A DNA stretch of 64,000 bases from an uncultured Opitutales bacterium (GCA_944390805.1 CALXQW010000029.1:62001-126000), one strand, 5' to 3'; shown: positions 1 to 64,000, counted from the first letter of the stretch. Program-made: numbers and translations. The notes: generated from the letters alone by a model not told the origin.

Positions 1-525
1 ACCGAGGTTGAAGTGGATTTATCTGCCAAAGAGTCTGGGGAGCTTGGCAAGTTTTTTCCTGCGGAATCTTTCTGTGATGGATTTTGTCTGGATTATTCCT
101 TTGAGTCTGTAGAGCTGTTTAGGCGAATAATGCGTATGCCCTGGAAGGGCACAATAATATTTGCGGACTATTTCCGCACAGCTGCGGAGCTTAAGGATTT
201 TCCTCACGGCACGGCGAGGGGATATTTTAAGCACACGCAATTTTCCGACCTGCTGGAAAAGTACGCTAATCTTGGAGGCGGAAATTTCGACATTACATAC
301 AGTCCTCCTGCGGAGCCTTTTGTTCAGGCAGCTCTTGGCGCTGGCGCCGATTGCGCCGCCTGCGTCTCGCAGGGGAAATTTTTTGTGGAGAATTGCTTTG
401 AGATTATAGATGATATCATAAGAAATGAGCATGCCATGTCTTTCCAAAAGCGTTCTCTTGCGGAACTAATAAGCCCCACTGCGATGGGTGCGGCGTTTAA
501 AGTTCTATACGCCGTAAAGAAATAG
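1..525 (+). CDS. MidA/NDUFAF7-type SAM-dependent methyltransferase, C-terminal part
   Basis: The reading frame is already open at base 1, so the N-terminal half, including the SAM-binding core, lies outside the window; the GTG at 13 is an internal codon. The visible 174 residues carry family landmarks: a FADYF strand near residue 54 (MidA proteins usually have iDYG here), then HGTARGYFKH near 69-78 (family GTLraYxxH), then GGGNFDIT near 92-99 (family GexDiTahV), and a Q-x-x-FF element further on (family Q-x-x-FL). NDUFAF7, the mitochondrial member, methylates an arginine of a complex I subunit; the bacterial substrate is not established. The fragment ends at a TAG at 523-525, followed by 245 bases before the efflux operon. 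Assignment rests only on the C-terminal motifs. Confidence 0.6.
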   Translation, partial: TEVEVDLSAKESGELGKFFPAESFCDGFCLDYSFESVELFRRIMRMPWKGTIIFADYFRTAAELKDFPHGTARGYFKHTQFSDLLEKYANLGGGNFDITYSPPAEPFVQAALGAGADCAACVSQGKFFVENCFEIIDDIIRNEHAMSFQKRSLAELISPTAMGAAFKVLYAVKK

Positions 526-770
526 TCTTTTTTGCCTTATTATTCTTTATGGGTAGCATTGCTATCTGTGGGAGATAAAAAATTACTATAAGAATTCAGA
601 TTTTGAAACTATTCTGTTTTTTGCGCATTTATAAAAAATAATATGGGCGCGTATAAAATTTTTCAGATCGGGCAATTTTAAGTTTTTTGATTGTTTATGT
701 TTAGTTTTATTCTTGCTATAAAGGGCGTGCTTGCATAGAGTTTTTCAAGACTTTTGGGGGATGGAAACGT

Positions 771-2363
771 ATGAGAGCCTTTTTTAGACTTTGCGCGCTA
801 ACGGCGATTGTATCGCCGTGCTTGTTGTTCTCCAAAGGGAAGACTTTTGACATAGAAAGCGCGTACGAGTACGCAAGAGACCGCAGTGAACAGATAAAAA
901 TAGCAAAATTGCGGCTCGATATAATGATAAATAACGTAAAGCTTGTTGAGTTTAAATATTATCCAGATATAGCAATAAGCGCGGCTCCGCTGAGTTGGAG
1001 GAATCTTGAGCAGGAGAATCGTTCTCCTAAATCTCTCGATACGCTTGAGCCTACTGGGTCTATTGTGCTAAAGGAGCATTTGCCGACAAATTCGGATATA
1101 ACGTTAAAATATTCAAACAGTATAAATACTGTTGGAAAGCGTACGGAAAGCTACTCGGCAAGGTTCGACCACGAGCTTCTTAAGCTCGATGCCATAGACC
1201 AGCAAATGACCTTGGCAATTCAAAAGAGGGAGCTGCAGCGCATAGCGAGAATGTCTGTAGAGAGAAATTTTTTAAATTCCTTCAGGAAGGCGTACTATAA
1301 TTATTTGGAGAAGAAGGAGATTCTTCAGATAGTAAGGAAGAAGTCTCGCGAGGAGGAGTTTCTGCGCGACCAAAGCCGCAGGCAATATCAGGCTGGTATT
1401 ATAGCGGAGTACAACCTGCTCGACTATATGGTGGACTTCAACGATACCGAGAGTGAGCGCATAAACGCCGAAAACGCCTATGTCATAGCTAGGAACGATT
1501 TGTTCTTTACCATGGGAATTTCTCCCGATTCCGAAACGGAATTTTTAAGCGTAGGCATAGACGACGCCGCGTCTATGGTGTGGAATACGGAGGATATGAT
1601 GCGTTCTGCGCTTGAGACAAATCTGGACATAAACACTTTTCAGAACGCCATACTTACAAGCGAACTGAACTTGCGCTATTTGAAAGACGACTATCTTCCC
1701 AGTGTAAAGTTCTACGCTTCATATGAGAACCAGGAGGAGGAGAACAACTACAACACCCTAACCGCCAAAACCCGCAATATAACTATGGGTATTCAGCTTA
1801 CATGGAATTTGTTTCAGGACACGTTTACAACCATGTATGAAATTTCCAATGAGCGCAACACCGGAAGGATAAGCAAGCTGCAGTTGGACGAGAGCGTTCG
1901 GACTGTCCGCAACCAGATTTTAAACGACATAGCCAATCTTGAGAAACTCTACGCAGACTACCTTGTTGCATACGAGCGCGAGAGCTACACCCATAGAGAC
2001 TTCGATCTTTCCAACGACCGCATGAAGACCGGCACAATATCCGCATGGGATATGATACGCACAAAGAACCGGTACTTTTCCGCCATGAAAACAAGCATAA
2101 CCCGCAAGTACGCCTTTCTGAGGCAGGTTGCGCAGATGCTTGCGAATTATCCGGTAAACGATGCAATATCTGTGCGTTATGCGTCGATGTCGTCGCGCGG
2201 GTATTTCTTGAACAAGGCGCGCGAGGCCGCCGAAAAGAGCGGGGCAAAACCTAACGCCGCCGCTGGAGCAGAAGTTTCTGTGGGCGGAGAACAGGCCAAT
2301 GCTTCTGCGCAAAAGAAGCGCCCGTCGGTAATTCTTAAAGTTGCCGACAACAATGAAAAGTAG
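771..2363 (+). CDS. TolC-family outer membrane efflux protein
   Basis: 530 residues, close to the usual TolC-family length. Residues 1-22 form a signal peptide (charged start, hydrophobic stretch, cleavage near FSKG). Two similar halves follow, roughly 28-250 and 275-470, each with long polar, probably coiled-coil helices. Near 206-219 the first half has a YQAGxxxxYNLLDY element typical of the family, and near 309-348 there are alternating strand-like segments (LPSVKFYASYE, MGIQLTWNLF) as expected for the membrane barrel. The last 50 residues are Ala/Gly/Lys-rich and probably disordered. It would be the outer-membrane channel for the ABC and adaptor genes that follow 11 bases downstream. The ATG has a purine-rich GGATGGAAACG tract ahead of it. 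It is the first gene of the operon. Confidence 0.88.
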   Translation: MRAFFRLCALTAIVSPCLLFSKGKTFDIESAYEYARDRSEQIKIAKLRLDIMINNVKLVEFKYYPDIAISAAPLSWRNLEQENRSPKSLDTLEPTGSIVLKEHLPTNSDITLKYSNSINTVGKRTESYSARFDHELLKLDAIDQQMTLAIQKRELQRIARMSVERNFLNSFRKAYYNYLEKKEILQIVRKKSREEEFLRDQSRRQYQAGIIAEYNLLDYMVDFNDTESERINAENAYVIARNDLFFTMGISPDSETEFLSVGIDDAASMVWNTEDMMRSALETNLDINTFQNAILTSELNLRYLKDDYLPSVKFYASYENQEEENNYNTLTAKTRNITMGIQLTWNLFQDTFTTMYEISNERNTGRISKLQLDESVRTVRNQILNDIANLEKLYADYLVAYERESYTHRDFDLSNDRMKTGTISAWDMIRTKNRYFSAMKTSITRKYAFLRQVAQMLANYPVNDAISVRYASMSSRGYFLNKAREAAEKSGAKPNAAAGAEVSVGGEQANASAQKKRPSVILKVADNNEK

Positions 2364-2374
2364 GAGTTCTTACC

Positions 2375-3061
2375 ATGCCGGACAATGAAAAAAATGTTCC
2401 TCCGCTGATAGAATGCGAGAATCTCGATAAAGCCTATTACTTGGGCAAGGAAGAGTTGCTTGTTCTAAAGCAGGTAAATTTGAAGATATACAAGGGCGAA
2501 TACATGTCTATAATGGGTTCTTCAGGGTCGGGCAAGAGTACCCTCATGAACATAATAGGCTTTTTAGACCGCCCAACAAGGGGTGTTTATCGGCTTAACG
2601 GCAAGGATGTAACAAATCTTAGCGACGACGAGGAATCTATCATAAGGGGGCGCGAGATAGGTTTTGTCTATCAGACTTTCAATCTTCTTCCGCGCAATAC
2701 TGCCTACGAGAATGTTGCTCTGCCTTTGTTCTATCAGAATAGGCCAGCCGACAGGAATCTTATAATGCAGGCGCTAGAAACTGTAGGCATAGCCGACCGC
2801 GCCAGGCACAGGCCAAATGAGCTCTCCGGAGGCCAGAGGCAGAGGGTAGCCATAGCGCGCGCCTTGGTGGCTAGCCCGTCATTAATTCTTGCCGACGAGC
2901 CAACCGGCGCGCTCGACAGCCGCACCAGCGAGGAGATAATGGAGCTTTTTACGCGCCTTAACGACAAAGGCGTAACGGTTATAATAGTCACGCACGATCC
3001 GGAAGTTGCGCACAAGACGCGCAGGGTTGTGCGCATAAAGGACGGAAGGATTACCGAATGA
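2375..3061 (+). CDS. MacB/LolD-type ABC transporter ATP-binding protein
   Basis: A stand-alone nucleotide-binding subunit of 228 residues. Walker A GSSGSGKS is at 48-55, the Q-loop glutamine at 100, the signature LSGGQ at 150-154, Walker B ILADEP at 171-176 and the switch histidine at 207. The short length, the YQxFNLLP segment after the Q-loop and the DEPTGALD sequence are typical of the MacB/LolD/FtsE branch (type VII ABC systems), which move substrates out of the inner leaflet or periplasm instead of pumping through the membrane. Its partner permease is the FtsX-like protein at 4301-5512; in classical MacB these two are fused. The stop overlaps the next ATG (ATGA at 3058-3061), so translation is probably coupled. 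Confidence 0.93.
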   Translation: MPDNEKNVPPLIECENLDKAYYLGKEELLVLKQVNLKIYKGEYMSIMGSSGSGKSTLMNIIGFLDRPTRGVYRLNGKDVTNLSDDEESIIRGREIGFVYQTFNLLPRNTAYENVALPLFYQNRPADRNLIMQALETVGIADRARHRPNELSGGQRQRVAIARALVASPSLILADEPTGALDSRTSEEIMELFTRLNDKGVTVIIVTHDPEVAHKTRRVVRIKDGRITE

Positions 3062-4317
3062 ATTCATGGAGAATTTCATTGTTTTTTTTGGCGTTAGCAG
3101 CATCTGCGTTTCAGGCGCTTGCGGCTGGAGACGACATAGAGCTTGTATCTGTGCAACCGCAGTTTGAGAATGTTGATGTTGTGATGAGGGCCAGCGGTGT
3201 ACTTGATTCATCTAAGTCTATAAACATAAATGCACCCAGAACGCGCTATCCTAGAAAGCTTGTTACTATAGTTGATGAGGGCACCCTTGTTAAGAAGGGA
3301 GATGTTCTAGCAACTTTCGATACCTCAATGATGGAAGAGCGGCTTGAAACTTTGGAATATTCAGGTCTTCACGCCAAGTACAAAGACACGGAGATGTCTT
3401 TTCAGATAAGCGTAAACGAGAGGGTTGCCACCTACAAGAGCAAGGTTGAAAATGAAAAGATATCAAAGATAACGTATGACTCCATGGAGTTTGCTCCTGA
3501 GATGGAGCGCAAAAAGGCTTTGATACGGTTAAATCAGGCTTCGGCTGACGTAAAGATAGCTGAAAACCGCATACGCCAAGAGGAGCAGCGCCGCGACATA
3601 CAACTTAGGAACATACAGGACCAGATAGACCAGAACAGGCGCGACATAGAAAAACTAAAGGCGGACATAGACAGTTTTACAGTCAAGGCGCCGTCGGAAG
3701 GTATAGTTGTGTATCCTAAGATAAAAATATCCGGCGCGGAGCGCAAGGTGCAGATAGGAGACAGCCTCTATTGGGACCAGCTATTTCTAACCATACCCAA
3801 TCTTTTCGAGATGGTGGCTAGAGTTGAGGTTGACGAGAAGGACATACGCAGGATAAAGCTCGGACAGAAGTGCCGCATAATGCTGGAGGCGTTTAAGGAC
3901 GCGTCGTTTACGGGCGAGGTTTCAAAGATAGAGCGCCTTGCTCAGATAAAGAGCAACAATCCGTATGTTAAGATATTCAATGTTGACATAAAGATAAACG
4001 AGCGCGACTTGGACAAGCTTCGTCCGGGTATGAACGCCCGCGCGGAGATACTCACAAACAGGTTTGAGAGCGCCGCAACAATACCGCTTGACTTCATTCT
4101 GCGAGATGGCGGCACATACTACATATGCGCTTTTAAGGACGGCGCTATAGTTAGGGAAGACGTTGAGCTTCTAGACTTCACAGATTTCAAGGCCGTGCTG
4201 AAATCCGCCCCCAAGCTTGCTCCAGTAAAGCCAACTCCGCAGGTGAGAAAGGCTCTTGAAGGCGGACAGAAGAATCTAAAACCAAAGTTCATTCCATACG
4301 ATGCTCAAAACGGTTAA
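3058..4317 (+). CDS. HlyD/MacA-family membrane fusion protein (first of three)
   Basis: A periplasmic adaptor of 419 residues that would link the ABC permease to the TolC-like channel. Residues 1-22 are a signal peptide. A half-lipoyl segment with VDEGTLVKKGDVLATFD is followed by a long charged coiled coil (about residues 95-205, rich in R, Q, E, D and I), then the second half-lipoyl segment FTVKAPSEGIVVYPKI, and beta-barrel and membrane-proximal domains with the LRPGMNARAEI element typical of MacA/HlyD. It starts inside the ATPase stop (ATGA) and its last 17 bases overlap the permease gene, so it belongs to the core transporter. Of the three adaptor genes here it is the one placed between ATPase and permease. 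Confidence 0.87.
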   Translation: MNSWRISLFFLALAASAFQALAAGDDIELVSVQPQFENVDVVMRASGVLDSSKSININAPRTRYPRKLVTIVDEGTLVKKGDVLATFDTSMMEERLETLEYSGLHAKYKDTEMSFQISVNERVATYKSKVENEKISKITYDSMEFAPEMERKKALIRLNQASADVKIAENRIRQEEQRRDIQLRNIQDQIDQNRRDIEKLKADIDSFTVKAPSEGIVVYPKIKISGAERKVQIGDSLYWDQLFLTIPNLFEMVARVEVDEKDIRRIKLGQKCRIMLEAFKDASFTGEVSKIERLAQIKSNNPYVKIFNVDIKINERDLDKLRPGMNARAEILTNRFESAATIPLDFILRDGGTYYICAFKDGAIVREDVELLDFTDFKAVLKSAPKLAPVKPTPQVRKALEGGQKNLKPKFIPYDAQNG

Positions 4318-5512
4318 ATTTCTGAAGTATCTGCGCATGTCTTTGCGCAGTCTGCTCGACCACAAATTGCGCAGTTTTCTTACCGTGCTGGGCATAATAT
4401 TTGGTGTCTCGGCTGTTATAGCCATGACTGCAATAGGGGAGGGCGCCAAGAGGAAGGCTCTAAAGGGCATACAGGAGATGGGCATAAACAATGTGTTTGT
4501 ATCCGATATGCCCCAGGTTAGGCGCGATGCGTTTGAAAAGGGGGCGTATGTATCCGACGGCATGAGCCTTTCCGACATTGAGTTTATACAGCTGAGCATA
4601 AGCGAGATTACCCGCGCGTCTCCGCTGAAGAAAAAGGAGCTTTTTGTGCAGTCTGAATCTTTCAACGGAGCCATGGAGGTCACCGGCACAAATGGCAATT
4701 TTTTTGAGATGCTAGGTCTTTCTGCTGAAAGCGGCAGGCTCTTTTCTGCTCCGGACGAGGAAAACGTTCCGAAGGTTTGTGTGCTTGGCTCTCTGGCTGC
4801 CCAGAGAATGTTTAAGCAAAGCAGGGCTCTCGGATCTTTCATACGCATAAACGACAGGCATTTTAAGGTTGTTGGAATACTATCTGAAAAGCCTGGATAC
4901 GATAACGGCGTGTATCTGCTTTGGAACGAGCCTCTTTTGAGCGAGACTCTCGGTGCGTTTGAATCTCCCCTTTCCGGCGCAATTTTTTACATAGACTCAA
5001 TTCCGTCTATAAGGGCGGTGTCGGAGTTTATCGCCAAGATACTCAAGCGCAGGCACAGCGGCCTTGACGACTTTGAAATGATAGTTCCCGAAGCCCAGCT
5101 TAGGCAGGCCGAAAACACCCAGAACTTGTTCAACTCCATAATGCTTTTAATAACGAGCATATCTTTGATTGTTGGCGGAATAGGAATAATGAACATAATG
5201 CTTGCATCTGTGCTCGAGCGTACCAAAGAGATAGGCATACGCAGAGGTATGGGCGCCACAAAGCTCGATATCCGCCAGCAGTTTCTTGCCGAGGCCGTTG
5301 TGCTCACAAGCGCAGGCGGAGTAATTGGAATAGTAGTTGGGCTGGTTCTAACTTTGATAATAAAATTGGCGACTGGTTGGGATATGCCCGTTCCGCTTGG
5401 GGCGGTTGCGCTTTCATTTTGTTTTTCCGTTCTGATAGGCGTTGTTTTTGGATATTATCCGGCGAAAAACGCTTCTGAGATGAATCCGATAGACGCGCTT
5501 AGGTACGAGTAG
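4301..5512 (+). CDS. MacB/FtsX-like ABC transporter permease
   Basis: 403 residues. One membrane helix near the N terminus (about 24-44, RSFLTVLGIIFGVSAVIAM) is followed by a large periplasmic MacB_PCD-like domain, then an FtsX domain of three helices from about residue 280 to the end. In the last part ERTKEIGIRRGMGA is the conserved coupling motif of this family, and the C terminus NPIDALRYE is also typical. Unlike E. coli MacB the ATPase is a separate gene (2375-3061). The gene starts within the end of the adaptor gene and is followed after 13 bases by a second adaptor. Substrate cannot be read from the sequence; known MacB systems export macrolides, peptides and lipoproteins or lipids. Confidence 0.92.
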   Translation: MLKTVKFLKYLRMSLRSLLDHKLRSFLTVLGIIFGVSAVIAMTAIGEGAKRKALKGIQEMGINNVFVSDMPQVRRDAFEKGAYVSDGMSLSDIEFIQLSISEITRASPLKKKELFVQSESFNGAMEVTGTNGNFFEMLGLSAESGRLFSAPDEENVPKVCVLGSLAAQRMFKQSRALGSFIRINDRHFKVVGILSEKPGYDNGVYLLWNEPLLSETLGAFESPLSGAIFYIDSIPSIRAVSEFIAKILKRRHSGLDDFEMIVPEAQLRQAENTQNLFNSIMLLITSISLIVGGIGIMNIMLASVLERTKEIGIRRGMGATKLDIRQQFLAEAVVLTSAGGVIGIVVGLVLTLIIKLATGWDMPVPLGAVALSFCFSVLIGVVFGYYPAKNASEMNPIDALRYE

Positions 5513-5525
5513 ATATAAGAATGTC

Positions 5526-6740
5526 ATGGGAAAACTTCTTGCAGTGCTGCTTGTTTTAGCCGCCGGTTTTTTTGCGGCGAGGGCGCTGTTTACCCATTCG
5601 GGAGGGGGGTATGCCTCGGCTAATTTCTCTCCAATCGCCAAGGCGGCTTCTACAATGGAGGCTTTCGGCAATGTAGACACATTTAAGTTCAGCGTTTTGC
5701 GCGCGCCCGACAGCAGATTCTCGCGCCAGATAGTGTGGCTTAAGGAGGAGGGGGCAGAGGTCTCTAAGGGGGAGCTTGTTGCAAAGTTCGATGCTTCCGA
5801 TATAGCTTTTTATCTGGAAGAATTGGCAATCCGCACACAATCTTTCATAGAGGATAGGGCCGCGTTTGATTTGGCCTGGGATACAACCATGGAGACGTCG
5901 GAAAATTCCGTATCCATGCAGATAGAGACTGTCGCCCTTCAGGACTTGGACGTTGACCAGAAAAAGTACCATGCCGCCCTTGTGCGCAAGATGGCGCAGA
6001 TAAGCGCAAACAACCAGCGCGGATATTTGGGAGCGTTGCAATCGCAAAAAGACAGGCTCGCGCAGCAGCGCAAGATAGCAGAGGGGTACCAGAACGACAA
6101 GATGGAGCGCCATAAGAAGAACATAAAAAAAGCCGAGGACCTTATAAGCCTTTACGATATCCGCGCTCCGTACGATTCCGTAATTAGCTATCCGCAAATA
6201 TATATAGCCGGAATACTCAAGAAAGCGGAGCAGGGCGACAGCCTTGTACAACTTCAGGAGTTTGCCCGCCTGCCAGATTTCTCCTCAAAATGCGTGGTTT
6301 TGCGCATGCGCGAGCACGGCATAAAAAGCCTTAGGAAGGGGCAGAAGGTTGAATTTTACGCAAAAGCAGTTCCGGGAGTAAAGTTTACAGGAAAGATAAA
6401 GAGCTTTTCGGCAACGCCCACAGACGACATTTCTGGGGAGGAGTCCCGCAGGTATTTTGAGGCCAACGTTGAACTGGATAAATCTGCCAATGTCTCCTCT
6501 CTAATGCCGGGCATGACGGTTTCTGCGCGGATATTTCTTGGGGAATATGAGAATGTGTATGCCATACCCGTAGATTATGTGTCGTCTTCGGGCGGGAAGA
6601 TGAGTGTGGAGATTCTGTCGGCCGACGGCGCGCGCAGAAAAATTGAGGTGTCGGCTACGGCTTCAGACGAAAATTTTGTTTATATTTTGGCTTCGGAGCT
6701 TGGCGGAAAAGAAATAAAACTTGTGCGTTTTTCTGAATGA
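5526..6740 (+). CDS. HlyD-like membrane fusion protein (second of three)
   Basis: 404 residues with an N-terminal hydrophobic anchor or signal (about 3-22). It has the adaptor layout: first half-lipoyl segment with KEEGAEVSKGELVAKFD, a long helical region of about 130 residues rich in Q, K, E and A, second half-lipoyl segment YDIRAPYDSVISYPQI, then barrel domains with LMPGMTVSARIFLGEY. It is clearly related in layout to the adaptors at 3058-4317 and 6737-7954 but only weakly similar in sequence, so the copies are old or separately acquired. It lies 13 bases after the permease and overlaps the third adaptor by ATGA. It may form a mixed adaptor ring with the others or serve a different substrate form. 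Confidence 0.8.
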   Translation: MGKLLAVLLVLAAGFFAARALFTHSGGGYASANFSPIAKAASTMEAFGNVDTFKFSVLRAPDSRFSRQIVWLKEEGAEVSKGELVAKFDASDIAFYLEELAIRTQSFIEDRAAFDLAWDTTMETSENSVSMQIETVALQDLDVDQKKYHAALVRKMAQISANNQRGYLGALQSQKDRLAQQRKIAEGYQNDKMERHKKNIKKAEDLISLYDIRAPYDSVISYPQIYIAGILKKAEQGDSLVQLQEFARLPDFSSKCVVLRMREHGIKSLRKGQKVEFYAKAVPGVKFTGKIKSFSATPTDDISGEESRRYFEANVELDKSANVSSLMPGMTVSARIFLGEYENVYAIPVDYVSSSGGKMSVEILSADGARRKIEVSATASDENFVYILASELGGKEIKLVRFSE

Positions 6741-7954
6741 AGAAGTTTATTGCATTTACAGGCATTTGCCTGGCGATTGCCGCCGGGGCGTTTTTTGCGC
6801 TTCGGGAGGGAAGTGTGCCTTGTGCAAGTTTTGTTCCTCAGAAGGGAGACTTTACAGAGACAGTCAGCATGGCGGGAGTTATGGAAGCCATGTATTATGT
6901 GGGCATACGTTCGCCGTCGTCCCCGTACGAAAAACAGTTAACATATCTTCCGGCTGAGGGGACTTTTGTAAAAAAAGGAGATATAATTGCGCGTTTTGAT
7001 GTAAGTCCTGTGCTTGATGCCATAGAGCTCAAGGAGGAGAACATGTATTCCAGCCAGTTTGATCTTGAGAATCTCGAGACTGAATGGGATATGTCGGAAT
7101 ACGAGATGAGCGTGGATATAGCGGCGGCAAGAAGTGAACTTGGCCTGTACTATTCGGACACGCAGAGCCTGAAGTTTTACGAGTCTATGCGTTCGCAGAT
7201 GGCTGATTTGCAATATTCGTCGGCGCGCTCGCAATACAACGCATCGAGGGTAAAGCGCGACGGCTCAAAGCGCATGAATGAAGACCGCATAAAGCGCCAT
7301 AAAGGAATATTGCGTCACCACGAATACCGCATATTCCGCGATGAAACCTACCTTGAAGACTACGTTTTGCGCGCTCCGTATGATTCCATGGTAATTTTGC
7401 CCTACAAATTGATAGACAACCGTTGGCGTCAGTCGGAAGTTGGAGATTTTCTCGCCCGCGGCATGGAGTTTATGCGCCTGCCAGATTTCTCAACAATGGG
7501 ACTGACGTTGAAAATAGAGCAGGCTCTGATAAAGAATATAGGCATGGGTGAGGAGGTCCATTTTAGAATCTTGTCTTATCCGTCGTATCTTTTTAAGGGG
7601 AAGATAGATTCCATATCGCAGCTTGCCTCAGAGGATAAATTTCAGGAGCACAAAAAAGTTTTTGAGGTGCGCGTTAAGCTCGACGCGGCAACTCCCGATG
7701 CCCAGAGAAAGATTCTTCTTCCCGGAATGGTAGCAACTGCCAGGGTTCCCGTTTCTAAATCTGGCGGATTGTGGCGCATTCCAAAAGATTTTATATACGA
7801 GAAAAATGGAAAACCTTTTGTTTTGGCCAGGCAGAAAGACTCAAAAATTCTTGAATGCAGCGCAAAGATTTCTGCGGAGGGGGTTGACTGGTTTTACCTC
7901 GATTCCAAGGAGAATCCGTGGATAGAAAACGCTGGGGAAATTATAGCAAAATAA
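6737..7954 (+). CDS. HlyD-like membrane fusion protein (third of three)
   Basis: 405 residues, last gene of the efflux operon, starting in the ATGA overlap with the preceding adaptor. An N-terminal hydrophobic segment (3-23) is followed by PAEGTFVKKGDIIARFD (first half-lipoyl segment), a charged helical hairpin (about 95-205), YVLRAPYDSMVILPYKL (second half-lipoyl segment) and a barrel domain ending with LLPGMVATARVPV. The phrases LRAPYDS and LPDFST are shared in similar form with the second adaptor, so these two are closer to each other than to the first. No strong terminator is visible after the stop. Confidence 0.8.
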   Translation: MKKFIAFTGICLAIAAGAFFALREGSVPCASFVPQKGDFTETVSMAGVMEAMYYVGIRSPSSPYEKQLTYLPAEGTFVKKGDIIARFDVSPVLDAIELKEENMYSSQFDLENLETEWDMSEYEMSVDIAAARSELGLYYSDTQSLKFYESMRSQMADLQYSSARSQYNASRVKRDGSKRMNEDRIKRHKGILRHHEYRIFRDETYLEDYVLRAPYDSMVILPYKLIDNRWRQSEVGDFLARGMEFMRLPDFSTMGLTLKIEQALIKNIGMGEEVHFRILSYPSYLFKGKIDSISQLASEDKFQEHKKVFEVRVKLDAATPDAQRKILLPGMVATARVPVSKSGGLWRIPKDFIYEKNGKPFVLARQKDSKILECSAKISAEGVDWFYLDSKENPWIENAGEIIAK

Positions 7955-8239
7955 AACTCTATATATTTAGCAGGCGTATGTATGTATTTAATCTATATTA
8001 AGCCTCATTACGCTTTAGTTTTCTCTTTTAATTAACAAAGATATCTCTTTTTATATATAAAAATATAAATATATCTTGTATTTCTAATAGGCTATAAGGC
8101 GTACTTTTCCCCAGACTATGTTTTATTGTATTGCGCATTCAGGCATACGCATTGGCAGTCTATACCACCTTAAAAAACGCAAGGGCAAAATCTTTTTCAA
8201 TAATGCAGCAGAATATTGCGCGCCAATTTTCAATATGCT
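7955..8239. other. AT-rich intergenic region between convergent genes
   Basis: 285 bases between the ends of the efflux operon and lpxB. The stretch at about 8046-8080 is nearly pure A/T with short self-complementary TATATA runs. I see no convincing GC stem with a T-tract on either strand and no open frame of plausible coding quality. Confidence 0.4.
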
Positions 8240-9424
8240 TTAAGAATTTTTTGCATTTGCATTTTTAAGAAGCCATGCCGCGGCTCCGCCACTTTCAGTT
8301 GGAGCGGATAGTATGCGTTTTAGCTGTTCGGCATCTGCTGCTGCCTCAGCTCGGGCCGACGGATTTTCTATACAATGCCTAATGCGTTTTGCCAGAGCTG
8401 AAGGCTTTGCGGCAAATTGTATGTATTCTGGTAGCGAAGATCCCTCAAGCAATATGTTGGATATTCCAAGATACGATATGCTAACTATGGGGCGTGCCGC
8501 CAAATATGTAAATATGTTTGCCTTGTAGACTATGGCCGCTGGTATTCCGGCAAGCGCGCAGTTTAAAGACATAGTTCCAGAACTCATAAGCGCTGTCTTT
8601 GCCCTTATAGGCGCGGCAGAAGAATCTGGAATTAATGAAACCTTCCCGTTTAAATCTGGAAACTTTTTTAAAATCTTTTCAAGTACGGCTTTTATAGCAT
8701 TGCTCGGATATGGCACCACGGCTTTCTCATCTCCCAATAACCTTAGGGTCTTTAACATTATTGGAAATATCCTGCCAACAGCCGCCTTACGGCTGCCAGG
8801 TAAAAATAGAAGGGGGCCGTCTTTGTTGTATTCAACCGGCGCAGTATGTTCTGAATCGAGAAAAGGATGCCCCACAAACTCCGCCTTTAAGGAAGTGTCG
8901 GCATAGCATGACGTCTCGAAAGGAAATATGACAGCAAGAGAGTCTAAAGTGTCCGCCATCTTGAAGCGCCTGCCAGCCTTCCATGCCCATATCTGAGGGC
9001 TTATATAATATGCCGCGCGCACATTGCCCCCGCCTTTCAAACTTATTCCGCGCTCTTTTAGCATCTTTGCAAGATGCAGGTTGAAGCCGGGATAATCTAC
9101 AAAACATACAGTCTTTGGCCTGTATGCATCTATCCATGCGGTGATTCTGTCGGCGAGAACCTTGAAAAATTTGTAGTTCTTTAAAACCTCAAACAAGCCA
9201 ACTACGGAAAAACCCGTCATGTCAAATAACAGTTGAGCTCCGGCCTCCTTCAGAGATTCGCCTCCAAATGCACATACGCGCTTTGCAGGATCCATGGCAA
9301 GAGCACGACGCAACATTCTTGCGGCCTGCTGGTCGCCGGAATGCTCGCCGGCTATTATTAGAATATCGCACTCTCCGTGTTCCGGCGGCGGAAAAGAGGC
9401 TGGTATTGTTCGGCTATCGGGCAT
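8240..9424 (-). CDS. lpxB: Lipid-A-disaccharide synthase
   Basis: 394 residues, normal LpxB length. The enzyme joins UDP-2,3-diacylglucosamine and lipid X to make the lipid A disaccharide on the inner membrane, so the organism makes LPS. Landmarks: AGEHSGD at 25-31, FVDYPGFN at 108-115, ISPQIWAWKAGR at 141-152, EFVGHPFLD at 182-190, FLPGSRKAAV, and SSGTMSLNCALAGIP in the C-terminal half. In the last motif most LpxB proteins have Glu after SGTxxL, while this one has Asn, which may be a lineage variant. The first 17 residues before the core are an extra tail. The ATG overlaps the end of the upstream oxidoreductase by 11 bases, so the two are translated together. Confidence 0.93.
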   Translation of the reverse strand: MPDSRTIPASFPPPEHGECDILIIAGEHSGDQQAARMLRRALAMDPAKRVCAFGGESLKEAGAQLLFDMTGFSVVGLFEVLKNYKFFKVLADRITAWIDAYRPKTVCFVDYPGFNLHLAKMLKERGISLKGGGNVRAAYYISPQIWAWKAGRRFKMADTLDSLAVIFPFETSCYADTSLKAEFVGHPFLDSEHTAPVEYNKDGPLLFLPGSRKAAVGRIFPIMLKTLRLLGDEKAVVPYPSNAIKAVLEKILKKFPDLNGKVSLIPDSSAAPIRAKTALMSSGTMSLNCALAGIPAAIVYKANIFTYLAARPIVSISYLGISNILLEGSSLPEYIQFAAKPSALAKRIRHCIENPSARAEAAADAEQLKRILSAPTESGGAAAWLLKNANAKNS

Positions 9425-10361
9425 TTTTCATCATGGCGCCTATCTGCCTGGTTATCTCAAGGGCAACCTCCAAGGCGCGCAGCCCGAGCCTTGCGTCCAC
9501 CTTTGGATCGTGGTGGTTTATCACGCAGTCTGCAAAACTGCCAAGCTCGGCCTTTAAAGGCTCCTGCTTTTGCATAGGAACTTCTATCCTCTCCACTGCT
9601 CCGTCAACAACCTTAACCACATGCCCGCTTTGATTCATCAAATCCAAAGACATGTACCCGCCGGGTTGGAATATTCTAATCTCCCTGAGCTTCTTTAAGC
9701 TAACCCTGCTTACATTTAAGTTCGCAACACAGCCGTTCTCAAAAACTATGCGGGCATTTCCTATGTCTTCCCTGCTGCTTATTACATTTACACCAACGGC
9801 CTCTATCTTCTTTACGGGAGAGGCGGCAAGCTTTAAGACTATGCCTATGTCGTGAATCATCAGATCTAGTACGACTCCCACTTCTGTTCCTCGCGGATTA
9901 AATGGCGCAAGACGGTCGGCGGTTATAAATTTAGGATTCTTAACATGTCCTTCCATGAATCCCATTACAGGATTGAAGTGCTCTATATGCCCAACCTGTA
10001 TTACAAGATTATGAGCTTTTGCCTCGGCTATCATTGCTTCGGCTTCTTCGGTTGTTGTGCAAAACGGCTTCTCTACCAACAGATGGCAGTTTTGCCTGAG
10101 GAGAGGCACCGCAACTTGCGCGTGCTTGTCTGTGGGTACCACAACGCTGACCGCCTCGGCCGCGTTCCCAAGCTCTTCGAGCGAGTCAAACGCCTTGCAG
10201 CCGAACTTCGAGGCTATCTCTTCGGCGCGCTCCCTATTTGGATCGTACACGCCGACAAGCTCCGTTTGTTCCAATTCAGAATAAATCCTTGCGTGGTGCT
10301 GGCCAAGATATCCAACGCCCGCAACGCCGCATAAAAGTTTGCCGTTTTTCATTATCGACAA
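9414..10361 (-). CDS. Gfo/Idh/MocA-family oxidoreductase, GnnA-like, coupled to lpxB
   Basis: 315 residues: an N-terminal Rossmann fold with GVAGVGYLGQHHA near 12-24 and the sugar-dehydrogenase EKP motif (LLVEKPFCTT), then an alpha/beta substrate domain with HIEHFNP and LAPFNPRGTEVGVVLDLMIHD. The HFNP and LDLMIHD phrases are those of oxidoreductases that sit in lipid A gene clusters. GnnA of that group oxidises the 3-OH of UDP-GlcNAc before transamination by GnnB to give amide-linked lipid A. No GnnB-like aminotransferase is in the window, so the substrate is uncertain. I start at a TTG (10361) because AGGG lies five bases before it; an ATG at 10352 is the alternative. Overlap with lpxB supports a role in lipid A. 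Confidence 0.82.
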   Translation of the reverse strand: MSIMKNGKLLCGVAGVGYLGQHHARIYSELEQTELVGVYDPNRERAEEIASKFGCKAFDSLEELGNAAEAVSVVVPTDKHAQVAVPLLRQNCHLLVEKPFCTTTEEAEAMIAEAKAHNLVIQVGHIEHFNPVMGFMEGHVKNPKFITADRLAPFNPRGTEVGVVLDLMIHDIGIVLKLAASPVKKIEAVGVNVISSREDIGNARIVFENGCVANLNVSRVSLKKLREIRIFQPGGYMSLDLMNQSGHVVKVVDGAVERIEVPMQKQEPLKAELGSFADCVINHHDPKVDARLGLRALEVALEITRQIGAMMKNAR

Positions 10362-10545
10362 AATTGCCCTTTTGCGCGGATTTTACAAATATAAAATTAA
10401 CCGCATTTTTATCAGTTTTTTTTAAGCCAATCTGAGGCTATCTTACATTTGCTTCGTTTTTTAAGCCTATTGCACTACTATGCAAAAATTTTTTCTGAGC
10501 GGCTTTAGAAACTTTTCTATTTTATGGATTTTCTATTGAATCATC

Positions 10546-13458
10546 TTACTTATCAGGGGTTGAGCTACCTATGTCTTTTGCTTCGCTCTTTTCCTTTGTA
10601 GAAATATCTTTTTCAAAGGACTCCATAAGTTTTTCTTCAGAATTAAATATATTAAGAGGTCTTAAGCTTACACCTATGTCTGGATCTTCTATCTTTCCTT
10701 TTAGATTAACTTCAAATACGTTCATGAATGGATCCATCACAGATATTATTCGAGACAGCACCGGAGTCTCCACCGATCCGAACGGAGAGACCAACAATTT
10801 AGCCTTTATGTCTCCTTTTATAAACTCATAGTTTGCAAGCCCTGATATCTTTATTTTTGGGCCAGTTATAAGCAAATTATCAAAGATAACAGATCCGTCT
10901 GCTACCGAGCAATTTGCTGTGGCTTTTGTTATGTCGAAGGTTCCTATTCCAGCCCCGAATCTATTTAATGTGCGCGATATTGCCCCAAGAAGATTCAATT
11001 CTCCCAATTTTGGGCTGAGAACCTCAGCGGTGCCCGTTCCTTTTAGTTTTTCAGTGTCGAACAGAGCTCCGGATATTTTCATATTTCCGGAAAGTTTTGC
11101 GTCTTCCGCTCCTTGAAAAGCTCCTCTTGCACCCTTTATATTTTGCTTATTTAACCTGTCTTTTGCTTCTTGGGCGTCTTCCTGAAGTATCTGCTCTGGG
11201 CTCTTTCCTATATCGGAGAGCGTATCGAGAAATTCTCCCATGTCCATATTTTGGCAGTTCAAAGATAAATCTAGCGTGGCGTTTTTTCTGTCGTACAGAT
11301 TGTCTATCTTTACCTCTCCGAATACCTCTCCGTTGCAGATTCTCGCCTCTATGTTTTTTGCGCATATAAACCCGCCTGTCGAATAGGCGTCGAAAGAGGT
11401 GTTTTCGAAATCCATCGCATCTAAGCACATCTTCCCATGCGAGTTTATCCGCACCTGATATATGTCTGACTGTGCACTTTTGTCCATGGGGTTAAACAAA
11501 AGCGCATTCACACTGGCAGACGGCCTTCCCGCAAAAGATGCAACCTTGAAAACTTCTTCTACCTCCTCGCCGGCAAGCGATATTATCTCATTTTGGGTTA
11601 GATCGAAATTGCCGCTTAGAGTTGTGTTCTTAAAGTGGGTGATTCCCTTGTCGGCGTACAGCCATTGAAGATCGAACTTTGCGCGGCTTTCGCCGTTTTC
11701 TATTTTGGCGTCTAATAGGGCTATTAGCCTGGGGTTTACCAACACATAAGTTGAGAATTTCTCAAATAGCGAACCATTATATCTTGCCTTAACAGCGTTT
11801 ACATTTGCAAAACACCAGATGTATTCAGGCTCTCCCCAGCGTCCCTCTACAAATACGTCGGCATAAGGCTTATCTCCGAGAAAATCTATGCGCTTGAATA
11901 TCCTTGTCCACCAGGGCGCCATTATGCGCTTTATGCTCATGGGCACAAGATTGCCTCTTAACGCAAAAGAATAGCGCTTGTCCGACAAGTTCTGGTATAC
12001 GTCTCCGCCTATGCTCCAGCCGTCGAAGGTCTTTATAAGCGCGTTGTTTGCTTTAAATTCCATTGAGTCGGTATCGAACTCGAGGCAGGCCGACATCTCC
12101 TCTATTGGTATGTATAGAAATGAGCAGTCTTGCGAGAATATCTGTGTGTCTATTCTGACTCTCGGATTTCTTACACTCTGCTTAAACTCGATATCCGCAG
12201 ACCCCATTATAGTCATTGGCTCTTTAAATTCAGTCCCCTTAAGCTCGTCTATTTTTGTGAAAAACGGATTTTTCAATATTGCGTTTACGTCCGCAAGGGC
12301 GCTGAACTTTAAGTTTATGCTGTCTTGAGAGCCCGATATGTCAGCCTGCCACGTGCCACGCCCGTGCCTGAAAAAAAGCTGAATGCCATCTGATATGTTT
12401 TTTGCGGAGAACGAATCTTTCAGGGCTGTTATATCTGAAATTCTCCCGTGGGACGTCTTAATTTCCCTCGCTGTGAAAGATGCTTTCCTCGCTTCAAGAG
12501 AATCTTCCAATGGACTTTGCGGATTCCAGCTGATGTTTGCATGAAAATCTGTTCCGCCAACAGTGAATGTTTCATCTTTTATAGGGAGAATTACTTTTTC
12601 GGCTCTAATTCTTGCGCTTGCCTTCGTTGGTTCTTTTGCGCTTTCTATTTTTAGGTCTGCACGCGGCTCTATAATTTCAACTGCAAATTTCTCCGATGAA
12701 TGAGAGTATTTATCCGCGAGAAATGTCGCATTGACAAAAGGAGAATTCCCCTGCGTATCTATCTGAATTTCCACTGCCGGATTTTCAAACTCTTCAAAAA
12801 GCTGCCCTGCTTGTCTTAATGTATCGCAGACGGAATCCCATGCCTGTCTATGAGTCTTTGTCTTATCCTGTTTTCTTTCGGAAATTCCAAGTTTTTTTGC
12901 TGCAATACCAGCCTTTTCTATTTCTGCAATTTTCGCTCCGCCTCTTATTCTCAATTTCCCAATTCTTGCGCTTGCGCGGCTAAAGAGAAAGTCTCCATTT
13001 CTTCTTGCGAGAACTAAATTTATCTCATCGGCAACTTCTTTTTGATTATTGCCCTCTGAAGGTTTTACTTTTGCGTTTTTTACGGATATCTTTTTGGGCT
13101 CTATTATTCCATGAAAGAGTTTTTTTAGATCTATACCCGCCTCTATTCTTTCTGCCTCGAGAACAGATATTGTATCTCCGGCAAATCCGGCGGAAACTCC
13201 ATTTAATACTACACTTCCCTCTAGGCTTATGTGAGCCTCTTTTATTTTGAAGAAAAATCCGTTTTTATCGGCGTAATCGTACGCGTAATTTTTTAGAAAC
13301 TCCGGAACAGGCAACGTCTTTCCTGCCAGAAAAAGCCCTAACCATACCACCTGCAAAATAAACAGCACAAACAAAAGCATATTTACCGCGCAGCGCATCG
13401 CGCGCGGCAAAATTCCGCCTCTGCGAGACGGATCCCGATGCTTTCCCTTGAAAATCAC
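10546..13458 (-). CDS. Large AsmA-like envelope protein
   Basis: 970 residues with one membrane helix near the N terminus (about 25-46), after a basic leader, so the rest lies in the periplasm. The body is a long series of beta-strand-like segments with little repeat identity, and the last third (about 700-930) resembles the AsmA-like C-terminal region, with phrases such as LKGTGTAEVLSPKLGELNLLG and a FGSVETPVLSRI segment. AsmA/YhdP/TamB proteins form long hydrophobic grooves that carry phospholipids across the periplasm. The C-terminal 40 residues are charged and probably flexible. It begins with GTG inside the stop of the DUF4340 gene (GTGA), so it is the last gene of the ABC operon. Exact subfamily unknown. 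Confidence 0.75.
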   Translation of the reverse strand: MIFKGKHRDPSRRGGILPRAMRCAVNMLLFVLFILQVVWLGLFLAGKTLPVPEFLKNYAYDYADKNGFFFKIKEAHISLEGSVVLNGVSAGFAGDTISVLEAERIEAGIDLKKLFHGIIEPKKISVKNAKVKPSEGNNQKEVADEINLVLARRNGDFLFSRASARIGKLRIRGGAKIAEIEKAGIAAKKLGISERKQDKTKTHRQAWDSVCDTLRQAGQLFEEFENPAVEIQIDTQGNSPFVNATFLADKYSHSSEKFAVEIIEPRADLKIESAKEPTKASARIRAEKVILPIKDETFTVGGTDFHANISWNPQSPLEDSLEARKASFTAREIKTSHGRISDITALKDSFSAKNISDGIQLFFRHGRGTWQADISGSQDSINLKFSALADVNAILKNPFFTKIDELKGTEFKEPMTIMGSADIEFKQSVRNPRVRIDTQIFSQDCSFLYIPIEEMSACLEFDTDSMEFKANNALIKTFDGWSIGGDVYQNLSDKRYSFALRGNLVPMSIKRIMAPWWTRIFKRIDFLGDKPYADVFVEGRWGEPEYIWCFANVNAVKARYNGSLFEKFSTYVLVNPRLIALLDAKIENGESRAKFDLQWLYADKGITHFKNTTLSGNFDLTQNEIISLAGEEVEEVFKVASFAGRPSASVNALLFNPMDKSAQSDIYQVRINSHGKMCLDAMDFENTSFDAYSTGGFICAKNIEARICNGEVFGEVKIDNLYDRKNATLDLSLNCQNMDMGEFLDTLSDIGKSPEQILQEDAQEAKDRLNKQNIKGARGAFQGAEDAKLSGNMKISGALFDTEKLKGTGTAEVLSPKLGELNLLGAISRTLNRFGAGIGTFDITKATANCSVADGSVIFDNLLITGPKIKISGLANYEFIKGDIKAKLLVSPFGSVETPVLSRIISVMDPFMNVFEVNLKGKIEDPDIGVSLRPLNIFNSEEKLMESFEKDISTKEKSEAKDIGSSTPDK

Positions 13459-15323
13459 TTATTTTCTTCGGGCATTTTCGGTTTCGGCGCCGCTTTTGCC
13501 TTTTCTATTGTTTCAGTTTCAAATTCAAAAAGGGCATTTATAAGTTTTTGAGGTATGGCAAATACGTTTGGACATTCTGAGAATCCGCCGTATTGCTCCG
13601 TTCCTCCGGTTCTGTCCGAAAGAAAATATGTACATGTTTGGCTTATAGTTTTTCCTGTCCCCGGCAGACTTGCTGTTATCTCCAGCGCCCAACTCCATTT
13701 TACAAGTTTTCCATCGGCCGATTTGAATCCTTCCTTGCCAAATGCGAAAGGTTCAAATTCTTGCGCAACAAAACTTCTTCCATAGCCGAATATTACTTCA
13801 GCTGCGGCCTTCTTGCGCTTGTCGGCAATTTCTGCTATCTGCTTTGCAATACTTTCAGGCTGTTCCGCAGACAGCTCAAAAACCGCCTTTCCGGATTTTA
13901 AATCTACAAGCCTAATTGCCGATATTGTTGCCTTTTCCGGAAGCGTATTTATTATTCTTGAACGGTAGTCGAGCTGGTCCGACGGGAACGCCTTCAATAT
14001 TCCTGTTGGTATTCCGTAAACCGTGGAACCGCCTTCCAATGCCGCATATGCAAGAGTTGCCGCCCCGTATTTGTAAGTTGAACCTACAAGAAGAGTTCTT
14101 TCTGTCTTGTCGTCGAAAGACAGCGTTATCTTCAACGACGGATTCTCAAGTCCGTAAGATTTGAAATCTACCTTTGCGTTGTCCGATACAAAATCTCTTG
14201 CAGACAAATTAGACAGAGTTGCCAAAAGTGTGCTCATCTTTACCGAGTCCGCCGGAATGTTTCCTCCCGAACCTAATAGTTCCCATTTGCCGTCTTTGAG
14301 GCTGCGCAGCTTAACAGACGCATCTTTCGTATCTACGTCCATTCCCGAAACCGATGGAATATCGAACTTCAAGAATCTCCTATCTCTCAACGAAGTTTTC
14401 AGAGATTCAAGATTTTTAAACGAATCCGCATCGAGCGTAAACAAAGTTGGATTATCCTCAAGCTTTGCATAGACTAAATTTGAGTCTGGCACTGGGGATC
14501 CAATCAGAAGCGTCTGCCTGCGGTTTATACCCTGAAGCGTTATGGACAGAGGAAATGCTCCTATGTCGAAGTTCGCCGCAGCCTTGCTCTCCGACACAAA
14601 AGACCTTGCCGACAACGCGCAAAGCGAACTTATAAAGCCTTCCACCGCCTTATTGTTGGCTTCTGCCGCCACGGGAGACTCGAACTTCCAGCTTGGGCCG
14701 TCTTTGACCAGGCCTATTCTCATGAATTTTGAACCAGAGTTTCCGGAAGATTGCGGTATTCTTATAGATATAGATCCAACTTCAAACCTGGGTATCTCAA
14801 ATACATTTTGCGACCTTAACCTGTCTATATCTATCGCCAGGCTTTCCACAAGCTCTCTGTCTACCACTATTATCTTATCTAAGGCCTCGTCGAGCATGTA
14901 TATCCTATTTCCTATCGGCGCGGCTTTTCCTACTTTCAATGTGGTTGTTTTTTTGTCGTTGCCGAACTTAAATGTAAAGCTTGGGGAATCCAATCCGTAA
15001 TCTGCCAGAGTCTGCCCGTGCGATTTTATCTCCGATACAGAAAAGCTCGTCTGCCTGTCGAGGTATTCCAGCTGGCTCTTTATTCTGTTTACAGCAAAGA
15101 AATTTGCCGGCCACGATATGGGCTTTACTATGCGCCAGCGGTTGTTTTCAAGGCGTATCAGCCTGGGAGAATCTAGGCTTTTCCCCTCTACTTGCAGCAT
15201 GTTGAAATCTGCAAGGGGAGCTGCCGCCGCCGCGCTCTGTTTTGGCGAGCGCTCAAGTATCCATATTATGGCAAATACGACAATATTTAAAAGAAGAAGA
15301 ACTATTGTAAGTTTGTTTCTCAT
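13455..15323 (-). CDS. DUF4340-domain membrane-anchored periplasmic protein
   Basis: 622 residues. A single N-terminal helix (about 5-23) anchors a periplasmic region built of repeated units of similar layout: a strand with (L)YGL-xx-PS, then KTTTLKVGKAAPIGNRIYM or ERTLLVGSTYKYGAATLAY, then a YAALEG or Y-A-K-LED strand. At least three such units are visible (around residues 105-150, 265-300 and 395-430), which matches DUF4340 proteins. These accompany GldG-like ABC systems in many bacteria; their biochemical role is not established. It sits 20 bases after the GldG-like gene and overlaps the AsmA-like gene by four bases. The C terminus is rich in Lys, Ala and Pro. Confidence 0.8.
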   Translation of the reverse strand: MRNKLTIVLLLLNIVVFAIIWILERSPKQSAAAAAPLADFNMLQVEGKSLDSPRLIRLENNRWRIVKPISWPANFFAVNRIKSQLEYLDRQTSFSVSEIKSHGQTLADYGLDSPSFTFKFGNDKKTTTLKVGKAAPIGNRIYMLDEALDKIIVVDRELVESLAIDIDRLRSQNVFEIPRFEVGSISIRIPQSSGNSGSKFMRIGLVKDGPSWKFESPVAAEANNKAVEGFISSLCALSARSFVSESKAAANFDIGAFPLSITLQGINRRQTLLIGSPVPDSNLVYAKLEDNPTLFTLDADSFKNLESLKTSLRDRRFLKFDIPSVSGMDVDTKDASVKLRSLKDGKWELLGSGGNIPADSVKMSTLLATLSNLSARDFVSDNAKVDFKSYGLENPSLKITLSFDDKTERTLLVGSTYKYGAATLAYAALEGGSTVYGIPTGILKAFPSDQLDYRSRIINTLPEKATISAIRLVDLKSGKAVFELSAEQPESIAKQIAEIADKRKKAAAEVIFGYGRSFVAQEFEPFAFGKEGFKSADGKLVKWSWALEITASLPGTGKTISQTCTYFLSDRTGGTEQYGGFSECPNVFAIPQKLINALFEFETETIEKAKAAPKPKMPEENK

Positions 15324-15343
15324 TTTTTTTACGCGCCTTCCTC

Positions 15344-16822
15344 CTATTTTCTTACGAAATAAACCAGTATGCCTATTAGGCCAACTCCAAGCGGCAACAA
15401 GCTGAACTTTAATGCCAAATTCCTCAGGTCAGACAGGCTTAGCGTTAGGGAATACGTCTGCGTTTTGCGCGGCGCTATGTTCAAGGTGACATTATCGTCA
15501 AACATCCAATTTACGGTGTTTACCGCAAGTTTGGCGTTGCCGAGCCGGCCGAATCTTTTGTTTGCAATAAAGTTGTCGTCCCCAAAAACCGCCACACGGC
15601 CTCCTGGTATGGTAAGTCCCAATTCCGACCCTCCGCTGCGGCTTGCAACCATGGCAAGCGGCAATGGGCCACGCAGGTCTGTGCTTTCGTCGTATTTTTG
15701 CGCGCCACCCTGCGCGTAGGATTTCTCTCCCCAGCTTGTCTCCGCGCTGAGTATTATTGGAAAGAGTTTCAAGTTGTCGTCAACCGGAGCTCCCATATCT
15801 TCCATCACCGGCCGTACAGAGCCAAATTGCACCGGCAGCTGCGCGTCTATCAGATATTTTACTATCGGGTGCGGATTCTGCGGGAAACGCCTTGCTATCA
15901 GGTCTCCGTCTGAAGACTCATAGTCTGATGAGGTGTCGAGCACGAGCATGTCGCTGCTCATTATTCCCCACTCAAACAGCACCTCCTCCAGGCCTTGTAA
16001 GGAGCCAAGATCTAAAAATATTGCCGCCTTGCCTTTTGCCGTGGTAAGATACTTTCTTATTGCGTCTATTTCCCGCGGCAGAAAGGCAGCCTGAGGAGAG
16101 GCTATTATAAGAAGCCCAGCATCTTCGGGAACCTGCTTTGAAACGCTTAAGTCCAAACTTTCTACATCGTAGTTCAGATCCTTTAAATACGCAGCAAATT
16201 CCGAAAGCCCCCTCGATGGCGACGTATCTGTTGGAGACATCTCTCCATGCCCCTTTAGAAAATATATTTTTTTATCGTTGGGGCTAGTTACGGAAATTAT
16301 CGCGCCTGTAATTGCCTGCTCTCCCTTAAATGCCCTGTCTTCCGCTGATATCTCGTACAAGTCTGGAGAGTACAGTTTCTTGAACTTTCCTCCCGCGGAT
16401 ATTATCACGCAAGAGTCTATATCTTTTCCGAATTTTGTTGACAGTGTCTCCGCCAAACGCGACTCAAAATGCGGATCCACAATCCTCAGCTTTATCCTGC
16501 CATTTTTCCCAAAAGAAGACTCATACTCGTATCTTCTTAGCAATGCAGTAATCTGCCTGTACTCCTGTTCTCCTCTTGTGTTGCGCTCTCCCTTTGTGAA
16601 GGTTGAATATATCTCTACGTCCTCCGGCAGATTCAAGATTTGCGCGGCGCTCTCCGGCGACAGCGAGTTTGCCTTGTTCTCGGAAAGGTCGTACTTGTAG
16701 TAGTGGCGGGCCGCAAGAAAGTTCAATGCAACCACAAGCAACAGCCCAAGCACTATCTGGCACGCCAGATTTATTTTCCTTACGCGCCTTACAAAACTAA
16801 AATCTTCAAATCTGCGCTTCAC
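15344..16822 (-). CDS. GldG-like ABC transporter auxiliary protein
   Basis: 492 residues with a helix near 20-40 and another at the extreme C terminus (about 468-488), so the middle part is periplasmic. The middle resembles the GldG/ABC-auxiliary domain: YYKYDLSENKANSLSP after the first helix, VEIYSTFTKGE, YFLKGHGEMSP near the centre and AVFGDDNFIANKRFG near the end. In Bacteroidota GldG works with GldA and GldF in gliding motility; in other phyla the same set exists without gliding and its role is unknown. It starts with GTG inside the permease stop (GTGA), which ties it to the ABC-2 pair. Confidence 0.83.
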   Translation of the reverse strand: MKRRFEDFSFVRRVRKINLACQIVLGLLLVVALNFLAARHYYKYDLSENKANSLSPESAAQILNLPEDVEIYSTFTKGERNTRGEQEYRQITALLRRYEYESSFGKNGRIKLRIVDPHFESRLAETLSTKFGKDIDSCVIISAGGKFKKLYSPDLYEISAEDRAFKGEQAITGAIISVTSPNDKKIYFLKGHGEMSPTDTSPSRGLSEFAAYLKDLNYDVESLDLSVSKQVPEDAGLLIIASPQAAFLPREIDAIRKYLTTAKGKAAIFLDLGSLQGLEEVLFEWGIMSSDMLVLDTSSDYESSDGDLIARRFPQNPHPIVKYLIDAQLPVQFGSVRPVMEDMGAPVDDNLKLFPIILSAETSWGEKSYAQGGAQKYDESTDLRGPLPLAMVASRSGGSELGLTIPGGRVAVFGDDNFIANKRFGRLGNAKLAVNTVNWMFDDNVTLNIAPRKTQTYSLTLSLSDLRNLALKFSLLPLGVGLIGILVYFVRK

Positions 16823-17586
16823 GATTTTGCCTCCGTTATGAGCGATGTCAGCGCCAAAAGAAGAACTGTTGCGCTAAAATACAAAAAGAACGGCCTTGTG
16901 TCGAATATCGACGCGCTGAAATCCTCAAGCTGCCTGAATGTTTGCAGATAGTCTGCCGCTCCCGCCATGTAGCTTCCCCATGCGCTTTCCGTTTCGGGCG
17001 CAACTTTCATTATCAGCCCAGCGCCTACTATCGCAAGAAATAGTATGCAGAAACTAAGCATGCCCGCAACCAGAGTGCTGCGCGTCAGCGAGCTTGAAAA
17101 TATCCCTATTGCAACATACATAGCTCCGCTTGCAAATATGAAAGAATATCCCGTAAACATTTGCGGCCATGAGAATATTCTATCGTCCGATGCCGCCTGC
17201 GGCAGGCTAAAAAACAATATGAGCGGATACGCCAAAGTAAGCGCCCAAAGAAAAATATAAAATATATAGCATGCCAGATACTTTGATAAGACAACCTGCC
17301 ATGCAGAAACCGGTGTGCTCATCAGAGCCTCAAGAGTTCCCATTCTACGTTCTTCCGCAAGAGAACGCATTGTAAGCAGCGGAACCATGAAAAGTACAGG
17401 CACCCAAAATGTAGATAGGAACATTTCCATCGGAGATATTGCCGTAGTCGACGAGCTTATCTCCTCGACGCTAAGAAGATACATCAGCGCCATAAAACTT
17501 AAAAATAGAAATGCCGCAACATACGTTGATGGAGCTATAAACATCAACTGTATCTGATGGCTTAAAAGAGCTTTGAATCTTCCCAT
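16819..17586 (-). CDS. ABC-2-type transporter permease (GldF-like)
   Basis: 255 residues with six predicted membrane helices (around 17-37, 57-77, 100-125, 135-160, 170-195 and 230-248). The segment RSLAEERRMGTLEALMSTPVS between helices two and three is the typical ABC-2 coupling loop of GldF/NosY-type permeases. It is only two bases after the ATPase gene and overlaps the GldG-like gene by four bases. Together with its neighbours it forms the membrane core of an ABC system whose cargo cannot be told from sequence. Confidence 0.88.
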   Translation of the reverse strand: MGRFKALLSHQIQLMFIAPSTYVAAFLFLSFMALMYLLSVEEISSSTTAISPMEMFLSTFWVPVLFMVPLLTMRSLAEERRMGTLEALMSTPVSAWQVVLSKYLACYIFYIFLWALTLAYPLILFFSLPQAASDDRIFSWPQMFTGYSFIFASGAMYVAIGIFSSSLTRSTLVAGMLSFCILFLAIVGAGLIMKVAPETESAWGSYMAGAADYLQTFRQLEDFSASIFDTRPFFLYFSATVLLLALTSLITEAKS

Positions 17587-17588
17587 AA

Positions 17589-18602
17589 CTACTCCTTCGC
17601 GGGCTTTTTCATAACCTGTTCCCAGCTGCGCCGAGTTGCCGCCATAAACACCTCTTCAAGGCTGGGCTTGTCCAATGACACTTCCCTAAGAGCACATTCC
17701 GGAGTTGATGAAAATTCCTCCACAAGCGTCTGTCCGGCGTTTTCTCCAAGGGGAGTCTTTACCATGTATCTATAATATCCATCTGCGCCAGAAGTATCCT
17801 CTTCTAAGGAAAAGTCTGCCTTTGGCAGTACCTTCTTTAGCCTTTCGCCGAATTTCTCCGGAGAAAGCTTCAACGAGACCTTATGCCTGTTCATAGGCAA
17901 GAATTCGTTCCTAAGAGCCTCTGGCGAGCCGCTTGCAACAACGCTGCCTTGGTTTATTATTATGGCTCTGTCGCATACAAGCTCTATCTCTGGCAGTATA
18001 TGAGAGCTTATTATAACCGCCATTCTTCCTCGCAGCGATTTTATAAGCTCTCTTATGGCTATTATCTGGTGCGGGTCCAAACCTATGGTGGGCTCGTCCA
18101 TTATTATAAGGTCAGGCTCTGCAAGTATGGCGTCGGCAATGCCAACCCTCTGCCTGAATCCTTTCGACAGATTCCCTATTATCTTGCGCGCAGCCTTGTG
18201 CCTTAATTGACATATGTCCATAACTTCGTCCACGCGCTCGTCCAGCCGCCTGCCCGATAGCCCCTTAAGGCGCGCCCTATAACGCAGGTATTCAAGCACC
18301 CTTACGTCTTCGGGCAAAGGATTGTTCTCCGGCATAAAGCCTATGTGCCGTTTGGCTTTGTCCGGATAGAGGGCAACGCTTATTCCGCACACGTCGACAG
18401 TGCCGCTCGTAGCCTGGCTAAGACCTGCTATTATGCGCATTGTAGTGCTCTTGCCGGCTCCGTTTGGCCCAAGAAATCCAAGTATCTCCCCTTTGGCAAC
18501 CCTGAAGGAGATATTGTCTATGGCTTTTACCGCGCCGTACGATTTCGTCAATCTGCGAACAACCAACGCGCTCGACGCCTGCGTATCGGAATCGTCTTGC
18601 AT
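17589..18602 (-). CDS. ABC transporter ATP-binding protein (GldA/NatA-type)
   Basis: 337 residues. Walker A GPNGAGKS is at 45-52, the signature appears as NLSKGFRQRVGIA around 144-156, Walker B LIIMDEPTIGLD at 165-176, followed by a switch histidine in SSHILPE. After the ATPase core an extra domain of about 110 residues follows, as in GldA and other ABC-2 exporters. The short spacing to the permease (two bases) makes them a pair. First gene of the ABC/GldG/DUF4340/AsmA operon; the acyl carrier protein gene lies 42 bases upstream on the same strand and could be co-transcribed. Confidence 0.92.
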   Translation of the reverse strand: MQDDSDTQASSALVVRRLTKSYGAVKAIDNISFRVAKGEILGFLGPNGAGKSTTMRIIAGLSQATSGTVDVCGISVALYPDKAKRHIGFMPENNPLPEDVRVLEYLRYRARLKGLSGRRLDERVDEVMDICQLRHKAARKIIGNLSKGFRQRVGIADAILAEPDLIIMDEPTIGLDPHQIIAIRELIKSLRGRMAVIISSHILPEIELVCDRAIIINQGSVVASGSPEALRNEFLPMNRHKVSLKLSPEKFGERLKKVLPKADFSLEEDTSGADGYYRYMVKTPLGENAGQTLVEEFSSTPECALREVSLDKPSLEEVFMAATRRSWEQVMKKPAKE

Positions 18603-18644
18603 CTTCTTATCTGACTCTACCGCCGAAATCTTCCTTCTGGCGGC

Positions 18645-19007
18645 TTATTCGTTGGCCTTTTTATTTATGTAATTTTTGATATCGCCAAAGGTCTTCAGCT
18701 TCATGGCCTCGTCTGTATCTATGGAAATTCCAATGGAGTCTTCCACCATCAAGACAACTTCCATCATTGTAAGAGAGTCAAGCCCAAGCTCCTGCGCCAG
18801 AACCATATCGTCCGACGGATTCTTTAATTTGCCGCGCATAGCCGGATCCGCAAAGCGCTCCAGAATGCCCAGAACTATCACATTTATCTTTGAGGCGTCG
18901 CCCGTCTTTCTGAATTCTACTGCCGCCTCTACTGCTTCCGGCGAGCAACGTTTCATATTTTCGCGCAAATTTTCCTCGTCTTGGGGGGTAAATTCTCTTG
19001 TATTCAT
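18645..19007 (-). CDS. Acyl carrier protein with N-terminal extension
   Basis: 120 residues, longer than the usual 75-80. The carrier domain occupies about 40-120 with the phosphopantetheine site LGLDSLTMMEVV, Ser78 being the attachment residue. The helix after it (MMEVVLMVEDSIGISI) and the DIKNYI ending are typical. The first 40 residues (acidic/basic, helical) are extra. It is not next to fatty acid synthesis genes but just upstream of the ABC/AsmA operon and divergent from rsmE. It may be a dedicated carrier for a lipid-modifying enzyme; an acyl-ACP-synthetase-like gene is elsewhere in the window (40753-42405), though no link between them is shown. Confidence 0.85.
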   Translation of the reverse strand: MNTREFTPQDEENLRENMKRCSPEAVEAAVEFRKTGDASKINVIVLGILERFADPAMRGKLKNPSDDMVLAQELGLDSLTMMEVVLMVEDSIGISIDTDEAMKLKTFGDIKNYINKKANE

Positions 19008-19069
19008 ACGTCTTTAAAAGTGCATATTTTTTCCATAATATCAACATCTTATTTTAGGCATACACGCAT

Positions 19070-19813
19070 ATGAACGCCGTTATATTTAAAGACACCCAAG
19101 ATGCCCTTTTGCTCCCTTTTTCCGACGATAGGGCAAAGCATATTCAAGATACCCTTCACGCGGGGGACGGCGACGAGGTTTATGTTGGCATAGCAGGCGG
19201 CCCTTTGGGCATTGCGCGCATTGCAAAGACAGAATCCGGATACATATTTCCGCAGCCGTGGCGCATGGTGGAAAATCCAAAGCCGATAGACGCGTGCCTG
19301 TGTGTTGCCTACGCCCGTCCGCAGATAATAAAGCGCATACTTTTCGACGCTGCGAGCATGGGCGTAAGATATGTATATTTTTACCCTTCGGAAAAGAGTT
19401 TTTCATCTTACGCCAAGAGTTCTCTTTTTGCCGGGGGGCTATGGAAAGATTCCTGCCTTGCAGGCTTGGCGCAGGGTTGCAGAACAGACATGCCCAAGAT
19501 TGACTTTTTTGATTCTTTTGAAGGCATGTTGGATTGCCTATCTGAATTGGATTTACCCCGTCCATGCGCTCTTATTGCGCCCGACTTGTACGAGGCCACC
19601 TCCGGAATAAAAGATGCGTTTCTTCTTCCAGGTTCAATACGTGCGCATTCTGCCGTCTTTGTATTGGGCTCTGAAAGGGGTTTCTCCTCTGCCGACAGAG
19701 ATCTCTTGCGTTCCCGACATTTTGTATTGGCAAGCCTTGGCGGTGGGGTTATGCGCACCGATACCGCCGCCGCCTGCTGCGCATTCTCCGCGGGGATTTT
19801 CCTTGCCGGCTAA
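19070..19813 (+). CDS. rsmE: 16S rRNA (uracil1498-N3)-methyltransferase
   Basis: 247 residues, the usual RsmE length. It methylates U1498 of 16S rRNA in assembled 30S subunits. The C-terminal half is a SPOUT knot: FVLGSERGFSSAD at about 197-209 (family IGPEGGFSxxE, here with Ser-Glu-Arg in place of Pro-Glu-Gly) and LGGGVMRTDTA at 223-233 (family LGxRILRTETA). The N-terminal part (1-65) fits the PUA-like RNA-binding domain. The middle, CVAYARPQIIKRILFDAASMG, is a conserved helix. Divergent from the acyl carrier protein gene, with 62 bases between starts. Confidence 0.82.
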   Translation: MNAVIFKDTQDALLLPFSDDRAKHIQDTLHAGDGDEVYVGIAGGPLGIARIAKTESGYIFPQPWRMVENPKPIDACLCVAYARPQIIKRILFDAASMGVRYVYFYPSEKSFSSYAKSSLFAGGLWKDSCLAGLAQGCRTDMPKIDFFDSFEGMLDCLSELDLPRPCALIAPDLYEATSGIKDAFLLPGSIRAHSAVFVLGSERGFSSADRDLLRSRHFVLASLGGGVMRTDTAAACCAFSAGIFLAG

Positions 19814-20097
19814 ACGCCCGCCGCGCAAGAGGCAAATTTTCCGTTCTGCGTATTTGTTTATAATTAATTTTGCGAAATTCCAGCTGTGTAATTTCTTAAG
19901 CTAATTTTGCGTACATTAAAATCTTTTTCAGATTTTTATGCGAATAGATAATTATAACTTGGCTAAAAAGTTCTGTTGTCTGCTTTAATATTTTTCATCT
20001 TGGCAAATGTTGGGGTCTCTTCGGGACACAATATACTTGCGCGTAAATATGTATGCTGTACTCTCAATTTTAGTTTTATTTTTTGGGAATTTAGAAA
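19814..20097. other. Intergenic region upstream of ruvB
   Basis: 284 bases, AT-rich. A short hairpin GTCTC-TTC-GGGAC is visible around 20011-20025 without a T-tract. The ruvB promoter must lie here but I cannot place it with confidence. No coding frame of note. Confidence 0.35.
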
Positions 20098-21120
20098 ATG
20101 GAAAAAGGTTCCGACTATTTGCAAAGCGCGCTCGAGAGAAAAGACGATGAAATAGACGCCTCTTTAAGGCCTTCCGGGTTCGATTCTTTCAAGGGGCAAG
20201 ATAAGACCGTCGAGAAGCTCAGGGTTATGGTTGGCGCCGCCAAACGCAGGGGGGAGCCGTTAAACCACATACTTCTTTATGGCCCTCCCGGGCTTGGGAA
20301 AACCACTTTGGCGTTCATACTTGGGCACGAGATGGGCGTTGGCGTGAAAGTTTCTTCCGGGCCTGTTATCGAGAAAGCTTCAGATCTTGCGGGGCTGCTT
20401 ACCAACCTTGAGGAGGGCGACATTCTCTTTATAGACGAGATACACAGAATATCCCGCAACGTTGAGGAGTTTCTCTATAGCGCTATGGAGGATTTCCGCA
20501 TAGATATAATGATAGACCAGGGGCCAAACGCAAGAAGCGTTAGGTTGAACATTCCTAAATTTACTCTTGTTGGGGCTACCACACGCACGGGCATGCTAAC
20601 TCCGCCGCTGCGCAGCCGTTTCACGCTAAAGACAAGGTTAGATTACTACTCCAGAGAGGATTTGAAATCCATAGTAAAGCGCTCCTGCCGGCTTTTGGAC
20701 ATACCCGTAGACGACGGCGGGGCTGATGAAATCTCGCGCCGCGCGCGAGGCACTCCGCGCATAGTCAACAATCTTGTGCGCTTCACACGCGACTACGCCC
20801 AGGAGCGTGCCGACGGAAAGATTACAAAGTCTGTTGCAAGAAACGCCTTGGAACTTCTTGAGATAGACTCCAACGGGCTCGACGATATGGACAAGCGCAT
20901 ACTTCGCACCATGGCCGACAATTACAAGGGAGGGCCCGTTGGCGTAGGCACCATAGCCGTTGCCGTTGGCGAGGAGGCCGACACCATAGAGGAGGTTCAC
21001 GAGCCTTTCTTGATACAGGAGGGCTACATACAGCGCACTCCGCAGGGCAGGGTGCTTACACCCAAGGCGTGGCGCACGCTTGGAATTAGCGGCGCGGAGC
21101 AGGGCGAGCTTTTTGGGTAG
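20098..21120 (+). CDS. ruvB: Holliday junction branch migration helicase RuvB
   Basis: 340 residues. The AAA+ motor that drives branch migration with RuvA. Walker A GPPGLGKT is at 62-69, Walker B DILFIDEIHR at 108-117, and the highly conserved sensor/arginine-finger stretch GATTRTGMLTPPLRSRF at 159-175. The C-terminal winged-helix domain contains GPVGVGTIAVAVGEE and the final QRTPQGRVLTPKAW. Neither ruvA nor ruvC is nearby. A weak GGGAA precedes the ATG. The following gene starts 12 bases downstream and is probably in the same transcript. Confidence 0.97.
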   Translation: MEKGSDYLQSALERKDDEIDASLRPSGFDSFKGQDKTVEKLRVMVGAAKRRGEPLNHILLYGPPGLGKTTLAFILGHEMGVGVKVSSGPVIEKASDLAGLLTNLEEGDILFIDEIHRISRNVEEFLYSAMEDFRIDIMIDQGPNARSVRLNIPKFTLVGATTRTGMLTPPLRSRFTLKTRLDYYSREDLKSIVKRSCRLLDIPVDDGGADEISRRARGTPRIVNNLVRFTRDYAQERADGKITKSVARNALELLEIDSNGLDDMDKRILRTMADNYKGGPVGVGTIAVAVGEEADTIEEVHEPFLIQEGYIQRTPQGRVLTPKAWRTLGISGAEQGELFG

Positions 21121-21132
21121 GCGTATTTTTTC

Positions 21133-22257
21133 ATGTCGGGGCATGTTGCAGACTACATAATTGTGGGGCAGGGCATAGCGGGCTCCATGCTTGCTTTGGA
21201 GCTTGTAAATTTGGGGTTGCGGGTTGTTGTATTCGACGATTCCCACCGTTTGTCTGGAGCCTGCCTTGCTGCAGCGGGCGTCTTGAACCCCGTTACTGGC
21301 AAGCGGCTTGTCAGAAGCCCGCTCGCGCGCGAGGCACTTCCTTTTGCCGCCCAGAGATATTCAGATTTGGAGTCTCAGTTGGGGGCCAAATTCTTTCACC
21401 GGAGGCGCATACTTGCGCTGACTGTTTCTCCGGAGCAGGGGCGCGAGCTTGACGAAAGGCTTGAGGATTCTTCCTATGAAGGTTTCTTGTCGGGCCCAAA
21501 TCCGCCTGGCTTTTTTTCTTCGCGCAATTTCCGCGACGAGTTCGGCTCTTTTTTCATAAACCGCAGTGCCTGGGTTGAGCCTCCTGTTCTTATGGAGGCG
21601 CTCGAAAGGCATCTTGAAAGTACAGGTATCTTAAGAAGGCAGTACTTCGACGTCCGCGCGCTTAAGGGAGTTCTTGGAGGGGTTGACTATTGCGGGCTGA
21701 CTGCCCGCGCGGCAATATTTTGCGGCGGATTTATAGATGCGCAGAATCCGTTTTTCAAATGGCTGAACTTTCGTCCGGCCAAGGGTGAGATTTTGTCTTT
21801 AGAACTGCTCGATGGAGATTTCCCTGATGAGATTGTTCACAAGACAAAATGGATAATGCGCTCTCCCGGAGGGGGTCTGCGCATGGGGTCAACATGGGAT
21901 AGAATTCATCTTGATTCTCAACCCACGGAGGCCGCCAGAAGCGAGCTTTTAGGCTGGCTTGAAAAATTCTTTGTAAACCCCAAGCTTGTAGCCGGAGGCG
22001 TGCTTTGCCATACCGCCGCCGTGCGCCCTTGCACAGCTACTACCCGCCCATTTGTGGGTTTTCACCCCTTAGACGATAGAATTGCAATATTCAACGGATT
22101 CGGCTCTAAAGGTTTTGCGCTTAGCCCTTACTTTGCCCGCATGTTTGCAGAGCATATTGCTCTTGGCAGGCCGCTCGACCCCATATGCGATATACGCCGC
22201 ACAAAATGTGCGCGCGTAAGTTTTGGATCATCTAAGAATGTCAAGAGCGTGCTTTAG
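21133..22257 (+). CDS. FAD-dependent oxidoreductase of the DAO family
   Basis: 374 residues. The FAD-binding motif is GQGIAGSMLALEL at 12-24, followed by acidic FDD at the end of the second strand and by LAAAGVLNPVTGKRLVRS around 45-62. That phrase is typical of a family of MnmC-C/glycine-oxidase-like flavoproteins in several phyla whose substrate is unknown. The C-terminal region has the second FAD contact, FNGFGSKGFALSPYFA. It follows ruvB after 12 bases. Its 3' end overlaps the convergent sufS gene by 30 bases (22228-22257). A role in amine or amino acid oxidation is likely by family; the exact reaction is not known. Confidence 0.8.
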   Translation: MSGHVADYIIVGQGIAGSMLALELVNLGLRVVVFDDSHRLSGACLAAAGVLNPVTGKRLVRSPLAREALPFAAQRYSDLESQLGAKFFHRRRILALTVSPEQGRELDERLEDSSYEGFLSGPNPPGFFSSRNFRDEFGSFFINRSAWVEPPVLMEALERHLESTGILRRQYFDVRALKGVLGGVDYCGLTARAAIFCGGFIDAQNPFFKWLNFRPAKGEILSLELLDGDFPDEIVHKTKWIMRSPGGGLRMGSTWDRIHLDSQPTEAARSELLGWLEKFFVNPKLVAGGVLCHTAAVRPCTATTRPFVGFHPLDDRIAIFNGFGSKGFALSPYFARMFAEHIALGRPLDPICDIRRTKCARVSFGSSKNVKSVL

Positions 22258-23454
22258 TCTCTCGGCAAAATAGGCGGCCTCTTCGAGCGTATTGTAGAAT
22301 GTAAAAGACGCCCTGCATGTCGATGGAACTCCAAGTGTCTTCATAAGCGGCTCCGCGCAGTGGTGTCCAGTTCTTATTCCTATTCCGCCGGCATTTAGCA
22401 GCGAGGATATATCGTGGGGATGTACGCCTTCTACAGCGAAAGATATTATTGCAAGTTTGCCTTTTGCCCGCCCAAAAATTTTCAAGCCGTCTATCTTTGA
22501 AAGCTCTGCCGTTGTAAGCTCAAGAAGTTCCTCCTCATGTGCGCGGGCTGCGTTTCTATCGAGGCTTTCCATGTATTGTACAGCCCTTGCAAAGCCTACT
22601 GCGCCTGCTATGTTTGGGGTTCCCGCCTCAAACCTTTCGGGAGACGGGCGGAATGTTGTGCCTTCCCACGAGACGGAATCTATCATGTCGCCGCCGCCCT
22701 GATATGGGGGCATTGCGTCGAGCAGTTCTGTCTTTCCTATCAGCATTCCTATGCCGGTTGGACCGTAACATTTGTGCCCGGAAATAGAGATGAAATCGCA
22801 GTCGAAATCCCTAAGGTTTGCAAGGTAGTGGGGCGCGCTTTGTGCCGCGTCTACGCTGAAAACCGCCGGACTGTATTTTCTGACAAGGGTCGATATCTCT
22901 CCAAGCGGATTTACAGTTCCAAGAACATTTGACGCCTGCGCTACAGATACTATCTTTGTCTTTGGCGAAAGTTTAGACTTGAAATCTTCGAGGTCCAACG
23001 AGCCGTCTGGCAATATATTTGCCGCACGCACGCGCGCTCCAGTCCGCAGGGCTATCATCTGCCAGGGCACTATGTTTGCGTGGTGCTCCATCTGCGTTAG
23101 GAGTATTTCGTCTCCCTCTTTGAGGTTCGCCGCTCCGTAGCAGGCGGCCACAAGATTCAAAGACTCCGTTGTGCCGCGCGTGAAAATTCCCGTAAAGTTT
23201 TTCGGCGCACCAAAGAAATCGCAAAGAGTTTTTCTTGCGTCCTCATAGGCCTGGGTTGCCGCCATGCTCAGCGCATGCGCGCTGCGGTGTATGTTTGAGT
23301 TCTTGTCTTTATAGAAATCTGCAACAGCGTCTATTACGCACTGCGGCTTCTGTGCCGTTGCGGAGGAGTCAAGATACACAAGCTTCTTGCCTCCCTCAAG
23401 AGTCTTTGAGAGAATGGGAAAGTCTTTTCTTACTTTTTCTACGTCGAAACTCAT
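22228..23454 (-). CDS. sufS: Cysteine desulfurase SufS
   Basis: 408 residues. A PLP enzyme that releases sulfur from cysteine for Fe-S cluster assembly. The PLP lysine is K228 in SGHKCYGPTGIG; H124 in EHHAN stacks on the cofactor; C366 in RTGHHCAEP is the persulfide cysteine. The RTGHHCAEP loop and overall length mark the SufS group, not IscS. An in-frame TTG-type extension to 23517 exists, but the family starts with the MSFDVEKVRKDFPIL region, so I use the ATG at 23454 with GAAG ahead of it. No sufBCD or sufU is in the window. The leader contains a terminator-like structure (23483-23541). Confidence 0.95.
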   Translation of the reverse strand: MSFDVEKVRKDFPILSKTLEGGKKLVYLDSSATAQKPQCVIDAVADFYKDKNSNIHRSAHALSMAATQAYEDARKTLCDFFGAPKNFTGIFTRGTTESLNLVAACYGAANLKEGDEILLTQMEHHANIVPWQMIALRTGARVRAANILPDGSLDLEDFKSKLSPKTKIVSVAQASNVLGTVNPLGEISTLVRKYSPAVFSVDAAQSAPHYLANLRDFDCDFISISGHKCYGPTGIGMLIGKTELLDAMPPYQGGGDMIDSVSWEGTTFRPSPERFEAGTPNIAGAVGFARAVQYMESLDRNAARAHEEELLELTTAELSKIDGLKIFGRAKGKLAIISFAVEGVHPHDISSLLNAGGIGIRTGHHCAEPLMKTLGVPSTCRASFTFYNTLEEAAYFAERLKHALDILR

Positions 23455-23482
23455 AATACTTCTTCTATTATTGTAATTACGC

Positions 23483-23541
23483 AAAAAAATCCCTCCGTTA
23501 AAGAAAAATCTTTCCATTTATGTTTTAATGTTTTCGGAGGG
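23483..23541 (-). promoter_or_regulatory. Terminator-like structured leader upstream of sufS
   Basis: On the minus strand CCCTCCG (23541-23535) can pair with CGGAGGG (23497-23491), directly followed by ATTTTTTT (23490-23483). The 37-base interior can itself form two small hairpins (AAAGA/TCTTT and CATT/AATG arms). It lies 28 bases ahead of the sufS ATG, and the sulfatase gene upstream already has its own terminator at 23609-23643. A transcript starting between these two points would pass through this structure, so it could work as an attenuator. No known riboswitch class is recognised. Confidence 0.45.
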
Positions 23542-23608
23542 CTTCCTTTATTTGTATGTGTGCGGGAGTTTTTGTTCCGTCTGCCTTGCCTTCCGTATAG
23601 CGTATATA

Positions 23609-23643
23609 CAAAAAAGAACGAGCCCCAGCTATGCTGAGGCTCG
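23609..23643 (-). terminator. Rho-independent terminator of the sulfatase gene
   Basis: On the minus strand the stem CGAGCC-TC-AGC / GCT-GG-GGCTCG (23643-23619) is followed by TTCTTTTTT (23617-23609). It is about 190 bases after the sulfatase stop. The AT-rich 23644-23832 in between shows no gene. Confidence 0.75.
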
Positions 23644-23832
23644 CCTTATTATATATGATGGGGGGGGAGGAAAAATTGTTTTATTGTGCCGTTATTAAGA
23701 AACATTATTGCGCGCTTTGCAAGAAAATTTTTCAAAAAAATAAAAATTTTTATCTTTATATTTCTTATAGAGCAAATTTTTGCAGCTTTTTGTTGCTAAA
23801 TGTTTTATTAATAGCAATTATATTAATATTGC

Positions 23833-25338
23833 CTAATTGCTTTCATCTGGCCGCCAAGGTTTCTGCCCGGCAGATTTAGGCTTTAGGAATTTTGCGCCGG
23901 TTTCAGCGTACCATGAGTGCAGCTTCTTTCGCAAATCGTCGCGTATTTGCGGGTTTTCATTTGATAGATCTTTAGTTTCAGAGAGATCTTTTGAAATGTT
24001 GTAAAGCTCCACGCGTCCGTCTTCAAAATCTTCCAAAAGCTTCCAGTCTCCAAGCCTTATTGCCCCACCGGGAAAACCTCCCTGGTTGGAATAGTGCGGA
24101 TAGTGCCAGAAAATAGCTCTCTTAGGTAGAGATCCGCCTGACAAGGCAGCCTTCAAGCTTATTCCGTCTGTCTTGCCAGCAGATACTCCGGCAAAGTCGC
24201 ATAGGGTGGCGTAGAAATCTACGTTGGATATTGGAATATTGCACTTGAAGTTGGCTCGGCCGCTCTTGCCATTTATGAATTTGTTTGGCACGGAAATTAC
24301 AGTGGGAACCCTTATACCGCCCTCGTAAAGCCATCCTTTGCCGCAACGCAAAGGTGCGTTGCTTGTTGAGAACGCTTCGCCCGTGGAAAGACCGCCGTTG
24401 TCTGAGGCAAATATGATTATGGTGTCGTCGTACAGGCCGCTTTTCTTTAGAGAGTCAAGCAGCCTGCCCACACAGGTGTCTAAAGCTTCCATCATTGCGG
24501 CATATTCAGGGGAATCTTGCACAAGTTTGTCCACCCGGGCCGAAACTACCGGCCATACCTGCCTCTCTCTCCTAAACTCCTCCAGCCCATTCCTATTTAT
24601 GGCATCGCGCTTTTTTCTGTATTTTTCAACAAGAGCCTTTTTGCTCATAAGCGGTGTATGCACAAGATAGTAGGCGGCCATTATGAAGACGGGTTTTGAG
24701 GCATCCAGAGATGATATGTATTTGCAAATCTCGTCAGTAAGCCTGTATGGCAGATATTCGCCTTTGGGGCCGTCTTTGAGTGCGGGATTGTTGTAGGGGG
24801 AAAAATAAAAGTTTTTTCCCCTGGGCATTCCGTAGCCGCAGCCCCCAAAGTTTATGTCGTACCCACGGTTTTGCGGCATGCACTCGGGCTTTGTTCCAAG
24901 ATGGTATTTGCCGGCAAAGAAAGTGTTGTAGCCGGCAAGTTTCATCATCTGGGCTATGGTGCGTTCTTCTCCCATATTTTCTGTAAGTTCTGCCGGCGCA
25001 AATTTGCCTTCCCGCTTGCCCACAAGAAAATTTGTTATCCCAGAACGGACAGGATATTTGCCTGTCTCAACAGAATACCTCGACGGCGAACATACAGGGC
25101 TAGACGCATATGCATTTGTAAAAACAACTCCAGAATTTGCAAGAGAGTCTATATTTGGCGTCTCGTAAAACGTATTTGGATTGTTGAATCCTACGTCAGC
25201 CCAGCCAAGGTCGTCGGCAAGTATGAAGAGTATGTTGGGCTTTTTTGTCTGCGTATTCTTATCTTGTGCGCCCAGAGGCAATGCAAAAAACGCAGCGTAC
25301 AAAAAAACTGAAGCGCAAAAAATATAACATGCTCTCAT
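23833..25338 (-). CDS. Secreted S1-family (formylglycine-dependent) sulfatase
   Basis: 501 residues with a signal peptide (1-24, cleavage near LGA-QD). The sulfatase signature CSPSR is at 83-87; Cys83 must be converted to formylglycine. Metal and active-site residues are visible: D42 and D43 in ADDLGW, K144 and H146 in AGKYHLG, H227 in LVHTP, D313 and N314 in SDNGG, and K334 after APLRCG. The protein would remove sulfate esters from glycans in the periplasm or outside. Cys-type sulfatases of anaerobes need the radical enzyme anSME; none is in the window. Monocistronic, with its own terminator. Substrate is unknown; PVC gut bacteria use such enzymes on mucin and algal polysaccharides. Confidence 0.93.
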   Translation of the reverse strand: MRACYIFCASVFLYAAFFALPLGAQDKNTQTKKPNILFILADDLGWADVGFNNPNTFYETPNIDSLANSGVVFTNAYASSPVCSPSRYSVETGKYPVRSGITNFLVGKREGKFAPAELTENMGEERTIAQMMKLAGYNTFFAGKYHLGTKPECMPQNRGYDINFGGCGYGMPRGKNFYFSPYNNPALKDGPKGEYLPYRLTDEICKYISSLDASKPVFIMAAYYLVHTPLMSKKALVEKYRKKRDAINRNGLEEFRRERQVWPVVSARVDKLVQDSPEYAAMMEALDTCVGRLLDSLKKSGLYDDTIIIFASDNGGLSTGEAFSTSNAPLRCGKGWLYEGGIRVPTVISVPNKFINGKSGRANFKCNIPISNVDFYATLCDFAGVSAGKTDGISLKAALSGGSLPKRAIFWHYPHYSNQGGFPGGAIRLGDWKLLEDFEDGRVELYNISKDLSETKDLSNENPQIRDDLRKKLHSWYAETGAKFLKPKSAGQKPWRPDESN

Positions 25339-25430
25339 GGCGCAATACTCTAATATTAAAGCAATTTATGAGTCAATGCGGTATTTGAGCGGTTTTGCGG
25401 CTGTTGTGGAGCTACGTTTTTTATCGGAAG

Positions 25431-26969
25431 TTAGAATTTGTCCAGGCTGCGATAGTTTATAGCCTCCATAAGATGCTCAGGACGTATGTTGTCTGAGGAG
25501 TCCAAATCTGCTATCGTACGCGAGACCTTCAGGATTCTGTCCCACGCCCTTGCCGACAAATTAAGCTGTTTCATGGCTGAAAGCAGTATGTTTTCCAGTT
25601 CCGGAGAAAGCCTGCAATGTTCCTTTATAAGGCGGGTGTCCATTGCAGAATTTACCTTTGAGGTCATTCCAGCCTCGGCTGAAAACCTTCGCTTTTGAAT
25701 CTCCCTTGCGTTTAGCACCCTCTGCTTTATTGAGGAGCTACTTTCTCCGCTTTGTCCCGACGATATCTTCTCCAGCGGCAGGCTTGGAACTTCAACGTGC
25801 AAATCCATTCTGTCTATAAGCGGCCCCGATATCCTGGCGCGGTAGCGCGCTATCTGCGCGCTTGTGCAAACGCACTTCTTGCGCACATCTCCAAGATATC
25901 CGCAAGGGCAGGGGTTCATGGCGGCAACAAGCATAAAGCGGCATGGCAACGTTATTTTTGCCGCCGCGCGAGATATCACCACAACGCCGTCTTCAAGGGG
26001 CTGGCGCAAGACCTCAAGCACGTTTCTGCCAAACTCGGGAAGTTCGTCCAAAAACAGAACTCCTCCGTGGGCGAGAGATATTTCTCCTGGCTTTGGAGAT
26101 GTGCCGCCGCCTATCAGGCCAACGTCGCTAATGGTGTGGTGCGGCGAGCGGAACGGGCGTTCCATAACGGCATCCTGGAGTCTCTGCGTAAGCCCGGAGG
26201 CGGAATATACCCCAAGAATCTCCAGAAACTCATCCCTGGAAGGCTCAGGCATTATGGAAGGAATTCTCTTTGCTATCATGCTTTTTCCAGTTCCGGGAGA
26301 GCCTATCATAAGCAGATTGTGCGCGCCGGCAACGGCAATTTCGGCGGCTCTTACGGCGCGGGTTTGTCCTTTGACATCGGCGAAATCCGGCAGATTCCGA
26401 GTTGAATGGCGGAAATTGAAAAGCGAGTCTTTTGCGTATATTCTCTCTAAAGTGCCCTTTCCAGAGAGAAAGTCTGCCGCCTGAGACAGCGTATCTGCCG
26501 CATACACTTCAATACCGTCTACAAGGGCGGCCTCGTGTGCGCTGATGCGCGGCAAAATGAGCCTTTTTAAACCCGATTTGCGCGCCATTAGTGCAAGGCT
26601 GACTGCTCCGCATATTGCTCTTACACTGCCAGAGAGCCCGAGTTCTCCGGCTATGGCTGTGTCTTCAAAGGCCTCCTGCGGAATGGCTCCAAGATTGGAT
26701 ATTATTCCCAGAGCTATGGGAAGGTCGAATATGGGACCCTCTTTCCTTACATTTCCGGGGGCGAGATTTATTGTAAGCCTTGAGGGAGGCATTGCATAGC
26801 CGCTGTTTGAAAGAGCTGAAGAGACCCTATCCAAAGACTCTTTTACCGCGGCGTCCGGAAGCCCAACTATGAAGGCCCGTGGTTCTCCTATGGAGCCCGT
26901 GTCGACTTCAACATCGACTCTCAGCGCCTCTATTCCTATCAGGACTCCAGAATAAACTCTCGACAACAT
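25431..26969 (-). CDS. comM: ComM/YifB-family Mg-chelatase-like AAA+ protein
   Basis: 512 residues, full length. An N-terminal Lon-protease-like S5 domain ([18 protein letters not shown] at 71-88) is followed by the Mg-chelatase AAA+ core: Walker A GSPGTGKS at 223-230, [10 protein letters not shown] at 272-281, Walker [11 protein letters not shown] at 303-312, and the NPCPCGYLG zinc-like element at 352-360. The C terminus has [19 protein letters not shown] and RSLDKF. In Vibrio ComM is a branch migration helicase that helps integrate DNA in natural transformation, but the family is widespread beyond competent bacteria. The gene stands alone. Confidence 0.95.
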
Positions 26970-27024
26970 AATCCCGCCATGTTTTATCTTTGAGCCTTGT
27001 TTTCAAGCACAAAAAGCTCCGCAT

Positions 27025-28365
27025 ATGCCTAAGATGAAAGCTGATATTTCCTCATTGTTTAAATTATCCGATCGCAACACAGACTTAAAGACGGAGTTTC
27101 TTGCCGGCCTTACAACATTTGCGGCAATGTCATACATAATTGCTGTAAACCCTGCAATTTTATCGACTACGGGCATGGATAAAGCGGGCCTTGTAACTGT
27201 CACAGCGCTGACGTCGGCGCTTTCCTGCTTTGTTATGGCTCTTCTTACAAATATGCCAATAGCGGTGGCTCCCGCCATGGGAACAAACACATATTTTGCT
27301 TTTATAATATGCGCGCAGATGGGCTTAAGTTGGCAGTCGGCGTTGTCTGTTACATTCTACAACGGAATATTTTTTCTCATAATATCGCTTACGGGGTACA
27401 GGGAAAAAATAATATATGCAATACCTAAGCCTTTGCTCATAGGACTTCAGTGCGGAATAGGTCTTTTTATAATGTTTCTTGGATTGCGCGGAGCGGGCAT
27501 AATTGTGCAGGACTCTAAAAACATGCTCGCCGTTGGCGATATAGTTTCTCCCAATGGTCTGTTTGCCCTGCTTGGTTTTGCCCTTATGGCTGGCTTGGTG
27601 TGCCGCAAGGTTAAAGGGGCTATAATATTTAGCATTCTTGCGATGACTATCTTGGGTTTTTTTGTGCGCGGATCCGACGGAGATTTTATAGCCTCTCCGC
27701 CAGATTTACTCTTCTCCGTTCCGCACGGAATATCCCAAACCTTTCTTGCTCTAGACTGGACTTATCCTTTTAGGGATTTCCGCACTGCGCTGCCTGTAAT
27801 TCTAACCCTGCTTTTGCTCGACATGTTCGACACCATAGGAACTGTTGTTGCCCTGGGGCGCAGGGCCGGATTTATGGACGACAAAGGCCGCATGCCAAAG
27901 ATGGGTTCTATCTTATCTGCCGACGCCATAGCCACAATCATAGGCTCTCTTTTGGGCACGTCAACCGCTACATCTTTTGTTGAAAGCAGTGCCGGAATAG
28001 AATCTGGCGGGCGTACCGGGCTTACATCTATAGTTGTAGGATTACTCTTCCTGCTTGCGCTATTCTTAAGCCCGCTGATAGGAGCAATACCGTCTGAGGC
28101 AGTCTCTCCTGCTCTGATTATGGTTGGGCTTATGATGTTAAGCGGCCTTGCCGATATAAACTCGCGCGATTACGCCGAGCTTATCCCCGCAGGCCTTTGC
28201 ATGGTTATGATAATGCTATCTTGCCGCATAACAGAGGGGTTTGCCTTTGGTATTATATCTTATGTTATCATTCGCGCCGCAGTGGGAAGAGGCCGCGAGA
28301 TTAAACCCTCAACATGGGCTTTGGCGGCAGTTATGCTGTTGTTTCTCGGCCTATACCACGCATGA
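27025..28365 (+). CDS. AzgA-like purine (guanine/hypoxanthine/adenine) permease
   Basis: 446 residues, about 12-14 membrane helices. NTDLKTEFLAGLTTFAAMSY near the start, VAPAMGTNTYFAF at 81-93, LLDMFDTIGTVVALG in the middle and GTSTATSFVESSAGIESG mark the AzgA branch of the NCS2 nucleobase transporters, which use proton symport. Divergent from comM with only 55 bases between the starts, too short for a purine riboswitch. Followed by a strong bidirectional terminator at 28474-28507. Confidence 0.9.
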   Translation: MPKMKADISSLFKLSDRNTDLKTEFLAGLTTFAAMSYIIAVNPAILSTTGMDKAGLVTVTALTSALSCFVMALLTNMPIAVAPAMGTNTYFAFIICAQMGLSWQSALSVTFYNGIFFLIISLTGYREKIIYAIPKPLLIGLQCGIGLFIMFLGLRGAGIIVQDSKNMLAVGDIVSPNGLFALLGFALMAGLVCRKVKGAIIFSILAMTILGFFVRGSDGDFIASPPDLLFSVPHGISQTFLALDWTYPFRDFRTALPVILTLLLLDMFDTIGTVVALGRRAGFMDDKGRMPKMGSILSADAIATIIGSLLGTSTATSFVESSAGIESGGRTGLTSIVVGLLFLLALFLSPLIGAIPSEAVSPALIMVGLMMLSGLADINSRDYAELIPAGLCMVMIMLSCRITEGFAFGIISYVIIRAAVGRGREIKPSTWALAAVMLLFLGLYHA

Positions 28366-28473
28366 ATATTTTCCGTTTTTAGGCTGGAGTGTTTCTTTGC
28401 GTATGTTCAAAAAAATGCTGCCTGAATGCTGTTGGAGTTATTCTAAGGACTAAATTATTTGCCGCATAAAAAA

Positions 28474-28507
28474 ACGCGCGCGGGAAATTCCGCGCGCGTT
28501 TTTTTTA
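28474..28507. terminator. Bidirectional rho-independent terminator
   Basis: Nine GC pairs (28475-28483 with 28490-28498), loop GAAATT, A-run before and T-run after. It lies between the convergent permease and trxB genes and fits both directions. Confidence 0.88.
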
Positions 28508-28578
28508 TGTTATGGCAATAGCACTATTCTTAAAAATTAGCTATGTTGCAGAAAGCCTCTTTTTTATAAACGAGCGTT

Positions 28579-29499
28579 TTACAGATCGTTAATTATGGTA
28601 AGCGCCGCCATAACTCCCATTGCCGATGCCGTTATTGCCTGTCTGTACAGCCTGTCGGCGCAGTCTCCGGCAACAAGAACATTCTTTACGGAGGTCTTTA
28701 CCATAGAGCCTTCCAATGTCTTTACAAAGCCTTCGGAATCCAACTCTACTTGTCCCTTGAATACTCCGGTATTCGGAATATGCCCTATGGCAAGGAAGAG
28801 AGCCTTGCAGTCTATGGTCTTTTCTTCGCCGGTTTTTACGTCGCGTATCTTTACGCCGCGGCACTTGCCGTTCTCGTCGGGAAGAACCTCATCTATTACG
28901 CTGTCGAGCTGAAGCTTTATCTTGGGGTTTGAACGTACGCGCTCGTCCATAATCTTCGAGGCCCTAAATTCTCTGCGCCGATGCACCAAATATACCTCGG
29001 AACATAGGCGGGATAAAAACATGGCTTCCTCGCAGGCGGTATCTCCCCCGCCAACCACGCATACGGGCATGTTCCTGAAAAATGCGCCGTCGCACGTTGC
29101 GCAGGTGGAAACCCCTTTGCCGCCGTACATTTTTTCCTCGTTCTTTGCGCCTGTCATTCTCGGAGCGGCGCCTGTGGCTATAATTACGTTTTTAGTCTCA
29201 AAAACTATGTCGCCGTCGCAAAATATCTTTTTTATATCTCCGGAGAAATCAACCTTCTCAACACTTGCCCCTACAAGCTTTGTCCCAAATTTCTCCGCCT
29301 GTTTTCTCATGTTCCAAGTTAGGTCGAAACCGGCAATGCCGTCGGCCCAAGAGGGAAAATTTTCAACTTCCGTTGTTGTTATGATCTGTCCGCCGGGTTG
29401 AGAGCCTTCTATAACAACCGGGTTTAATCCGGCTCTTGCTGCGTATATTGCAGCAGAAAGCCCAGCGCAGCCGCTTCCTATTATTACTATCTCTTCCAT
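28579..29499 (-). CDS. trxB: Thioredoxin reductase
   Basis: 306 residues. FAD site GSGCAGLSAAIYAARA at 8-23, with Cys where most TrxR have Pro; redox-active CATC at 133-136 in STCATCDGAFF; NADPH site GGGDTACEEA at 150-159 and HRRREFRAS; C-terminal FAD contact VAGDCADRLYRQAITA. Reduces thioredoxin with NADPH. A TTG seven codons upstream (29520) is also in frame, but the family starts at the EEIVIIGSG strand, so I use the ATG at 29499. Its downstream neighbour converges on a shared terminator. Confidence 0.95.
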   Translation of the reverse strand: MEEIVIIGSGCAGLSAAIYAARAGLNPVVIEGSQPGGQIITTTEVENFPSWADGIAGFDLTWNMRKQAEKFGTKLVGASVEKVDFSGDIKKIFCDGDIVFETKNVIIATGAAPRMTGAKNEEKMYGGKGVSTCATCDGAFFRNMPVCVVGGGDTACEEAMFLSRLCSEVYLVHRRREFRASKIMDERVRSNPKIKLQLDSVIDEVLPDENGKCRGVKIRDVKTGEEKTIDCKALFLAIGHIPNTGVFKGQVELDSEGFVKTLEGSMVKTSVKNVLVAGDCADRLYRQAITASAMGVMAALTIINDL

Positions 29500-29690
29500 A
29501 TCAGGGTCTCTTTTTATCAAGATTTTATTTGCAGGGCGCTGTTGTCAAACAAATATCGGTATTTTGCTCTGCCTGAAAATTTTCCATTTTGCTACGTTTT
29601 ATTTTTTCTGCTTTGTTTTATTTTATGTGTTGTAAGAATATATTTTATGTTTGCCCGAAGCTTGCAATATAAGATATGTATATACGAATA

Positions 29691-30497
29691 ATGAATGTAG
29701 GGCTTATAGACACCCATGCTCACCTCGACCGCTTTATAACAAACGGCGAGATTTCCAAGTTGCTCTCCGACGCACGCGCCGCCGGCGTGGAAAAAATCAT
29801 AACTCAAAGCGCCTCTTTCGACGACTGGACAAAATACAAAGACTTGGCCTCCACCCATGAGAATATCTATTGGACAGTTGGCCTTCATCCTGAGGACATC
29901 ACCCAATACAGCTCTTTGCAGCTTGATGCCCTTGGCTCTTTCTTCGCAGAAGATGCTCCTGCAAGGCCTGTCGCCATAGGAGAGATAGGCCTTGATTTCT
30001 TCCGGAAAGACTCTTGGACGGAGAATCCAGACGATGTAGTCATGCGCCAGTCTGAAATATTTGAAAAGCAGCTGTATTTTGCAAAGCAGTTTGGTTGTCC
30101 GGTGGTAATCCATGCGCGCAGTGCAAACAGGGAGTGCCTTGATACATTGCGTCGCGTGGGAATGGATTTCTCAAAAGTTGTCTTTCACTGCTTCAGCGGA
30201 AGTCTAAGCGAGTTAGACGAACTTGTTTCCGAAGGCGGCAGGGCGTCTTTTACAGGTATAATAACCTATAAAAACGCTTCCGAGATGCGGGAATGTATGC
30301 TTGCCCAGGGGGTTGAGCGTGTGATGTTTGAGACAGACTGTCCCTATCTTAGCCCGGAACCGCTGCGCGGAAGCGTAAATGTGCCGGCAAATTTGCGTCT
30401 TACGGTTGAGTATGCCGCACGCGAGGTCTTTAAGATTCCTTTTGAGGAGCTTGCGAGAATTTCGTCGGCAAATGCAGAAGAGTTCTTTGGAATCTGA
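29691..30497 (+). CDS. TatD-family metal-dependent hydrolase
   Basis: 268 residues. TIM-barrel hydrolase with all metal ligands visible: H9 and H11 in DTHAHLD, E98 in AIGEIGLD, H141 in VIHAR, H166 in FHCFSG and D216 in ETDCPYL. Members act as DNases or as D-aminoacyl-tRNA/peptide-related hydrolases; the real substrate in this organism is unknown. Two in-frame ATGs (29676 and 29691) are possible; I prefer the second because the family starts a few residues before DTHAHLD. Neither has a clear ribosome site. prmA follows after 63 bases. Confidence 0.9.
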   Translation: MNVGLIDTHAHLDRFITNGEISKLLSDARAAGVEKIITQSASFDDWTKYKDLASTHENIYWTVGLHPEDITQYSSLQLDALGSFFAEDAPARPVAIGEIGLDFFRKDSWTENPDDVVMRQSEIFEKQLYFAKQFGCPVVIHARSANRECLDTLRRVGMDFSKVVFHCFSGSLSELDELVSEGGRASFTGIITYKNASEMRECMLAQGVERVMFETDCPYLSPEPLRGSVNVPANLRLTVEYAAREVFKIPFEELARISSANAEEFFGI

Positions 30498-30560
30498 CGT
30501 GGAACGGAATATTTTAAAGAAAAAATAGATAATTTTTAATAGATAAAGAAGGTTATTATT

Positions 30561-31436
30561 ATGGTGAAGATAGGTTTTGATTTGTCGGAGGAAAACGCCC
30601 TCATGCTTGAGGAGCTTATAGACGAGATATCGGATCCAAACTGGACGGTAGAGCGCAGGAATGATCCCGTCGGCTGGAGCGCATGCGGCTATTTTGACTC
30701 TGCCGAAGATGCGGCTGCCAGCCTTGATAATTTGCGTACCCGCTTGCCATTTTTGCCCGAGGCTTCCGCTGAGCCCGTGGTTGAGACCGACTGGAAGAAC
30801 GCCTACAAGGCATATCTTCAGCCGTGGAGTTGCGGCAACTTGCATTGGGTACCCGTCTGGATGAAAGACTCTTACTCTTTGCCAAAGGGAGATAAGGTAT
30901 TTTATTTTGACGCCCAGATGGCTTTCGGTACCGGAGACCACCCCACAACGCGTCTTTGCGCGCAGGCTTTGCAAAGGTATATCTCTGAAACCCCAGACTA
31001 CGCCGATAAAGAGCTAATAGACGCTGGTTGCGGTTCCGGCATACTTGCTGTGAGTGCGGCGCTGTTGGGATTTAGGCACGTCAAGGGTTTTGACATAGAC
31101 CCAGATGCCGTTTTGGTCAGCCGCGAGAACTCTCGTTTTAGCAATGCCGGCTTGCCGGACGAGGCTTTTTGGACAGGCGGTTTGGCCGAATCTCTACCGG
31201 CAAACTGTTGCGACGTTCTCCTTGCAAATATTCTTGCCAATGTCCTTGTTGACAACGCTGAGATATTGTCGGCTGCTGTTAGGGACGGTGGCGTTCTTGT
31301 GCTGAGCGGAATTTTGAAGACGGAGGCAGACTCGGTTAAGGCTGTTTTTGAAAAGAGTCTGTCGGGTAGAATAGAGAGTGCCCGTACCGATTTCATGGGA
31401 GAATGGGCGAGCATAGAATTCAGGCTAAAAAGGTAA
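30561..31436 (+). CDS. prmA: Ribosomal protein L11 methyltransferase
   Basis: 291 residues. PrmA trimethylates lysines and the N terminus of ribosomal protein L11. The N-terminal substrate-binding region (1-110) is followed by AFGTGDHPTT at 121-130 and the SAM motif DAGCGSGILAVSA at 154-166, with the active-site NILANVL near 227. The ATG has AAGAAGG eight bases ahead. Close spacing to the tatD-like gene suggests one transcript. Confidence 0.94.
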   Translation: MVKIGFDLSEENALMLEELIDEISDPNWTVERRNDPVGWSACGYFDSAEDAAASLDNLRTRLPFLPEASAEPVVETDWKNAYKAYLQPWSCGNLHWVPVWMKDSYSLPKGDKVFYFDAQMAFGTGDHPTTRLCAQALQRYISETPDYADKELIDAGCGSGILAVSAALLGFRHVKGFDIDPDAVLVSRENSRFSNAGLPDEAFWTGGLAESLPANCCDVLLANILANVLVDNAEILSAAVRDGGVLVLSGILKTEADSVKAVFEKSLSGRIESARTDFMGEWASIEFRLKR

Positions 31437-31735
31437 AAGTTAAAATTATCGCAAGGTCTTTTGTATTATTTAGGCCCGTACGCATATTTTGCGCGCAGAT
31501 GCAAAAGAGAATATATGTTCCATATTTTGATGGAAACCACCGCGGTTTGAGCCGTATTTGAGGGTATATTTTGTAAAAATTGTATGGAATATGCGTACTC
31601 CGTAGGGTGGGGCATAGCATCTAAAAAAGAGTAAGGGATTGATTTACGGATTGTTGCGCCAATGGATTATACATTTAATTTATTGTTGATTTTGCTTTTT
31701 TTTGCGCCACGATTAAATGCAAACAAAATAATTTT
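31437..31735. other. Intergenic region with small inverted repeats
   Basis: 299 bases between prmA and the STAS gene. TTCCAT-N6-ATGGAA is at 31518-31535 and AAACC-N5-GGTTT at 31534-31548. No T-tract follows either, so they are not ordinary terminators. No good coding frame. It should contain the promoter of the STAS gene. Confidence 0.35.
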
Positions 31736-32077
31736 ATGGAAAATATGGAAATTTCTTTGGACGACGTCGGTGGAGTTAGCGTCGTGACTCTCAAAGGCAG
31801 GCTCAACGTCACCACAACCGCCGAACTTGAGAAGACTTTTTCTACCCTGCTTTCCGAAAATAAGACAAAAGTTCTTTTGGATTTCAGGCAGCTTGAGTAT
31901 ATATCGTCTGCTGGTTTGAGGGTTCTGCTTGCCGCCGCGAAACAATTCAAGAAAGTATCGGGGCGCATAGTTCTTTCAAGTTTGGTTCCGTCTGTAAAGC
32001 AGGTATTTGAAATATCGGGATTTACAAGCATATTTCCCATATTTTCCACCCGCGACGAGGCCGTTAAGAGTTTTTAA
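31736..32077 (+). CDS. STAS-domain anti-sigma factor antagonist
   Basis: 113 residues, a single STAS domain of the SpoIIAA/RsbV type. The phosphorylatable serine lies in YISSAGLRVLLAA; aligning on the glycine puts Ser58 at the position of the phosphoserine of SpoIIAA. Such proteins bind an anti-sigma kinase when dephosphorylated and free a sigma factor. No anti-sigma kinase or PP2C phosphatase gene is in the window. A terminator follows 24 bases after the stop. A second ATG is three codons in (31745). Confidence 0.9.
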   Translation: MENMEISLDDVGGVSVVTLKGRLNVTTTAELEKTFSTLLSENKTKVLLDFRQLEYISSAGLRVLLAAAKQFKKVSGRIVLSSLVPSVKQVFEISGFTSIFPIFSTRDEAVKSF

Positions 32078-32100
32078 TATCAGGATAGAAAATCACTTCA

Positions 32101-32140
32101 GGCTCATCGTAAAAGAATACCCGATGAGCCCTTTTATTTT
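32101..32140 (+). terminator. Terminator between the STAS gene and proS
   Basis: Stem GGCTCATCG (32101-32109) / CGATGAGCC (32122-32130), followed by CTTTTATTTT. It ends 12 bases before the proS ATG at 32153, so proS either depends on read-through or uses a promoter overlapping the hairpin. Confidence 0.75.
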
Positions 32141-32152
32141 AGGCATATAAAT

Positions 32153-33670
32153 ATGGCAAAAGAAAAACGCAACGCAATATCCCCCACAAGGGCGGAGAAT
32201 TATCCGGAATGGTACCAGCAGGTTGTCAAGGCTGCCCAGCTGGCTGAAAACAGTGCTGTTCGCGGCTGTATGGTTATAAAGCCATGGGGTTATAGCCTGT
32301 GGGAAAATATGCAGCGCATCTTGGACAAAATGTTTAAGGATACGGGGCATACAAATGCATATTTTCCGCTATTTATACCTGTAAGCTATCTGCAGAAAGA
32401 GGCGGAGCACGTTGAGGGCTTTGCAAAAGAGTGCGCGGTTGTAACGCACTCAAAGCTTGAACTCAATGCGGAGGGCAAGCTTGTTCCGGCGAGCCCGCTT
32501 GAGGAGCCTTTGATAGTACGTCCAACTTCGGAGACAATAATTGGAGCAACATACGCAAAGTGGGTGCAGTCTTACAGGGATTTGCCAATACTTGTAAACC
32601 AGTGGGCAAATGTTGTCAGGTGGGAGATGCGCACCAGGTTATTTCTGCGTACGGCTGAGTTCCTATGGCAGGAGGGGCACACAGCCCATGCTACCCGCGC
32701 TGAGGCCGAGGAGGAAACTGCAAAGATGCTTGGCGTTTATGCCGACTTTGCTCAAAACTGCATGGCAATGCCTGTAATATGCGGCAAGAAGACTGAGAGC
32801 GAGAAGTTTCCGGGAGCGGTGGACACCTACTGCATAGAGGCCATGATGCAAGACCGCAAGGCTCTTCAGGCAGGGACATCGCATTTCTTGGGACAGAATT
32901 TTGCCAAGGCCAGCGGCATACAGTTTCTTGCCGAGGACGGCAAGCAGCAGTTTGCCTGGACAACTTCATGGGGAGTTTCAACTCGTCTTATAGGAGGGCT
33001 CATAATGACGCATTCCGACGACGACGGTCTTATACTTCCGCCCCGTCTTGCGCCGACGCACGTTGTAATATTGCCTGTTATCCATTCAGAGGCTGAGCGC
33101 TCGAAGATTATGGAATATTGCGATTCCCTCAAGAGGCAGATTTCCGAGGTAAAATATTGCGGCGCCGAGGTCAATGTTGCGGTAGATTCGCGCGATATAC
33201 GCGGAGGGGAGAAGGTCTGGAGCTGGATAAAGAAGGGAGTTCCGCTCAGGGTTGAAGTTGGCCCGAGGGATATTGCCTCAGACAGCTTGTTTGTTTCTAC
33301 GCGTTTTGACGGTTCAAAGAAGTCTATTCCTCGCGGAGAATTTATAAGCAACTTGCCAGGCATGCTTTCTTCCATACAAGATGCAATGTTTGAGCGTGCG
33401 CTTAAGTACCGCCAGGAAAATACAAAAATTATAGATTCCAAGGAGGAATTTTATTCTTTCTTCACTCCGAAGAACGAGGATAACCCAGAGATACACGGCG
33501 GATTTGCCATGACTTACTTCAGTTCAAATCCTGAGGTTGAGGAACAGCTTAAGAAAGACCTGAAAGTAACCGTGCGTTGCATTCCTCTTGAAGGCGATGA
33601 ACCCGAGGGTATCTGTCCGTTCGATGGTGCCAAAGCAACTCGCCGCGCTGTATTTGCAAAGTCATACTAA
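32153..33670 (+). CDS. proS: Prolyl-tRNA synthetase, eukaryote/archaeal-like type
   Basis: 505 residues. Class II synthetase that charges tRNA-Pro. The class motifs are clear: RPTSETI at 123-129, the motif 2 region RWEMRTRLFLRTAEFL at 156-171, and the C-terminal zinc-like region with IPLEGDEPEGICPFDG. It lacks the 180-residue editing insertion between motifs 2 and 3 seen in the E. coli type and ends in a conserved KSY-type C terminus, as in the archaeal-like form (also found in many bacteria). AGG lies nine bases before the ATG. Ile is mostly ATA in this gene. Confidence 0.96.
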   Translation: MAKEKRNAISPTRAENYPEWYQQVVKAAQLAENSAVRGCMVIKPWGYSLWENMQRILDKMFKDTGHTNAYFPLFIPVSYLQKEAEHVEGFAKECAVVTHSKLELNAEGKLVPASPLEEPLIVRPTSETIIGATYAKWVQSYRDLPILVNQWANVVRWEMRTRLFLRTAEFLWQEGHTAHATRAEAEEETAKMLGVYADFAQNCMAMPVICGKKTESEKFPGAVDTYCIEAMMQDRKALQAGTSHFLGQNFAKASGIQFLAEDGKQQFAWTTSWGVSTRLIGGLIMTHSDDDGLILPPRLAPTHVVILPVIHSEAERSKIMEYCDSLKRQISEVKYCGAEVNVAVDSRDIRGGEKVWSWIKKGVPLRVEVGPRDIASDSLFVSTRFDGSKKSIPRGEFISNLPGMLSSIQDAMFERALKYRQENTKIIDSKEEFYSFFTPKNEDNPEIHGGFAMTYFSSNPEVEEQLKKDLKVTVRCIPLEGDEPEGICPFDGAKATRRAVFAKSY

Positions 33671-33725
33671 TTTAACATCTTGCCGGTAATGGAAATATTT
33701 TCTCGGTAGCGCTTGGTTTTTTTTT

Positions 33726-33759
33726 GCGCGGAAAGATTTTCCTTTCCGCGCTTTTTTTT
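33726..33759 (+). terminator. Rho-independent terminator of proS
   Basis: Stem GCGCGGAAAG (33726-33735) / CTTTCCGCGC (33742-33751), loop ATTTTC, then eight T. It lies 56 bases after the proS stop. Confidence 0.92.
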
Positions 33760-33848
33760 ATATTCTTCCAATGCAAAATGGGGTTAAAAATATCTTAGGG
33801 TGGTTGAGTTTAGTATTATGTGATAGAAACCCTACACAGATGCTTGCA

Positions 33849-34224
33849 TCATTTTAACTTGCGTTTTATTCCTCCGCATAGCTTTAAATTTCCGCCGTCT
33901 GCAAGGTCTTCTGCGGCGTAGATAATAAGATCTTCAGGGGTATTTCCGTAGAGTTTTGATATTTTGCATATTTTACCATACAGAAGATAGGGTATTCTCA
34001 AAGGAATAATTATATTTTCTCCGACAAATTTTTGAGGCGGCAGGCTTTTTTAGTTTTCTTTTGCCGCTTCTATTTACCTTTGCGGATTTTACCTTCTTGA
34101 GCATTGTTTTTTTTAAATGGAACAGTGCGTCGTTAGTTTTGGTCTTTACGATTTTATCTCCGCTTAATTCTTTGAGGAATTCAAAGAACGGGCTCTTTTC
34201 TATGAATACGCTAACCATCCTCAT
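33849..34224 (-). pseudogene. Small frameshifted gene, unknown family
   Basis: Read on the minus strand, an open frame from ATG 34224 (MRMVSVFIEKSPFFEF...) runs to a run of six A (plus-strand T at 34046-34051). After it the coding quality moves to another frame, which continues as SLPPQKFVGEN, then IIIPLRIPYLLYGK, and ends NLKLCGGIKRKLK with TGA at 33851-33849. Removing one A joins both into a 124-residue protein; the span is 376 bases, one more than 125 codons. The C-terminal helix LYGNTPEDLIIYAAEDLAD looks like a ribbon-helix-helix/CopG-type helix pair. Either a real disruption, a sequencing error in a homopolymer, or slippage. Divergent from the HTH gene at 34342. I recognise no family. 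Confidence 0.55.
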
Positions 34225-34238
34225 GTTGAAGTTAAACC

Positions 34239-34282
34239 CTTAAAAATATGCATTTTTAAGAATAAAATGCCTTAATTTAAGG
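34239..34282. promoter_or_regulatory. Two palindromes between divergent small genes (operator candidates)
   Basis: The first palindrome, 34239-34260, has 9-base arms CTTAAAAAT / ATTTTTAAG around ATGC. The second, 34270-34282, is CCTTAA-T-TTAAGG. Both share outer CTTAA...TTAAG ends. They sit in the 117-base gap between the frameshifted gene and the HTH gene, as expected for an autoregulated repressor. No experimental support. Confidence 0.5.
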
Positions 34283-34341
34283 AAAAGATGTGTTTGCGTT
34301 TGCATAGGAGAGGATTTGATAAAAATATTGCCTTACTGAAG

Positions 34342-34647
34342 ATGAAATATTCCGAACTTGAACAATGGATGAAGAAATCTGCCCTTACCCGCAAGGAGCT
34401 TGCGGCAAAGTGCGGCGTTTCTCCAAAGACCGTTGAAGGTTGGCGTGCGCGCGGTGAACTGCCAAAATATGCCAGCGCGGCGATAGAGCGCCTTATGTCG
34501 GACATTGTTGAGATTAGGCTGTCTCTTCAAGATTTTAGAAAGCTCATGGCGCATATGGACGCCCTCGGAATAAAAAGCATAGATGAATATGTAGTTCTTG
34601 CTGTCAGGGAGAAGTATTCTTGCGCATCAAAAAAGAAGAATTCTTAA
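34342..34647 (+). CDS. Small helix-turn-helix DNA-binding protein
   Basis: 101 residues. LTRKELAAKCGVSPKTVEGWRARGELP at about 15-41 is a clear XRE/Cro-like helix-turn-helix with a wing-like RARGELP. A second helical part, MDALGIKSIDEYVVLAVREK (72-91), resembles the C-terminal helices of the neighbouring frameshifted gene. An in-frame ATG at 34288 has AAGG five bases ahead, giving an 18-residue extension that does not look like part of the fold; I start at 34342, where the domain begins. The DNA target is probably the paired palindromes upstream (34239-34282). Confidence 0.72.
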   Translation: MKYSELEQWMKKSALTRKELAAKCGVSPKTVEGWRARGELPKYASAAIERLMSDIVEIRLSLQDFRKLMAHMDALGIKSIDEYVVLAVREKYSCASKKKNS

Positions 34648-34903
34648 ATTATCTTCTATTGCTCTGTTTTTGAGAAAATTGTCTTTAATTGTTCTCAAAG
34701 ATAAAATGAACATCTTTGGCGGGCGTATTGGAAGAATTTACGTTCTATCTGAAGATCTGTTATTGCGCTTATTTGTAGAAGATAGCTTATTTTTTCAGTA
34801 ATTCTCTTTGAAAAAAGCAGTATTTTTTAGCGCGTTTCTTTTATATTTTTTATGCTAAAATATTCTTTGGCCCTTAGATTTTCTTCTGTTCCTTGCCTCT
34901 GAT
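34648..34903. other. Intergenic region after the HTH gene
   Basis: AT-rich. An imperfect inverted repeat TTTGAGAA...TTCTCAAA lies around 34669-34700 without a T-tract. I see no gene. The terminator of the oxidoreductase gene follows at 34904-34942. Confidence 0.35.
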
Positions 34904-34942
34904 AAAAAAAACGGCCCGGAGAAAACTTTTCTCTCCGGGCCG
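34904..34942 (-). terminator. Terminator of the Tat oxidoreductase gene
   Basis: Minus strand: 11-pair stem CGGCCCGGAGA / TCTCCGGGCCG (34942-34912), then eight T (34911-34904). It lies 25 bases after the stop of the gene at 34968-36353. Confidence 0.93.
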
Positions 34943-34967
34943 AAATTACAATATGACAGGGTTTCTT

Positions 34968-36353
34968 TTATACCAGCTGGTATTTGCCAGGAACTGGAAC
35001 TCCAGGCAGCGGATTCTTAACAAACGCCATCTGCTTTGGCATCAGATCTTCCTTGGACCTTTCAAGCATCCAGCCGTACTTGAAACGCTTGCCTGAGAAC
35101 GCACTCATTCTGCCTGCTATGCCAACTCCTGTAGAGGTTATAAGATCTGGCAGGGCATTTATGCGCTTGCCCTCCTTTAGAGCATCGTAGAGAGCCTTGT
35201 GCTCCATTATCACGCTCGGAGGAGTATTGTTGTACGGAGATTCCCAAGCCTTTGCGCCTGTGATTCTCTGCTTGCCCCATTCATGAGTTTCCATGATGCC
35301 CTTTGTGCCAATTACACGCTCCATTACATGGCTGGATGTGTTGGGATCTTGGCGGCAATAACTCGCTATGTGGACTCCATCTCCCATGTCGTAATCAACA
35401 GCAAAATGACTGAAACGGTCTCCGTATGTCATTACGGGCAGGTCTGTGCTTCTGCCACCCATTCCGTTTACCTCAACGGGAACCTTGTAGCCCATTGCCC
35501 AGAGAACAACGTCTATGTTGTGTACATGCTGCTCAACAATATGGTCTCCGCTCGCCCAGATAAAGCTGAACCAGTTGCGGATCTGATATTCCATATCGTC
35601 GGGCGAAAGACCCTTCAAGAGACCTTGCTTTTCCATGGCGTCGTGCTGGCTGTGTCCGACGTATCCGGAACTGTTCCAATAGCACTGCGCCGCTACTATC
35701 TCTCCGATGTCTCCATTCTTTACGCGCTCTATGGCCTCCTGATAGCCCTTATTATAATGGCGCTGAGTGCCAACCATTATTGAAAGGCCCTTTTTGTCTG
35801 CCAGAGCGGAAATCTCGCGCATTTTGCGCATCTGCGTTACGTCTATGCATGCGGGCTTCTCAAGGAAAGCATGCTTGCCGGCGTTTATTATGGCCTCTGC
35901 ATGCGGAGTGCGGAATGCAGGCGGGCATGCATCTATAACAACATCAACGTCTGTTTCGCAAAGTTTCTTGTATGCGTCAAAACCGCAGAATTTGTGCTTG
36001 ATGTTTATCTGGTTTTTATTTCCGCCAAACCCGAATCTCTCCTGGCCCTTAAGCTGGCTTTTGAGCCTGTCCTCAACAGAATCAAGCTTGTCTTGGAAAA
36101 GGTCTGCCACAGCAACAAGCTCAACATTGTTGCAGCCGTTCATGGCGTTTGTGGCTGCTCCCGTGCCTCTACCGCCGCAGCCTATAAGACCAATCTTGAT
36201 CTTGTCAGACCCTTTAATTGCCGCGCCGGAATATTTTGGTAAATCTCCCTCTCCGGCTTTTGAACTGTTGCAGCCTATTACCGGAAATGCCGCCATAGCT
36301 CCCAGAGCGGCTCCGGCCTTGACAAAAGAACGCCTGTCCATCTTTTCAGACAT
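34968..36353 (-). CDS. Tat-exported Gfo/Idh/MocA-family oxidoreductase, lipoprotein-like
   Basis: 461 residues. Twin-arginine signal DRRSFVKAG at 6-14, then a hydrophobic stretch ending in PVIGC, so Cys28 may be lipidated. The Rossmann motif IGLIGCGGRGTGAATNAM is near 54-71 and the sugar-dehydrogenase EKP motif is in FLEKPACIDV. NWFSFIWASGDHIVEQHVHN and NGMGGRSTDLP occur in the large PVC family of secreted oxidoreductases (OrfB type), whose reactions are mostly unknown; some act in glycoside breakdown by oxidising a sugar OH. GGAGGA lies eight bases before the ATG, the best ribosome site in the window. It has its own promoter and terminator. Confidence 0.92.
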   Translation of the reverse strand: MSEKMDRRSFVKAGAALGAMAAFPVIGCNSSKAGEGDLPKYSGAAIKGSDKIKIGLIGCGGRGTGAATNAMNGCNNVELVAVADLFQDKLDSVEDRLKSQLKGQERFGFGGNKNQINIKHKFCGFDAYKKLCETDVDVVIDACPPAFRTPHAEAIINAGKHAFLEKPACIDVTQMRKMREISALADKKGLSIMVGTQRHYNKGYQEAIERVKNGDIGEIVAAQCYWNSSGYVGHSQHDAMEKQGLLKGLSPDDMEYQIRNWFSFIWASGDHIVEQHVHNIDVVLWAMGYKVPVEVNGMGGRSTDLPVMTYGDRFSHFAVDYDMGDGVHIASYCRQDPNTSSHVMERVIGTKGIMETHEWGKQRITGAKAWESPYNNTPPSVIMEHKALYDALKEGKRINALPDLITSTGVGIAGRMSAFSGKRFKYGWMLERSKEDLMPKQMAFVKNPLPGVPVPGKYQLV

Positions 36354-36413
36354 TAGAATTTCCTCCGTATAATATGATTGTTTAAATAACGCAATTTGCG
36401 ATAAATTGGAACT

Positions 36414-36442
36414 ATCCTATGAATATGTTGACATATTGACAA
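36414..36442 (-). promoter_or_regulatory. Promoter with an embedded palindrome, Tat oxidoreductase gene
   Basis: Minus strand: -35 TTGTCA (36442-36437), 17-base spacer, -10 TAGGAT (36419-36414). The 16-base palindrome AATATGT-TG-ACATATT (36422-36437) fills the spacer, the place where a repressor would block RNA polymerase. The expected start is about 50 bases before the gene's ATG. The rest of the divergent intergenic region (36354-36691) shows no gene; the promoter for the MBL gene is not placed. Confidence 0.6.
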
Positions 36443-36691
36443 GTATTTTTTTGAGGGAATCGCCATAAATATAGAAAATTTCCGCGAATAACTTTGCCCT
36501 GTATGACTGTACTTTTCAGAGATGAAAATCTTGATGCTTTAGGTTTGTCCGGATTTTTAGTTGGTTGCAGTTCTTGCCACTTGAGGGTAAAACTTGCATA
36601 TTTTTTGCATAATACAAACAAAACTGGGGACTTCCTCCTTGCAATAGTTCTTCCGTGCAATAACTATGCTATGAAGTATTAGAAAGTATAT

Positions 36692-37468
36692 ATGCGATTT
36701 ACATTTTTGGGAACTGGAACCTCTCAGGGAGTTCCGCCAATCGCCTACGAGGGCGGCGGGTTAAATTTGGCATGTTCAAAGAACTGGCGTACTAGGGCAA
36801 GTGCGCATGTTGAGATGGGCGGCAAACACATACAGATAGACGCCGGGCCCGAGTTTAGAATGCAGTGCCTAAACTGCGGGATAACCTGGATAGACGTATT
36901 TCTACTGACGCACGGCCATGCCGACCATATAGCCGGAATGGACGATCTGCGCCGTTTTTGCGACAGAACAGCCGACAATGTCATAGACGTATATTCCAAC
37001 GCTTACGGCCTTGAACGCATAGCTGCCATGTTCCCCTACGCCATGAAAGGCAAGCCTACCGAAAGGGGATATCCGTGTTTCAACACTCACAGCATGCCGG
37101 AGGTTCTCGATTTAGGCGATGCCGGCAGTATAAGTTCTGTTGTTTTGCCGCATGGGCCGGTTGAGAGCTTGGGGTTTGTCTTTACAAGCGGCGGAAAGAA
37201 GATTGCGTATTATACAGACTGTAAATCTCTGCCCGAAAGGGCATTAGAACTTGCCGACGGGGCTGATGTTCTTGTGCTTGATGCCCTGAAGCTAAAGAAG
37301 CATCCGTCGCATCTAACTATTTACGAGGCCATAGAATACGCCGAAAAAATCGGCGCAAAGACCACATATTTTACCCATACAACCTGCCATATAGACTATT
37401 GTGTATGGGAAGATAAACTTCCCGCAGGCATGCATATAGCCTACGACGGACTCGTCTTTGAAGTTTGA
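36692..37468 (+). CDS. MBL-fold metal-dependent hydrolase (PhnP-like)
   Basis: 258 residues. GTGTSQGVPPIAY at 7-19 and HGHADH at 74-79 (H74, H76, D78 and H79 as zinc/manganese ligands), with DCKSLPERALE, LDALKLKKHPSHLT and YFTHTTCH later. The TSQGVP start and the DALK-x-x-xHPSH segment fit the PhnP/RNase Z-like branch, which cleaves cyclic phosphodiesters. The substrate is not known here. The following elbB gene starts 48 bases downstream. Confidence 0.87.
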   Translation: MRFTFLGTGTSQGVPPIAYEGGGLNLACSKNWRTRASAHVEMGGKHIQIDAGPEFRMQCLNCGITWIDVFLLTHGHADHIAGMDDLRRFCDRTADNVIDVYSNAYGLERIAAMFPYAMKGKPTERGYPCFNTHSMPEVLDLGDAGSISSVVLPHGPVESLGFVFTSGGKKIAYYTDCKSLPERALELADGADVLVLDALKLKKHPSHLTIYEAIEYAEKIGAKTTYFTHTTCHIDYCVWEDKLPAGMHIAYDGLVFEV

Positions 37469-37516
37469 CAAAAAATAAAATTGCCCGACGCTTTGAAATC
37501 TGAAAAAAATATTAAC

Positions 37517-38167
37517 ATGAAAAAAGTTGCGATAGTTCTTTCCGGGTGCGGCGTCTATGACGGCGCCGAAATTCACGAGGCCGTAATGCTGCTTTACGCC
37601 TGCCAAAAGGAGGGAGCTCAGGTTTCTTTCTTTGCGCCGGATATAGACCAGGCAGGCGTGGTAAACCATCTTGACGGTTCCGTATCGGAGGGGGCAAAGC
37701 GCAATGTGCTTGAAGAATCCGCCAGAATAGCAAGGGGAGATATTAGTCCGCTTTCAAAGTTCGATTCTTCCCGCTTTGATGCGCTATTTTTTGCAGGCGG
37801 CTTTGGAGCGGCAAAGAATCTGTGCTCTTTTGCTTTCGACGGCGCTGATTGCAGTGTAAATCCAGATGTTGAAAAGGCCGTATGCTCTATGGTTTCCAGC
37901 GGCAAGCCTCAGGGTTTTGTGTGCATATCTCCAGTAATAGCGGCGAGAGTTTTAGGAAACAGAAAAGTTAAGCTTACGATAGGTTCCGACACTTCTACGG
38001 CGGCCGCAGTTGAGAAGATGGGGGCAAGGCATGTAAATTGTTCTGTGGACGAATATTGTTTCGACGAAGAACTAAAAGTATATTCCACTCCGGCGTATAT
38101 GCTCGCAAAGAATACGGTGGAGCTGTTCTCTGGAATTTTTAAGATGGTTTCGGCGGCGCTAAGATAG
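37517..38167 (+). CDS. elbB: ElbB-like DJ-1/PfpI glyoxalase-type protein
   Basis: 216 residues. LSGCGVYDGAEIHEA at 8-22 with Cys11 and Glu19, FFAGGFGAAKNL at 91-102 and FVCISP at 134-139 fit ElbB, a DJ-1/PfpI protein first linked to isoprenoid biosynthesis and shown to have glyoxalase activity in E. coli. Many ElbB proteins read CIAP where this one has CISP around Cys136. An in-frame TTG at 37481 would add 12 residues that do not match the family, so I take the ATG at 37517. The next gene starts one base after the stop. Confidence 0.88.
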   Translation: MKKVAIVLSGCGVYDGAEIHEAVMLLYACQKEGAQVSFFAPDIDQAGVVNHLDGSVSEGAKRNVLEESARIARGDISPLSKFDSSRFDALFFAGGFGAAKNLCSFAFDGADCSVNPDVEKAVCSMVSSGKPQGFVCISPVIAARVLGNRKVKLTIGSDTSTAAAVEKMGARHVNCSVDEYCFDEELKVYSTPAYMLAKNTVELFSGIFKMVSAALR

Positions 38168-38168
38168 A

Positions 38169-40418
38169 ATGCGTAAAGTTTTAAACAGGGTTTTGGCGGT
38201 TTTCGTTTGCGCGCAGTTGGTGTTTGCGTGTGCGGCAGTTGGTGCGCAGGATTCGGTCATAATGCCGGGGCTGGTGAAGAACTTTGAGCTGCCTAATTTC
38301 GATCCGGATAGCGGGTTTAAAGATTGGGAGGTTTTTGGTTCCACAGCTAGGTATGTCGGGGAAAAGCTCGTAATTACAGACCTTAAGCTGGATCTGTACG
38401 ACGGCAAGAAAACGCAGATAAAGCGGGCAACATTCAAAAGTCCGCTTGCGGACGTTTATCCCGATATAAATGAAGGCGGCAGTAATGAACGGGTTGAAAT
38501 TTCCGGCGACGGTTTTATCCTTACGGGCAAGCGTTGGCTCTGGAGCGGAAAGCAGGACAAAATAGACATATATTCAGATGTGGTTTTGGACATTTCCGGG
38601 AAAAAGCCAGAAGATAAAACGCAGATAAAAAGCGTAGAGGCCACATTTGCGTCTGGCTCTGAAGACAACAAATTCGATTTCAGAAAGAATGTCAGCGTTG
38701 TAAACAGCCAGGCAAAGACCTTTTGCGATGTTCTCGAGGTTAGGGCTGCTAAAGATGCCGAGGGCGAAGATGCAAAAGACCATATAAAAGATATAATAGC
38801 TAAGGGAAATGTCAAATTTGAGTCGGACGGCAGAAAGAGCAGTAGCGGCTATGCCAAGATACTTCCTGCGGAAAATCTGGTTGTGCTGTTGGAAAAGCCA
38901 AGCCTGTTTGACGAATCTTCAAAGGCGTCTCTTTCCGGCGCCAGAATAGAAATAAGCAGGGCAAAAAATACAATAAAGAGTTTTTCCGATGCCAATACGC
39001 GTTCCACGGCAATAATTGTTGACGAGAGCGACGAGTCTGCTCCGGATACTATTTTCATAAGTTCTTCCGATGCCGTTTTAAGCCAGCCGCGCGAAGGCTT
39101 TTCCGAGTTTTCATTTGATAAAGACGTTAAGGTTACGTCGTCAAAATTCAAGGCCGAGGCCGATTCCTTGCGTGCGTATGCGTCTCCGGCAAAGTCGGGA
39201 GGCTCTGAGATATCCAAGATAGAAGGTTCGGGTAATGTTAGGCTTTTTAAAGACTCGCGTATGGCGTCTGCCAAGCGGCTTGAGGTCTTCCCTGCAAAGG
39301 GTGAGACTTGGCTGACAGATTCGGCAAAGCTTGAGGAGCGCGAGAAGGGAATGACTCTCGAAAGCAAGCTTATAATACTTCTTCAGAATTCGCAGACAGC
39401 TCTTGCCATATCCGACAAGAAAAATCCGGCAGATTTTGTAGTGGTCACTCTTTCCGGGGGCATGGAAGATTTGGAGCCGTCGGCAGCCCGCAACAAGGTT
39501 AAAGGAGATTCTAAAACTGTCATCAAGAGCAGAAATTTAAAGAGTGTAAAGAAGGGCGAGGCAAACATACTCTCATTTAGCGGCGACGTCAGCGTGGCGT
39601 CGGAAGGTATGAATGCGGTTTGCGCGGTTATGGACGTTTACGCTGACAGTGTTGACGCAGAGGGAAGCAGTGCTTCCATACGCCAGATAGTTGCCGCAAA
39701 AGATGTTGTAATGACACATGAAGATTACGTTGCTAAGTCTCAGATAGCATATATATTCCCCAAGGTTGACTCAGACTCCAAAGGCGAAAAGAAGCCTACC
39801 GAAACTTCCCACAGATTTGTTGAAATGCTCATTTCTCCCGACAAGCCCGATGAGCGCCCGTCCATAATTTTGCCGCACATGGACGGAATAGGTCTTGAGA
39901 AAACTGCTTCATCAGATGGGGAAGCCAAGAAGAATGGGGAGCCAACCCGCATAGTTTCAAACCGCCAGAGTTTGGTTGGTGGTGTCAAGGCCGACAGGTA
40001 TTTCTTTGAGGGCGATGTGAAGATTACCGGAGACGGAGTTGACGGTTCTTGCGACAGAATAGAAGTTGTCATGCTTAAGCCCCAGGCAGGTGCAGCCATT
40101 CCACAGGGGCAGGAACGTGGCATAGACAAGATAATTCTCTTTGGAAATGTAAAGATGACTCAGGGCCTTAAGGTTGCCACATGCGGCAGGGCAGATGTAT
40201 ATCCCAAAGCGGGAACAGTTGTTATGACTGATAATCCAGTGGTGATAAACAATGAAGATAACACCCGTGCTGAGGGCCCGCGCATAGTTTATGTAAACGG
40301 CACAAAGGGCGTGCGTATAGAGCCTCTGCTTGAGGAACAGTTCAATTCCATAGACGATTCCCAAACTCCGCCCAAGCGCCCAACTCTGCTTCTTCCCGCA
40401 ATAGGTTCAAAAGACTAA
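38169..40418 (+). CDS. Long LptC/LptA-like (OstA-repeat) periplasmic protein
   Basis: 749 residues with a signal peptide (1-26, cleavage near AVGA-QD). After it, about residues 45-140 look LptC-like (ARYVGEKLVITDLKLDLYDG, RVEISGDGFILTGK). Then come at least four modules of LptA/OstA type (about 155-270, 290-420, 450-540, 600-715), each with an I-x-A-x-GNVK or DV-type strand, an A-x-x-L-x-V-[YF] strand and a paired strand after it. Typical LptA has one module in about 185 residues. Cysteine recurs just before the same kind of strand in four places (FCDVLEV, VCAVMDVY, SCDRIEV, TCGRADVY). It may be a long LPS bridge between membranes. It starts one base after elbB. Assignment from pattern, not from alignment. 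Confidence 0.65.
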   Translation: MRKVLNRVLAVFVCAQLVFACAAVGAQDSVIMPGLVKNFELPNFDPDSGFKDWEVFGSTARYVGEKLVITDLKLDLYDGKKTQIKRATFKSPLADVYPDINEGGSNERVEISGDGFILTGKRWLWSGKQDKIDIYSDVVLDISGKKPEDKTQIKSVEATFASGSEDNKFDFRKNVSVVNSQAKTFCDVLEVRAAKDAEGEDAKDHIKDIIAKGNVKFESDGRKSSSGYAKILPAENLVVLLEKPSLFDESSKASLSGARIEISRAKNTIKSFSDANTRSTAIIVDESDESAPDTIFISSSDAVLSQPREGFSEFSFDKDVKVTSSKFKAEADSLRAYASPAKSGGSEISKIEGSGNVRLFKDSRMASAKRLEVFPAKGETWLTDSAKLEEREKGMTLESKLIILLQNSQTALAISDKKNPADFVVVTLSGGMEDLEPSAARNKVKGDSKTVIKSRNLKSVKKGEANILSFSGDVSVASEGMNAVCAVMDVYADSVDAEGSSASIRQIVAAKDVVMTHEDYVAKSQIAYIFPKVDSDSKGEKKPTETSHRFVEMLISPDKPDERPSIILPHMDGIGLEKTASSDGEAKKNGEPTRIVSNRQSLVGGVKADRYFFEGDVKITGDGVDGSCDRIEVVMLKPQAGAAIPQGQERGIDKIILFGNVKMTQGLKVATCGRADVYPKAGTVVMTDNPVVINNEDNTRAEGPRIVYVNGTKGVRIEPLLEEQFNSIDDSQTPPKRPTLLLPAIGSKD

Positions 40419-40672
40419 TATTTTAAATGTTTTTACATTTGGAGTTTCTTCATCAGGGTATTTTGCGTGAAAGCAAATTTCTGAGTACAGCATTAATTGT
40501 AAAAATTTATCTGCTGTGAAAAAACAAAGGCGCGTTTTTAATCAGAATTTTATTAATATATTATTATATTTTATAAGTTTAAATATTAATAATGAAAAAT
40601 GTATAAGAGCTTATGGAAAAGATTTTTTTCTAATGGTTATTTTACGCACGCTTATTTTTTGGAATAGTACTT

Positions 40673-40711
40673 AAAAATGCCATATTGCTTAAATACAATA
40701 TGGCATTTTTT
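40673..40711. terminator. Bidirectional terminator between convergent genes
   Basis: 15-pair stem AAAAATGCCATATTG / CAATATGGCATTTTT around an 8-base loop. It serves both the OstA-repeat gene (+) and the AMP-binding gene (-). The remaining intergenic bases (40419-40752, 334 in all) are AT-rich and hold no gene I can see. Confidence 0.9.
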
Positions 40712-40752
40712 GTGTGAGAAATTCTCTTACTTTAATGTAAAAGATGCGCCTT

Positions 40753-42405
40753 CTACACACCGTCTTTAGCCAGTTCTGCTAGTTTGAAAAGATCCAACTT
40801 GCCGCTTGCCAAAAGCGGAATTTTATCTGTTGCAACTATGTATTTTGGCTGCCAAAGATTGCTTATACCTGCTGCGCGCAGGGCATCTTTTACCTTGTGA
40901 AGTGTTAGGCTTTTATCGGCCGTAACAACAACAAGGGCTTCTCCCTTGCCCTCGTCTAGCCTCGACGAAACCGCAAGCATTGGTATCTGAGCAGAGTCGA
41001 ACCCAAATGCCTTGTTCAAGGCGTCTTCAACCGTTGCGTGCGGCACCATCTCCCCGCCTATTTTTGAAAAGCGCGACAACCTTCCGTCTATATAGAGGAA
41101 TCCGTCCGAGTCTATCCTTGCCAGATCACCCGTTACAAGCCAGTCTCCGTCGAAGACTTCTGCGGTTGCTTCAGGTCGGCCAAGATAGCCTGCAAAAACA
41201 TTAGGGCCAAGCATGCTCAGAAGCCCCCTCTGTCCAAAAGGCAGTTCCTTGCGCGTGCTAACATCTAAAATGCGTGCCTTCATTCCGGGGAAAAGCTTGC
41301 CTATTGACCCCTTGCGCGATCCGGTTGAAAAATATCCGTAGTCGGCCTCCTGCATGTTTACTCCAACAACGGGTGTAGTTTCCGTAAGCCCGTAGCCCTC
41401 GCGGTAGGAATTTGGAGAAAATGTGCTATTCCACAAATCCTCAAATCCGGCGGGGGTCTTTTCGGCACCTGCTATAGCCTTCTTTAGCGTCTTTAAGTCT
41501 TCCGGATTTGCGTATTTTATGTAGGCCCTGAAAAATGTTGGACTGCCTATCATCACCGTTGCACGCTTTTCCTTTATGGCGCGTATATTGCTCTTTATGT
41601 CGAGCGGATTAAACAAGCTTACCGTATAGCGAGGCTCTATTGCCATCAGCCACACTTCAAATAGCAGCCCAAATGAATGAAACACTGGAAGGTTTGCAAG
41701 TAGAACATCGTCATCTGTGAAAACCCTGCTTGCCTTGACCTGCAGGCAATTTGCTATTATGTTCTTTTGCGTGAGTATTGCGGCTTTTGGTGCGCCTTCG
41801 CTTCCGCTGGTAAAAACCAAAGTTGCCTCTTTTGAATTGTCTGCGTACTTGTCTATATTGTAGCTTGCAAGAAGCCCGCCAAAATCTTTCTCGGCACGGC
41901 TGCGGAGCATAGTAAGCTTTTCGATCGGAATGTTTTCAAGAATATCCTCGAGGTATTCAACTTTGCTTGTCCACGGATATTTAGGGTTTGCCGCGCTTAT
42001 CTTTTCGCGGAACTTCCTGCATGTTAGCATTACATCTATATCAGCTGTTTCCACGCAACTCTTTGCCGCAACGGGGCCCATCGTGAAATTTAAGTTCACA
42101 GGAATTTTTCCTGCGAATGTCAGCGCGTAATTTGCGGCGGCAGCCTCAAAAGAAGGCGGAATCAGCACGCCTATTCTCGGCTTTTCGGACAGCCCCGCCA
42201 TCTCTTCTGACAGCGCCAACGCCGCGCAGAGCATATCGTAGCCCGAATATGTCTTGCCCGCATCGCTAAAATCGCAAAGAAGCGGATTCTCCCCAGCTTT
42301 AGCCAATCCTGAAGCTATTGCGTAGGGCAGGGTATAGCGAAGTTCGTCGAGTTTTGCAAACTCGTCGTAGCCCATGTCGTATATGAAGTTCTGCATTGTC
42401 CGCAT
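40753..42405 (-). CDS. AMP-binding acyl-CoA/acyl-ACP synthetase (Aas-like C-half)
   Basis: 550 residues. The adenylate-forming motifs are clear: TLVFTSGSEGAPKAAILT (P-loop-like A3), EGYGLTETTPVV (A5), GDWLVTGDLA (A7) and the C-terminal catalytic lysine in LLASGKLDLFK (A10). GSPTFFRAYIKYANPEDL and LTETTPVVGVN resemble the acyl-ACP synthetase half of Aas (2-acyl-glycerophosphoethanolamine acyltransferase/acyl-ACP synthetase). The acyltransferase half is not fused. It could load exogenous fatty acids onto ACP or make acyl-CoA. Monocistronic. The start ATG lacks a clear ribosome site. Confidence 0.85.
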   Translation of the reverse strand: MRTMQNFIYDMGYDEFAKLDELRYTLPYAIASGLAKAGENPLLCDFSDAGKTYSGYDMLCAALALSEEMAGLSEKPRIGVLIPPSFEAAAANYALTFAGKIPVNLNFTMGPVAAKSCVETADIDVMLTCRKFREKISAANPKYPWTSKVEYLEDILENIPIEKLTMLRSRAEKDFGGLLASYNIDKYADNSKEATLVFTSGSEGAPKAAILTQKNIIANCLQVKASRVFTDDDVLLANLPVFHSFGLLFEVWLMAIEPRYTVSLFNPLDIKSNIRAIKEKRATVMIGSPTFFRAYIKYANPEDLKTLKKAIAGAEKTPAGFEDLWNSTFSPNSYREGYGLTETTPVVGVNMQEADYGYFSTGSRKGSIGKLFPGMKARILDVSTRKELPFGQRGLLSMLGPNVFAGYLGRPEATAEVFDGDWLVTGDLARIDSDGFLYIDGRLSRFSKIGGEMVPHATVEDALNKAFGFDSAQIPMLAVSSRLDEGKGEALVVVTADKSLTLHKVKDALRAAGISNLWQPKYIVATDKIPLLASGKLDLFKLAELAKDGV

Positions 42406-42466
42406 ACATCAAAAGCTTTTTTTATGCGCTGTCAATTTAGATTGGATCCCGTCTTACAGCAGCCGC

Positions 42467-42499
42467 AAAAAAAGGCGGAAAGAATATTTCTTCCCGCCT
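42467..42499 (-). terminator. Terminator of folD
   Basis: Minus strand: AGGCGGGAAGAAA / TTCTTTCCGCCT-type stem (42499-42473), followed by seven T (42473-42467). It lies 25 bases after the folD stop. Confidence 0.85.
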
Positions 42500-42523
42500 A
42501 AAAAATATACGGCATTATATATT

Positions 42524-43405
42524 CTATTTGCCCATGTGCCGCTTAAATGCGGCAAGGGTGTTTCTCATGAGTATTGCAACCGTCATCGGGCCGACACCTC
42601 CCGGAACGGGGGTAATCTTTGAGCATTTTGGAGCGACCGCATCGAAATCAACATCTCCAACCAGCCTGTACCCGCTCTTCTTTTCCGCGCATGGAATACG
42701 GTTTATGCCTACGTCTATCACGCAGGCGCCCTCCTTTACCATATCTGCCGTAACCGTCTTTGGCCTACCTACGGCGGCTATCAAAATGTCGGCCTGAGAA
42801 CATATCTCAGCAAGATTCTCACTCTTCGAGTGCGCCACAGTTACCGTTGCGTCCAGCCCCTTTTGCATTAGCAAAAGCGCCAAGGGCTTGCCTACTATTA
42901 GGCTTCTTCCTATCACAACTGCTCTCTTGCCTGCTGTCTGCACGCCCGAACGCTTAAGAAGCTCAACTATGCCTGCCGGAGTGCACGCCACAAAGGCGTT
43001 CTTGTTTTCCTGGCACAGCAATCCCAAATTTGCCGAGCTAAAACCGTCAACATCTTTGTCTGCTCTGACTCTGTTGAATGTTGCGCGCTCGTCAAGCTGC
43101 TTGGGCAGCGGAGCTTGTATAAGCATGGCGTCTACGGAATCGTCGGCATTAAGAGAGTCTATCAGCGCGTTCAACTCTTCTTGGCCGGTATTCTCCGGCA
43201 GCACAAAGAGTTTGCTCTCCATGCCTATTGCCTCAGATACGCTCTGCTTTTTTTTTACATAAGATATGCTCGCCGGATCCTCTCCAACTCTGATGAACGC
43301 CACGCAAGGTTTGCGCGGCGCATTAAGCCCCGCAAGCTCTCGGGTTAGCTCTTCGTGTATGGATTTTGCCACGGCGTTGCCGTCTATAAGATTGTCTTTA
43401 TTCAT
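42524..43405 (-). CDS. folD: Methylenetetrahydrofolate dehydrogenase/cyclohydrolase
   Basis: 293 residues. FolD interconverts 5,10-methylene-THF and 10-formyl-THF. The catalytic lysine is in SYVKKKQ (48-54); VDGFSSANLGLL, VIGRSLIVGKPLALLL and the C-terminal PVPGGVGPMTVAILMRNT are standard family segments. The start overlaps the stop of the upstream lipoprotein gene (ATGA at 43402-43405). A terminator follows. Confidence 0.97.
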   Translation of the reverse strand: MNKDNLIDGNAVAKSIHEELTRELAGLNAPRKPCVAFIRVGEDPASISYVKKKQSVSEAIGMESKLFVLPENTGQEELNALIDSLNADDSVDAMLIQAPLPKQLDERATFNRVRADKDVDGFSSANLGLLCQENKNAFVACTPAGIVELLKRSGVQTAGKRAVVIGRSLIVGKPLALLLMQKGLDATVTVAHSKSENLAEICSQADILIAAVGRPKTVTADMVKEGACVIDVGINRIPCAEKKSGYRLVGDVDFDAVAPKCSKITPVPGGVGPMTVAILMRNTLAAFKRHMGK

Positions 43406-43743
43406 CGTGAAATATCAAGGTTTTGGGCTTTTATTACAACATCGCCGTCTTCATAACGGGCAACTCCGCGCACAACAACAAGCTTGTTTAACAGAGAGTC
43501 TATGTTTGTTGCAGGTATGGAAGTATTGTCAACATAGCCTACAAAATCTCCATTTATGCTGTATAGTGAATAATTGTAAGGCGCAAGGAACCTTATCGGA
43601 GAGAATACCGCCCCGTTGTACTTTAAAATGCCCGTCATGGTTCTGGGCGATGAAACCATATTATCTGGCGTGTATCTGTGGCTGCATGCCGACAGAAATG
43701 TCCCCAGAATAATGGCCGCCGCTATGGGGATAATCTTTTTCAT
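43402..43743 (-). CDS. Small lipoprotein of unknown function
   Basis: 113 residues. Signal with KK at the start, hydrophobic IIPIAAAIILGTFLSA and lipobox LSAC, so Cys20 is the likely lipid site. The mature part has a small-domain look: FLAPYNYSLYSINGDFVGYVD and LVVVRGVARYEDGDVVIKAQNL, which resembles an OB-fold/nucleic-acid-binding-like strand set. I do not recognise a family. I start at the ATG at 43743; a GTG at 43755 is in frame. It is coupled to folD by ATGA, with no obvious functional link. Confidence 0.7.
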   Translation of the reverse strand: MKKIIPIAAAIILGTFLSACSHRYTPDNMVSSPRTMTGILKYNGAVFSPIRFLAPYNYSLYSINGDFVGYVDNTSIPATNIDSLLNKLVVVRGVARYEDGDVVIKAQNLDISR

Positions 43744-43947
43744 CGTAAGAAACACAATAGCAGTTGTCTTAAAAAGTTTTCAAGCGTTTTCAAAAAATTC
43801 CGCTGCTGCCGCACAACTAATAAAAAACGCAACATATATGCCGCCATATCTTGTGCGCTATGTTTCAGTTTTTTATTGGGAATTTTCGCGCACCGCAAAA
43901 TAAGCCTTTTGCCTGTGCGCAAGAAAATCCCATATTTTTTTGCAAGA

Positions 43948-44550
43948 TTAAATGAGCAAGCATGCCTGTATGCCAGGTCCGTGAACTCCCTCTATGAGTA
44001 TTCCCTCAACATCGGCCGTCTTTGAGGGCGAGCATACGTATATAGCATAAGGGGTATCGGTTAGCGTCTTGGAAAGAGCCTCAGGTATGGTCTGGACTAT
44101 ATCCGTCTTGTCTAGAAGCGCTATGTGCATCCACGGAGCTATTGATGTTAGCCTGTCGGCCGTGTCGCAATCTTTCAAGACCAGCGCTCCGCTTTCTGCT
44201 ATGCCCATAGATGCCCTGCTTACGCCAAATTGCGCCTCGTCAGGATTCTCCCTATCGAAAGACTTAAGCATCTCAAACTCTTCAGCCAGTTCGGGTAGTT
44301 CCGCTCCGGCTTTTGCGTCCATAACGCCCCTCTTGTAGCCCTGCGCGTGCAGAAATTTAACAAGGTCGTCAATGCTCTCAAATAGAGTTCCCCTGTTGGC
44401 CTTGAAATTGCGCTTAAACGCCTCGAGAGGAGTTCCAACTATTGCGGGTTTCGATACCACGTCTTCCTCTGAAAATTCCGCCGAAGGAATCTTTCCTCCC
44501 GCGCGCTTTTGGGCAGCGCTTATCCTGCTTAAAAATTTTTCCTTATCCAT
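43948..44550 (-). CDS. lutC: LutC/LUD-domain lactate utilisation protein
   Basis: 200 residues of the LUD domain family. FGVSRASMGIAESGALVL, LVNLALLDKTDIVQ-type segments (here MHIALLDKTDIVQTI) and PYAIYVCSPSKTADVEGILIEGVHGP match LutC/YkgG. With LutA and LutB it forms an L-lactate oxidising complex that makes pyruvate. The start overlaps the 3' end of lutB by 8 bases. 192 bases separate it from the lipoprotein gene. Confidence 0.93.
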   Translation of the reverse strand: MDKEKFLSRISAAQKRAGGKIPSAEFSEEDVVSKPAIVGTPLEAFKRNFKANRGTLFESIDDLVKFLHAQGYKRGVMDAKAGAELPELAEEFEMLKSFDRENPDEAQFGVSRASMGIAESGALVLKDCDTADRLTSIAPWMHIALLDKTDIVQTIPEALSKTLTDTPYAIYVCSPSKTADVEGILIEGVHGPGIQACLLI

Positions 44551-45919
44551 TTTTAAACCACTTTCTGAATAATCCCCCTCTGAATGACGGGAGAGTTCTG
44601 GTCTTAAACCACCTGCCTAAAGGCCCGAATTTTACCGCGCTAAGCGGCAGGAAATTTGCAAGCCTATTGAGCGGAACAAGCGCCCTCCAAAGTTTCGGGC
44701 GCGTTGCCAGGAATGTAAAAGGCGCAAAGTTTATGTCGTTTGGAACCTTGCAATGCTTTGTCTTTGACAAATCGCGCATCTTAAGAATGAGATCTGGCAA
44801 GGGGATCTTTGCGGGGCATACTTCCGCGCAGGCTCCACACAGTGTGCAGGCCTTTGGTAGATCTGCGTATTCGCAGAAATTTTCCCCGGCAAGCAGCGGA
44901 GATAACACTATGCCAAGCGGCCCGGGATATGTAGCCCTGTATGCATGCCCGCTTATGAGCCTGAATACCGGACACCTGTTCATACATGCCCCGCAGCGCA
45001 TGCACTTTAATATCTCGGCAAATTCGCTACCGAGTATATCGCTGCGGCCGTTGTCCAAAAATATAAGATACATCTTCTCCGGGCTGTTCTTTGCACTTCC
45101 CGGCCCGGATACAAAATCTGTATAAACCGTGCTATGCTGCCCCGTCGCGCTCCTCGCAAGCAGATTTAAAAATACAGCAAGCTCCTTTGCGGAGGGTATC
45201 ACCTTCTCGAACCCCGCTATGGCTACGTGTATCTTTGCCCCCGCCATTGAAAAGCGCGCGTTGCCCTCGTTTGTTATAAGCGCTATTGCTCCTTCCTTGG
45301 CAAGAACGTAGTTTGCGCCAGTTATTACGGCGTCTGCGGCAAGAAACTTCTTGCGCAGGTACTTTCGAGCGTTGAGAGTTATGTGCTGGGGGTTGTCGTC
45401 GTATGAGTCGGCAACATGGTGCTTCTCAAAAGATGCGGCAATATCGTCCCTCTTTCTGTGCATCGCGGGCTTTACTATGTGCGATGGCCCTTCTCCCTCT
45501 ATCTGTATTATCAGCTCGCCCAGGTCTGTCTCAACTATGTCTGTGCCAAGGCTCTGCAAGAATGAGTTTAGGCCTATCTCCTCCGTAGTCATGCTCTTTA
45601 CCTTGACCGCGTTTTTGACGCCTTCGGCCCTGAATATCTCAGCTATCTGTTCCTTAGCCTCTCTTGCGTCGGCGGCAAAGAGAACCTTTACTCCGTTCCT
45701 TTCGAGAGATTCAGCCGCTCGTCTTACATTTTCGGCAAGGTCCTGCCCCTTTATGGCATTGGCTATTCCCCTTAGCCTGTCTGTCTTCCCTTCTTCAGGA
45801 TAGGCCGCCTCAAATATTCTCTTTCTTGCTGCTGTTGTCTCCTTACTTGCCGAGCCAACCGCACTTTTTGTTGACGGCTTTATCTTTGCGCAGAAATCGT
45901 CTATGGGTTGCGTTGCCAT
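44543..45919 (-). CDS. lutB: LutB iron-sulfur protein of L-lactate utilisation
   Basis: 458 residues. An LUD domain in the N-terminal two thirds (TTEEIGLNSFLQSLGTDIVETDLGE, KEGAIALITNEGNAR-type segments) is followed by two [4Fe-4S] clusters: C306, C309, C312, C316 in CMRCGACMNRCP and C358, C361, C364, C368 in CTLCGACAEVCP. Central subunit of LutABC. ATG shares its first base with the TAA of lutA (TAATG at 45921-45917). Full length. Confidence 0.96.
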   Translation of the reverse strand: MATQPIDDFCAKIKPSTKSAVGSASKETTAARKRIFEAAYPEEGKTDRLRGIANAIKGQDLAENVRRAAESLERNGVKVLFAADAREAKEQIAEIFRAEGVKNAVKVKSMTTEEIGLNSFLQSLGTDIVETDLGELIIQIEGEGPSHIVKPAMHRKRDDIAASFEKHHVADSYDDNPQHITLNARKYLRKKFLAADAVITGANYVLAKEGAIALITNEGNARFSMAGAKIHVAIAGFEKVIPSAKELAVFLNLLARSATGQHSTVYTDFVSGPGSAKNSPEKMYLIFLDNGRSDILGSEFAEILKCMRCGACMNRCPVFRLISGHAYRATYPGPLGIVLSPLLAGENFCEYADLPKACTLCGACAEVCPAKIPLPDLILKMRDLSKTKHCKVPNDINFAPFTFLATRPKLWRALVPLNRLANFLPLSAVKFGPLGRWFKTRTLPSFRGGLFRKWFKNG

Positions 45920-46695
45920 TATAAGAGCCCTCCATTTTTAAGAGCGTCGCGGAATATCTGGGCCGCATGCATTACAGGATAGTCTATGCCGTTTTTATCG
46001 GCTATGCCCTTCTGGTGCAGCAGGCAAGACGTATCGGGCGCAGTTATGATGTCGGGCGCGGCGGCGGATATTGCATTTACTTTTGCAAGCCCAAGCTCCG
46101 AGGAGATGTTCGGCATTACAACTGAAAATGTGCCGCCAAATCCGCAGCAATCGTCGTAGCCTTCAAAATCTACAAGCTCAACTCCGTCTATCGAAAGCAG
46201 CAAGCTCTTGAGCGCCTCCGGAGTAGGGGTGCCCCTTGAATGGCAGGAATTGTGCACAGCTATTCGCGCGCTGAAAGCGCCGCCTATCTTGTCTACTCCA
46301 AGGCAGTTTTTCAGATAGTCGCAAAATTCCCATACGCGCGAGGCAAACGCATCAACTTCCGCTCTTTCATCAGCGCTCTCATTGCGAAAGGCTATCTTCG
46401 ACGAATGAAACAGCATTGCCGCGCACGATGCACTCGGTACTACTATTGGCCAATCGTTTTCGGAAAACGCCCTAAACGCGCTCTTTAAAACTTTGCGCGC
46501 GCTTGCAAAATCTCCGCTGTTGAAGGCCGGCTGACCGCAGCAGGTCTGGTCTTGCGGAAGAACTACTTCGGCCCCGAAATGTCTGAGCACTTCTACTGCG
46601 GCCTTTGCGGCATCGTCAAATATGGCGTCGCAAAGACAGGTTGCCATGAAGTTTACCCGCTTTCCTTTTACTCTGTTTTCTGGGGGATTAAACAT
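45919..46695 (-). CDS. lutA: LutA (Fe-S)-binding CCG-domain protein
   Basis: 258 residues with two cysteine-rich CCG domains: TCCGQPAFNSGD in the N-terminal half and DDCCGFGGTFSV in the C-terminal half, as in LutA, GlpC and heterodisulfide reductase B-type subunits. The N-terminal CLCD after VNFMAT is the usual first cysteine site. Partner of LutB and LutC. It starts only three bases after the rhamnulokinase stop. Confidence 0.95.
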   Translation of the reverse strand: MFNPPENRVKGKRVNFMATCLCDAIFDDAAKAAVEVLRHFGAEVVLPQDQTCCGQPAFNSGDFASARKVLKSAFRAFSENDWPIVVPSASCAAMLFHSSKIAFRNESADERAEVDAFASRVWEFCDYLKNCLGVDKIGGAFSARIAVHNSCHSRGTPTPEALKSLLLSIDGVELVDFEGYDDCCGFGGTFSVVMPNISSELGLAKVNAISAAAPDIITAPDTSCLLHQKGIADKNGIDYPVMHAAQIFRDALKNGGLL

Positions 46696-46698
46696 ACT

Positions 46699-48186
46699 CT
46701 ATTTTTCCAAAATATTTTGCTGGAAGTTCTCCAAAGCGTCGCGCCACATGCGCGAGCTCTCCTTTTGTGGAGTGTATATCTGCGGCTTTACAGAGGCGTC
46801 AACTATGACGCGTCCCTCCTTTAAGTTAGATATGTCTCCTGCAGCCTTAAGTTGCATTAGAACGTTGCCGAAAGACGTGGATTCTGTCGGCCCTGCGTAT
46901 ATAGTCATGCCAGTGGCGTCCGCCGTCATCTGGGTTAGAGCCTTGTCTTTTGAGCCACCCCCCACAACGCTTAAGACTTCGAGCCTCTCTCCTGTCAGCC
47001 TGCCTAGCACGCTGAAAACATACGCGTATTTTAGCGCTATGCTTTCCTGTATGCAGCGGCATAGCTGGCCTATGTCGCGCGGTATGTTCCTGCCGCGGGC
47101 GGCGCAGTGGTTTTCTATGGCCTTTACCATGTCGTCGGGCATGGCAAAATCTTTGTGGTCTGGATCGAAATGGCTGAACATTGGCTTGGCCGCGGCTGCA
47201 AGAGCGTCGGTCTGGGCGTAGCTTAGATTCTGTCCTGCCTTTGCCCAGCTTTCGCGCGATTTCTGAAAAAGCCACATTCCTGTTATGTTCTTTAAAAACC
47301 TTATGGTGTTCTCCACACCCACTTCATTCGTGAAATTCTCCTTAAGCGTTTGCGCATTTATAAGCGGAGCGGAAAGCTCCATGCCCGCCAAAGACCATGT
47401 TCCGCTGTTTAAATACGCGCATGGTGTGGTGCGCGCGGGTATGCCAGCTATCGCTGCGGCTGTGTCGTGGCTGGGCGCGGATACAACCTTAAGACTCTTA
47501 AAACCAAGTTCCGCCTTGAGCGAATCTTTTAGCTCTCCTATGACAGTACCCGCCTCCGCAAATGGAGCGGAAAATATTCCGCGGGGTATGCCTATCTTGT
47601 CCAAAAGCTTTACGGACCACGCCTTATTGTTTGGATTGTACAGCTGCGTGGTGGAGGCGTTTGTGCGCTCGTTCGTCTTTACTCCCGTAAGCAGCCAGTT
47701 TATTATATCGGGCATCATCAGGAAGGTTTTTGCCTTGGATATTGCGGGTTTACCAAGTTCGCTCTCAAGCTGGAATATAGTGTTGAAAAACATGAACTGT
47801 ATTCCGGTCTCGGCGTAAATCTCGTCTTTGGAAACCTTGGCAAAAACCCTATCCTGCATGCCGTCGGTGCGCGAGTCTCTGTATATGAAAGGATTATTTA
47901 TTAGGTTGTCGTTTTCGTCGAGAAGGCCGTAGTCTACACCCCAGGTGTCTACCGCAACAGATACGGCGCTATCGGCGTATTTTGCCGCGGCCTTTGCGAG
48001 AGCCGCCTTTATATGGCCGAATATTGCCGCAATGTCCCAGTGCTTCGAGCCGTTCTCGTCGACAGGCTCCGACGCCCAGCGGTCGACCTCCTCAAGAGTT
48101 ATATTTTTCCCGTTATACAGCGCCGCCATAAGTCTGCCGCTGCCCGCTCCAAGGTCTATGGCCAGAAATACTTTTTTGTTTTCCAT
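46699..48186 (-). CDS. rhaB: Rhamnulokinase
   Basis: 495 residues of the FGGY kinase family. AIDLGAGSGRLMAAL near the start, VAVDTWGVDYGLLDEN near residues 80-95, SHDTAAAIAGIP in the middle, TWSLAGMEL and VVGGGSKDKALTQMTADATG near the end are the RhaB pattern. It phosphorylates L-rhamnulose. The aldolase step would yield lactaldehyde and DHAP; lactaldehyde oxidised to lactate then feeds LutABC, three bases downstream. Rhamnose isomerase and aldolase are not in the window. First gene of this operon. Confidence 0.93.
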   Translation of the reverse strand: MENKKVFLAIDLGAGSGRLMAALYNGKNITLEEVDRWASEPVDENGSKHWDIAAIFGHIKAALAKAAAKYADSAVSVAVDTWGVDYGLLDENDNLINNPFIYRDSRTDGMQDRVFAKVSKDEIYAETGIQFMFFNTIFQLESELGKPAISKAKTFLMMPDIINWLLTGVKTNERTNASTTQLYNPNNKAWSVKLLDKIGIPRGIFSAPFAEAGTVIGELKDSLKAELGFKSLKVVSAPSHDTAAAIAGIPARTTPCAYLNSGTWSLAGMELSAPLINAQTLKENFTNEVGVENTIRFLKNITGMWLFQKSRESWAKAGQNLSYAQTDALAAAAKPMFSHFDPDHKDFAMPDDMVKAIENHCAARGRNIPRDIGQLCRCIQESIALKYAYVFSVLGRLTGERLEVLSVVGGGSKDKALTQMTADATGMTIYAGPTESTSFGNVLMQLKAAGDISNLKEGRVIVDASVKPQIYTPQKESSRMWRDALENFQQNILEK

Positions 48187-48243
48187 AAATACAAATAGAT
48201 TTTAACAATAATCCAAGATTAAGCCTTCCCAGATTTTTATCAA

Positions 48244-48262
48244 ACATTTTTACAACAAATGT
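48244..48262. promoter_or_regulatory. Inverted repeat in the rhaB/iclR intergenic region
   Basis: ACATTT-N7-AAATGT, 6-base arms, in the 225-base gap between divergent rhaB and the IclR-type gene. Possible operator for the IclR regulator, which usually binds near its own gene. Palindrome length is modest and chance is possible. Confidence 0.35.
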
Positions 48263-48411
48263 GTCCAGCGGTTATTTGAGGAAAATGCGGCTGTTCTTTT
48301 TGAAAAACAATGATAATAGGCTATTAAACTATATATTGTGGGCGCTGAGAGTTGCATTTTGTTGTTGAAGCGGACTTTGATGGTTGGTTTATCTTAAAAA
48401 AATTTATCGAG

Positions 48412-49206
48412 ATGAAGAAAATAAGTGCAGTAAAGCCGGAGGCGTATATAATTCCAAATGTGCTGAAGAGTTTCGAGGTGCTCGAGTATGTGGCAAAAAA
48501 GCCTGATGGGGCGTCGTTCCCAGAGCTCGTGCAGGCAATGGGAATAAATAAGACTACGCTTTTCCGCATACTCCAGACACTTCTAAAGTCCGGATACTTG
48601 CGCTCTTCTCCGGAGAATACCTTGTATTTTATATCGAGAAATATTCTGTCTTTGGCATATCTTGCCCTCGACGAGGCGAACCTTCCGGGAGAGAGCATAG
48701 ACATAATGCGCGCCATAAGGAACGAACTTGGCGAGACTGTCATGCTCGGAGCTCTTGCCGACGGCGAGTGCTTACTTGTTGCCCAGGAAGCAAGCGCACA
48801 CCAGTTCAATTTTCTCGGCAGGCTTGGAATGAGGGCGCCGCTGCACGCTTCGGCTCCGGGCAAGGCAATATTGGCGCATCTTCCCAAGGATGAGTTTGAC
48901 TGTGCTATGGGGAAATTTCCCCTTCAAAAATTCACAAAGTCCACCATGACCGACAAAAAATCTCTACTTGCCGAGCTTGATTCTATACGCCGAAAGGGCT
49001 ATTCCGCAGATGTCGCCGAGGTTGTAGATGGTGTAAACTGTGTTGCCGCCCCCATTTTCGACATAAGAGGTTGCGCCGTGGCTGCAATATGGATTACAGG
49101 TCCGGCAAGTAGAATTAGGCAGAATGACTTTCCGCGTCTTGGCGCATATATGAAATCAAAAGCTGATATAATCTCAGAGCGCCTCGGCTTTAGGGTAAGG
49201 GCATAG
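48412..49206 (+). CDS. IclR-family transcriptional regulator
   Basis: 264 residues. N-terminal winged helix with FPELVQAMGINKTTLFRILQ followed by an IclR effector domain (about 85-255) containing GECLLVAQE, LHASAPGKAILAHLPKDE and VNCVAAPIFDIRGCAVAAIWITGP. The TTG at 48352 would extend the frame by 20 residues, but the family start and the ATG at 48412 fit better. Divergent from rhaB, so the likely target is the rhaB-lutABC operon; effector unknown. Confidence 0.9.
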   Translation: MKKISAVKPEAYIIPNVLKSFEVLEYVAKKPDGASFPELVQAMGINKTTLFRILQTLLKSGYLRSSPENTLYFISRNILSLAYLALDEANLPGESIDIMRAIRNELGETVMLGALADGECLLVAQEASAHQFNFLGRLGMRAPLHASAPGKAILAHLPKDEFDCAMGKFPLQKFTKSTMTDKKSLLAELDSIRRKGYSADVAEVVDGVNCVAAPIFDIRGCAVAAIWITGPASRIRQNDFPRLGAYMKSKADIISERLGFRVRA

Positions 49207-49244
49207 GCCTTTTATAGTTGTAAAAATATATATCAATTTGCCAG

Positions 49245-50372
49245 ATGAAAAAATATAAGATACTTTTGTTCTCGCCCGATCTTGGAGCTCACCAGACCAA
49301 GAAGATAAAAACTGGCTTTCTTGCAGCTGGCAATGTTGAGTCTGTGGAAGTTGCCGGATTTAAGCGCAGGTACGAGTCTGATATTCCGAAAGAATATAAA
49401 GTTGTCTCCCAAATAGGCTATGCAAACAAGGCTGGGCGCATAGGTGCCATGCTCTATGGAATAGCCAGGCTGGCTCCGCTCCTTAAGGGTAAGGATATTG
49501 CGTACTCGTGGGGGTTGTTTTCCGTTCTAATATTGATCCTTGCAAAGTTTCTATCGGGAAACTGGAGGCTTAAAATAATATACAACTTAAGAGACGCAAA
49601 CAATATGGCGCTTGGGCCTTCCATATTTGCAAGAATGCTTAGGCTGCTCGATAGATTTGCTGTTGGAAAGTCAGATCTTCTACTTACTACGAGCCCCTAT
49701 TTCATATCAGAATATTTTCAAAAGGTTGTTGGGATAACGCCAAAAAAATGGTATTTTCTTGGAAACAAAGTTCCGGAATATCTCTGGGAGAACATAGACG
49801 CCTCTGCGGCAGATTCCGACAGAGAAAGCGAGCCTATAACGTACGGTATATTCGGGAGGGTTACAAAATATCATCCATTTGGCATGATGGAAAAACTGCG
49901 CGGCAGCGGAGTGAGATTTTACATCAGGGGAACCCTCTATATGGATAAGGATTTTATGGACGATTTCCTGTCGAGAAATCCCCATGTTGAGTACGGCGGA
50001 AAATATAAGAACCCGGACGATTTGTGCCAAATGTTTTCAAAGTGCGACATCTCCCTAAAGCTTGAGGATATCCCTCTGCCTGATTATCCATCAAACTACA
50101 CCTGGGCTTTATCCAACAGATTTTACGAGGCCATGTTTTTTAAAAAGCCCTTCTTTACATTCGACTCTTACGGAGACGCAAATTTGGTTGAAAAGTTTGG
50201 CGTTGGGCTTGCCATTAAGCGCGGCGATGCCGACTCCGAGGCAGATATTCTCAAATCTGTATCGCGCGCAGATATAAAAAAATGGGTAAAAAATATAGAG
50301 AAACTCGACAGGAGCGAATATGTTCTTGAAAAGAACGAGTATGCAAAAATGATAGATTTTATGCTATCATAA
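49245..50372 (+). CDS. Glycosyltransferase (GT4-like)
   Basis: 375 residues with the two-domain look of GT-B enzymes. The N-terminal part contains LLFSPDLGAHQTKKI and a DIAYSWGLFSVLILIL segment; the C-terminal part has ITYGIFGRVTKYHPFGMMEKL, KYKNPDDLCQMFSKCDISLKLE and SNRFYEAMFFKKPFFTFD, like the E-x7-E region of GT4. First plus-strand gene of the surface polysaccharide region, 38 bases after the IclR gene. Donor and acceptor unknown. Confidence 0.78.
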   Translation: MKKYKILLFSPDLGAHQTKKIKTGFLAAGNVESVEVAGFKRRYESDIPKEYKVVSQIGYANKAGRIGAMLYGIARLAPLLKGKDIAYSWGLFSVLILILAKFLSGNWRLKIIYNLRDANNMALGPSIFARMLRLLDRFAVGKSDLLLTTSPYFISEYFQKVVGITPKKWYFLGNKVPEYLWENIDASAADSDRESEPITYGIFGRVTKYHPFGMMEKLRGSGVRFYIRGTLYMDKDFMDDFLSRNPHVEYGGKYKNPDDLCQMFSKCDISLKLEDIPLPDYPSNYTWALSNRFYEAMFFKKPFFTFDSYGDANLVEKFGVGLAIKRGDADSEADILKSVSRADIKKWVKNIEKLDRSEYVLEKNEYAKMIDFMLS

Positions 50373-50596
50373 CATTTCTTTTATACGGCAAGTTACAATA
50401 GCTTATATAGCAGTCTAAAGTGGTGTATGCTAACTTTTGCGGCTGATAGAAGAAATATATCTTTCATCTTTGTTTTTTTACAGCCTGCCAAAATTTTTGT
50501 CTTTGGCTATTTCAATTCTATCTTCACGAGAGGTCAAATGCGCCTTTTGAAAAGTATCTCATAGCGTTTTAAAACGCGGAGGCGGAGTTTATAGGG

Positions 50597-51685
50597 CTAT
50601 CTTTCAGATAGGGTCTCTGAGATTATATCATTCCATCTTTCAAAGAAGATATCGTCGGAATATTTCTTAAAATCTTTTTGGGAGTTTTCTGAAAACTTTA
50701 TCCTAAGCTTTGGATCTTCTATCAGCGCGCAGATGCGGCTAGCCATGAGTTCTATGTCGAAGGGCTTTACTATGTATCCGTTCTCACCGTCGGTTATTAT
50801 TTCGGAAGGCCCGGTAAGACAGTCGAATGCAACGCACGGTAATTTTGCCCGCTGAGCCTCAAGCAGAACAATGGGAAAGCCCTCGTGGCGCGAAGTCATA
50901 ACGTATATGGCTCTGTTGTTGTAGTATGAGTTTATGTCGGCGGGAATCCCGTCGAAGAACAACCGGCCTTTCAGACCGCACATGTCGCGCTTTTTTATCA
51001 GGTTGGGCATCTGGCTGCCGTCTCCTCCAACATGCCATTCCCAGTCTTTATGCTTGTTTAAGACAATCTTTGCCACGTCTATTAGAATGTCGAAACCTTT
51101 CTGAAGGGAACATCTGCCCACGCTTACAATACTCTTTGATTCAGAGTTGTATGCTACACTTTTCTCAAGGGCGCTTATGGAGTTTGATACAGTTTGTATT
51201 TTTGCTTTGCAGTTTAAGTTACGGAGGAAATCGTTCTTTGTCTTCTCAAGAAGCGTTACTATAACATTCCACCTCTTTGCGGCAATGCGTCTGCCTAACC
51301 ATTCCAACCCAAACTTCCTGCCGAAGAAAAACGATTGATGCGTCCAGTATATCTTTTTTACTTCTTGAGGAATTGCAAAAGTAAGAAACAGCGGCGCCGC
51401 TGAGGAAATTACCAGGTCAAATTTATTCCTCTTAAAGAAACTTCTTAGGCCTAAGATGGATTTTATGAAATTTAGGCGCATGTCGAAGGGCTTTTCGTCA
51501 AAGACAGTTTTAAATTCTATTCTGCTGTCCAAGCTGAAAGAAAGCTCCTTTTTTCGCAAAAAAAGGGACACCAATGAAATTTTATAATCTTCGTTTTTTG
51601 CCAGCCCATTTGCGAGCTTAGCGTTGATTTTTTGCTCTCCCCCTTTTGTGGAGAAATCCGAAAGAAAAAATGCTATTCTTTTCAT
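50597..51685 (-). CDS. Glycosyltransferase family 4
   Basis: 362 residues. FFLSDFSTKGGEQKINAKLANGLAK at the start and, in the C-terminal domain, SIVSVGRCSLQKGFDILIDVA, AIYVMTSRHEGFPIVLLEAQRAKLP and VAFDCLTGPSEIITDGENGYIV, the classical GT4 E-x7-E motif and donor loop. An in-frame upstream extension (to 51778, with an ATG at 51748) gives 31 extra polar residues; I prefer the ATG at 51685, though no good ribosome site precedes it. Opposite in orientation to the genes around it. Confidence 0.88.
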   Translation of the reverse strand: MKRIAFFLSDFSTKGGEQKINAKLANGLAKNEDYKISLVSLFLRKKELSFSLDSRIEFKTVFDEKPFDMRLNFIKSILGLRSFFKRNKFDLVISSAAPLFLTFAIPQEVKKIYWTHQSFFFGRKFGLEWLGRRIAAKRWNVIVTLLEKTKNDFLRNLNCKAKIQTVSNSISALEKSVAYNSESKSIVSVGRCSLQKGFDILIDVAKIVLNKHKDWEWHVGGDGSQMPNLIKKRDMCGLKGRLFFDGIPADINSYYNNRAIYVMTSRHEGFPIVLLEAQRAKLPCVAFDCLTGPSEIITDGENGYIVKPFDIELMASRICALIEDPKLRIKFSENSQKDFKKYSDDIFFERWNDIISETLSER

Positions 51686-51984
51686 TGGCGCGCCGTGGAG
51701 AGTATTATGATGCTGTCCCTTGTTTGGAGGAAGATTTTTATTTTGCATATCTATATGCGAAATTTTCTTATCGTACATTCTTTTTTCATATGCAATTTTT
51801 TTTAGCGAGTAAACGCTTTTAATTATTGTTATATTCGTAGAAATTGGCTGCGCGAGACTGGAAGAGGTTTGCGTATTGCGGCTAAACTATTTTTGCATTC
51901 ATTATTTTTTTCATAAAGTGAGAGAGGTAGTTTTTTGTTGTGTGGAATTAGATAAAGGTAATATCCTTTGGGTGATTTGTTTTT

Positions 51985-52863
51985 ATGGATACCCAGCGCT
52001 TGTTTTATAAGTTCCGCAAGACAATTCCGAGAAGGCTGATTATGCTTCCCCTGAATATGTCTAAAAGGCTTTATGTATATTTGCGCGTTGTGATGTGCCG
52101 CAAATTTGGTTGGAAAGTTCCTGATTCATACGCCATGAAGGTTGAATGGATAAAGCTGTACGATAGAAACCCAATGTATGTGCAGCTTGCCGACAAGGTT
52201 AAAGTAAAGGAATATGTTAAAGAACTTGTGGGGGAAGAATATCTTATAAAGACTTTGGGGGTGTATAAGTCGGCTGAGGATATAGATTTTAACAAGCTTC
52301 CAGACAGATTTGTCTTAAAGACAAACAACGCCAGCGGCACAAACATAATATGCCGCGACAAAAGTAAACTGGATATATCTGCCGCGCGTGCAAAGCTCCA
52401 AAAATGGGTTGAAGACAGAAGTTTTGGTTGGAAGGCCGGGGAATGGCACTATCGCCTGATAGAGCCCCGCATTCTTTGCGAGGAGTTTGTAAACGACAAA
52501 AACGGGGAACTTAGGGACTATAAGTTTTTTTGTTTCAACGGAGTTCCACGTTTTGTGTGGGTTGACATAGATCGCTATAAACCCGATAAGTCAAGGGCCA
52601 TATTCGACGCCGAATGGAACAGGCAAAATATGACGCTTGCAACTCCCGATTACAAAGGCGACGTTAAAAAGCCAGAAAATTACGATCTTATGCTCAAGAT
52701 AGCCGCAAAGTTGAGCCAGGGCTTAAAGCTTGTCAGGGTTGATTTGTACAATGTTGACGGAAAAATCTTATTTGGAGAAATGACGTTCTTTTCCGGTGAC
52801 ATGTTCTTTAGGCCCCGCAAATTTGACAAAGTCTGGGGGAGTTTGATAGATATAGAAAAATAG
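51985..52863 (+). CDS. TupA-like ATP-grasp protein
   Basis: 292 residues. The N-terminal part KLYDRNPMYVQLADKVKVKEYV, the middle PDRFVLKTNNASGTNIICRDKS (ATP-grasp loop) and the C-terminal LRDYKFFCFNGVPRFVWVDIDR and KLVRVDLYNVDGKILFGEMTFFSG match TupA-like ATP-grasp proteins often found in teichuronopeptide and other capsule clusters. They are thought to join an amino acid or acid to a sugar chain. The real substrate is unknown. Confidence 0.87.
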   Translation: MDTQRLFYKFRKTIPRRLIMLPLNMSKRLYVYLRVVMCRKFGWKVPDSYAMKVEWIKLYDRNPMYVQLADKVKVKEYVKELVGEEYLIKTLGVYKSAEDIDFNKLPDRFVLKTNNASGTNIICRDKSKLDISAARAKLQKWVEDRSFGWKAGEWHYRLIEPRILCEEFVNDKNGELRDYKFFCFNGVPRFVWVDIDRYKPDKSRAIFDAEWNRQNMTLATPDYKGDVKKPENYDLMLKIAAKLSQGLKLVRVDLYNVDGKILFGEMTFFSGDMFFRPRKFDKVWGSLIDIEK

Positions 52864-52877
52864 CTGCGGCAGAAAAT

Positions 52878-52903
52878 AGCGCGGTTTTAAACCTGCGCTT
52901 TTA
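52878..52903 (+). terminator. Possible terminator of the TupA-like gene
   Basis: Stem AGCGC-GG / CC-T-GCGCT with a TTTTAAA loop and one bulged base, followed by TTTTA. Fifteen bases after the stop, between convergent genes. Weak T-tract. Confidence 0.45.
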
Positions 52904-52923
52904 GGTTCTTTGCCGTTTAGCCT

Positions 52924-53910
52924 TCAGGGGATAATCCGCGTTAGAATATTCTGCCAGAATCCGCGTTTTAATATTACATACGGGCGCCTGAATATGATTT
53001 TAAGAAGCAGGGCGTTGCGCATCTTGCGGTATTCCATCTTGCATTTGGATATCCACTTTTGCTCTTCTTCTGCTGTCTTGAAGGCAAAGGGAGTAAGGCG
53101 GAGGTATTTTACATAAAGTTTCCAGTAGGGGTTGAACATGTTTTTGCCGGCAAGCCACGGCTTTGCCCAGCTGACAAAATGTATTATTGCCGGATTCTTT
53201 GCAGCGCGCCTAAATTCGCGCCTTCTTGAAAAGTAGTATGAGTCAAAAAAGAACGGCTTGAGGTATTGAAGGTTCCACCTTAAATCTAAAATCTTTGTCT
53301 TGTCGCCAAGAAGTTTCCCGAGAAGGGATTGGTCGAAATGGGTAAGAAATCCGGCAAATTTTGGATTGAGCCGCATTATGCGGAAGACTAAGTCCTCTAT
53401 GTTGTCTTCTCGCCATTTCTTGAGGTTGAACAGAATTACTCCGCCATTGAATACAAACGAGTTCTTTGGCATATTGTCGCGCCGAACGAAAAACTCTTCG
53501 TTACAGTCGGGGGCGGCCGCAAGGTAGTAGTTGTCCAAATCTATCTCAAAAAGCGGTGAAACATCGCCGGAGACAATAATGTCGCAGTCGAGATACAAAA
53601 CCTTGTCGGCCTGGGGCAAAAGAGATGAAAGAGCCACCTTGTAGTAGGTCTGCAGCGTGATATTCTTAGAGTTTGGACAGCCGCGGAAAAGATTTTTGTC
53701 AACCTTGAGAAAATCTACGGAGTATTTCTTTTTTGTCTTTATCTCAAAAAACTTCTTCTTTGTGGGTTCAGATATCTCGCTGTCGAGAATATGAAACCTA
53801 ACATAGGCAGATTCCGACACATTGTCCAAAAGAGACGCCATGACAACTATGGCGTGCCTTGAGTATTCTTCGGAGGTCGATATTGAGATGTCTATGGCTC
53901 TATGTTCCAT
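52924..53910 (-). CDS. Glycosyltransferase family 8
   Basis: 328 residues. ISISTSEEYSRHAIVVMASLLDN at the start (nucleotide-binding strand), LYLDCDIIVSGDVSPLFEID with the D-x-D metal motif near 110, FNGGVILFNLKKWREDN and HFDQSLLGKLLGD, then IHFVSWAKPW near the end: this is the GT8 pattern of LPS galactosyl/glucosyltransferases. It uses a UDP-sugar donor. Immediately upstream in its transcript is the flippase gene (13 bases). Confidence 0.92.
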   Translation of the reverse strand: MEHRAIDISISTSEEYSRHAIVVMASLLDNVSESAYVRFHILDSEISEPTKKKFFEIKTKKKYSVDFLKVDKNLFRGCPNSKNITLQTYYKVALSSLLPQADKVLYLDCDIIVSGDVSPLFEIDLDNYYLAAAPDCNEEFFVRRDNMPKNSFVFNGGVILFNLKKWREDNIEDLVFRIMRLNPKFAGFLTHFDQSLLGKLLGDKTKILDLRWNLQYLKPFFFDSYYFSRRREFRRAAKNPAIIHFVSWAKPWLAGKNMFNPYWKLYVKYLRLTPFAFKTAEEEQKWISKCKMEYRKMRNALLLKIIFRRPYVILKRGFWQNILTRIIP

Positions 53911-53923
53911 GTGCGGTGTTTTG

Positions 53924-55507
53924 CTATATTTTTAAAAGGCGTTTTTTCAAGTTTCTCAACACATTTATTGCCTTGCCGCATGCGGGCATGGCGCGCAGCC
54001 TGTCCCTGTCAGATTTTGACAATCCGGCCGACAAAAACAATATTGCCGCAACCACTGCCGATATTGACGAATATGTCAGGAGTCTCGCCAGGGCATCGGC
54101 ATTTGGGATTAGGAAATTTTTAATGAGCTCCGCAACAATAAAGAGCGCCGCCGCCGATATAAGCCCTCTGTGGTAGATTGTGCAAAATTGCTCTTTTAAA
54201 GAAATTCCCGTATTGCGGCAGACAAGATAAGACTGCACAAGCATGGTGATGAAATCGCTTGGAATTATCACAAACAGCACCGAGTAAACCCCCCACGATG
54301 TGCATGTCAGCAAATACACCGACGCGCTTGCCGTAATAACCGTTCTAAACAGGAAAAAAACCGCCAGCGCATTGAGTTTGTTTACCGCCATAAGAAGCGG
54401 ATACTGCACTGTTGGAACTGTCAATATTAGCGCCGATACTATCAGCCATGAGAACATCACAGCGGTGGCGCTCCAGTTTTCGGGCATGCTCTTTTGAAGC
54501 CATACTTCAAAGAATAAGTCCGAATAGATTATTGCTATGACAGAGACAAGTGCTGAGAACGAAAACAGCACCCTACAAGAATCTAAATATATGCGCTTTA
54601 GCCTGGCGGTGTCGGAACAGGCGTAGCTCTTTGTAAGGTGCGGCAAAAACTGCCCCGATGCCTGGTTTATTATCATCATCATTATTGACGACGGTTTTGT
54701 GGCTGCCTGGTATATTGCATTCATAGCCATGCTTCCGAATGCCGAAAATAGAAAGGGATTTATTCCGTTAGAGGCAAATATTGCAAGGTTTGTTACAACA
54801 ACCTTTACACTCATGGAAAACAGCTTGCCCGCCGTAGATATATTTGCGCTCAAGGGGTTGAACCTGAGCGGCTTGTAATAGAACTTTGCGGCAATATACG
54901 CTACTATTACCGACAATAGCATCACCGCCACGTTGGAGTAAATCCATCCTTCAAAGCCCCACGGGGTAAGAGACAGAACAGCAAACCACGCCAACACCTG
55001 CACGCTTCTTGTTCCGGTGCGCAGCAGCGAGCTTATATCGAACCTGTGAAAGCTGTTGAATACCGACAGTATCATCGGGAATACAAACGCGTTTAAAGAC
55101 GACCCCAACACAAATATTGGCAAAGTATCTTCCGCCACTCTTTCAAGTTCTGGCGGAATTTTCTTAAACAGCGATATTATCTCTCCCGATAGCCCCAGCG
55201 TTATAAGATAGTTTAGCAGCGAGAAGAACAATGCTATGAGTATTCCCGTTGAAAACATCTTGTTGAACGAGGCAACATCGTTCTTTGCGGCACACATTGA
55301 AAAATACCTAAGAGACGATACCGAAAGCCCCGCCTCTGCTATATTTGCAACCATGAATATGCTTGAGAATAGAACGGTCAGCCCGAATGCGTCCTCGCCA
55401 AGCTTGGATATCAGAAATGGTATTACAATAATGCCCAATATTATAGAGACGGCTGTTCCTCCGCTCATGACGGAATAGTTGAATATAAGGCGTCCTATAT
55501 TGGTCAT
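53924..55507 (-). CDS. Polysaccharide flippase (Wzx/MATE-like)
   Basis: 527 residues with about 14 hydrophobic segments, the layout of Wzx/MOP exporters. SVMSGGTAVSIILGIIVIPFLISKLGEDAFG at the start is the usual first-helix region; SAFGSMAMNAIYQAATKPSSI is in the middle. It would flip lipid-linked sugar units across the inner membrane. An in-frame TTG at 55561 extends it by 18 residues, but the ATG at 55507 fits the family. No polymerase (Wzy-like) gene is evident in the window. Confidence 0.88.
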   Translation of the reverse strand: MTNIGRLIFNYSVMSGGTAVSIILGIIVIPFLISKLGEDAFGLTVLFSSIFMVANIAEAGLSVSSLRYFSMCAAKNDVASFNKMFSTGILIALFFSLLNYLITLGLSGEIISLFKKIPPELERVAEDTLPIFVLGSSLNAFVFPMILSVFNSFHRFDISSLLRTGTRSVQVLAWFAVLSLTPWGFEGWIYSNVAVMLLSVIVAYIAAKFYYKPLRFNPLSANISTAGKLFSMSVKVVVTNLAIFASNGINPFLFSAFGSMAMNAIYQAATKPSSIMMMIINQASGQFLPHLTKSYACSDTARLKRIYLDSCRVLFSFSALVSVIAIIYSDLFFEVWLQKSMPENWSATAVMFSWLIVSALILTVPTVQYPLLMAVNKLNALAVFFLFRTVITASASVYLLTCTSWGVYSVLFVIIPSDFITMLVQSYLVCRNTGISLKEQFCTIYHRGLISAAALFIVAELIKNFLIPNADALARLLTYSSISAVVAAILFLSAGLSKSDRDRLRAMPACGKAINVLRNLKKRLLKI

Positions 55508-55623
55508 TATGTTAGGCAGAATAATTTGTGCTTTTAAGCTTGGAACATCTAAGGCCGGCAAGCGCGCTTGTAAACATTTTTCTGGAGAGGCTTTTGCGCA
55601 CGCTTAGCGTATACAGTTAGCTC

Positions 55624-55651
55624 TTGACAAGGGTTTTTATGGCAATAAATC
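55624..55651 (+). promoter_or_regulatory. Candidate promoter of the rfbFGH operon
   Basis: TTGACA (55624-55629), a 16-base spacer and TAAATC (55646-55651) ahead of rfbF at 55685. The -35 is perfect, the -10 weak. It lies in the gap between divergent operons. Confidence 0.4.
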
Positions 55652-55684
55652 TAAAAAAAATATTAAAATAAGTGGGCTGTTGAG

Positions 55685-56464
55685 ATGAAGGTTTTGATTT
55701 TAGCTGGAGGGTTTGGAACAAGGCTTGGCGAGGAGACAATGCTCAAACCCAAGCCCATGGTGGAGATAGGCTCGTACCCGATTCTCTGGCATATCATGAA
55801 GATATACCACCACTTTGGTTTCGACGATTTCGTTATACTTTGCGGCTATAAGAGCTGTGTTATAAAGGACTTTTTCCTGAATTATTACACCAGGCATTCA
55901 GACATAACCGTAGATATGCGGGACAATTCCTTAAAGATACACCGCAACATCTGCGAGCCGTGGACCGTCACCCTGCTTGAGACCGGGCTTAATACCATGA
56001 CAGGCTCGCGCATAAAGAAGGCCAGGAAATATGTCGGCGATAATCCCTTCATGCTGACCTACGGCGACGGCGTCTCAGACGTGGATATTAGCGAGGTTGT
56101 CAAATGCCATAAAAGCGCCGGCAAGTTTATAACTATGACAGCCGTTCAGCCTTCCGCGCGCTGGGGAAATCTTGCATTCGACAAAGACGGGAACATCGTT
56201 TCTTTTCAGGAGAAGCCCACTGGGGACAACTCATGGATAAACGGGGGCTTTTTTGTGTGCCAGCCGGAGGTGTTCGATTTTATTCCCGACGGGGAGTCTG
56301 TCGTATGGGAGAAGGAGCCTCTTGGTGCGCTGCTTTCTGCGGGACAGATGAATGTCTATAAGCACAAGGGCTTTTGGCATCCTATGGACATGCTGCGCGA
56401 CAAAGAGATGCTAAACAGGCTTTGGAACGAGGGCAAGGCCCCTTGGAAGACTTGGAAGGATTGA
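55685..56464 (+). CDS. rfbF: Glucose-1-phosphate cytidylyltransferase
   Basis: 259 residues. AGGFGTRLGEETMLKPKPMVEIG near the start is the nucleotidyltransferase signature with Lys contacts; LTYGDGVSDVDI is the metal D-x-D-like region and GGFFVCQPEVFDFI and WHPMDMLRDKEMLNRLW are RfbF hallmarks. It makes CDP-glucose from CTP and glucose-1-phosphate, the first step toward CDP-3,6-dideoxyhexoses. First gene of a five-gene run. Confidence 0.95.
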   Translation: MKVLILAGGFGTRLGEETMLKPKPMVEIGSYPILWHIMKIYHHFGFDDFVILCGYKSCVIKDFFLNYYTRHSDITVDMRDNSLKIHRNICEPWTVTLLETGLNTMTGSRIKKARKYVGDNPFMLTYGDGVSDVDISEVVKCHKSAGKFITMTAVQPSARWGNLAFDKDGNIVSFQEKPTGDNSWINGGFFVCQPEVFDFIPDGESVVWEKEPLGALLSAGQMNVYKHKGFWHPMDMLRDKEMLNRLWNEGKAPWKTWKD

Positions 56465-56496
56465 CGGGCATTTTTTTCTAATTGGAATTTAATATA

Positions 56497-57588
56497 ATGT
56501 TTGGCGGCATATTTAGCGGTAGGCGGGTTCTGATAACAGGCCATGCTGGATTCAAAGGGGCGTGGTTGTCCTTATGGTTGCAAAGCTTGGGAGCCAAAGT
56601 TTTTGGGTATTCCAAGATTCCCGACGGAGACTACAAGCTATACGACGTATTGAAGCTGCCAGAAGTTATAGAGGACAGTTTTATAGGAGACATTTTAGAC
56701 GCAGGTACTCTCGACAGATACGTTGCCTTCTGCAAGCCGGAGATTGTTTTTCACTTGGCGGCCCAGCCGCTTGTAAGGCTTAGCTATGAGCAGCCTGTTT
56801 TGACGTACGCAACAAATGTCATGGGAACTTTAAATGTACTTGAGGCGTCGCGCAAGGGTGGATCTGTAAGGGCCTTTGTGAATGTAACAACAGACAAGTG
56901 CTACGAGAATGTAGAGAAGAGCCAAGGGTACAAGGAAGACGAACCAATGGGTGGATATGATATGTATTCGTCGTCGAAGGGGTGTTCGGAGATTTTGACG
57001 TCGTCTTACAGGAGGTCTTTTCTTCAGGGAGGAAGACCTTTTGCATTGGCGAGCGCTCGCGCGGGAAATGTCATAGGCGGGGGAGACTGGTCGGCGGACA
57101 GGCTTCTGCCCGATTGCGTAAGAACTCTCCAACGCGGAGAGGATATAGTCATACGTTCTCCAGATTCAACTCGTCCGTGGCAGCATGTGCTTGAACCTCT
57201 GGCTGGATACATGCTGTTGGCTCAGCACCTTATGGAAGAGGGAGAGAAATTTGCGGAGGGTTTCAATTTCGGCCCGGAGGAATCTGAGGAGGTCCGCGTT
57301 ATAGACGTGGTTGAAAAGGTCATAAAGATATGGGGCCGCGGACATGTGGTTGTAAAGAGCAAGGGGAATCCGCACGAGGCGGCAAAATTGAGCCTGAATA
57401 TAGACAAGGCCAAGAGCAGGCTTGGATTTAAACCTGTATGGGGTGTTGACGAGGCTGTGTCAAAATCGGTTGAGTGGTACAGAAACTTTTACGATGGGAA
57501 AATTGATATGTCAGATTTTTCCATATCGCAGATAGAAGATTTTGTTTCCGCGGCAAGAGCGGAAGGCGTCTGTTGGAGCGCAAGATGA
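56497..57588 (+). CDS. rfbG: CDP-glucose 4,6-dehydratase
   Basis: 363 residues of the extended SDR family. ITGHAGFKGAWLSLWL (NAD-binding G-x-x-G-x-x-G type), HLAAQPLVRLSY, TTDKCY and YDMYSSSKGCSEIL with the Y-x3-K pair. It forms CDP-4-keto-6-deoxyglucose. The family start suggests the ATG at 56497 (a TTG at 56482 is in frame upstream). The stop overlaps the rfbH ATG by four bases (ATGA). Confidence 0.95.
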   Translation: MFGGIFSGRRVLITGHAGFKGAWLSLWLQSLGAKVFGYSKIPDGDYKLYDVLKLPEVIEDSFIGDILDAGTLDRYVAFCKPEIVFHLAAQPLVRLSYEQPVLTYATNVMGTLNVLEASRKGGSVRAFVNVTTDKCYENVEKSQGYKEDEPMGGYDMYSSSKGCSEILTSSYRRSFLQGGRPFALASARAGNVIGGGDWSADRLLPDCVRTLQRGEDIVIRSPDSTRPWQHVLEPLAGYMLLAQHLMEEGEKFAEGFNFGPEESEEVRVIDVVEKVIKIWGRGHVVVKSKGNPHEAAKLSLNIDKAKSRLGFKPVWGVDEAVSKSVEWYRNFYDGKIDMSDFSISQIEDFVSAARAEGVCWSAR

Positions 57589-58952
57589 ATAAGGAAGAAA
57601 TTAGGGAACAGATTAGGGCTTTGGCAAAACAGTATGCGCGCTGCCTTGAAGAGGAGAAGGCTGCGCGCGGCAAAGACTCTTATGTGAGGGTCTCTGGCAA
57701 AGATGTAGGAGAGGCGGAGCTACTAAACATGATAGACGCTTCTTTGGATATGTGGCTTACTGCGGGGCGTTTCAACGATGAGTTTGAAAAGGAGTTTGCT
57801 CGCAGGTTGGGTGTGAAGTTTGCGCTTACGGCAAATTCGGGCTCGTCGGCTAATCTTCTTGCTCTTTCGGCGCTGACATCGGCAAAGCTCGGTAGTAAGG
57901 CTTTAAAGAAGGGGGACGAAGTCATTACTGTGGCGACGGGTTTTCCAACTACGGTAAACCCCATAATCCAAAATGGTCTGGTTCCGGTATTTGTAGATTG
58001 CGAGGTTGGCACATACAATATAGATGTATCGCATCTCGACAGGGCGCTGTCTCCTAAGACTAAGGCTGTATTCATAGCCCATACGCTCGGAAACATGTTC
58101 GATATGGACTGCGTATTGGATTTCTGCCAGCGCAACAACTTGTGGCTTATAGAAGACAGTTGCGACGCACTTGGTGCAAAGTATGGCGGCAGGCTTGCCG
58201 GCACGATAGGGCACATAGGCACATACAGTTTTTATCCGGCTCACCACATAACCATGGGCGAGGGCGGAGCAGTTGCAACGAACGACCCTCTCTTGTACCG
58301 CATACTTTTGTCTTTCAGGGATTGGGGGCGCGACTGTTGGTGTAAGCCTGGCAAAGACAATACATGCAAGAAGCGTTTCTCATTCTCGCTGGGGAATCTT
58401 CCTGCGGGGTACGACCATAAATACACGTACTCTCACATAGGCTACAATTTGAAGATAACCGATTGGCAGGCGTCAATAGGCCTTGCTCAGCTTGGGCGCT
58501 TGGACGACTTCCTATCGCGGCGCCGCAGAAACGCCACAAAATTGCTGGGGCTTCTTTCCGACTTGGAGGAGTTCTTCATATTGCCTAAGATATCTGAAAA
58601 GTGCGAGCCGTCTTGGTTTGGTTTTTTGATTTCCGTAAGGGAAGGTGCGCCGTTTTCCAAGCAGGAGCTTGTTGAGTATCTTGAAAATCACGGCATAGCC
58701 ACGCGCCAGCTGTTTGCGGGCAATATTTTGCGCCAGCCAATGATAACCCAGGCTGATATAAAGCTGCGTATAGAGGGCGGGCCCTTGAAAGATTCCTCAA
58801 GTCTGACCGAGGCCGATTACGCCATGTTGCCTAACAGCGAATTTATAATGAATTCAACATTTTGGGTGGGAGTGGCTCAGAATGTTTCGGAGTCGGATAT
58901 GGATAGGACGTCGGAAGTTTTGCACGGGTTTGTGCGCGAGAGGACGAAATGA
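57585..58952 (+). CDS. rfbH: CDP-6-deoxy-4-hexulose 3-dehydrase (E1-type, PMP/[2Fe-2S])
   Basis: 455 residues. The cofactor lysine of aminotransferases is replaced by His in FYPAHHITMGEGG (His220), and C193, C251, C253 and C261 fit the [2Fe-2S] cluster of E1 from Yersinia, including the same spacing in CWCKPGKDNTC. This enzyme removes the 3-OH of CDP-4-keto-6-deoxyglucose with PMP and needs an NADH reductase (E3, RfbI/AscD) for electrons. No E3-like gene is in the window. GGAG lies seven bases ahead of the ATG. Overlaps both neighbours by ATGA. Confidence 0.96.
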   Translation: MNKEEIREQIRALAKQYARCLEEEKAARGKDSYVRVSGKDVGEAELLNMIDASLDMWLTAGRFNDEFEKEFARRLGVKFALTANSGSSANLLALSALTSAKLGSKALKKGDEVITVATGFPTTVNPIIQNGLVPVFVDCEVGTYNIDVSHLDRALSPKTKAVFIAHTLGNMFDMDCVLDFCQRNNLWLIEDSCDALGAKYGGRLAGTIGHIGTYSFYPAHHITMGEGGAVATNDPLLYRILLSFRDWGRDCWCKPGKDNTCKKRFSFSLGNLPAGYDHKYTYSHIGYNLKITDWQASIGLAQLGRLDDFLSRRRRNATKLLGLLSDLEEFFILPKISEKCEPSWFGFLISVREGAPFSKQELVEYLENHGIATRQLFAGNILRQPMITQADIKLRIEGGPLKDSSSLTEADYAMLPNSEFIMNSTFWVGVAQNVSESDMDRTSEVLHGFVRERTK

Positions 58953-59482
58953 AATTTATTCCTCTTACAGTTTGCGGGGCGTATGTGGTGAAGTCCGAGC
59001 CGTTTTGCGATGAGCGCGGGTCGTTTGCAAGGCAGTTTTGCAAGAGGGAATTTGCATCTGTCGGGATAGATTTTCAGATAAAGCAGTGCAATATTTCAAG
59101 AAATACCCGCAAGGGCGTGCTCAGAGGAATGCACTATCAGAAGGAGCCGTATCCGGAGGTGAAATTGGTATCATGTCCGGAGGGCAGGGTGTACGACGTA
59201 ATATTGGATTTGCGCAAAGATTCGCCGTCGTACTTGAAATGGGAGGCCGTGGAGCTTTCAGAAGACAATGGAAAGAGCGTATATATACCTTCGGGCGTGG
59301 CGCATGGTTTTCAGACTCTTGAGGATAACTCTGCCGTGTTTTACCAGCTTGGCGAATTTTTCATGCCCGAATATTACTCCGGCGTGCGCTGGAATGATCC
59401 TGCCTTTGGCATAGTATGGCCGGAATGCGAAAACAGAATTTTAAATAAGAGGGATTCCGAATATGAGCTGTACTTGCAATAA
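58949..59482 (+). CDS. RmlC-like cupin sugar epimerase
   Basis: 177 residues, RmlC length. FCDERGSFARQFCKREF, then RGMHYQKEPYPEVKLVSC with the catalytic His and a Lys, VYDVILDLRKDSPSY, YIPSGVAHGFQTL and a C-terminal VFYQLGEFFMPEYYSGVRWNDP with the conserved Tyr. The active-site residues look intact, so it is likely a functional 5-epimerase. In the ascarylose pathway AscE of this family acts on CDP-3,6-dideoxy-4-ketoglucose at C5. Its place after rfbH fits that role. Confidence 0.85.
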   Translation: MKFIPLTVCGAYVVKSEPFCDERGSFARQFCKREFASVGIDFQIKQCNISRNTRKGVLRGMHYQKEPYPEVKLVSCPEGRVYDVILDLRKDSPSYLKWEAVELSEDNGKSVYIPSGVAHGFQTLEDNSAVFYQLGEFFMPEYYSGVRWNDPAFGIVWPECENRILNKRDSEYELYLQ

Positions 59483-60368
59483 ACGTCTGCTTCTGACTGG
59501 CGCTACGGGGCTTTTGGGCAGGGTTGCAGCGGAGCCTCTGTTAAATTCCGGCTACGAAGTCTACGCTCTTACCATAGACAAGGTAAACCCAGACAACGGA
59601 TTTACGTGGATAAACTGCAATATATTCGATTCCGACGGGGTATCGCGCGCCTTTAAAGAGCTCAGGCCCAGCCATCTTATGCATTTTGCATGGATTACAA
59701 CCGGAGACTATCTTACAAACAATCTCAACTTTGATTTTCTCCGCGCAAGCCTTTGTTTGCTGGAGAATTTTGCGGCGTGCGGAGGTGTGCGCGCGGTGTT
59801 TTCCGGTACGTGTTTTGAGTATGGATTTAAGCAAGAAAGGCTTAAGGAGTCTGACGAGGTTCGTCCGCTGAGTGTATACGGCAAGTGCAAAAATTGGACT
59901 CGCGAGGCGGCCGAGCTGTTCTGCGCAAACAACGGCATAAGCTTTGCATGGGGACGCATATTCAATTTGTTCGGCAGCGGAGAGGCTCCTACAAGGCTTA
60001 CGGGGTCCATAATAAAGAATATTTCGGAAGGCAGAAAGACGCTTATAAAGAGCCGCTCTATAATTAGGGATTACATATATTCAAAAGATGTCGCCGCGGC
60101 TTTTGCCGCCATTTTAGACTCTGAGGTTTCCGGCGCAGTAAACGTATGCACGGGCAGGGGCGTTTCCATAGAGGAATACGCCAGAGCGTTGGCGGGCGCA
60201 TTTGGGGCTGAGGATCTTTTGGAGTTTGCCGATATAGCCGGCAATCAGCCCGAATATATAGTTGGCGACAATACCCGCCTTGTAAATGAGGTTGGTTTTG
60301 TGCCCAGATACAATTTGCATACCGCTGCGGAGGAGATCGCAAAATTGTCCAATGTCTGCAGAGGATAA
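59463..60368 (+). CDS. NAD(P)-dependent sugar 4-ketoreductase (SDR), CDP-dideoxyhexose synthase-like
   Basis: 301 residues of the SDR family. LLLTGATGLLGRVAAEPLL at the start (G-x-x-G-x-x-G), MHFAWITTGDY, FSGTCFEYG and YGKCKNW with the Y-x3-K pair. Resembles RfbJ/AscF-type reductases that finish abequose, paratose or ascarylose. Overlaps the epimerase by 20 bases. Last gene of the operon. The product cannot be fixed by sequence alone; with a 5-epimerase present, CDP-ascarylose is the simplest proposal. Confidence 0.83.
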   Translation: MSCTCNKRLLLTGATGLLGRVAAEPLLNSGYEVYALTIDKVNPDNGFTWINCNIFDSDGVSRAFKELRPSHLMHFAWITTGDYLTNNLNFDFLRASLCLLENFAACGGVRAVFSGTCFEYGFKQERLKESDEVRPLSVYGKCKNWTREAAELFCANNGISFAWGRIFNLFGSGEAPTRLTGSIIKNISEGRKTLIKSRSIIRDYIYSKDVAAAFAAILDSEVSGAVNVCTGRGVSIEEYARALAGAFGAEDLLEFADIAGNQPEYIVGDNTRLVNEVGFVPRYNLHTAAEEIAKLSNVCRG

Positions 60369-60396
60369 ATTTGCCTCTTAAATTTCTTTATAGATT

Positions 60397-60417
60397 TTTG
60401 CAGGTTTAAAACCTGCA
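60397..60417 (+). repeat. Perfect 10-base inverted repeat after the dideoxysugar operon
   Basis: TTGCAGGTTT-A-AAACCTGCAA. It lies 29 bases after the last gene of the operon. No T-tract follows, so it is at best a weak terminator or mRNA end protector. The rest of 60418-60639 shows no gene. Confidence 0.45.
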
Positions 60418-60639
60418 AGTTCTGTAGAAATTATATCTTTTGGTTTTGTCATTTCTCCAGTATGGCCTTTAACGGTGCTGTAAGCGTTAATTTATATTTG
60501 CATTATGCAATGTATTACAACGCGATAAGATATAGGACTTTTATTTGTGCTTTAGATTAGCTTCCCGAAAACATCTTTACTTTGTTATTTTGAAATACAG
60601 GGCAATTGAAGTTTATATAAATAATAGAAAAGTTTCCCC

Positions 60640-60671
60640 AAAAAAAATGTCCGACCTAAAAAGGGTCGGAC
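60640..60671 (-). terminator. Terminator of the tRNA-Gln gene
   Basis: Minus strand: stem GTCCGACC / GGTCGGAC (60671-60649) followed by A and eight T (60647-60640). It starts five bases after the 3' CCA of the tRNA. Confidence 0.9.
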
Positions 60672-60675
60672 AAAA

Positions 60676-60749
60676 TGGTTGGCCGATAGGGACTCGAACC
60701 CCAACAAAAGGTGCCAGAAACCTTTGTGCTACCATTACACCATCGGCCA
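60676..60749 (-). tRNA. tRNA-Gln (anticodon CTG)
   Basis: 74 bases on the minus strand. Acceptor TGGCCGA / TCGGCCA with A discriminator and encoded CCA; D arm GTG-TAATGGTAG-CAC; anticodon arm AAGGT-TTCTGGC-ACCTT with CTG at 34-36; variable loop of 4; T arm TGGGG-TTCGAGT-CCCTA. All stems pair fully apart from one G-T in the T arm. It decodes CAG. Confidence 0.95.
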
Positions 60750-60765
60750 ATTTTTGAAAGCAGTG

Positions 60766-60794
60766 TATGCTCTATCTTTTTTGATTTTCGTCAA
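60766..60794 (-). promoter_or_regulatory. Candidate promoter of tRNA-Gln
   Basis: TTGACG (60794-60789) is a good -35. The -10 is poor (a CATACA/TACACT region near 60770). The distance to the tRNA 5' end (about 40 bases from the -35) is suitable. Confidence 0.3.
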
Positions 60795-60875
60795 GCATTT
60801 TTTTACGCGGCGCATTTTTGTTTTGTGCCTTGCGTGCTTTTTAGGCCATATTAAAAGCCCTATTTGTATTATATT

Positions 60876-63404
60876 TTAATCTTTAAGCGAATTAGGCCCA
60901 ACTCGAACTTCTCCTATATCCGTATGAGAGTTTCCTCCTTTTGGGGCTGATATTGTAAGAGAGGAAAAATCTCCCTTGCCTGTAAACTGGGTTTCAAAAC
61001 TCTTTATGATTTCACCTTCGTTCGATATGTTGCATACGGCGCGGTTGTCCTTTGTTATGGCTATGCTGAACTCCAGCCATTCTGAGAATATGTCTATGTT
61101 CTCGCTGGCACCTTCAAACTTTAATGAACCTTTTGATATGGAAAGTTCGTTGCCCTTGTTATTTTTGTTAAATCTTATGAGCAGTTCTGAATCGGGATAA
61201 AGGCGTAGCTCAATCTTGGAGAATACCTCACCTTTTGGAGCTCTAAATTTGAATATTAGCTTAGAGCGCTTAGTCTTGTCTGAATTTGATTCTAACCGTA
61301 TGTATTTCTTCTCTCCGTCCGTCTTTACCGCAACGGCAGTTTTGTCAAAATCAGATGGAAGTTCCACATTAGATGGTAGGCCGCCGGCAAACTCCGACGG
61401 ATAATTCGTTGAATTTTCCGCTCCGTAAGGGGAATAATCAGGAGCATGCGGTGCTCTTCCCGTAAGCTCAACTCCGCATGAGAGCCCTTTTAATCTTGAT
61501 AAAACATCTTTTGAGGCTCCAGCTTCCCCAAGTTTGAATGTCTTAAAACCAATCTTCTTAAACGATGGGTTGTTGTCGGAATAGTTCTCAAGATGCGGAT
61601 TCTCTATGAATGAACCCTCGTCTCTACCATCAAAACTTTTCCATTTATCGAAACTGTATCCCGCAAAATTTATGGGTTTATTGTTCCTGTTCCAATAGAT
61701 ATTCTTGGAGAATTTCACAGCTTTTGGCGGAAGAGGATAATCGTTCCTCAGAAGCCTCCCATCGGAAAAAACTAATATGTTTTTAGTATATACAAAAGAA
61801 TTGTCGGCAGTCCTTCCAAGCCCAACTTGCGAGACTTCTGAGTCTTCAAATATATTGTTCCTTACAACAACATTCTTGCCGTAATGCATAAAATAGGAAT
61901 CGTCCTGGCAATTCTTCACATGGTTGTTCTCTATTATCCAACCAGAGCTGCCCTCGTCGTTATATATCCCCCATGCACCATAGCGGTGCCTGCTTATATT
62001 AGAAATGTCGTTGCCGGAAATTTTGGAATTAGGGCAGGCTCCAAGTGTGTATATGCCGCCCATGTCGTCTATCCACCCCTTGCCTATATTGGAAATCTTG
62101 TTGTTGCATACGGACATGTCCCGCGTTGAGGTCTTCCCGAATCCCCATGTCCAGCCAACGCTTATTCCCGTGTAGAAACCTTCGGATATGCTGTTATTTA
62201 TAATAGCAACCTTAGGGGCATCCTGCGCGAATATCGCAACCGCAGCCAAGTTAAATTCTCCGTATCCTGCTATAGCATTGTTTCTTACCAATATCCCCTC
62301 AGCAGAATGCCTCTTCTTGCTCTCTCCAATACGTATTGCACCTGTACCCATAGATGAGAATGCGCAGTTCTCTATCTTGGAGTCTTTGCTGCCCACTCCA
62401 AAATTTACAGCGTATGGATCTATGTTTTTAAAATCGCACGAGAGTATAGATATGTTTCTTGCGTTTCTTATCTTTACCAAAGAATCCGCCTCGTTTGCAG
62501 CCTGCCCCATGAGGGTTATCACTCCGTTGGGTTTTCTTTGCTGTCCTGCGTATTCAAAATGCAAGTTCTCAATAGTAAAGTTTTCTACAGGGCTTTCCTC
62601 TTTGCCCTCAATGATGATGTGCGAGGCCTTAGGACTGTAATATGCCTGTATGTTATTTTCATTCTCACCCTTTCTTGGAAGATAGAAGATTTCCCTCTTT
62701 GTAGAATCGAAATAAAACTCTCCCTCCTCTGTTAGGGCGCTTTTGATATTAACAAGCCTGAAGCGTGGCGCGTTATCCCATCTGAAAGTGTTGTACCTCT
62801 GATCTGAGTGAAGTGTCAGCGCGCTGAAGCCGTCTTCTCTATCCCTCAATGAGGCTATGGCAAATTTAAACTCGTTCCATACGCAGAACATCTGCAAGTA
62901 GGTGTTCTTTAATTCGTCCTTCGACAAGCCTCTGAGAATCTCTCCGGCATCTGGGCGCACAAGCAAGGGAAGGGCACAAAAACCCTTCTTTGGTTTAAAA
63001 GAACTGTCTATTGAACACTTGCCGGCGCTCCAGAAGAATCCGTTTTTAGGTAGATATGCATTCTCGGCGCGCCTATTGTTTACAAATAGACTAAGTACGC
63101 CTCCTTCAGCGTCGGGAAGGCTCGCTTTGAGAAGATCCCCATCGCGAGTCCAAGATTTTATCTTCTTCGCAAAAACAAGCTTTGCTCCATCTTTCCCGCG
63201 CAGAGTTATTCCCGAATGTTCCGCTGTTATTATTAGGTCGGAATTTATGAATGTTTCTCCGGAAATCTCTACGGTCTTTTCTCCGCGCTTTGCAGCGGCG
63301 TCCAGCATATCTTTTAAATGCTCAGTTGTGTTTGCGGATGCCGTCATGCAGCTAAAAATAAACGCAAACAATATTCCAATAACAATTCCTGAACTCCTAC
63401 CCAT
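60876..63404 (-). CDS. Secreted right-handed beta-helix protein, GH141-like
   Basis: 842 residues with a signal peptide (1-24). The N-terminal part (about 45-260) has the SLFVNNRRAENAYLP segment that GH141 and related enzymes carry; residues about 270-560 are a right-handed parallel beta-helix (repeated N-x-I/V, C-x-F, I-x-N-N pattern); DDMGGIYTLG (446-455) and IYNDEGSSGW (480-489) hold candidate catalytic acids. About 690-842 is a jelly-roll/LamG-like domain (KLIFKFRAPKGEVFSKIELRLYP). The founding GH141 enzyme is an alpha-L-fucosidase from Bacteroides; others act on xylan. Activity here is open. Single gene, next to the tRNA. Confidence 0.7.
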   Translation of the reverse strand: MGRSSGIVIGILFAFIFSCMTASANTTEHLKDMLDAAAKRGEKTVEISGETFINSDLIITAEHSGITLRGKDGAKLVFAKKIKSWTRDGDLLKASLPDAEGGVLSLFVNNRRAENAYLPKNGFFWSAGKCSIDSSFKPKKGFCALPLLVRPDAGEILRGLSKDELKNTYLQMFCVWNEFKFAIASLRDREDGFSALTLHSDQRYNTFRWDNAPRFRLVNIKSALTEEGEFYFDSTKREIFYLPRKGENENNIQAYYSPKASHIIIEGKEESPVENFTIENLHFEYAGQQRKPNGVITLMGQAANEADSLVKIRNARNISILSCDFKNIDPYAVNFGVGSKDSKIENCAFSSMGTGAIRIGESKKRHSAEGILVRNNAIAGYGEFNLAAVAIFAQDAPKVAIINNSISEGFYTGISVGWTWGFGKTSTRDMSVCNNKISNIGKGWIDDMGGIYTLGACPNSKISGNDISNISRHRYGAWGIYNDEGSSGWIIENNHVKNCQDDSYFMHYGKNVVVRNNIFEDSEVSQVGLGRTADNSFVYTKNILVFSDGRLLRNDYPLPPKAVKFSKNIYWNRNNKPINFAGYSFDKWKSFDGRDEGSFIENPHLENYSDNNPSFKKIGFKTFKLGEAGASKDVLSRLKGLSCGVELTGRAPHAPDYSPYGAENSTNYPSEFAGGLPSNVELPSDFDKTAVAVKTDGEKKYIRLESNSDKTKRSKLIFKFRAPKGEVFSKIELRLYPDSELLIRFNKNNKGNELSISKGSLKFEGASENIDIFSEWLEFSIAITKDNRAVCNISNEGEIIKSFETQFTGKGDFSSLTISAPKGGNSHTDIGEVRVGPNSLKD

Positions 63405-63563
63405 ATTCTATTTTCCTTTTAAACTATCTCTTACGTAAACTATATATTTCTTATAGAAATTTTATTTCTGTTTGCTGCTTGCTATCAAGAAAAAACGTCA
63501 TGGCTACAAGGATGAATGTGTTTTGTAATATTGCAAAGTCTACCTTGCAAGAGCGCATAGAAT

Positions 63564-63594
63564 AAAAAAGACGCAACCTGTTGAAGGCTGCGCC
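63564..63594 (-). terminator. Terminator of the TPR protein gene
   Basis: Minus strand: GGCGCAGCC / GGTTGCGTC stem (63594-63570, two G-T pairs) with TTCAACA loop, then TTTTTT. It lies 26 bases after the stop of the TPR gene. Confidence 0.85.
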
Positions 63595-63620
63595 ATGTAA
63601 GAGATTTATTTATAAAAGAG

Positions 63621-64000
63621 TTAATCTATTGTATCCAGTGCATTTTGAGCGGCCTGTGCCCAGTATGCGCTCTGCGGGTTTGCAATTATCTTCTCAAGCA
63701 TTTCCTTTGCGGTTTTTGCGTCTCCGCCGGACAGAGAAATCATTGCCGAGTTAAACGCCGCCTCCGCCCTGTATGCTCCAGATAAATCCTTGTTCGCGGC
63801 AATATCATCAAGAAGCTTCTTGCCGTCGGCAGATTTTCCAGATTGCGCAACACTCATAGCTTGGCCCAAAAGCGCCCTTCCTAAAAGTACCTGTCCATCG
63901 AGATCAGCACAGGCAGCTTTATATGTTTCAGCCGCTTTTGCATAGTCTTTTGCCTCATATAGAGCATCAGCATTTTGCAGCAGCGCAACACCCGCAAGCG
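63621..64000 (-). CDS. TPR-repeat protein, C-terminal part
   Basis: The frame is open to the right edge, so the N terminus lies beyond 64000. About 126 residues are visible. They carry TPR-like helix pairs: ALYEAKDYAKAAETYKAACADL, RALLGQAMSVAQSG, AAFNSAMISLSGGDAKTAKEML and AYWAQAAQNALDTID. The last is typical of the C terminus of YbgF/CpoB-like and other periplasmic TPR proteins. Function cannot be told from this part. A terminator follows. Confidence 0.75.
   Translation of the reverse strand, partial: LAGVALLQNADALYEAKDYAKAAETYKAACADLDGQVLLGRALLGQAMSVAQSGKSADGKKLLDDIAANKDLSGAYRAEAAFNSAMISLSGGDAKTAKEMLEKIIANPQSAYWAQAAQNALDTID

Follow-up and report, generated by a model that had tools for sequence, protein, structure and literature searches.

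A Gld-type ABC exporter and an AsmA-like protein share an operon kept across much of Verrucomicrobiota, suggesting an ATP-fed lipid route to the outer membrane

Operon structure and its protein products

In genomes of Verrucomicrobiota, the genes of an ABC-2 exporter, a GldG-like auxiliary protein and a DUF4340 protein are followed by a gene encoding an AsmA-like protein. The recurrence of this ABC-GldG-DUF4340-AsmA order in dozens of genomes is beyond chance, and the operon, present in much of the phylum, suggests an ATP-fed lipid route to the outer membrane. The AsmA field states two gaps: the way in which phospholipids are drawn from the inner membrane into AsmA-like bridges, including any role of ATP in it, is an open question, and the extractor acting at that membrane is unknown (PMC10900882); hence the interest of a phylum-level ABC-AsmA operon.

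We analysed a 64,000-nucleotide stretch of DNA (the window) from an uncultured bacterium of the order Opitutales, whose genome measures 2.3 Mb and which has a same-genus relative in CALXLX010000033.1, "uncultured Opitutales bacterium". The minus strand carries all operon genes. The gene for an ACP (18645-19007, 120 aa) stands 42 bases upstream of the gene for a GldA-like ABC ATPase (17589-18602, 337 aa), which is separated by 2 bases from that of a GldF-like ABC-2 permease (16819-17586, 255 aa). The permease gene shares four bases, GTGA, with the gene of the GldG-like protein (15344-16822, 492 aa) at 16819-16822. After a gap of 20 bases comes the DUF4340 gene (13455-15323, 622 aa), which overlaps the AsmA-like gene (10546-13458, 970 aa) by another GTGA at 13455-13458. 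Since a divergent gene begins 62 bases away from the ACP gene (19070), the latter is the first gene of its strand; the divergent gene is RsmE-like as judged by eye. A promoter scan gave 16 sites against 14.1 in shuffled sequences, which is no excess. On recheck, the coordinates, gaps and GTGA overlaps of the initial annotation proved exact to the base, and the ATPase, ABC-2 permease, GldG-like, DUF4340 and carrier-protein identities that it had assigned agree with the Pfam and NCBIfam matches.

Two more genes lie downstream of the operon on the same strand. One encodes a Gfo/Idh oxidoreductase (9414-10361; PF01408) resembling UDP-GlcNAc 3-dehydrogenase, with 233 bits for NF040723 against a cut-off of 450, and the other LpxB, the lipid-A-disaccharide synthase (8240-9424; PF02684, and TIGR00215 just above cut-off). 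Both are kept in the window's family and stand outside the core.

The ATPase (PF00005) has an intact Walker A (GPNGAGKST), signature (LSKGFRQR) and Walker B (LIIMDEP), and its best NCBIfam match is TIGR03522 (GldA). The permease matches PF12698 and PF12679 and has six membrane segments predicted from hydropathy. The GldG-like protein passes the gathering score of PF09822 (ABC_transp_aux; 64.1 bits versus 34.7) and also matches DUF7088 and DUF4350; hydropathy predicts one membrane segment at each end (residues 19-37 and 469-487), with a predicted periplasmic domain between them. None of the three proteins reaches the equivalog cut-off of its Gld counterpart, the scores being 266 bits versus 402.6 for TIGR03522, 92.5 versus 288.5 for TIGR03518 (GldF) and 48.6 versus 389.85 for TIGR03521 (GldG). 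Hence, we describe them as Gld-like and not as GldAFG.

The DUF4340 protein matches PF14238 in three stretches (E 5e-55), above the gathering score (186.9 bits versus 25). A membrane helix is predicted at its N-terminus, and a large domain in the periplasm; the AlphaFold2 model of the protein has a mean pLDDT of 86.9. Among the Foldseek matches seen with this model there was no convincing known fold; the matches were weak and partial, such as a thioesterase-like protein (Z 7.3 over 115 residues, rmsd 3.9) and YycH (Z 5.0). Searched against sequences of solved structures, the DUF4340 protein gave one marginal match, the short chain 4r80 (E 0.15). A search of 14 control genomes found DUF4340 in none.

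Identity and predicted fold of the AsmA-like protein

The 970-residue window protein has no match in Pfam or NCBIfam. We then compared 51 of its orthologues with Pfam, and found matches to YhdP for 32 of them (weak, best E 2e-10), to TamB for four and to AsmA for one. When the orthologues were scanned singly, the YhdP scores were under the 46-bit cut-off and the matches sat in the C-terminal third, while one orthologue scored 25.4 bits for TamB versus a cut-off of 22.4. In hhalign, the C-terminal end of the family profile aligned with the very C-terminus of E. coli YhdP (P 3e-4); the corresponding values were 0.03 for TamB and 0.54 for an unrelated control profile, DUF4340. Judged by these sequence comparisons, the family appears to be a remote relative of the YhdP type. 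A sequence search for relatives of the family among solved structures returned none.

The AlphaFold2 model, built with 51 sequences, has a mean pLDDT of 81.8 and a pTM of 0.62. It consists of one N-terminal membrane helix (residues 16-44) followed by 44 strands of at least six residues. Hydropathy alternates along the strands (z = 8.1 versus shuffling), so that one face is 66% hydrophobic and 12.5% charged and the other 32% and 34%, respectively. This is the pattern expected for an AsmA-type lipid groove, although amphipathic strands also occur in other β proteins. The top Foldseek matches are the lipid-binding β belts of apoB-100 and a model of LptD; the PDB matches superimpose poorly overall (TM below 0.25), and the likeness is one of strand arrangement alone. 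Both the membrane anchor and the groove that characterize the AsmA clan are thus predicted by the model. A Trp-Trp motif at residues 516-517 is invariant in all 68 members from the order, and the same pattern was not found in the AsmA-like proteins of other families. The earlier designation of this protein as AsmA-like therefore draws no profile match on the window protein itself; it is favored by the orthologues, the alignment with the C-terminus of YhdP and the predicted structure.

Linkage within Opitutales and the place of the ACP gene

All 15 loci fetched from the window's family have the order acp-ATPase-permease-gldG-DUF4340-asmA, many of them with gfo-lpxB downstream. In other families of Opitutales, the AsmA-like gene adjoins DUF4340 in 11 of the 16 genomes having both; it is unlinked in G023, G029, G030 and G033, and in G034 the contig stops. 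We also collected 80 named Opitutales loci, which were picked solely by GldG similarity. The AsmA-like gene directly follows DUF4340 in 75 of them, four are at contig ends, and a single one (L155) is unlinked, so that linkage is seen in 75 of the 76 loci that can be judged. The gap between the two genes has a median of 22 bases and is at most 60 bases in 65 of 74 loci. Apparent fusions of DUF4340 and AsmA-like genes in G041 and G248 were rejected, as these very long frames are overlapping frames in GC-rich DNA.

The ACP matches PF00550 at residues 65-114 (33.9 bits versus a cut-off of 20.8), as a phosphopantetheine-binding protein should, and its DSL phosphopantetheine site is intact. Its N-terminal extension of about 50 residues is conserved among orthologues. 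The gene stands beside the operon in all 15 loci fetched from the window's family; no locus of another family has it there. Orthologues outside the family are encoded at an unrelated locus, as the N-terminal half of a protein that continues with a FabA-like domain (ACP-FabA-like fusion). In L098, the fusion gene adjoins genes for a ketoacyl synthase and two glycosyltransferases. Being unlinked and fused outside the family, the ACP is ruled out as a core part; it is an accessory, family-level addition, and its role in the system is doubtful. Hence, the position at 42 bases and the unusual extension noted by the initial annotation are real, while the part that it gave the ACP in a conserved system does not agree with an adjacency confined to one family.

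Linkage across the phylum

We searched 289 Verrucomicrobiota genomes with the AsmA-like and DUF4340 profiles, and counted linkage in the 77 non-Opitutales genomes for which both best hits were listed, with coordinates transcribed by hand. The two hits are within 6 kb of each other in 45 genomes, far apart on one contig in 5, and on separate contigs in 27, some of which fall at contig ends. Linkage is present in 20 of 31 families outside Opitutales, which share phylogeny and are not independent. In the 20 outside loci that were fetched, the genes for ATPase, permease, GldG-like, DUF4340 and AsmA-like proteins follow in the same order throughout, with stop and start codons mostly overlapping or at most 35 bases apart; an overlapping open frame masks one gene call each in L192 and L194. 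Among the distant linked relatives, some AsmA-like proteins have no more than 615-664 aa, a length that may not suffice to span the periplasm. Both genes are present at separate places in five families: f24, f25 and f28, from further orders of the window's class, as well as f46 and f49. Absence of linkage between the AsmA-like and ABC genes in relatives had been named beforehand as what would speak against the proposed path; the linkage held, in 75 of the 80 Opitutales loci and in 20 of the 31 outside families.

The genes around the operon vary. Some Opitutales loci (L076, L079 and L083) are flanked by nadC, birA, coaX and probable accBC (biotin-carrier gene), and loci of other families by genes for HtrA-type proteases, prmA and a radical-SAM gene. 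A core that stays intact amid such turnover of its neighbours speaks for a functional unit, though not for any particular way in which the parts cooperate.

Proposed lipid path and alternative explanations

We give roughly even odds to a reading in which the products of the five genes form a single machine of the envelope. In it, ATP would be spent by the GldA/F-like ABC-2 exporter to pull a lipid from the inner membrane; the likeliest substrates are glycerophospholipids and related glycolipids. The GldG-like and DUF4340 proteins would be membrane-anchored periplasmic subunits of this exporter, through which the lipid would be passed to the AsmA-like protein, whose N-terminal helix would sit beside the exporter. 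The hydrophobic β-groove would then carry the acyl chains over the periplasm to the outer membrane. The membrane anchors and the amphipathic groove are features predicted from models; physical contact, the lipid substrate, outward direction and coupling to ATP we only infer. A bolder form of this reading, in which the Gld-type exporter is a dedicated ATP-driven lipid loader of the AsmA-like bridge, encoded by an ancient Verrucomicrobiota operon that was secondarily split in some orders, is tentative and falls somewhat short of even odds. The lipid export path of the initial annotation thus remains plausible as far as the ABC-AsmA linkage is supported and the path fits the predicted groove, and is doubtful in its ACP part.

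The operon might instead hold two separate machines, both housekeeping systems of the outer envelope, that are co-transcribed for dosage without touching each other. The exporter would then move a different envelope molecule, and the AsmA-like protein would act alone, as YhdP may do in E. coli. The two parts occupy distinct loci in several orders, as this explanation would have it, and the flanks are unrelated housekeeping genes varying by lineage. It also agrees with another large AsmA-like protein, of about 1,160 aa, that is encoded at G000:C16:5213-8683 in the window's genome (G000); near its close orthologue in G001, the listed ORFs include no ABC gene. The window protein was considered as the sole AsmA-like protein of its genome, which the second one refutes; the operon's protein is therefore not the only candidate bridge, and, with no ABC neighbour among the ORFs listed near the orthologue, AsmA function need not require the exporter. 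Nevertheless, a five-gene order with overlaps that is kept in 20 outside families despite changing flanks is unusual for mere co-expression, and we consider separate machines, the chief rival, rather unlikely. On the side of the one-machine reading, the genome has components for other lipid routes: two LptF/G genes and one MCE protein are encoded on contigs other than that of the window. The TamB profile (PF04357) matched neither the window protein nor any protein of the window's genome, a result that divergent members could escape, and had a match in one of 18 genomes searched.

Two further explanations assign the exporter a different cargo. It could act on outer-membrane lipoproteins or envelope proteins, either as an extractor resembling Lol or as a mechanical device resembling FtsEX, with the AsmA-like protein aiding insertion in the manner of TamB instead of moving lipid in bulk. 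In Flavobacterium, point mutations in GldA lower GldJ and GldK/PorK, and loss of GldF destabilizes GldK/PorK (PMC9127263); many secreted proteins are lost in gldG mutants (PMC5682007); and two loci from other families have an HtrA-type protease gene next to the operon. The mutant effects belong, however, to gliding and the type IX secretion system (T9SS) of Bacteroidota, and the window genes score far below the GldA/F/G equivalog cut-offs, which leaves such a role improbable. Least probable of all, with only a slim chance, is that the operon in this family exports a special lipid, the ACP building an unusual acyl chain and the operon serving to export the finished glycolipid or to modify lipid A. 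The constant adjacency of the ACP gene within the family, often with gfo and lpxB downstream, points that way, and so do the ACP-FabA-like fusion outside the family and the biosynthetic neighbours in L098. Against it, the ABC-AsmA core persists outside the family while the ACP sits at another locus, and so the core does not need the ACP.

Comparison with known systems

The GldA-GldF-GldG set of Flavobacterium, which serves Bacteroidota gliding and the T9SS, likewise combines an ATPase, an ABC-2 permease and an auxiliary protein, and its profile similarity to the window proteins is weak but clear. The published GldA signature LSKGYRQR resembles LSKGFRQR of the window ATPase. Different from GldAFG, the window operon adds DUF4340 and AsmA-like genes, and its proteins stay far below the equivalog scores. 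YhdP, TamB and YdbH of E. coli and P. aeruginosa share with the AsmA-like protein an N-terminal membrane helix and a long hydrophobic β-groove, which is predicted here, and YhdP in addition the C-terminal similarity. YhdP has 1,266 aa and TamB 1,259 aa, compared with 970 aa for the window protein, which is under the Pfam YhdP cut-off. For these proteobacterial proteins, the extractor at the inner membrane is not known (PMC10900882), whereas the window AsmA-like gene is encoded with an ABC exporter.

The nearest precedent that we found is the mlaEFD-tolC-tamB operon of Negativicutes such as Veillonella parvula (PMC10665443), in which an AsmA-clan gene and an ABC lipid transporter also stand together. 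That transporter is of the Mla type (MCE) and is thought to be retrograde, opposing TamB, whereas the exporter encoded in the window is an ABC-2 one of the Gld type, accompanied by GldG-like and DUF4340 proteins. In outline, the proposed system would resemble Lpt (LptBFG-A-C-D), where extraction by an ABC transporter is followed by a β-groove bridge, but the window permease matches ABC-2 families and not LptF/G.

Kept across much of the phylum, the operon is a concrete candidate for the ATP-driven feeding of AsmA-like bridges. If the proposal is true, the exporter would be the energizer at the inner membrane that models of phospholipid export in bacteria lack at present. DUF4340, and GldG-like exporters beyond the gliding bacteria, would likewise gain a possible function; a literature search, in which few subscription papers were covered, returned no paper with both DUF4340 and GldG. 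In Verrucomicrobium spinosum, transposon sequencing located an essential region in a DUF4340 protein (VSP_RS39600; PMC12283558), which hints at the importance of the system.

Within 10546-16822, identity to the same-genus relative drops steeply along the single operon, from 92% for GldG via 80% for DUF4340 to 54% for the AsmA-like protein. About 50 bases into the AsmA-like reading frame lies a terminator-like hairpin of 11 pairs (13382-13411, - strand), which may be an attenuator or may have arisen by chance. At the gldG position, three loci from distant families (L192, L208, and L214) have very long open frames of 586-798 aa, and a separate permease has no call; these frames are possibly permease-GldG fusions. 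A second large AsmA-like protein (ca. 1,160 aa) is conserved across the window's family. It is encoded in the window's own genome (G000:C16:5213-8683) and at locus L215 (3207-6689), the latter gene being flanked by a glycosyltransferase-resembling membrane protein and a panB-like gene.

In other Opitutales families (L097-L100), the ACP orthologue is fused to a FabA/hotdog-like domain, as Pfam confirms in L098. Downstream of the L098 fusion are a ketoacyl synthase and two glycosyltransferases, the first resembling MGDG synthase and the second belonging to group 1; this gene set possibly represents a hitherto undescribed lipid pathway.

On the downstream flank (8240-10361, - strand), lpxB adjoins a UDP-GlcNAc 3-dehydrogenase-like Gfo/Idh gene, which scores 233 bits against NF040723, under the cut-off. 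This pairing may hint at a 3-amino sugar in lipid A. The + strand carries an efflux-type cluster (771-7954) in the order of outer membrane efflux protein, ABC ATPase, HlyD-like adaptor, MacB-like permease, and second HlyD-like protein, followed by a third gene resembling an adaptor by eye. It is unusual for a single MacB to be accompanied by two or three adaptor genes.
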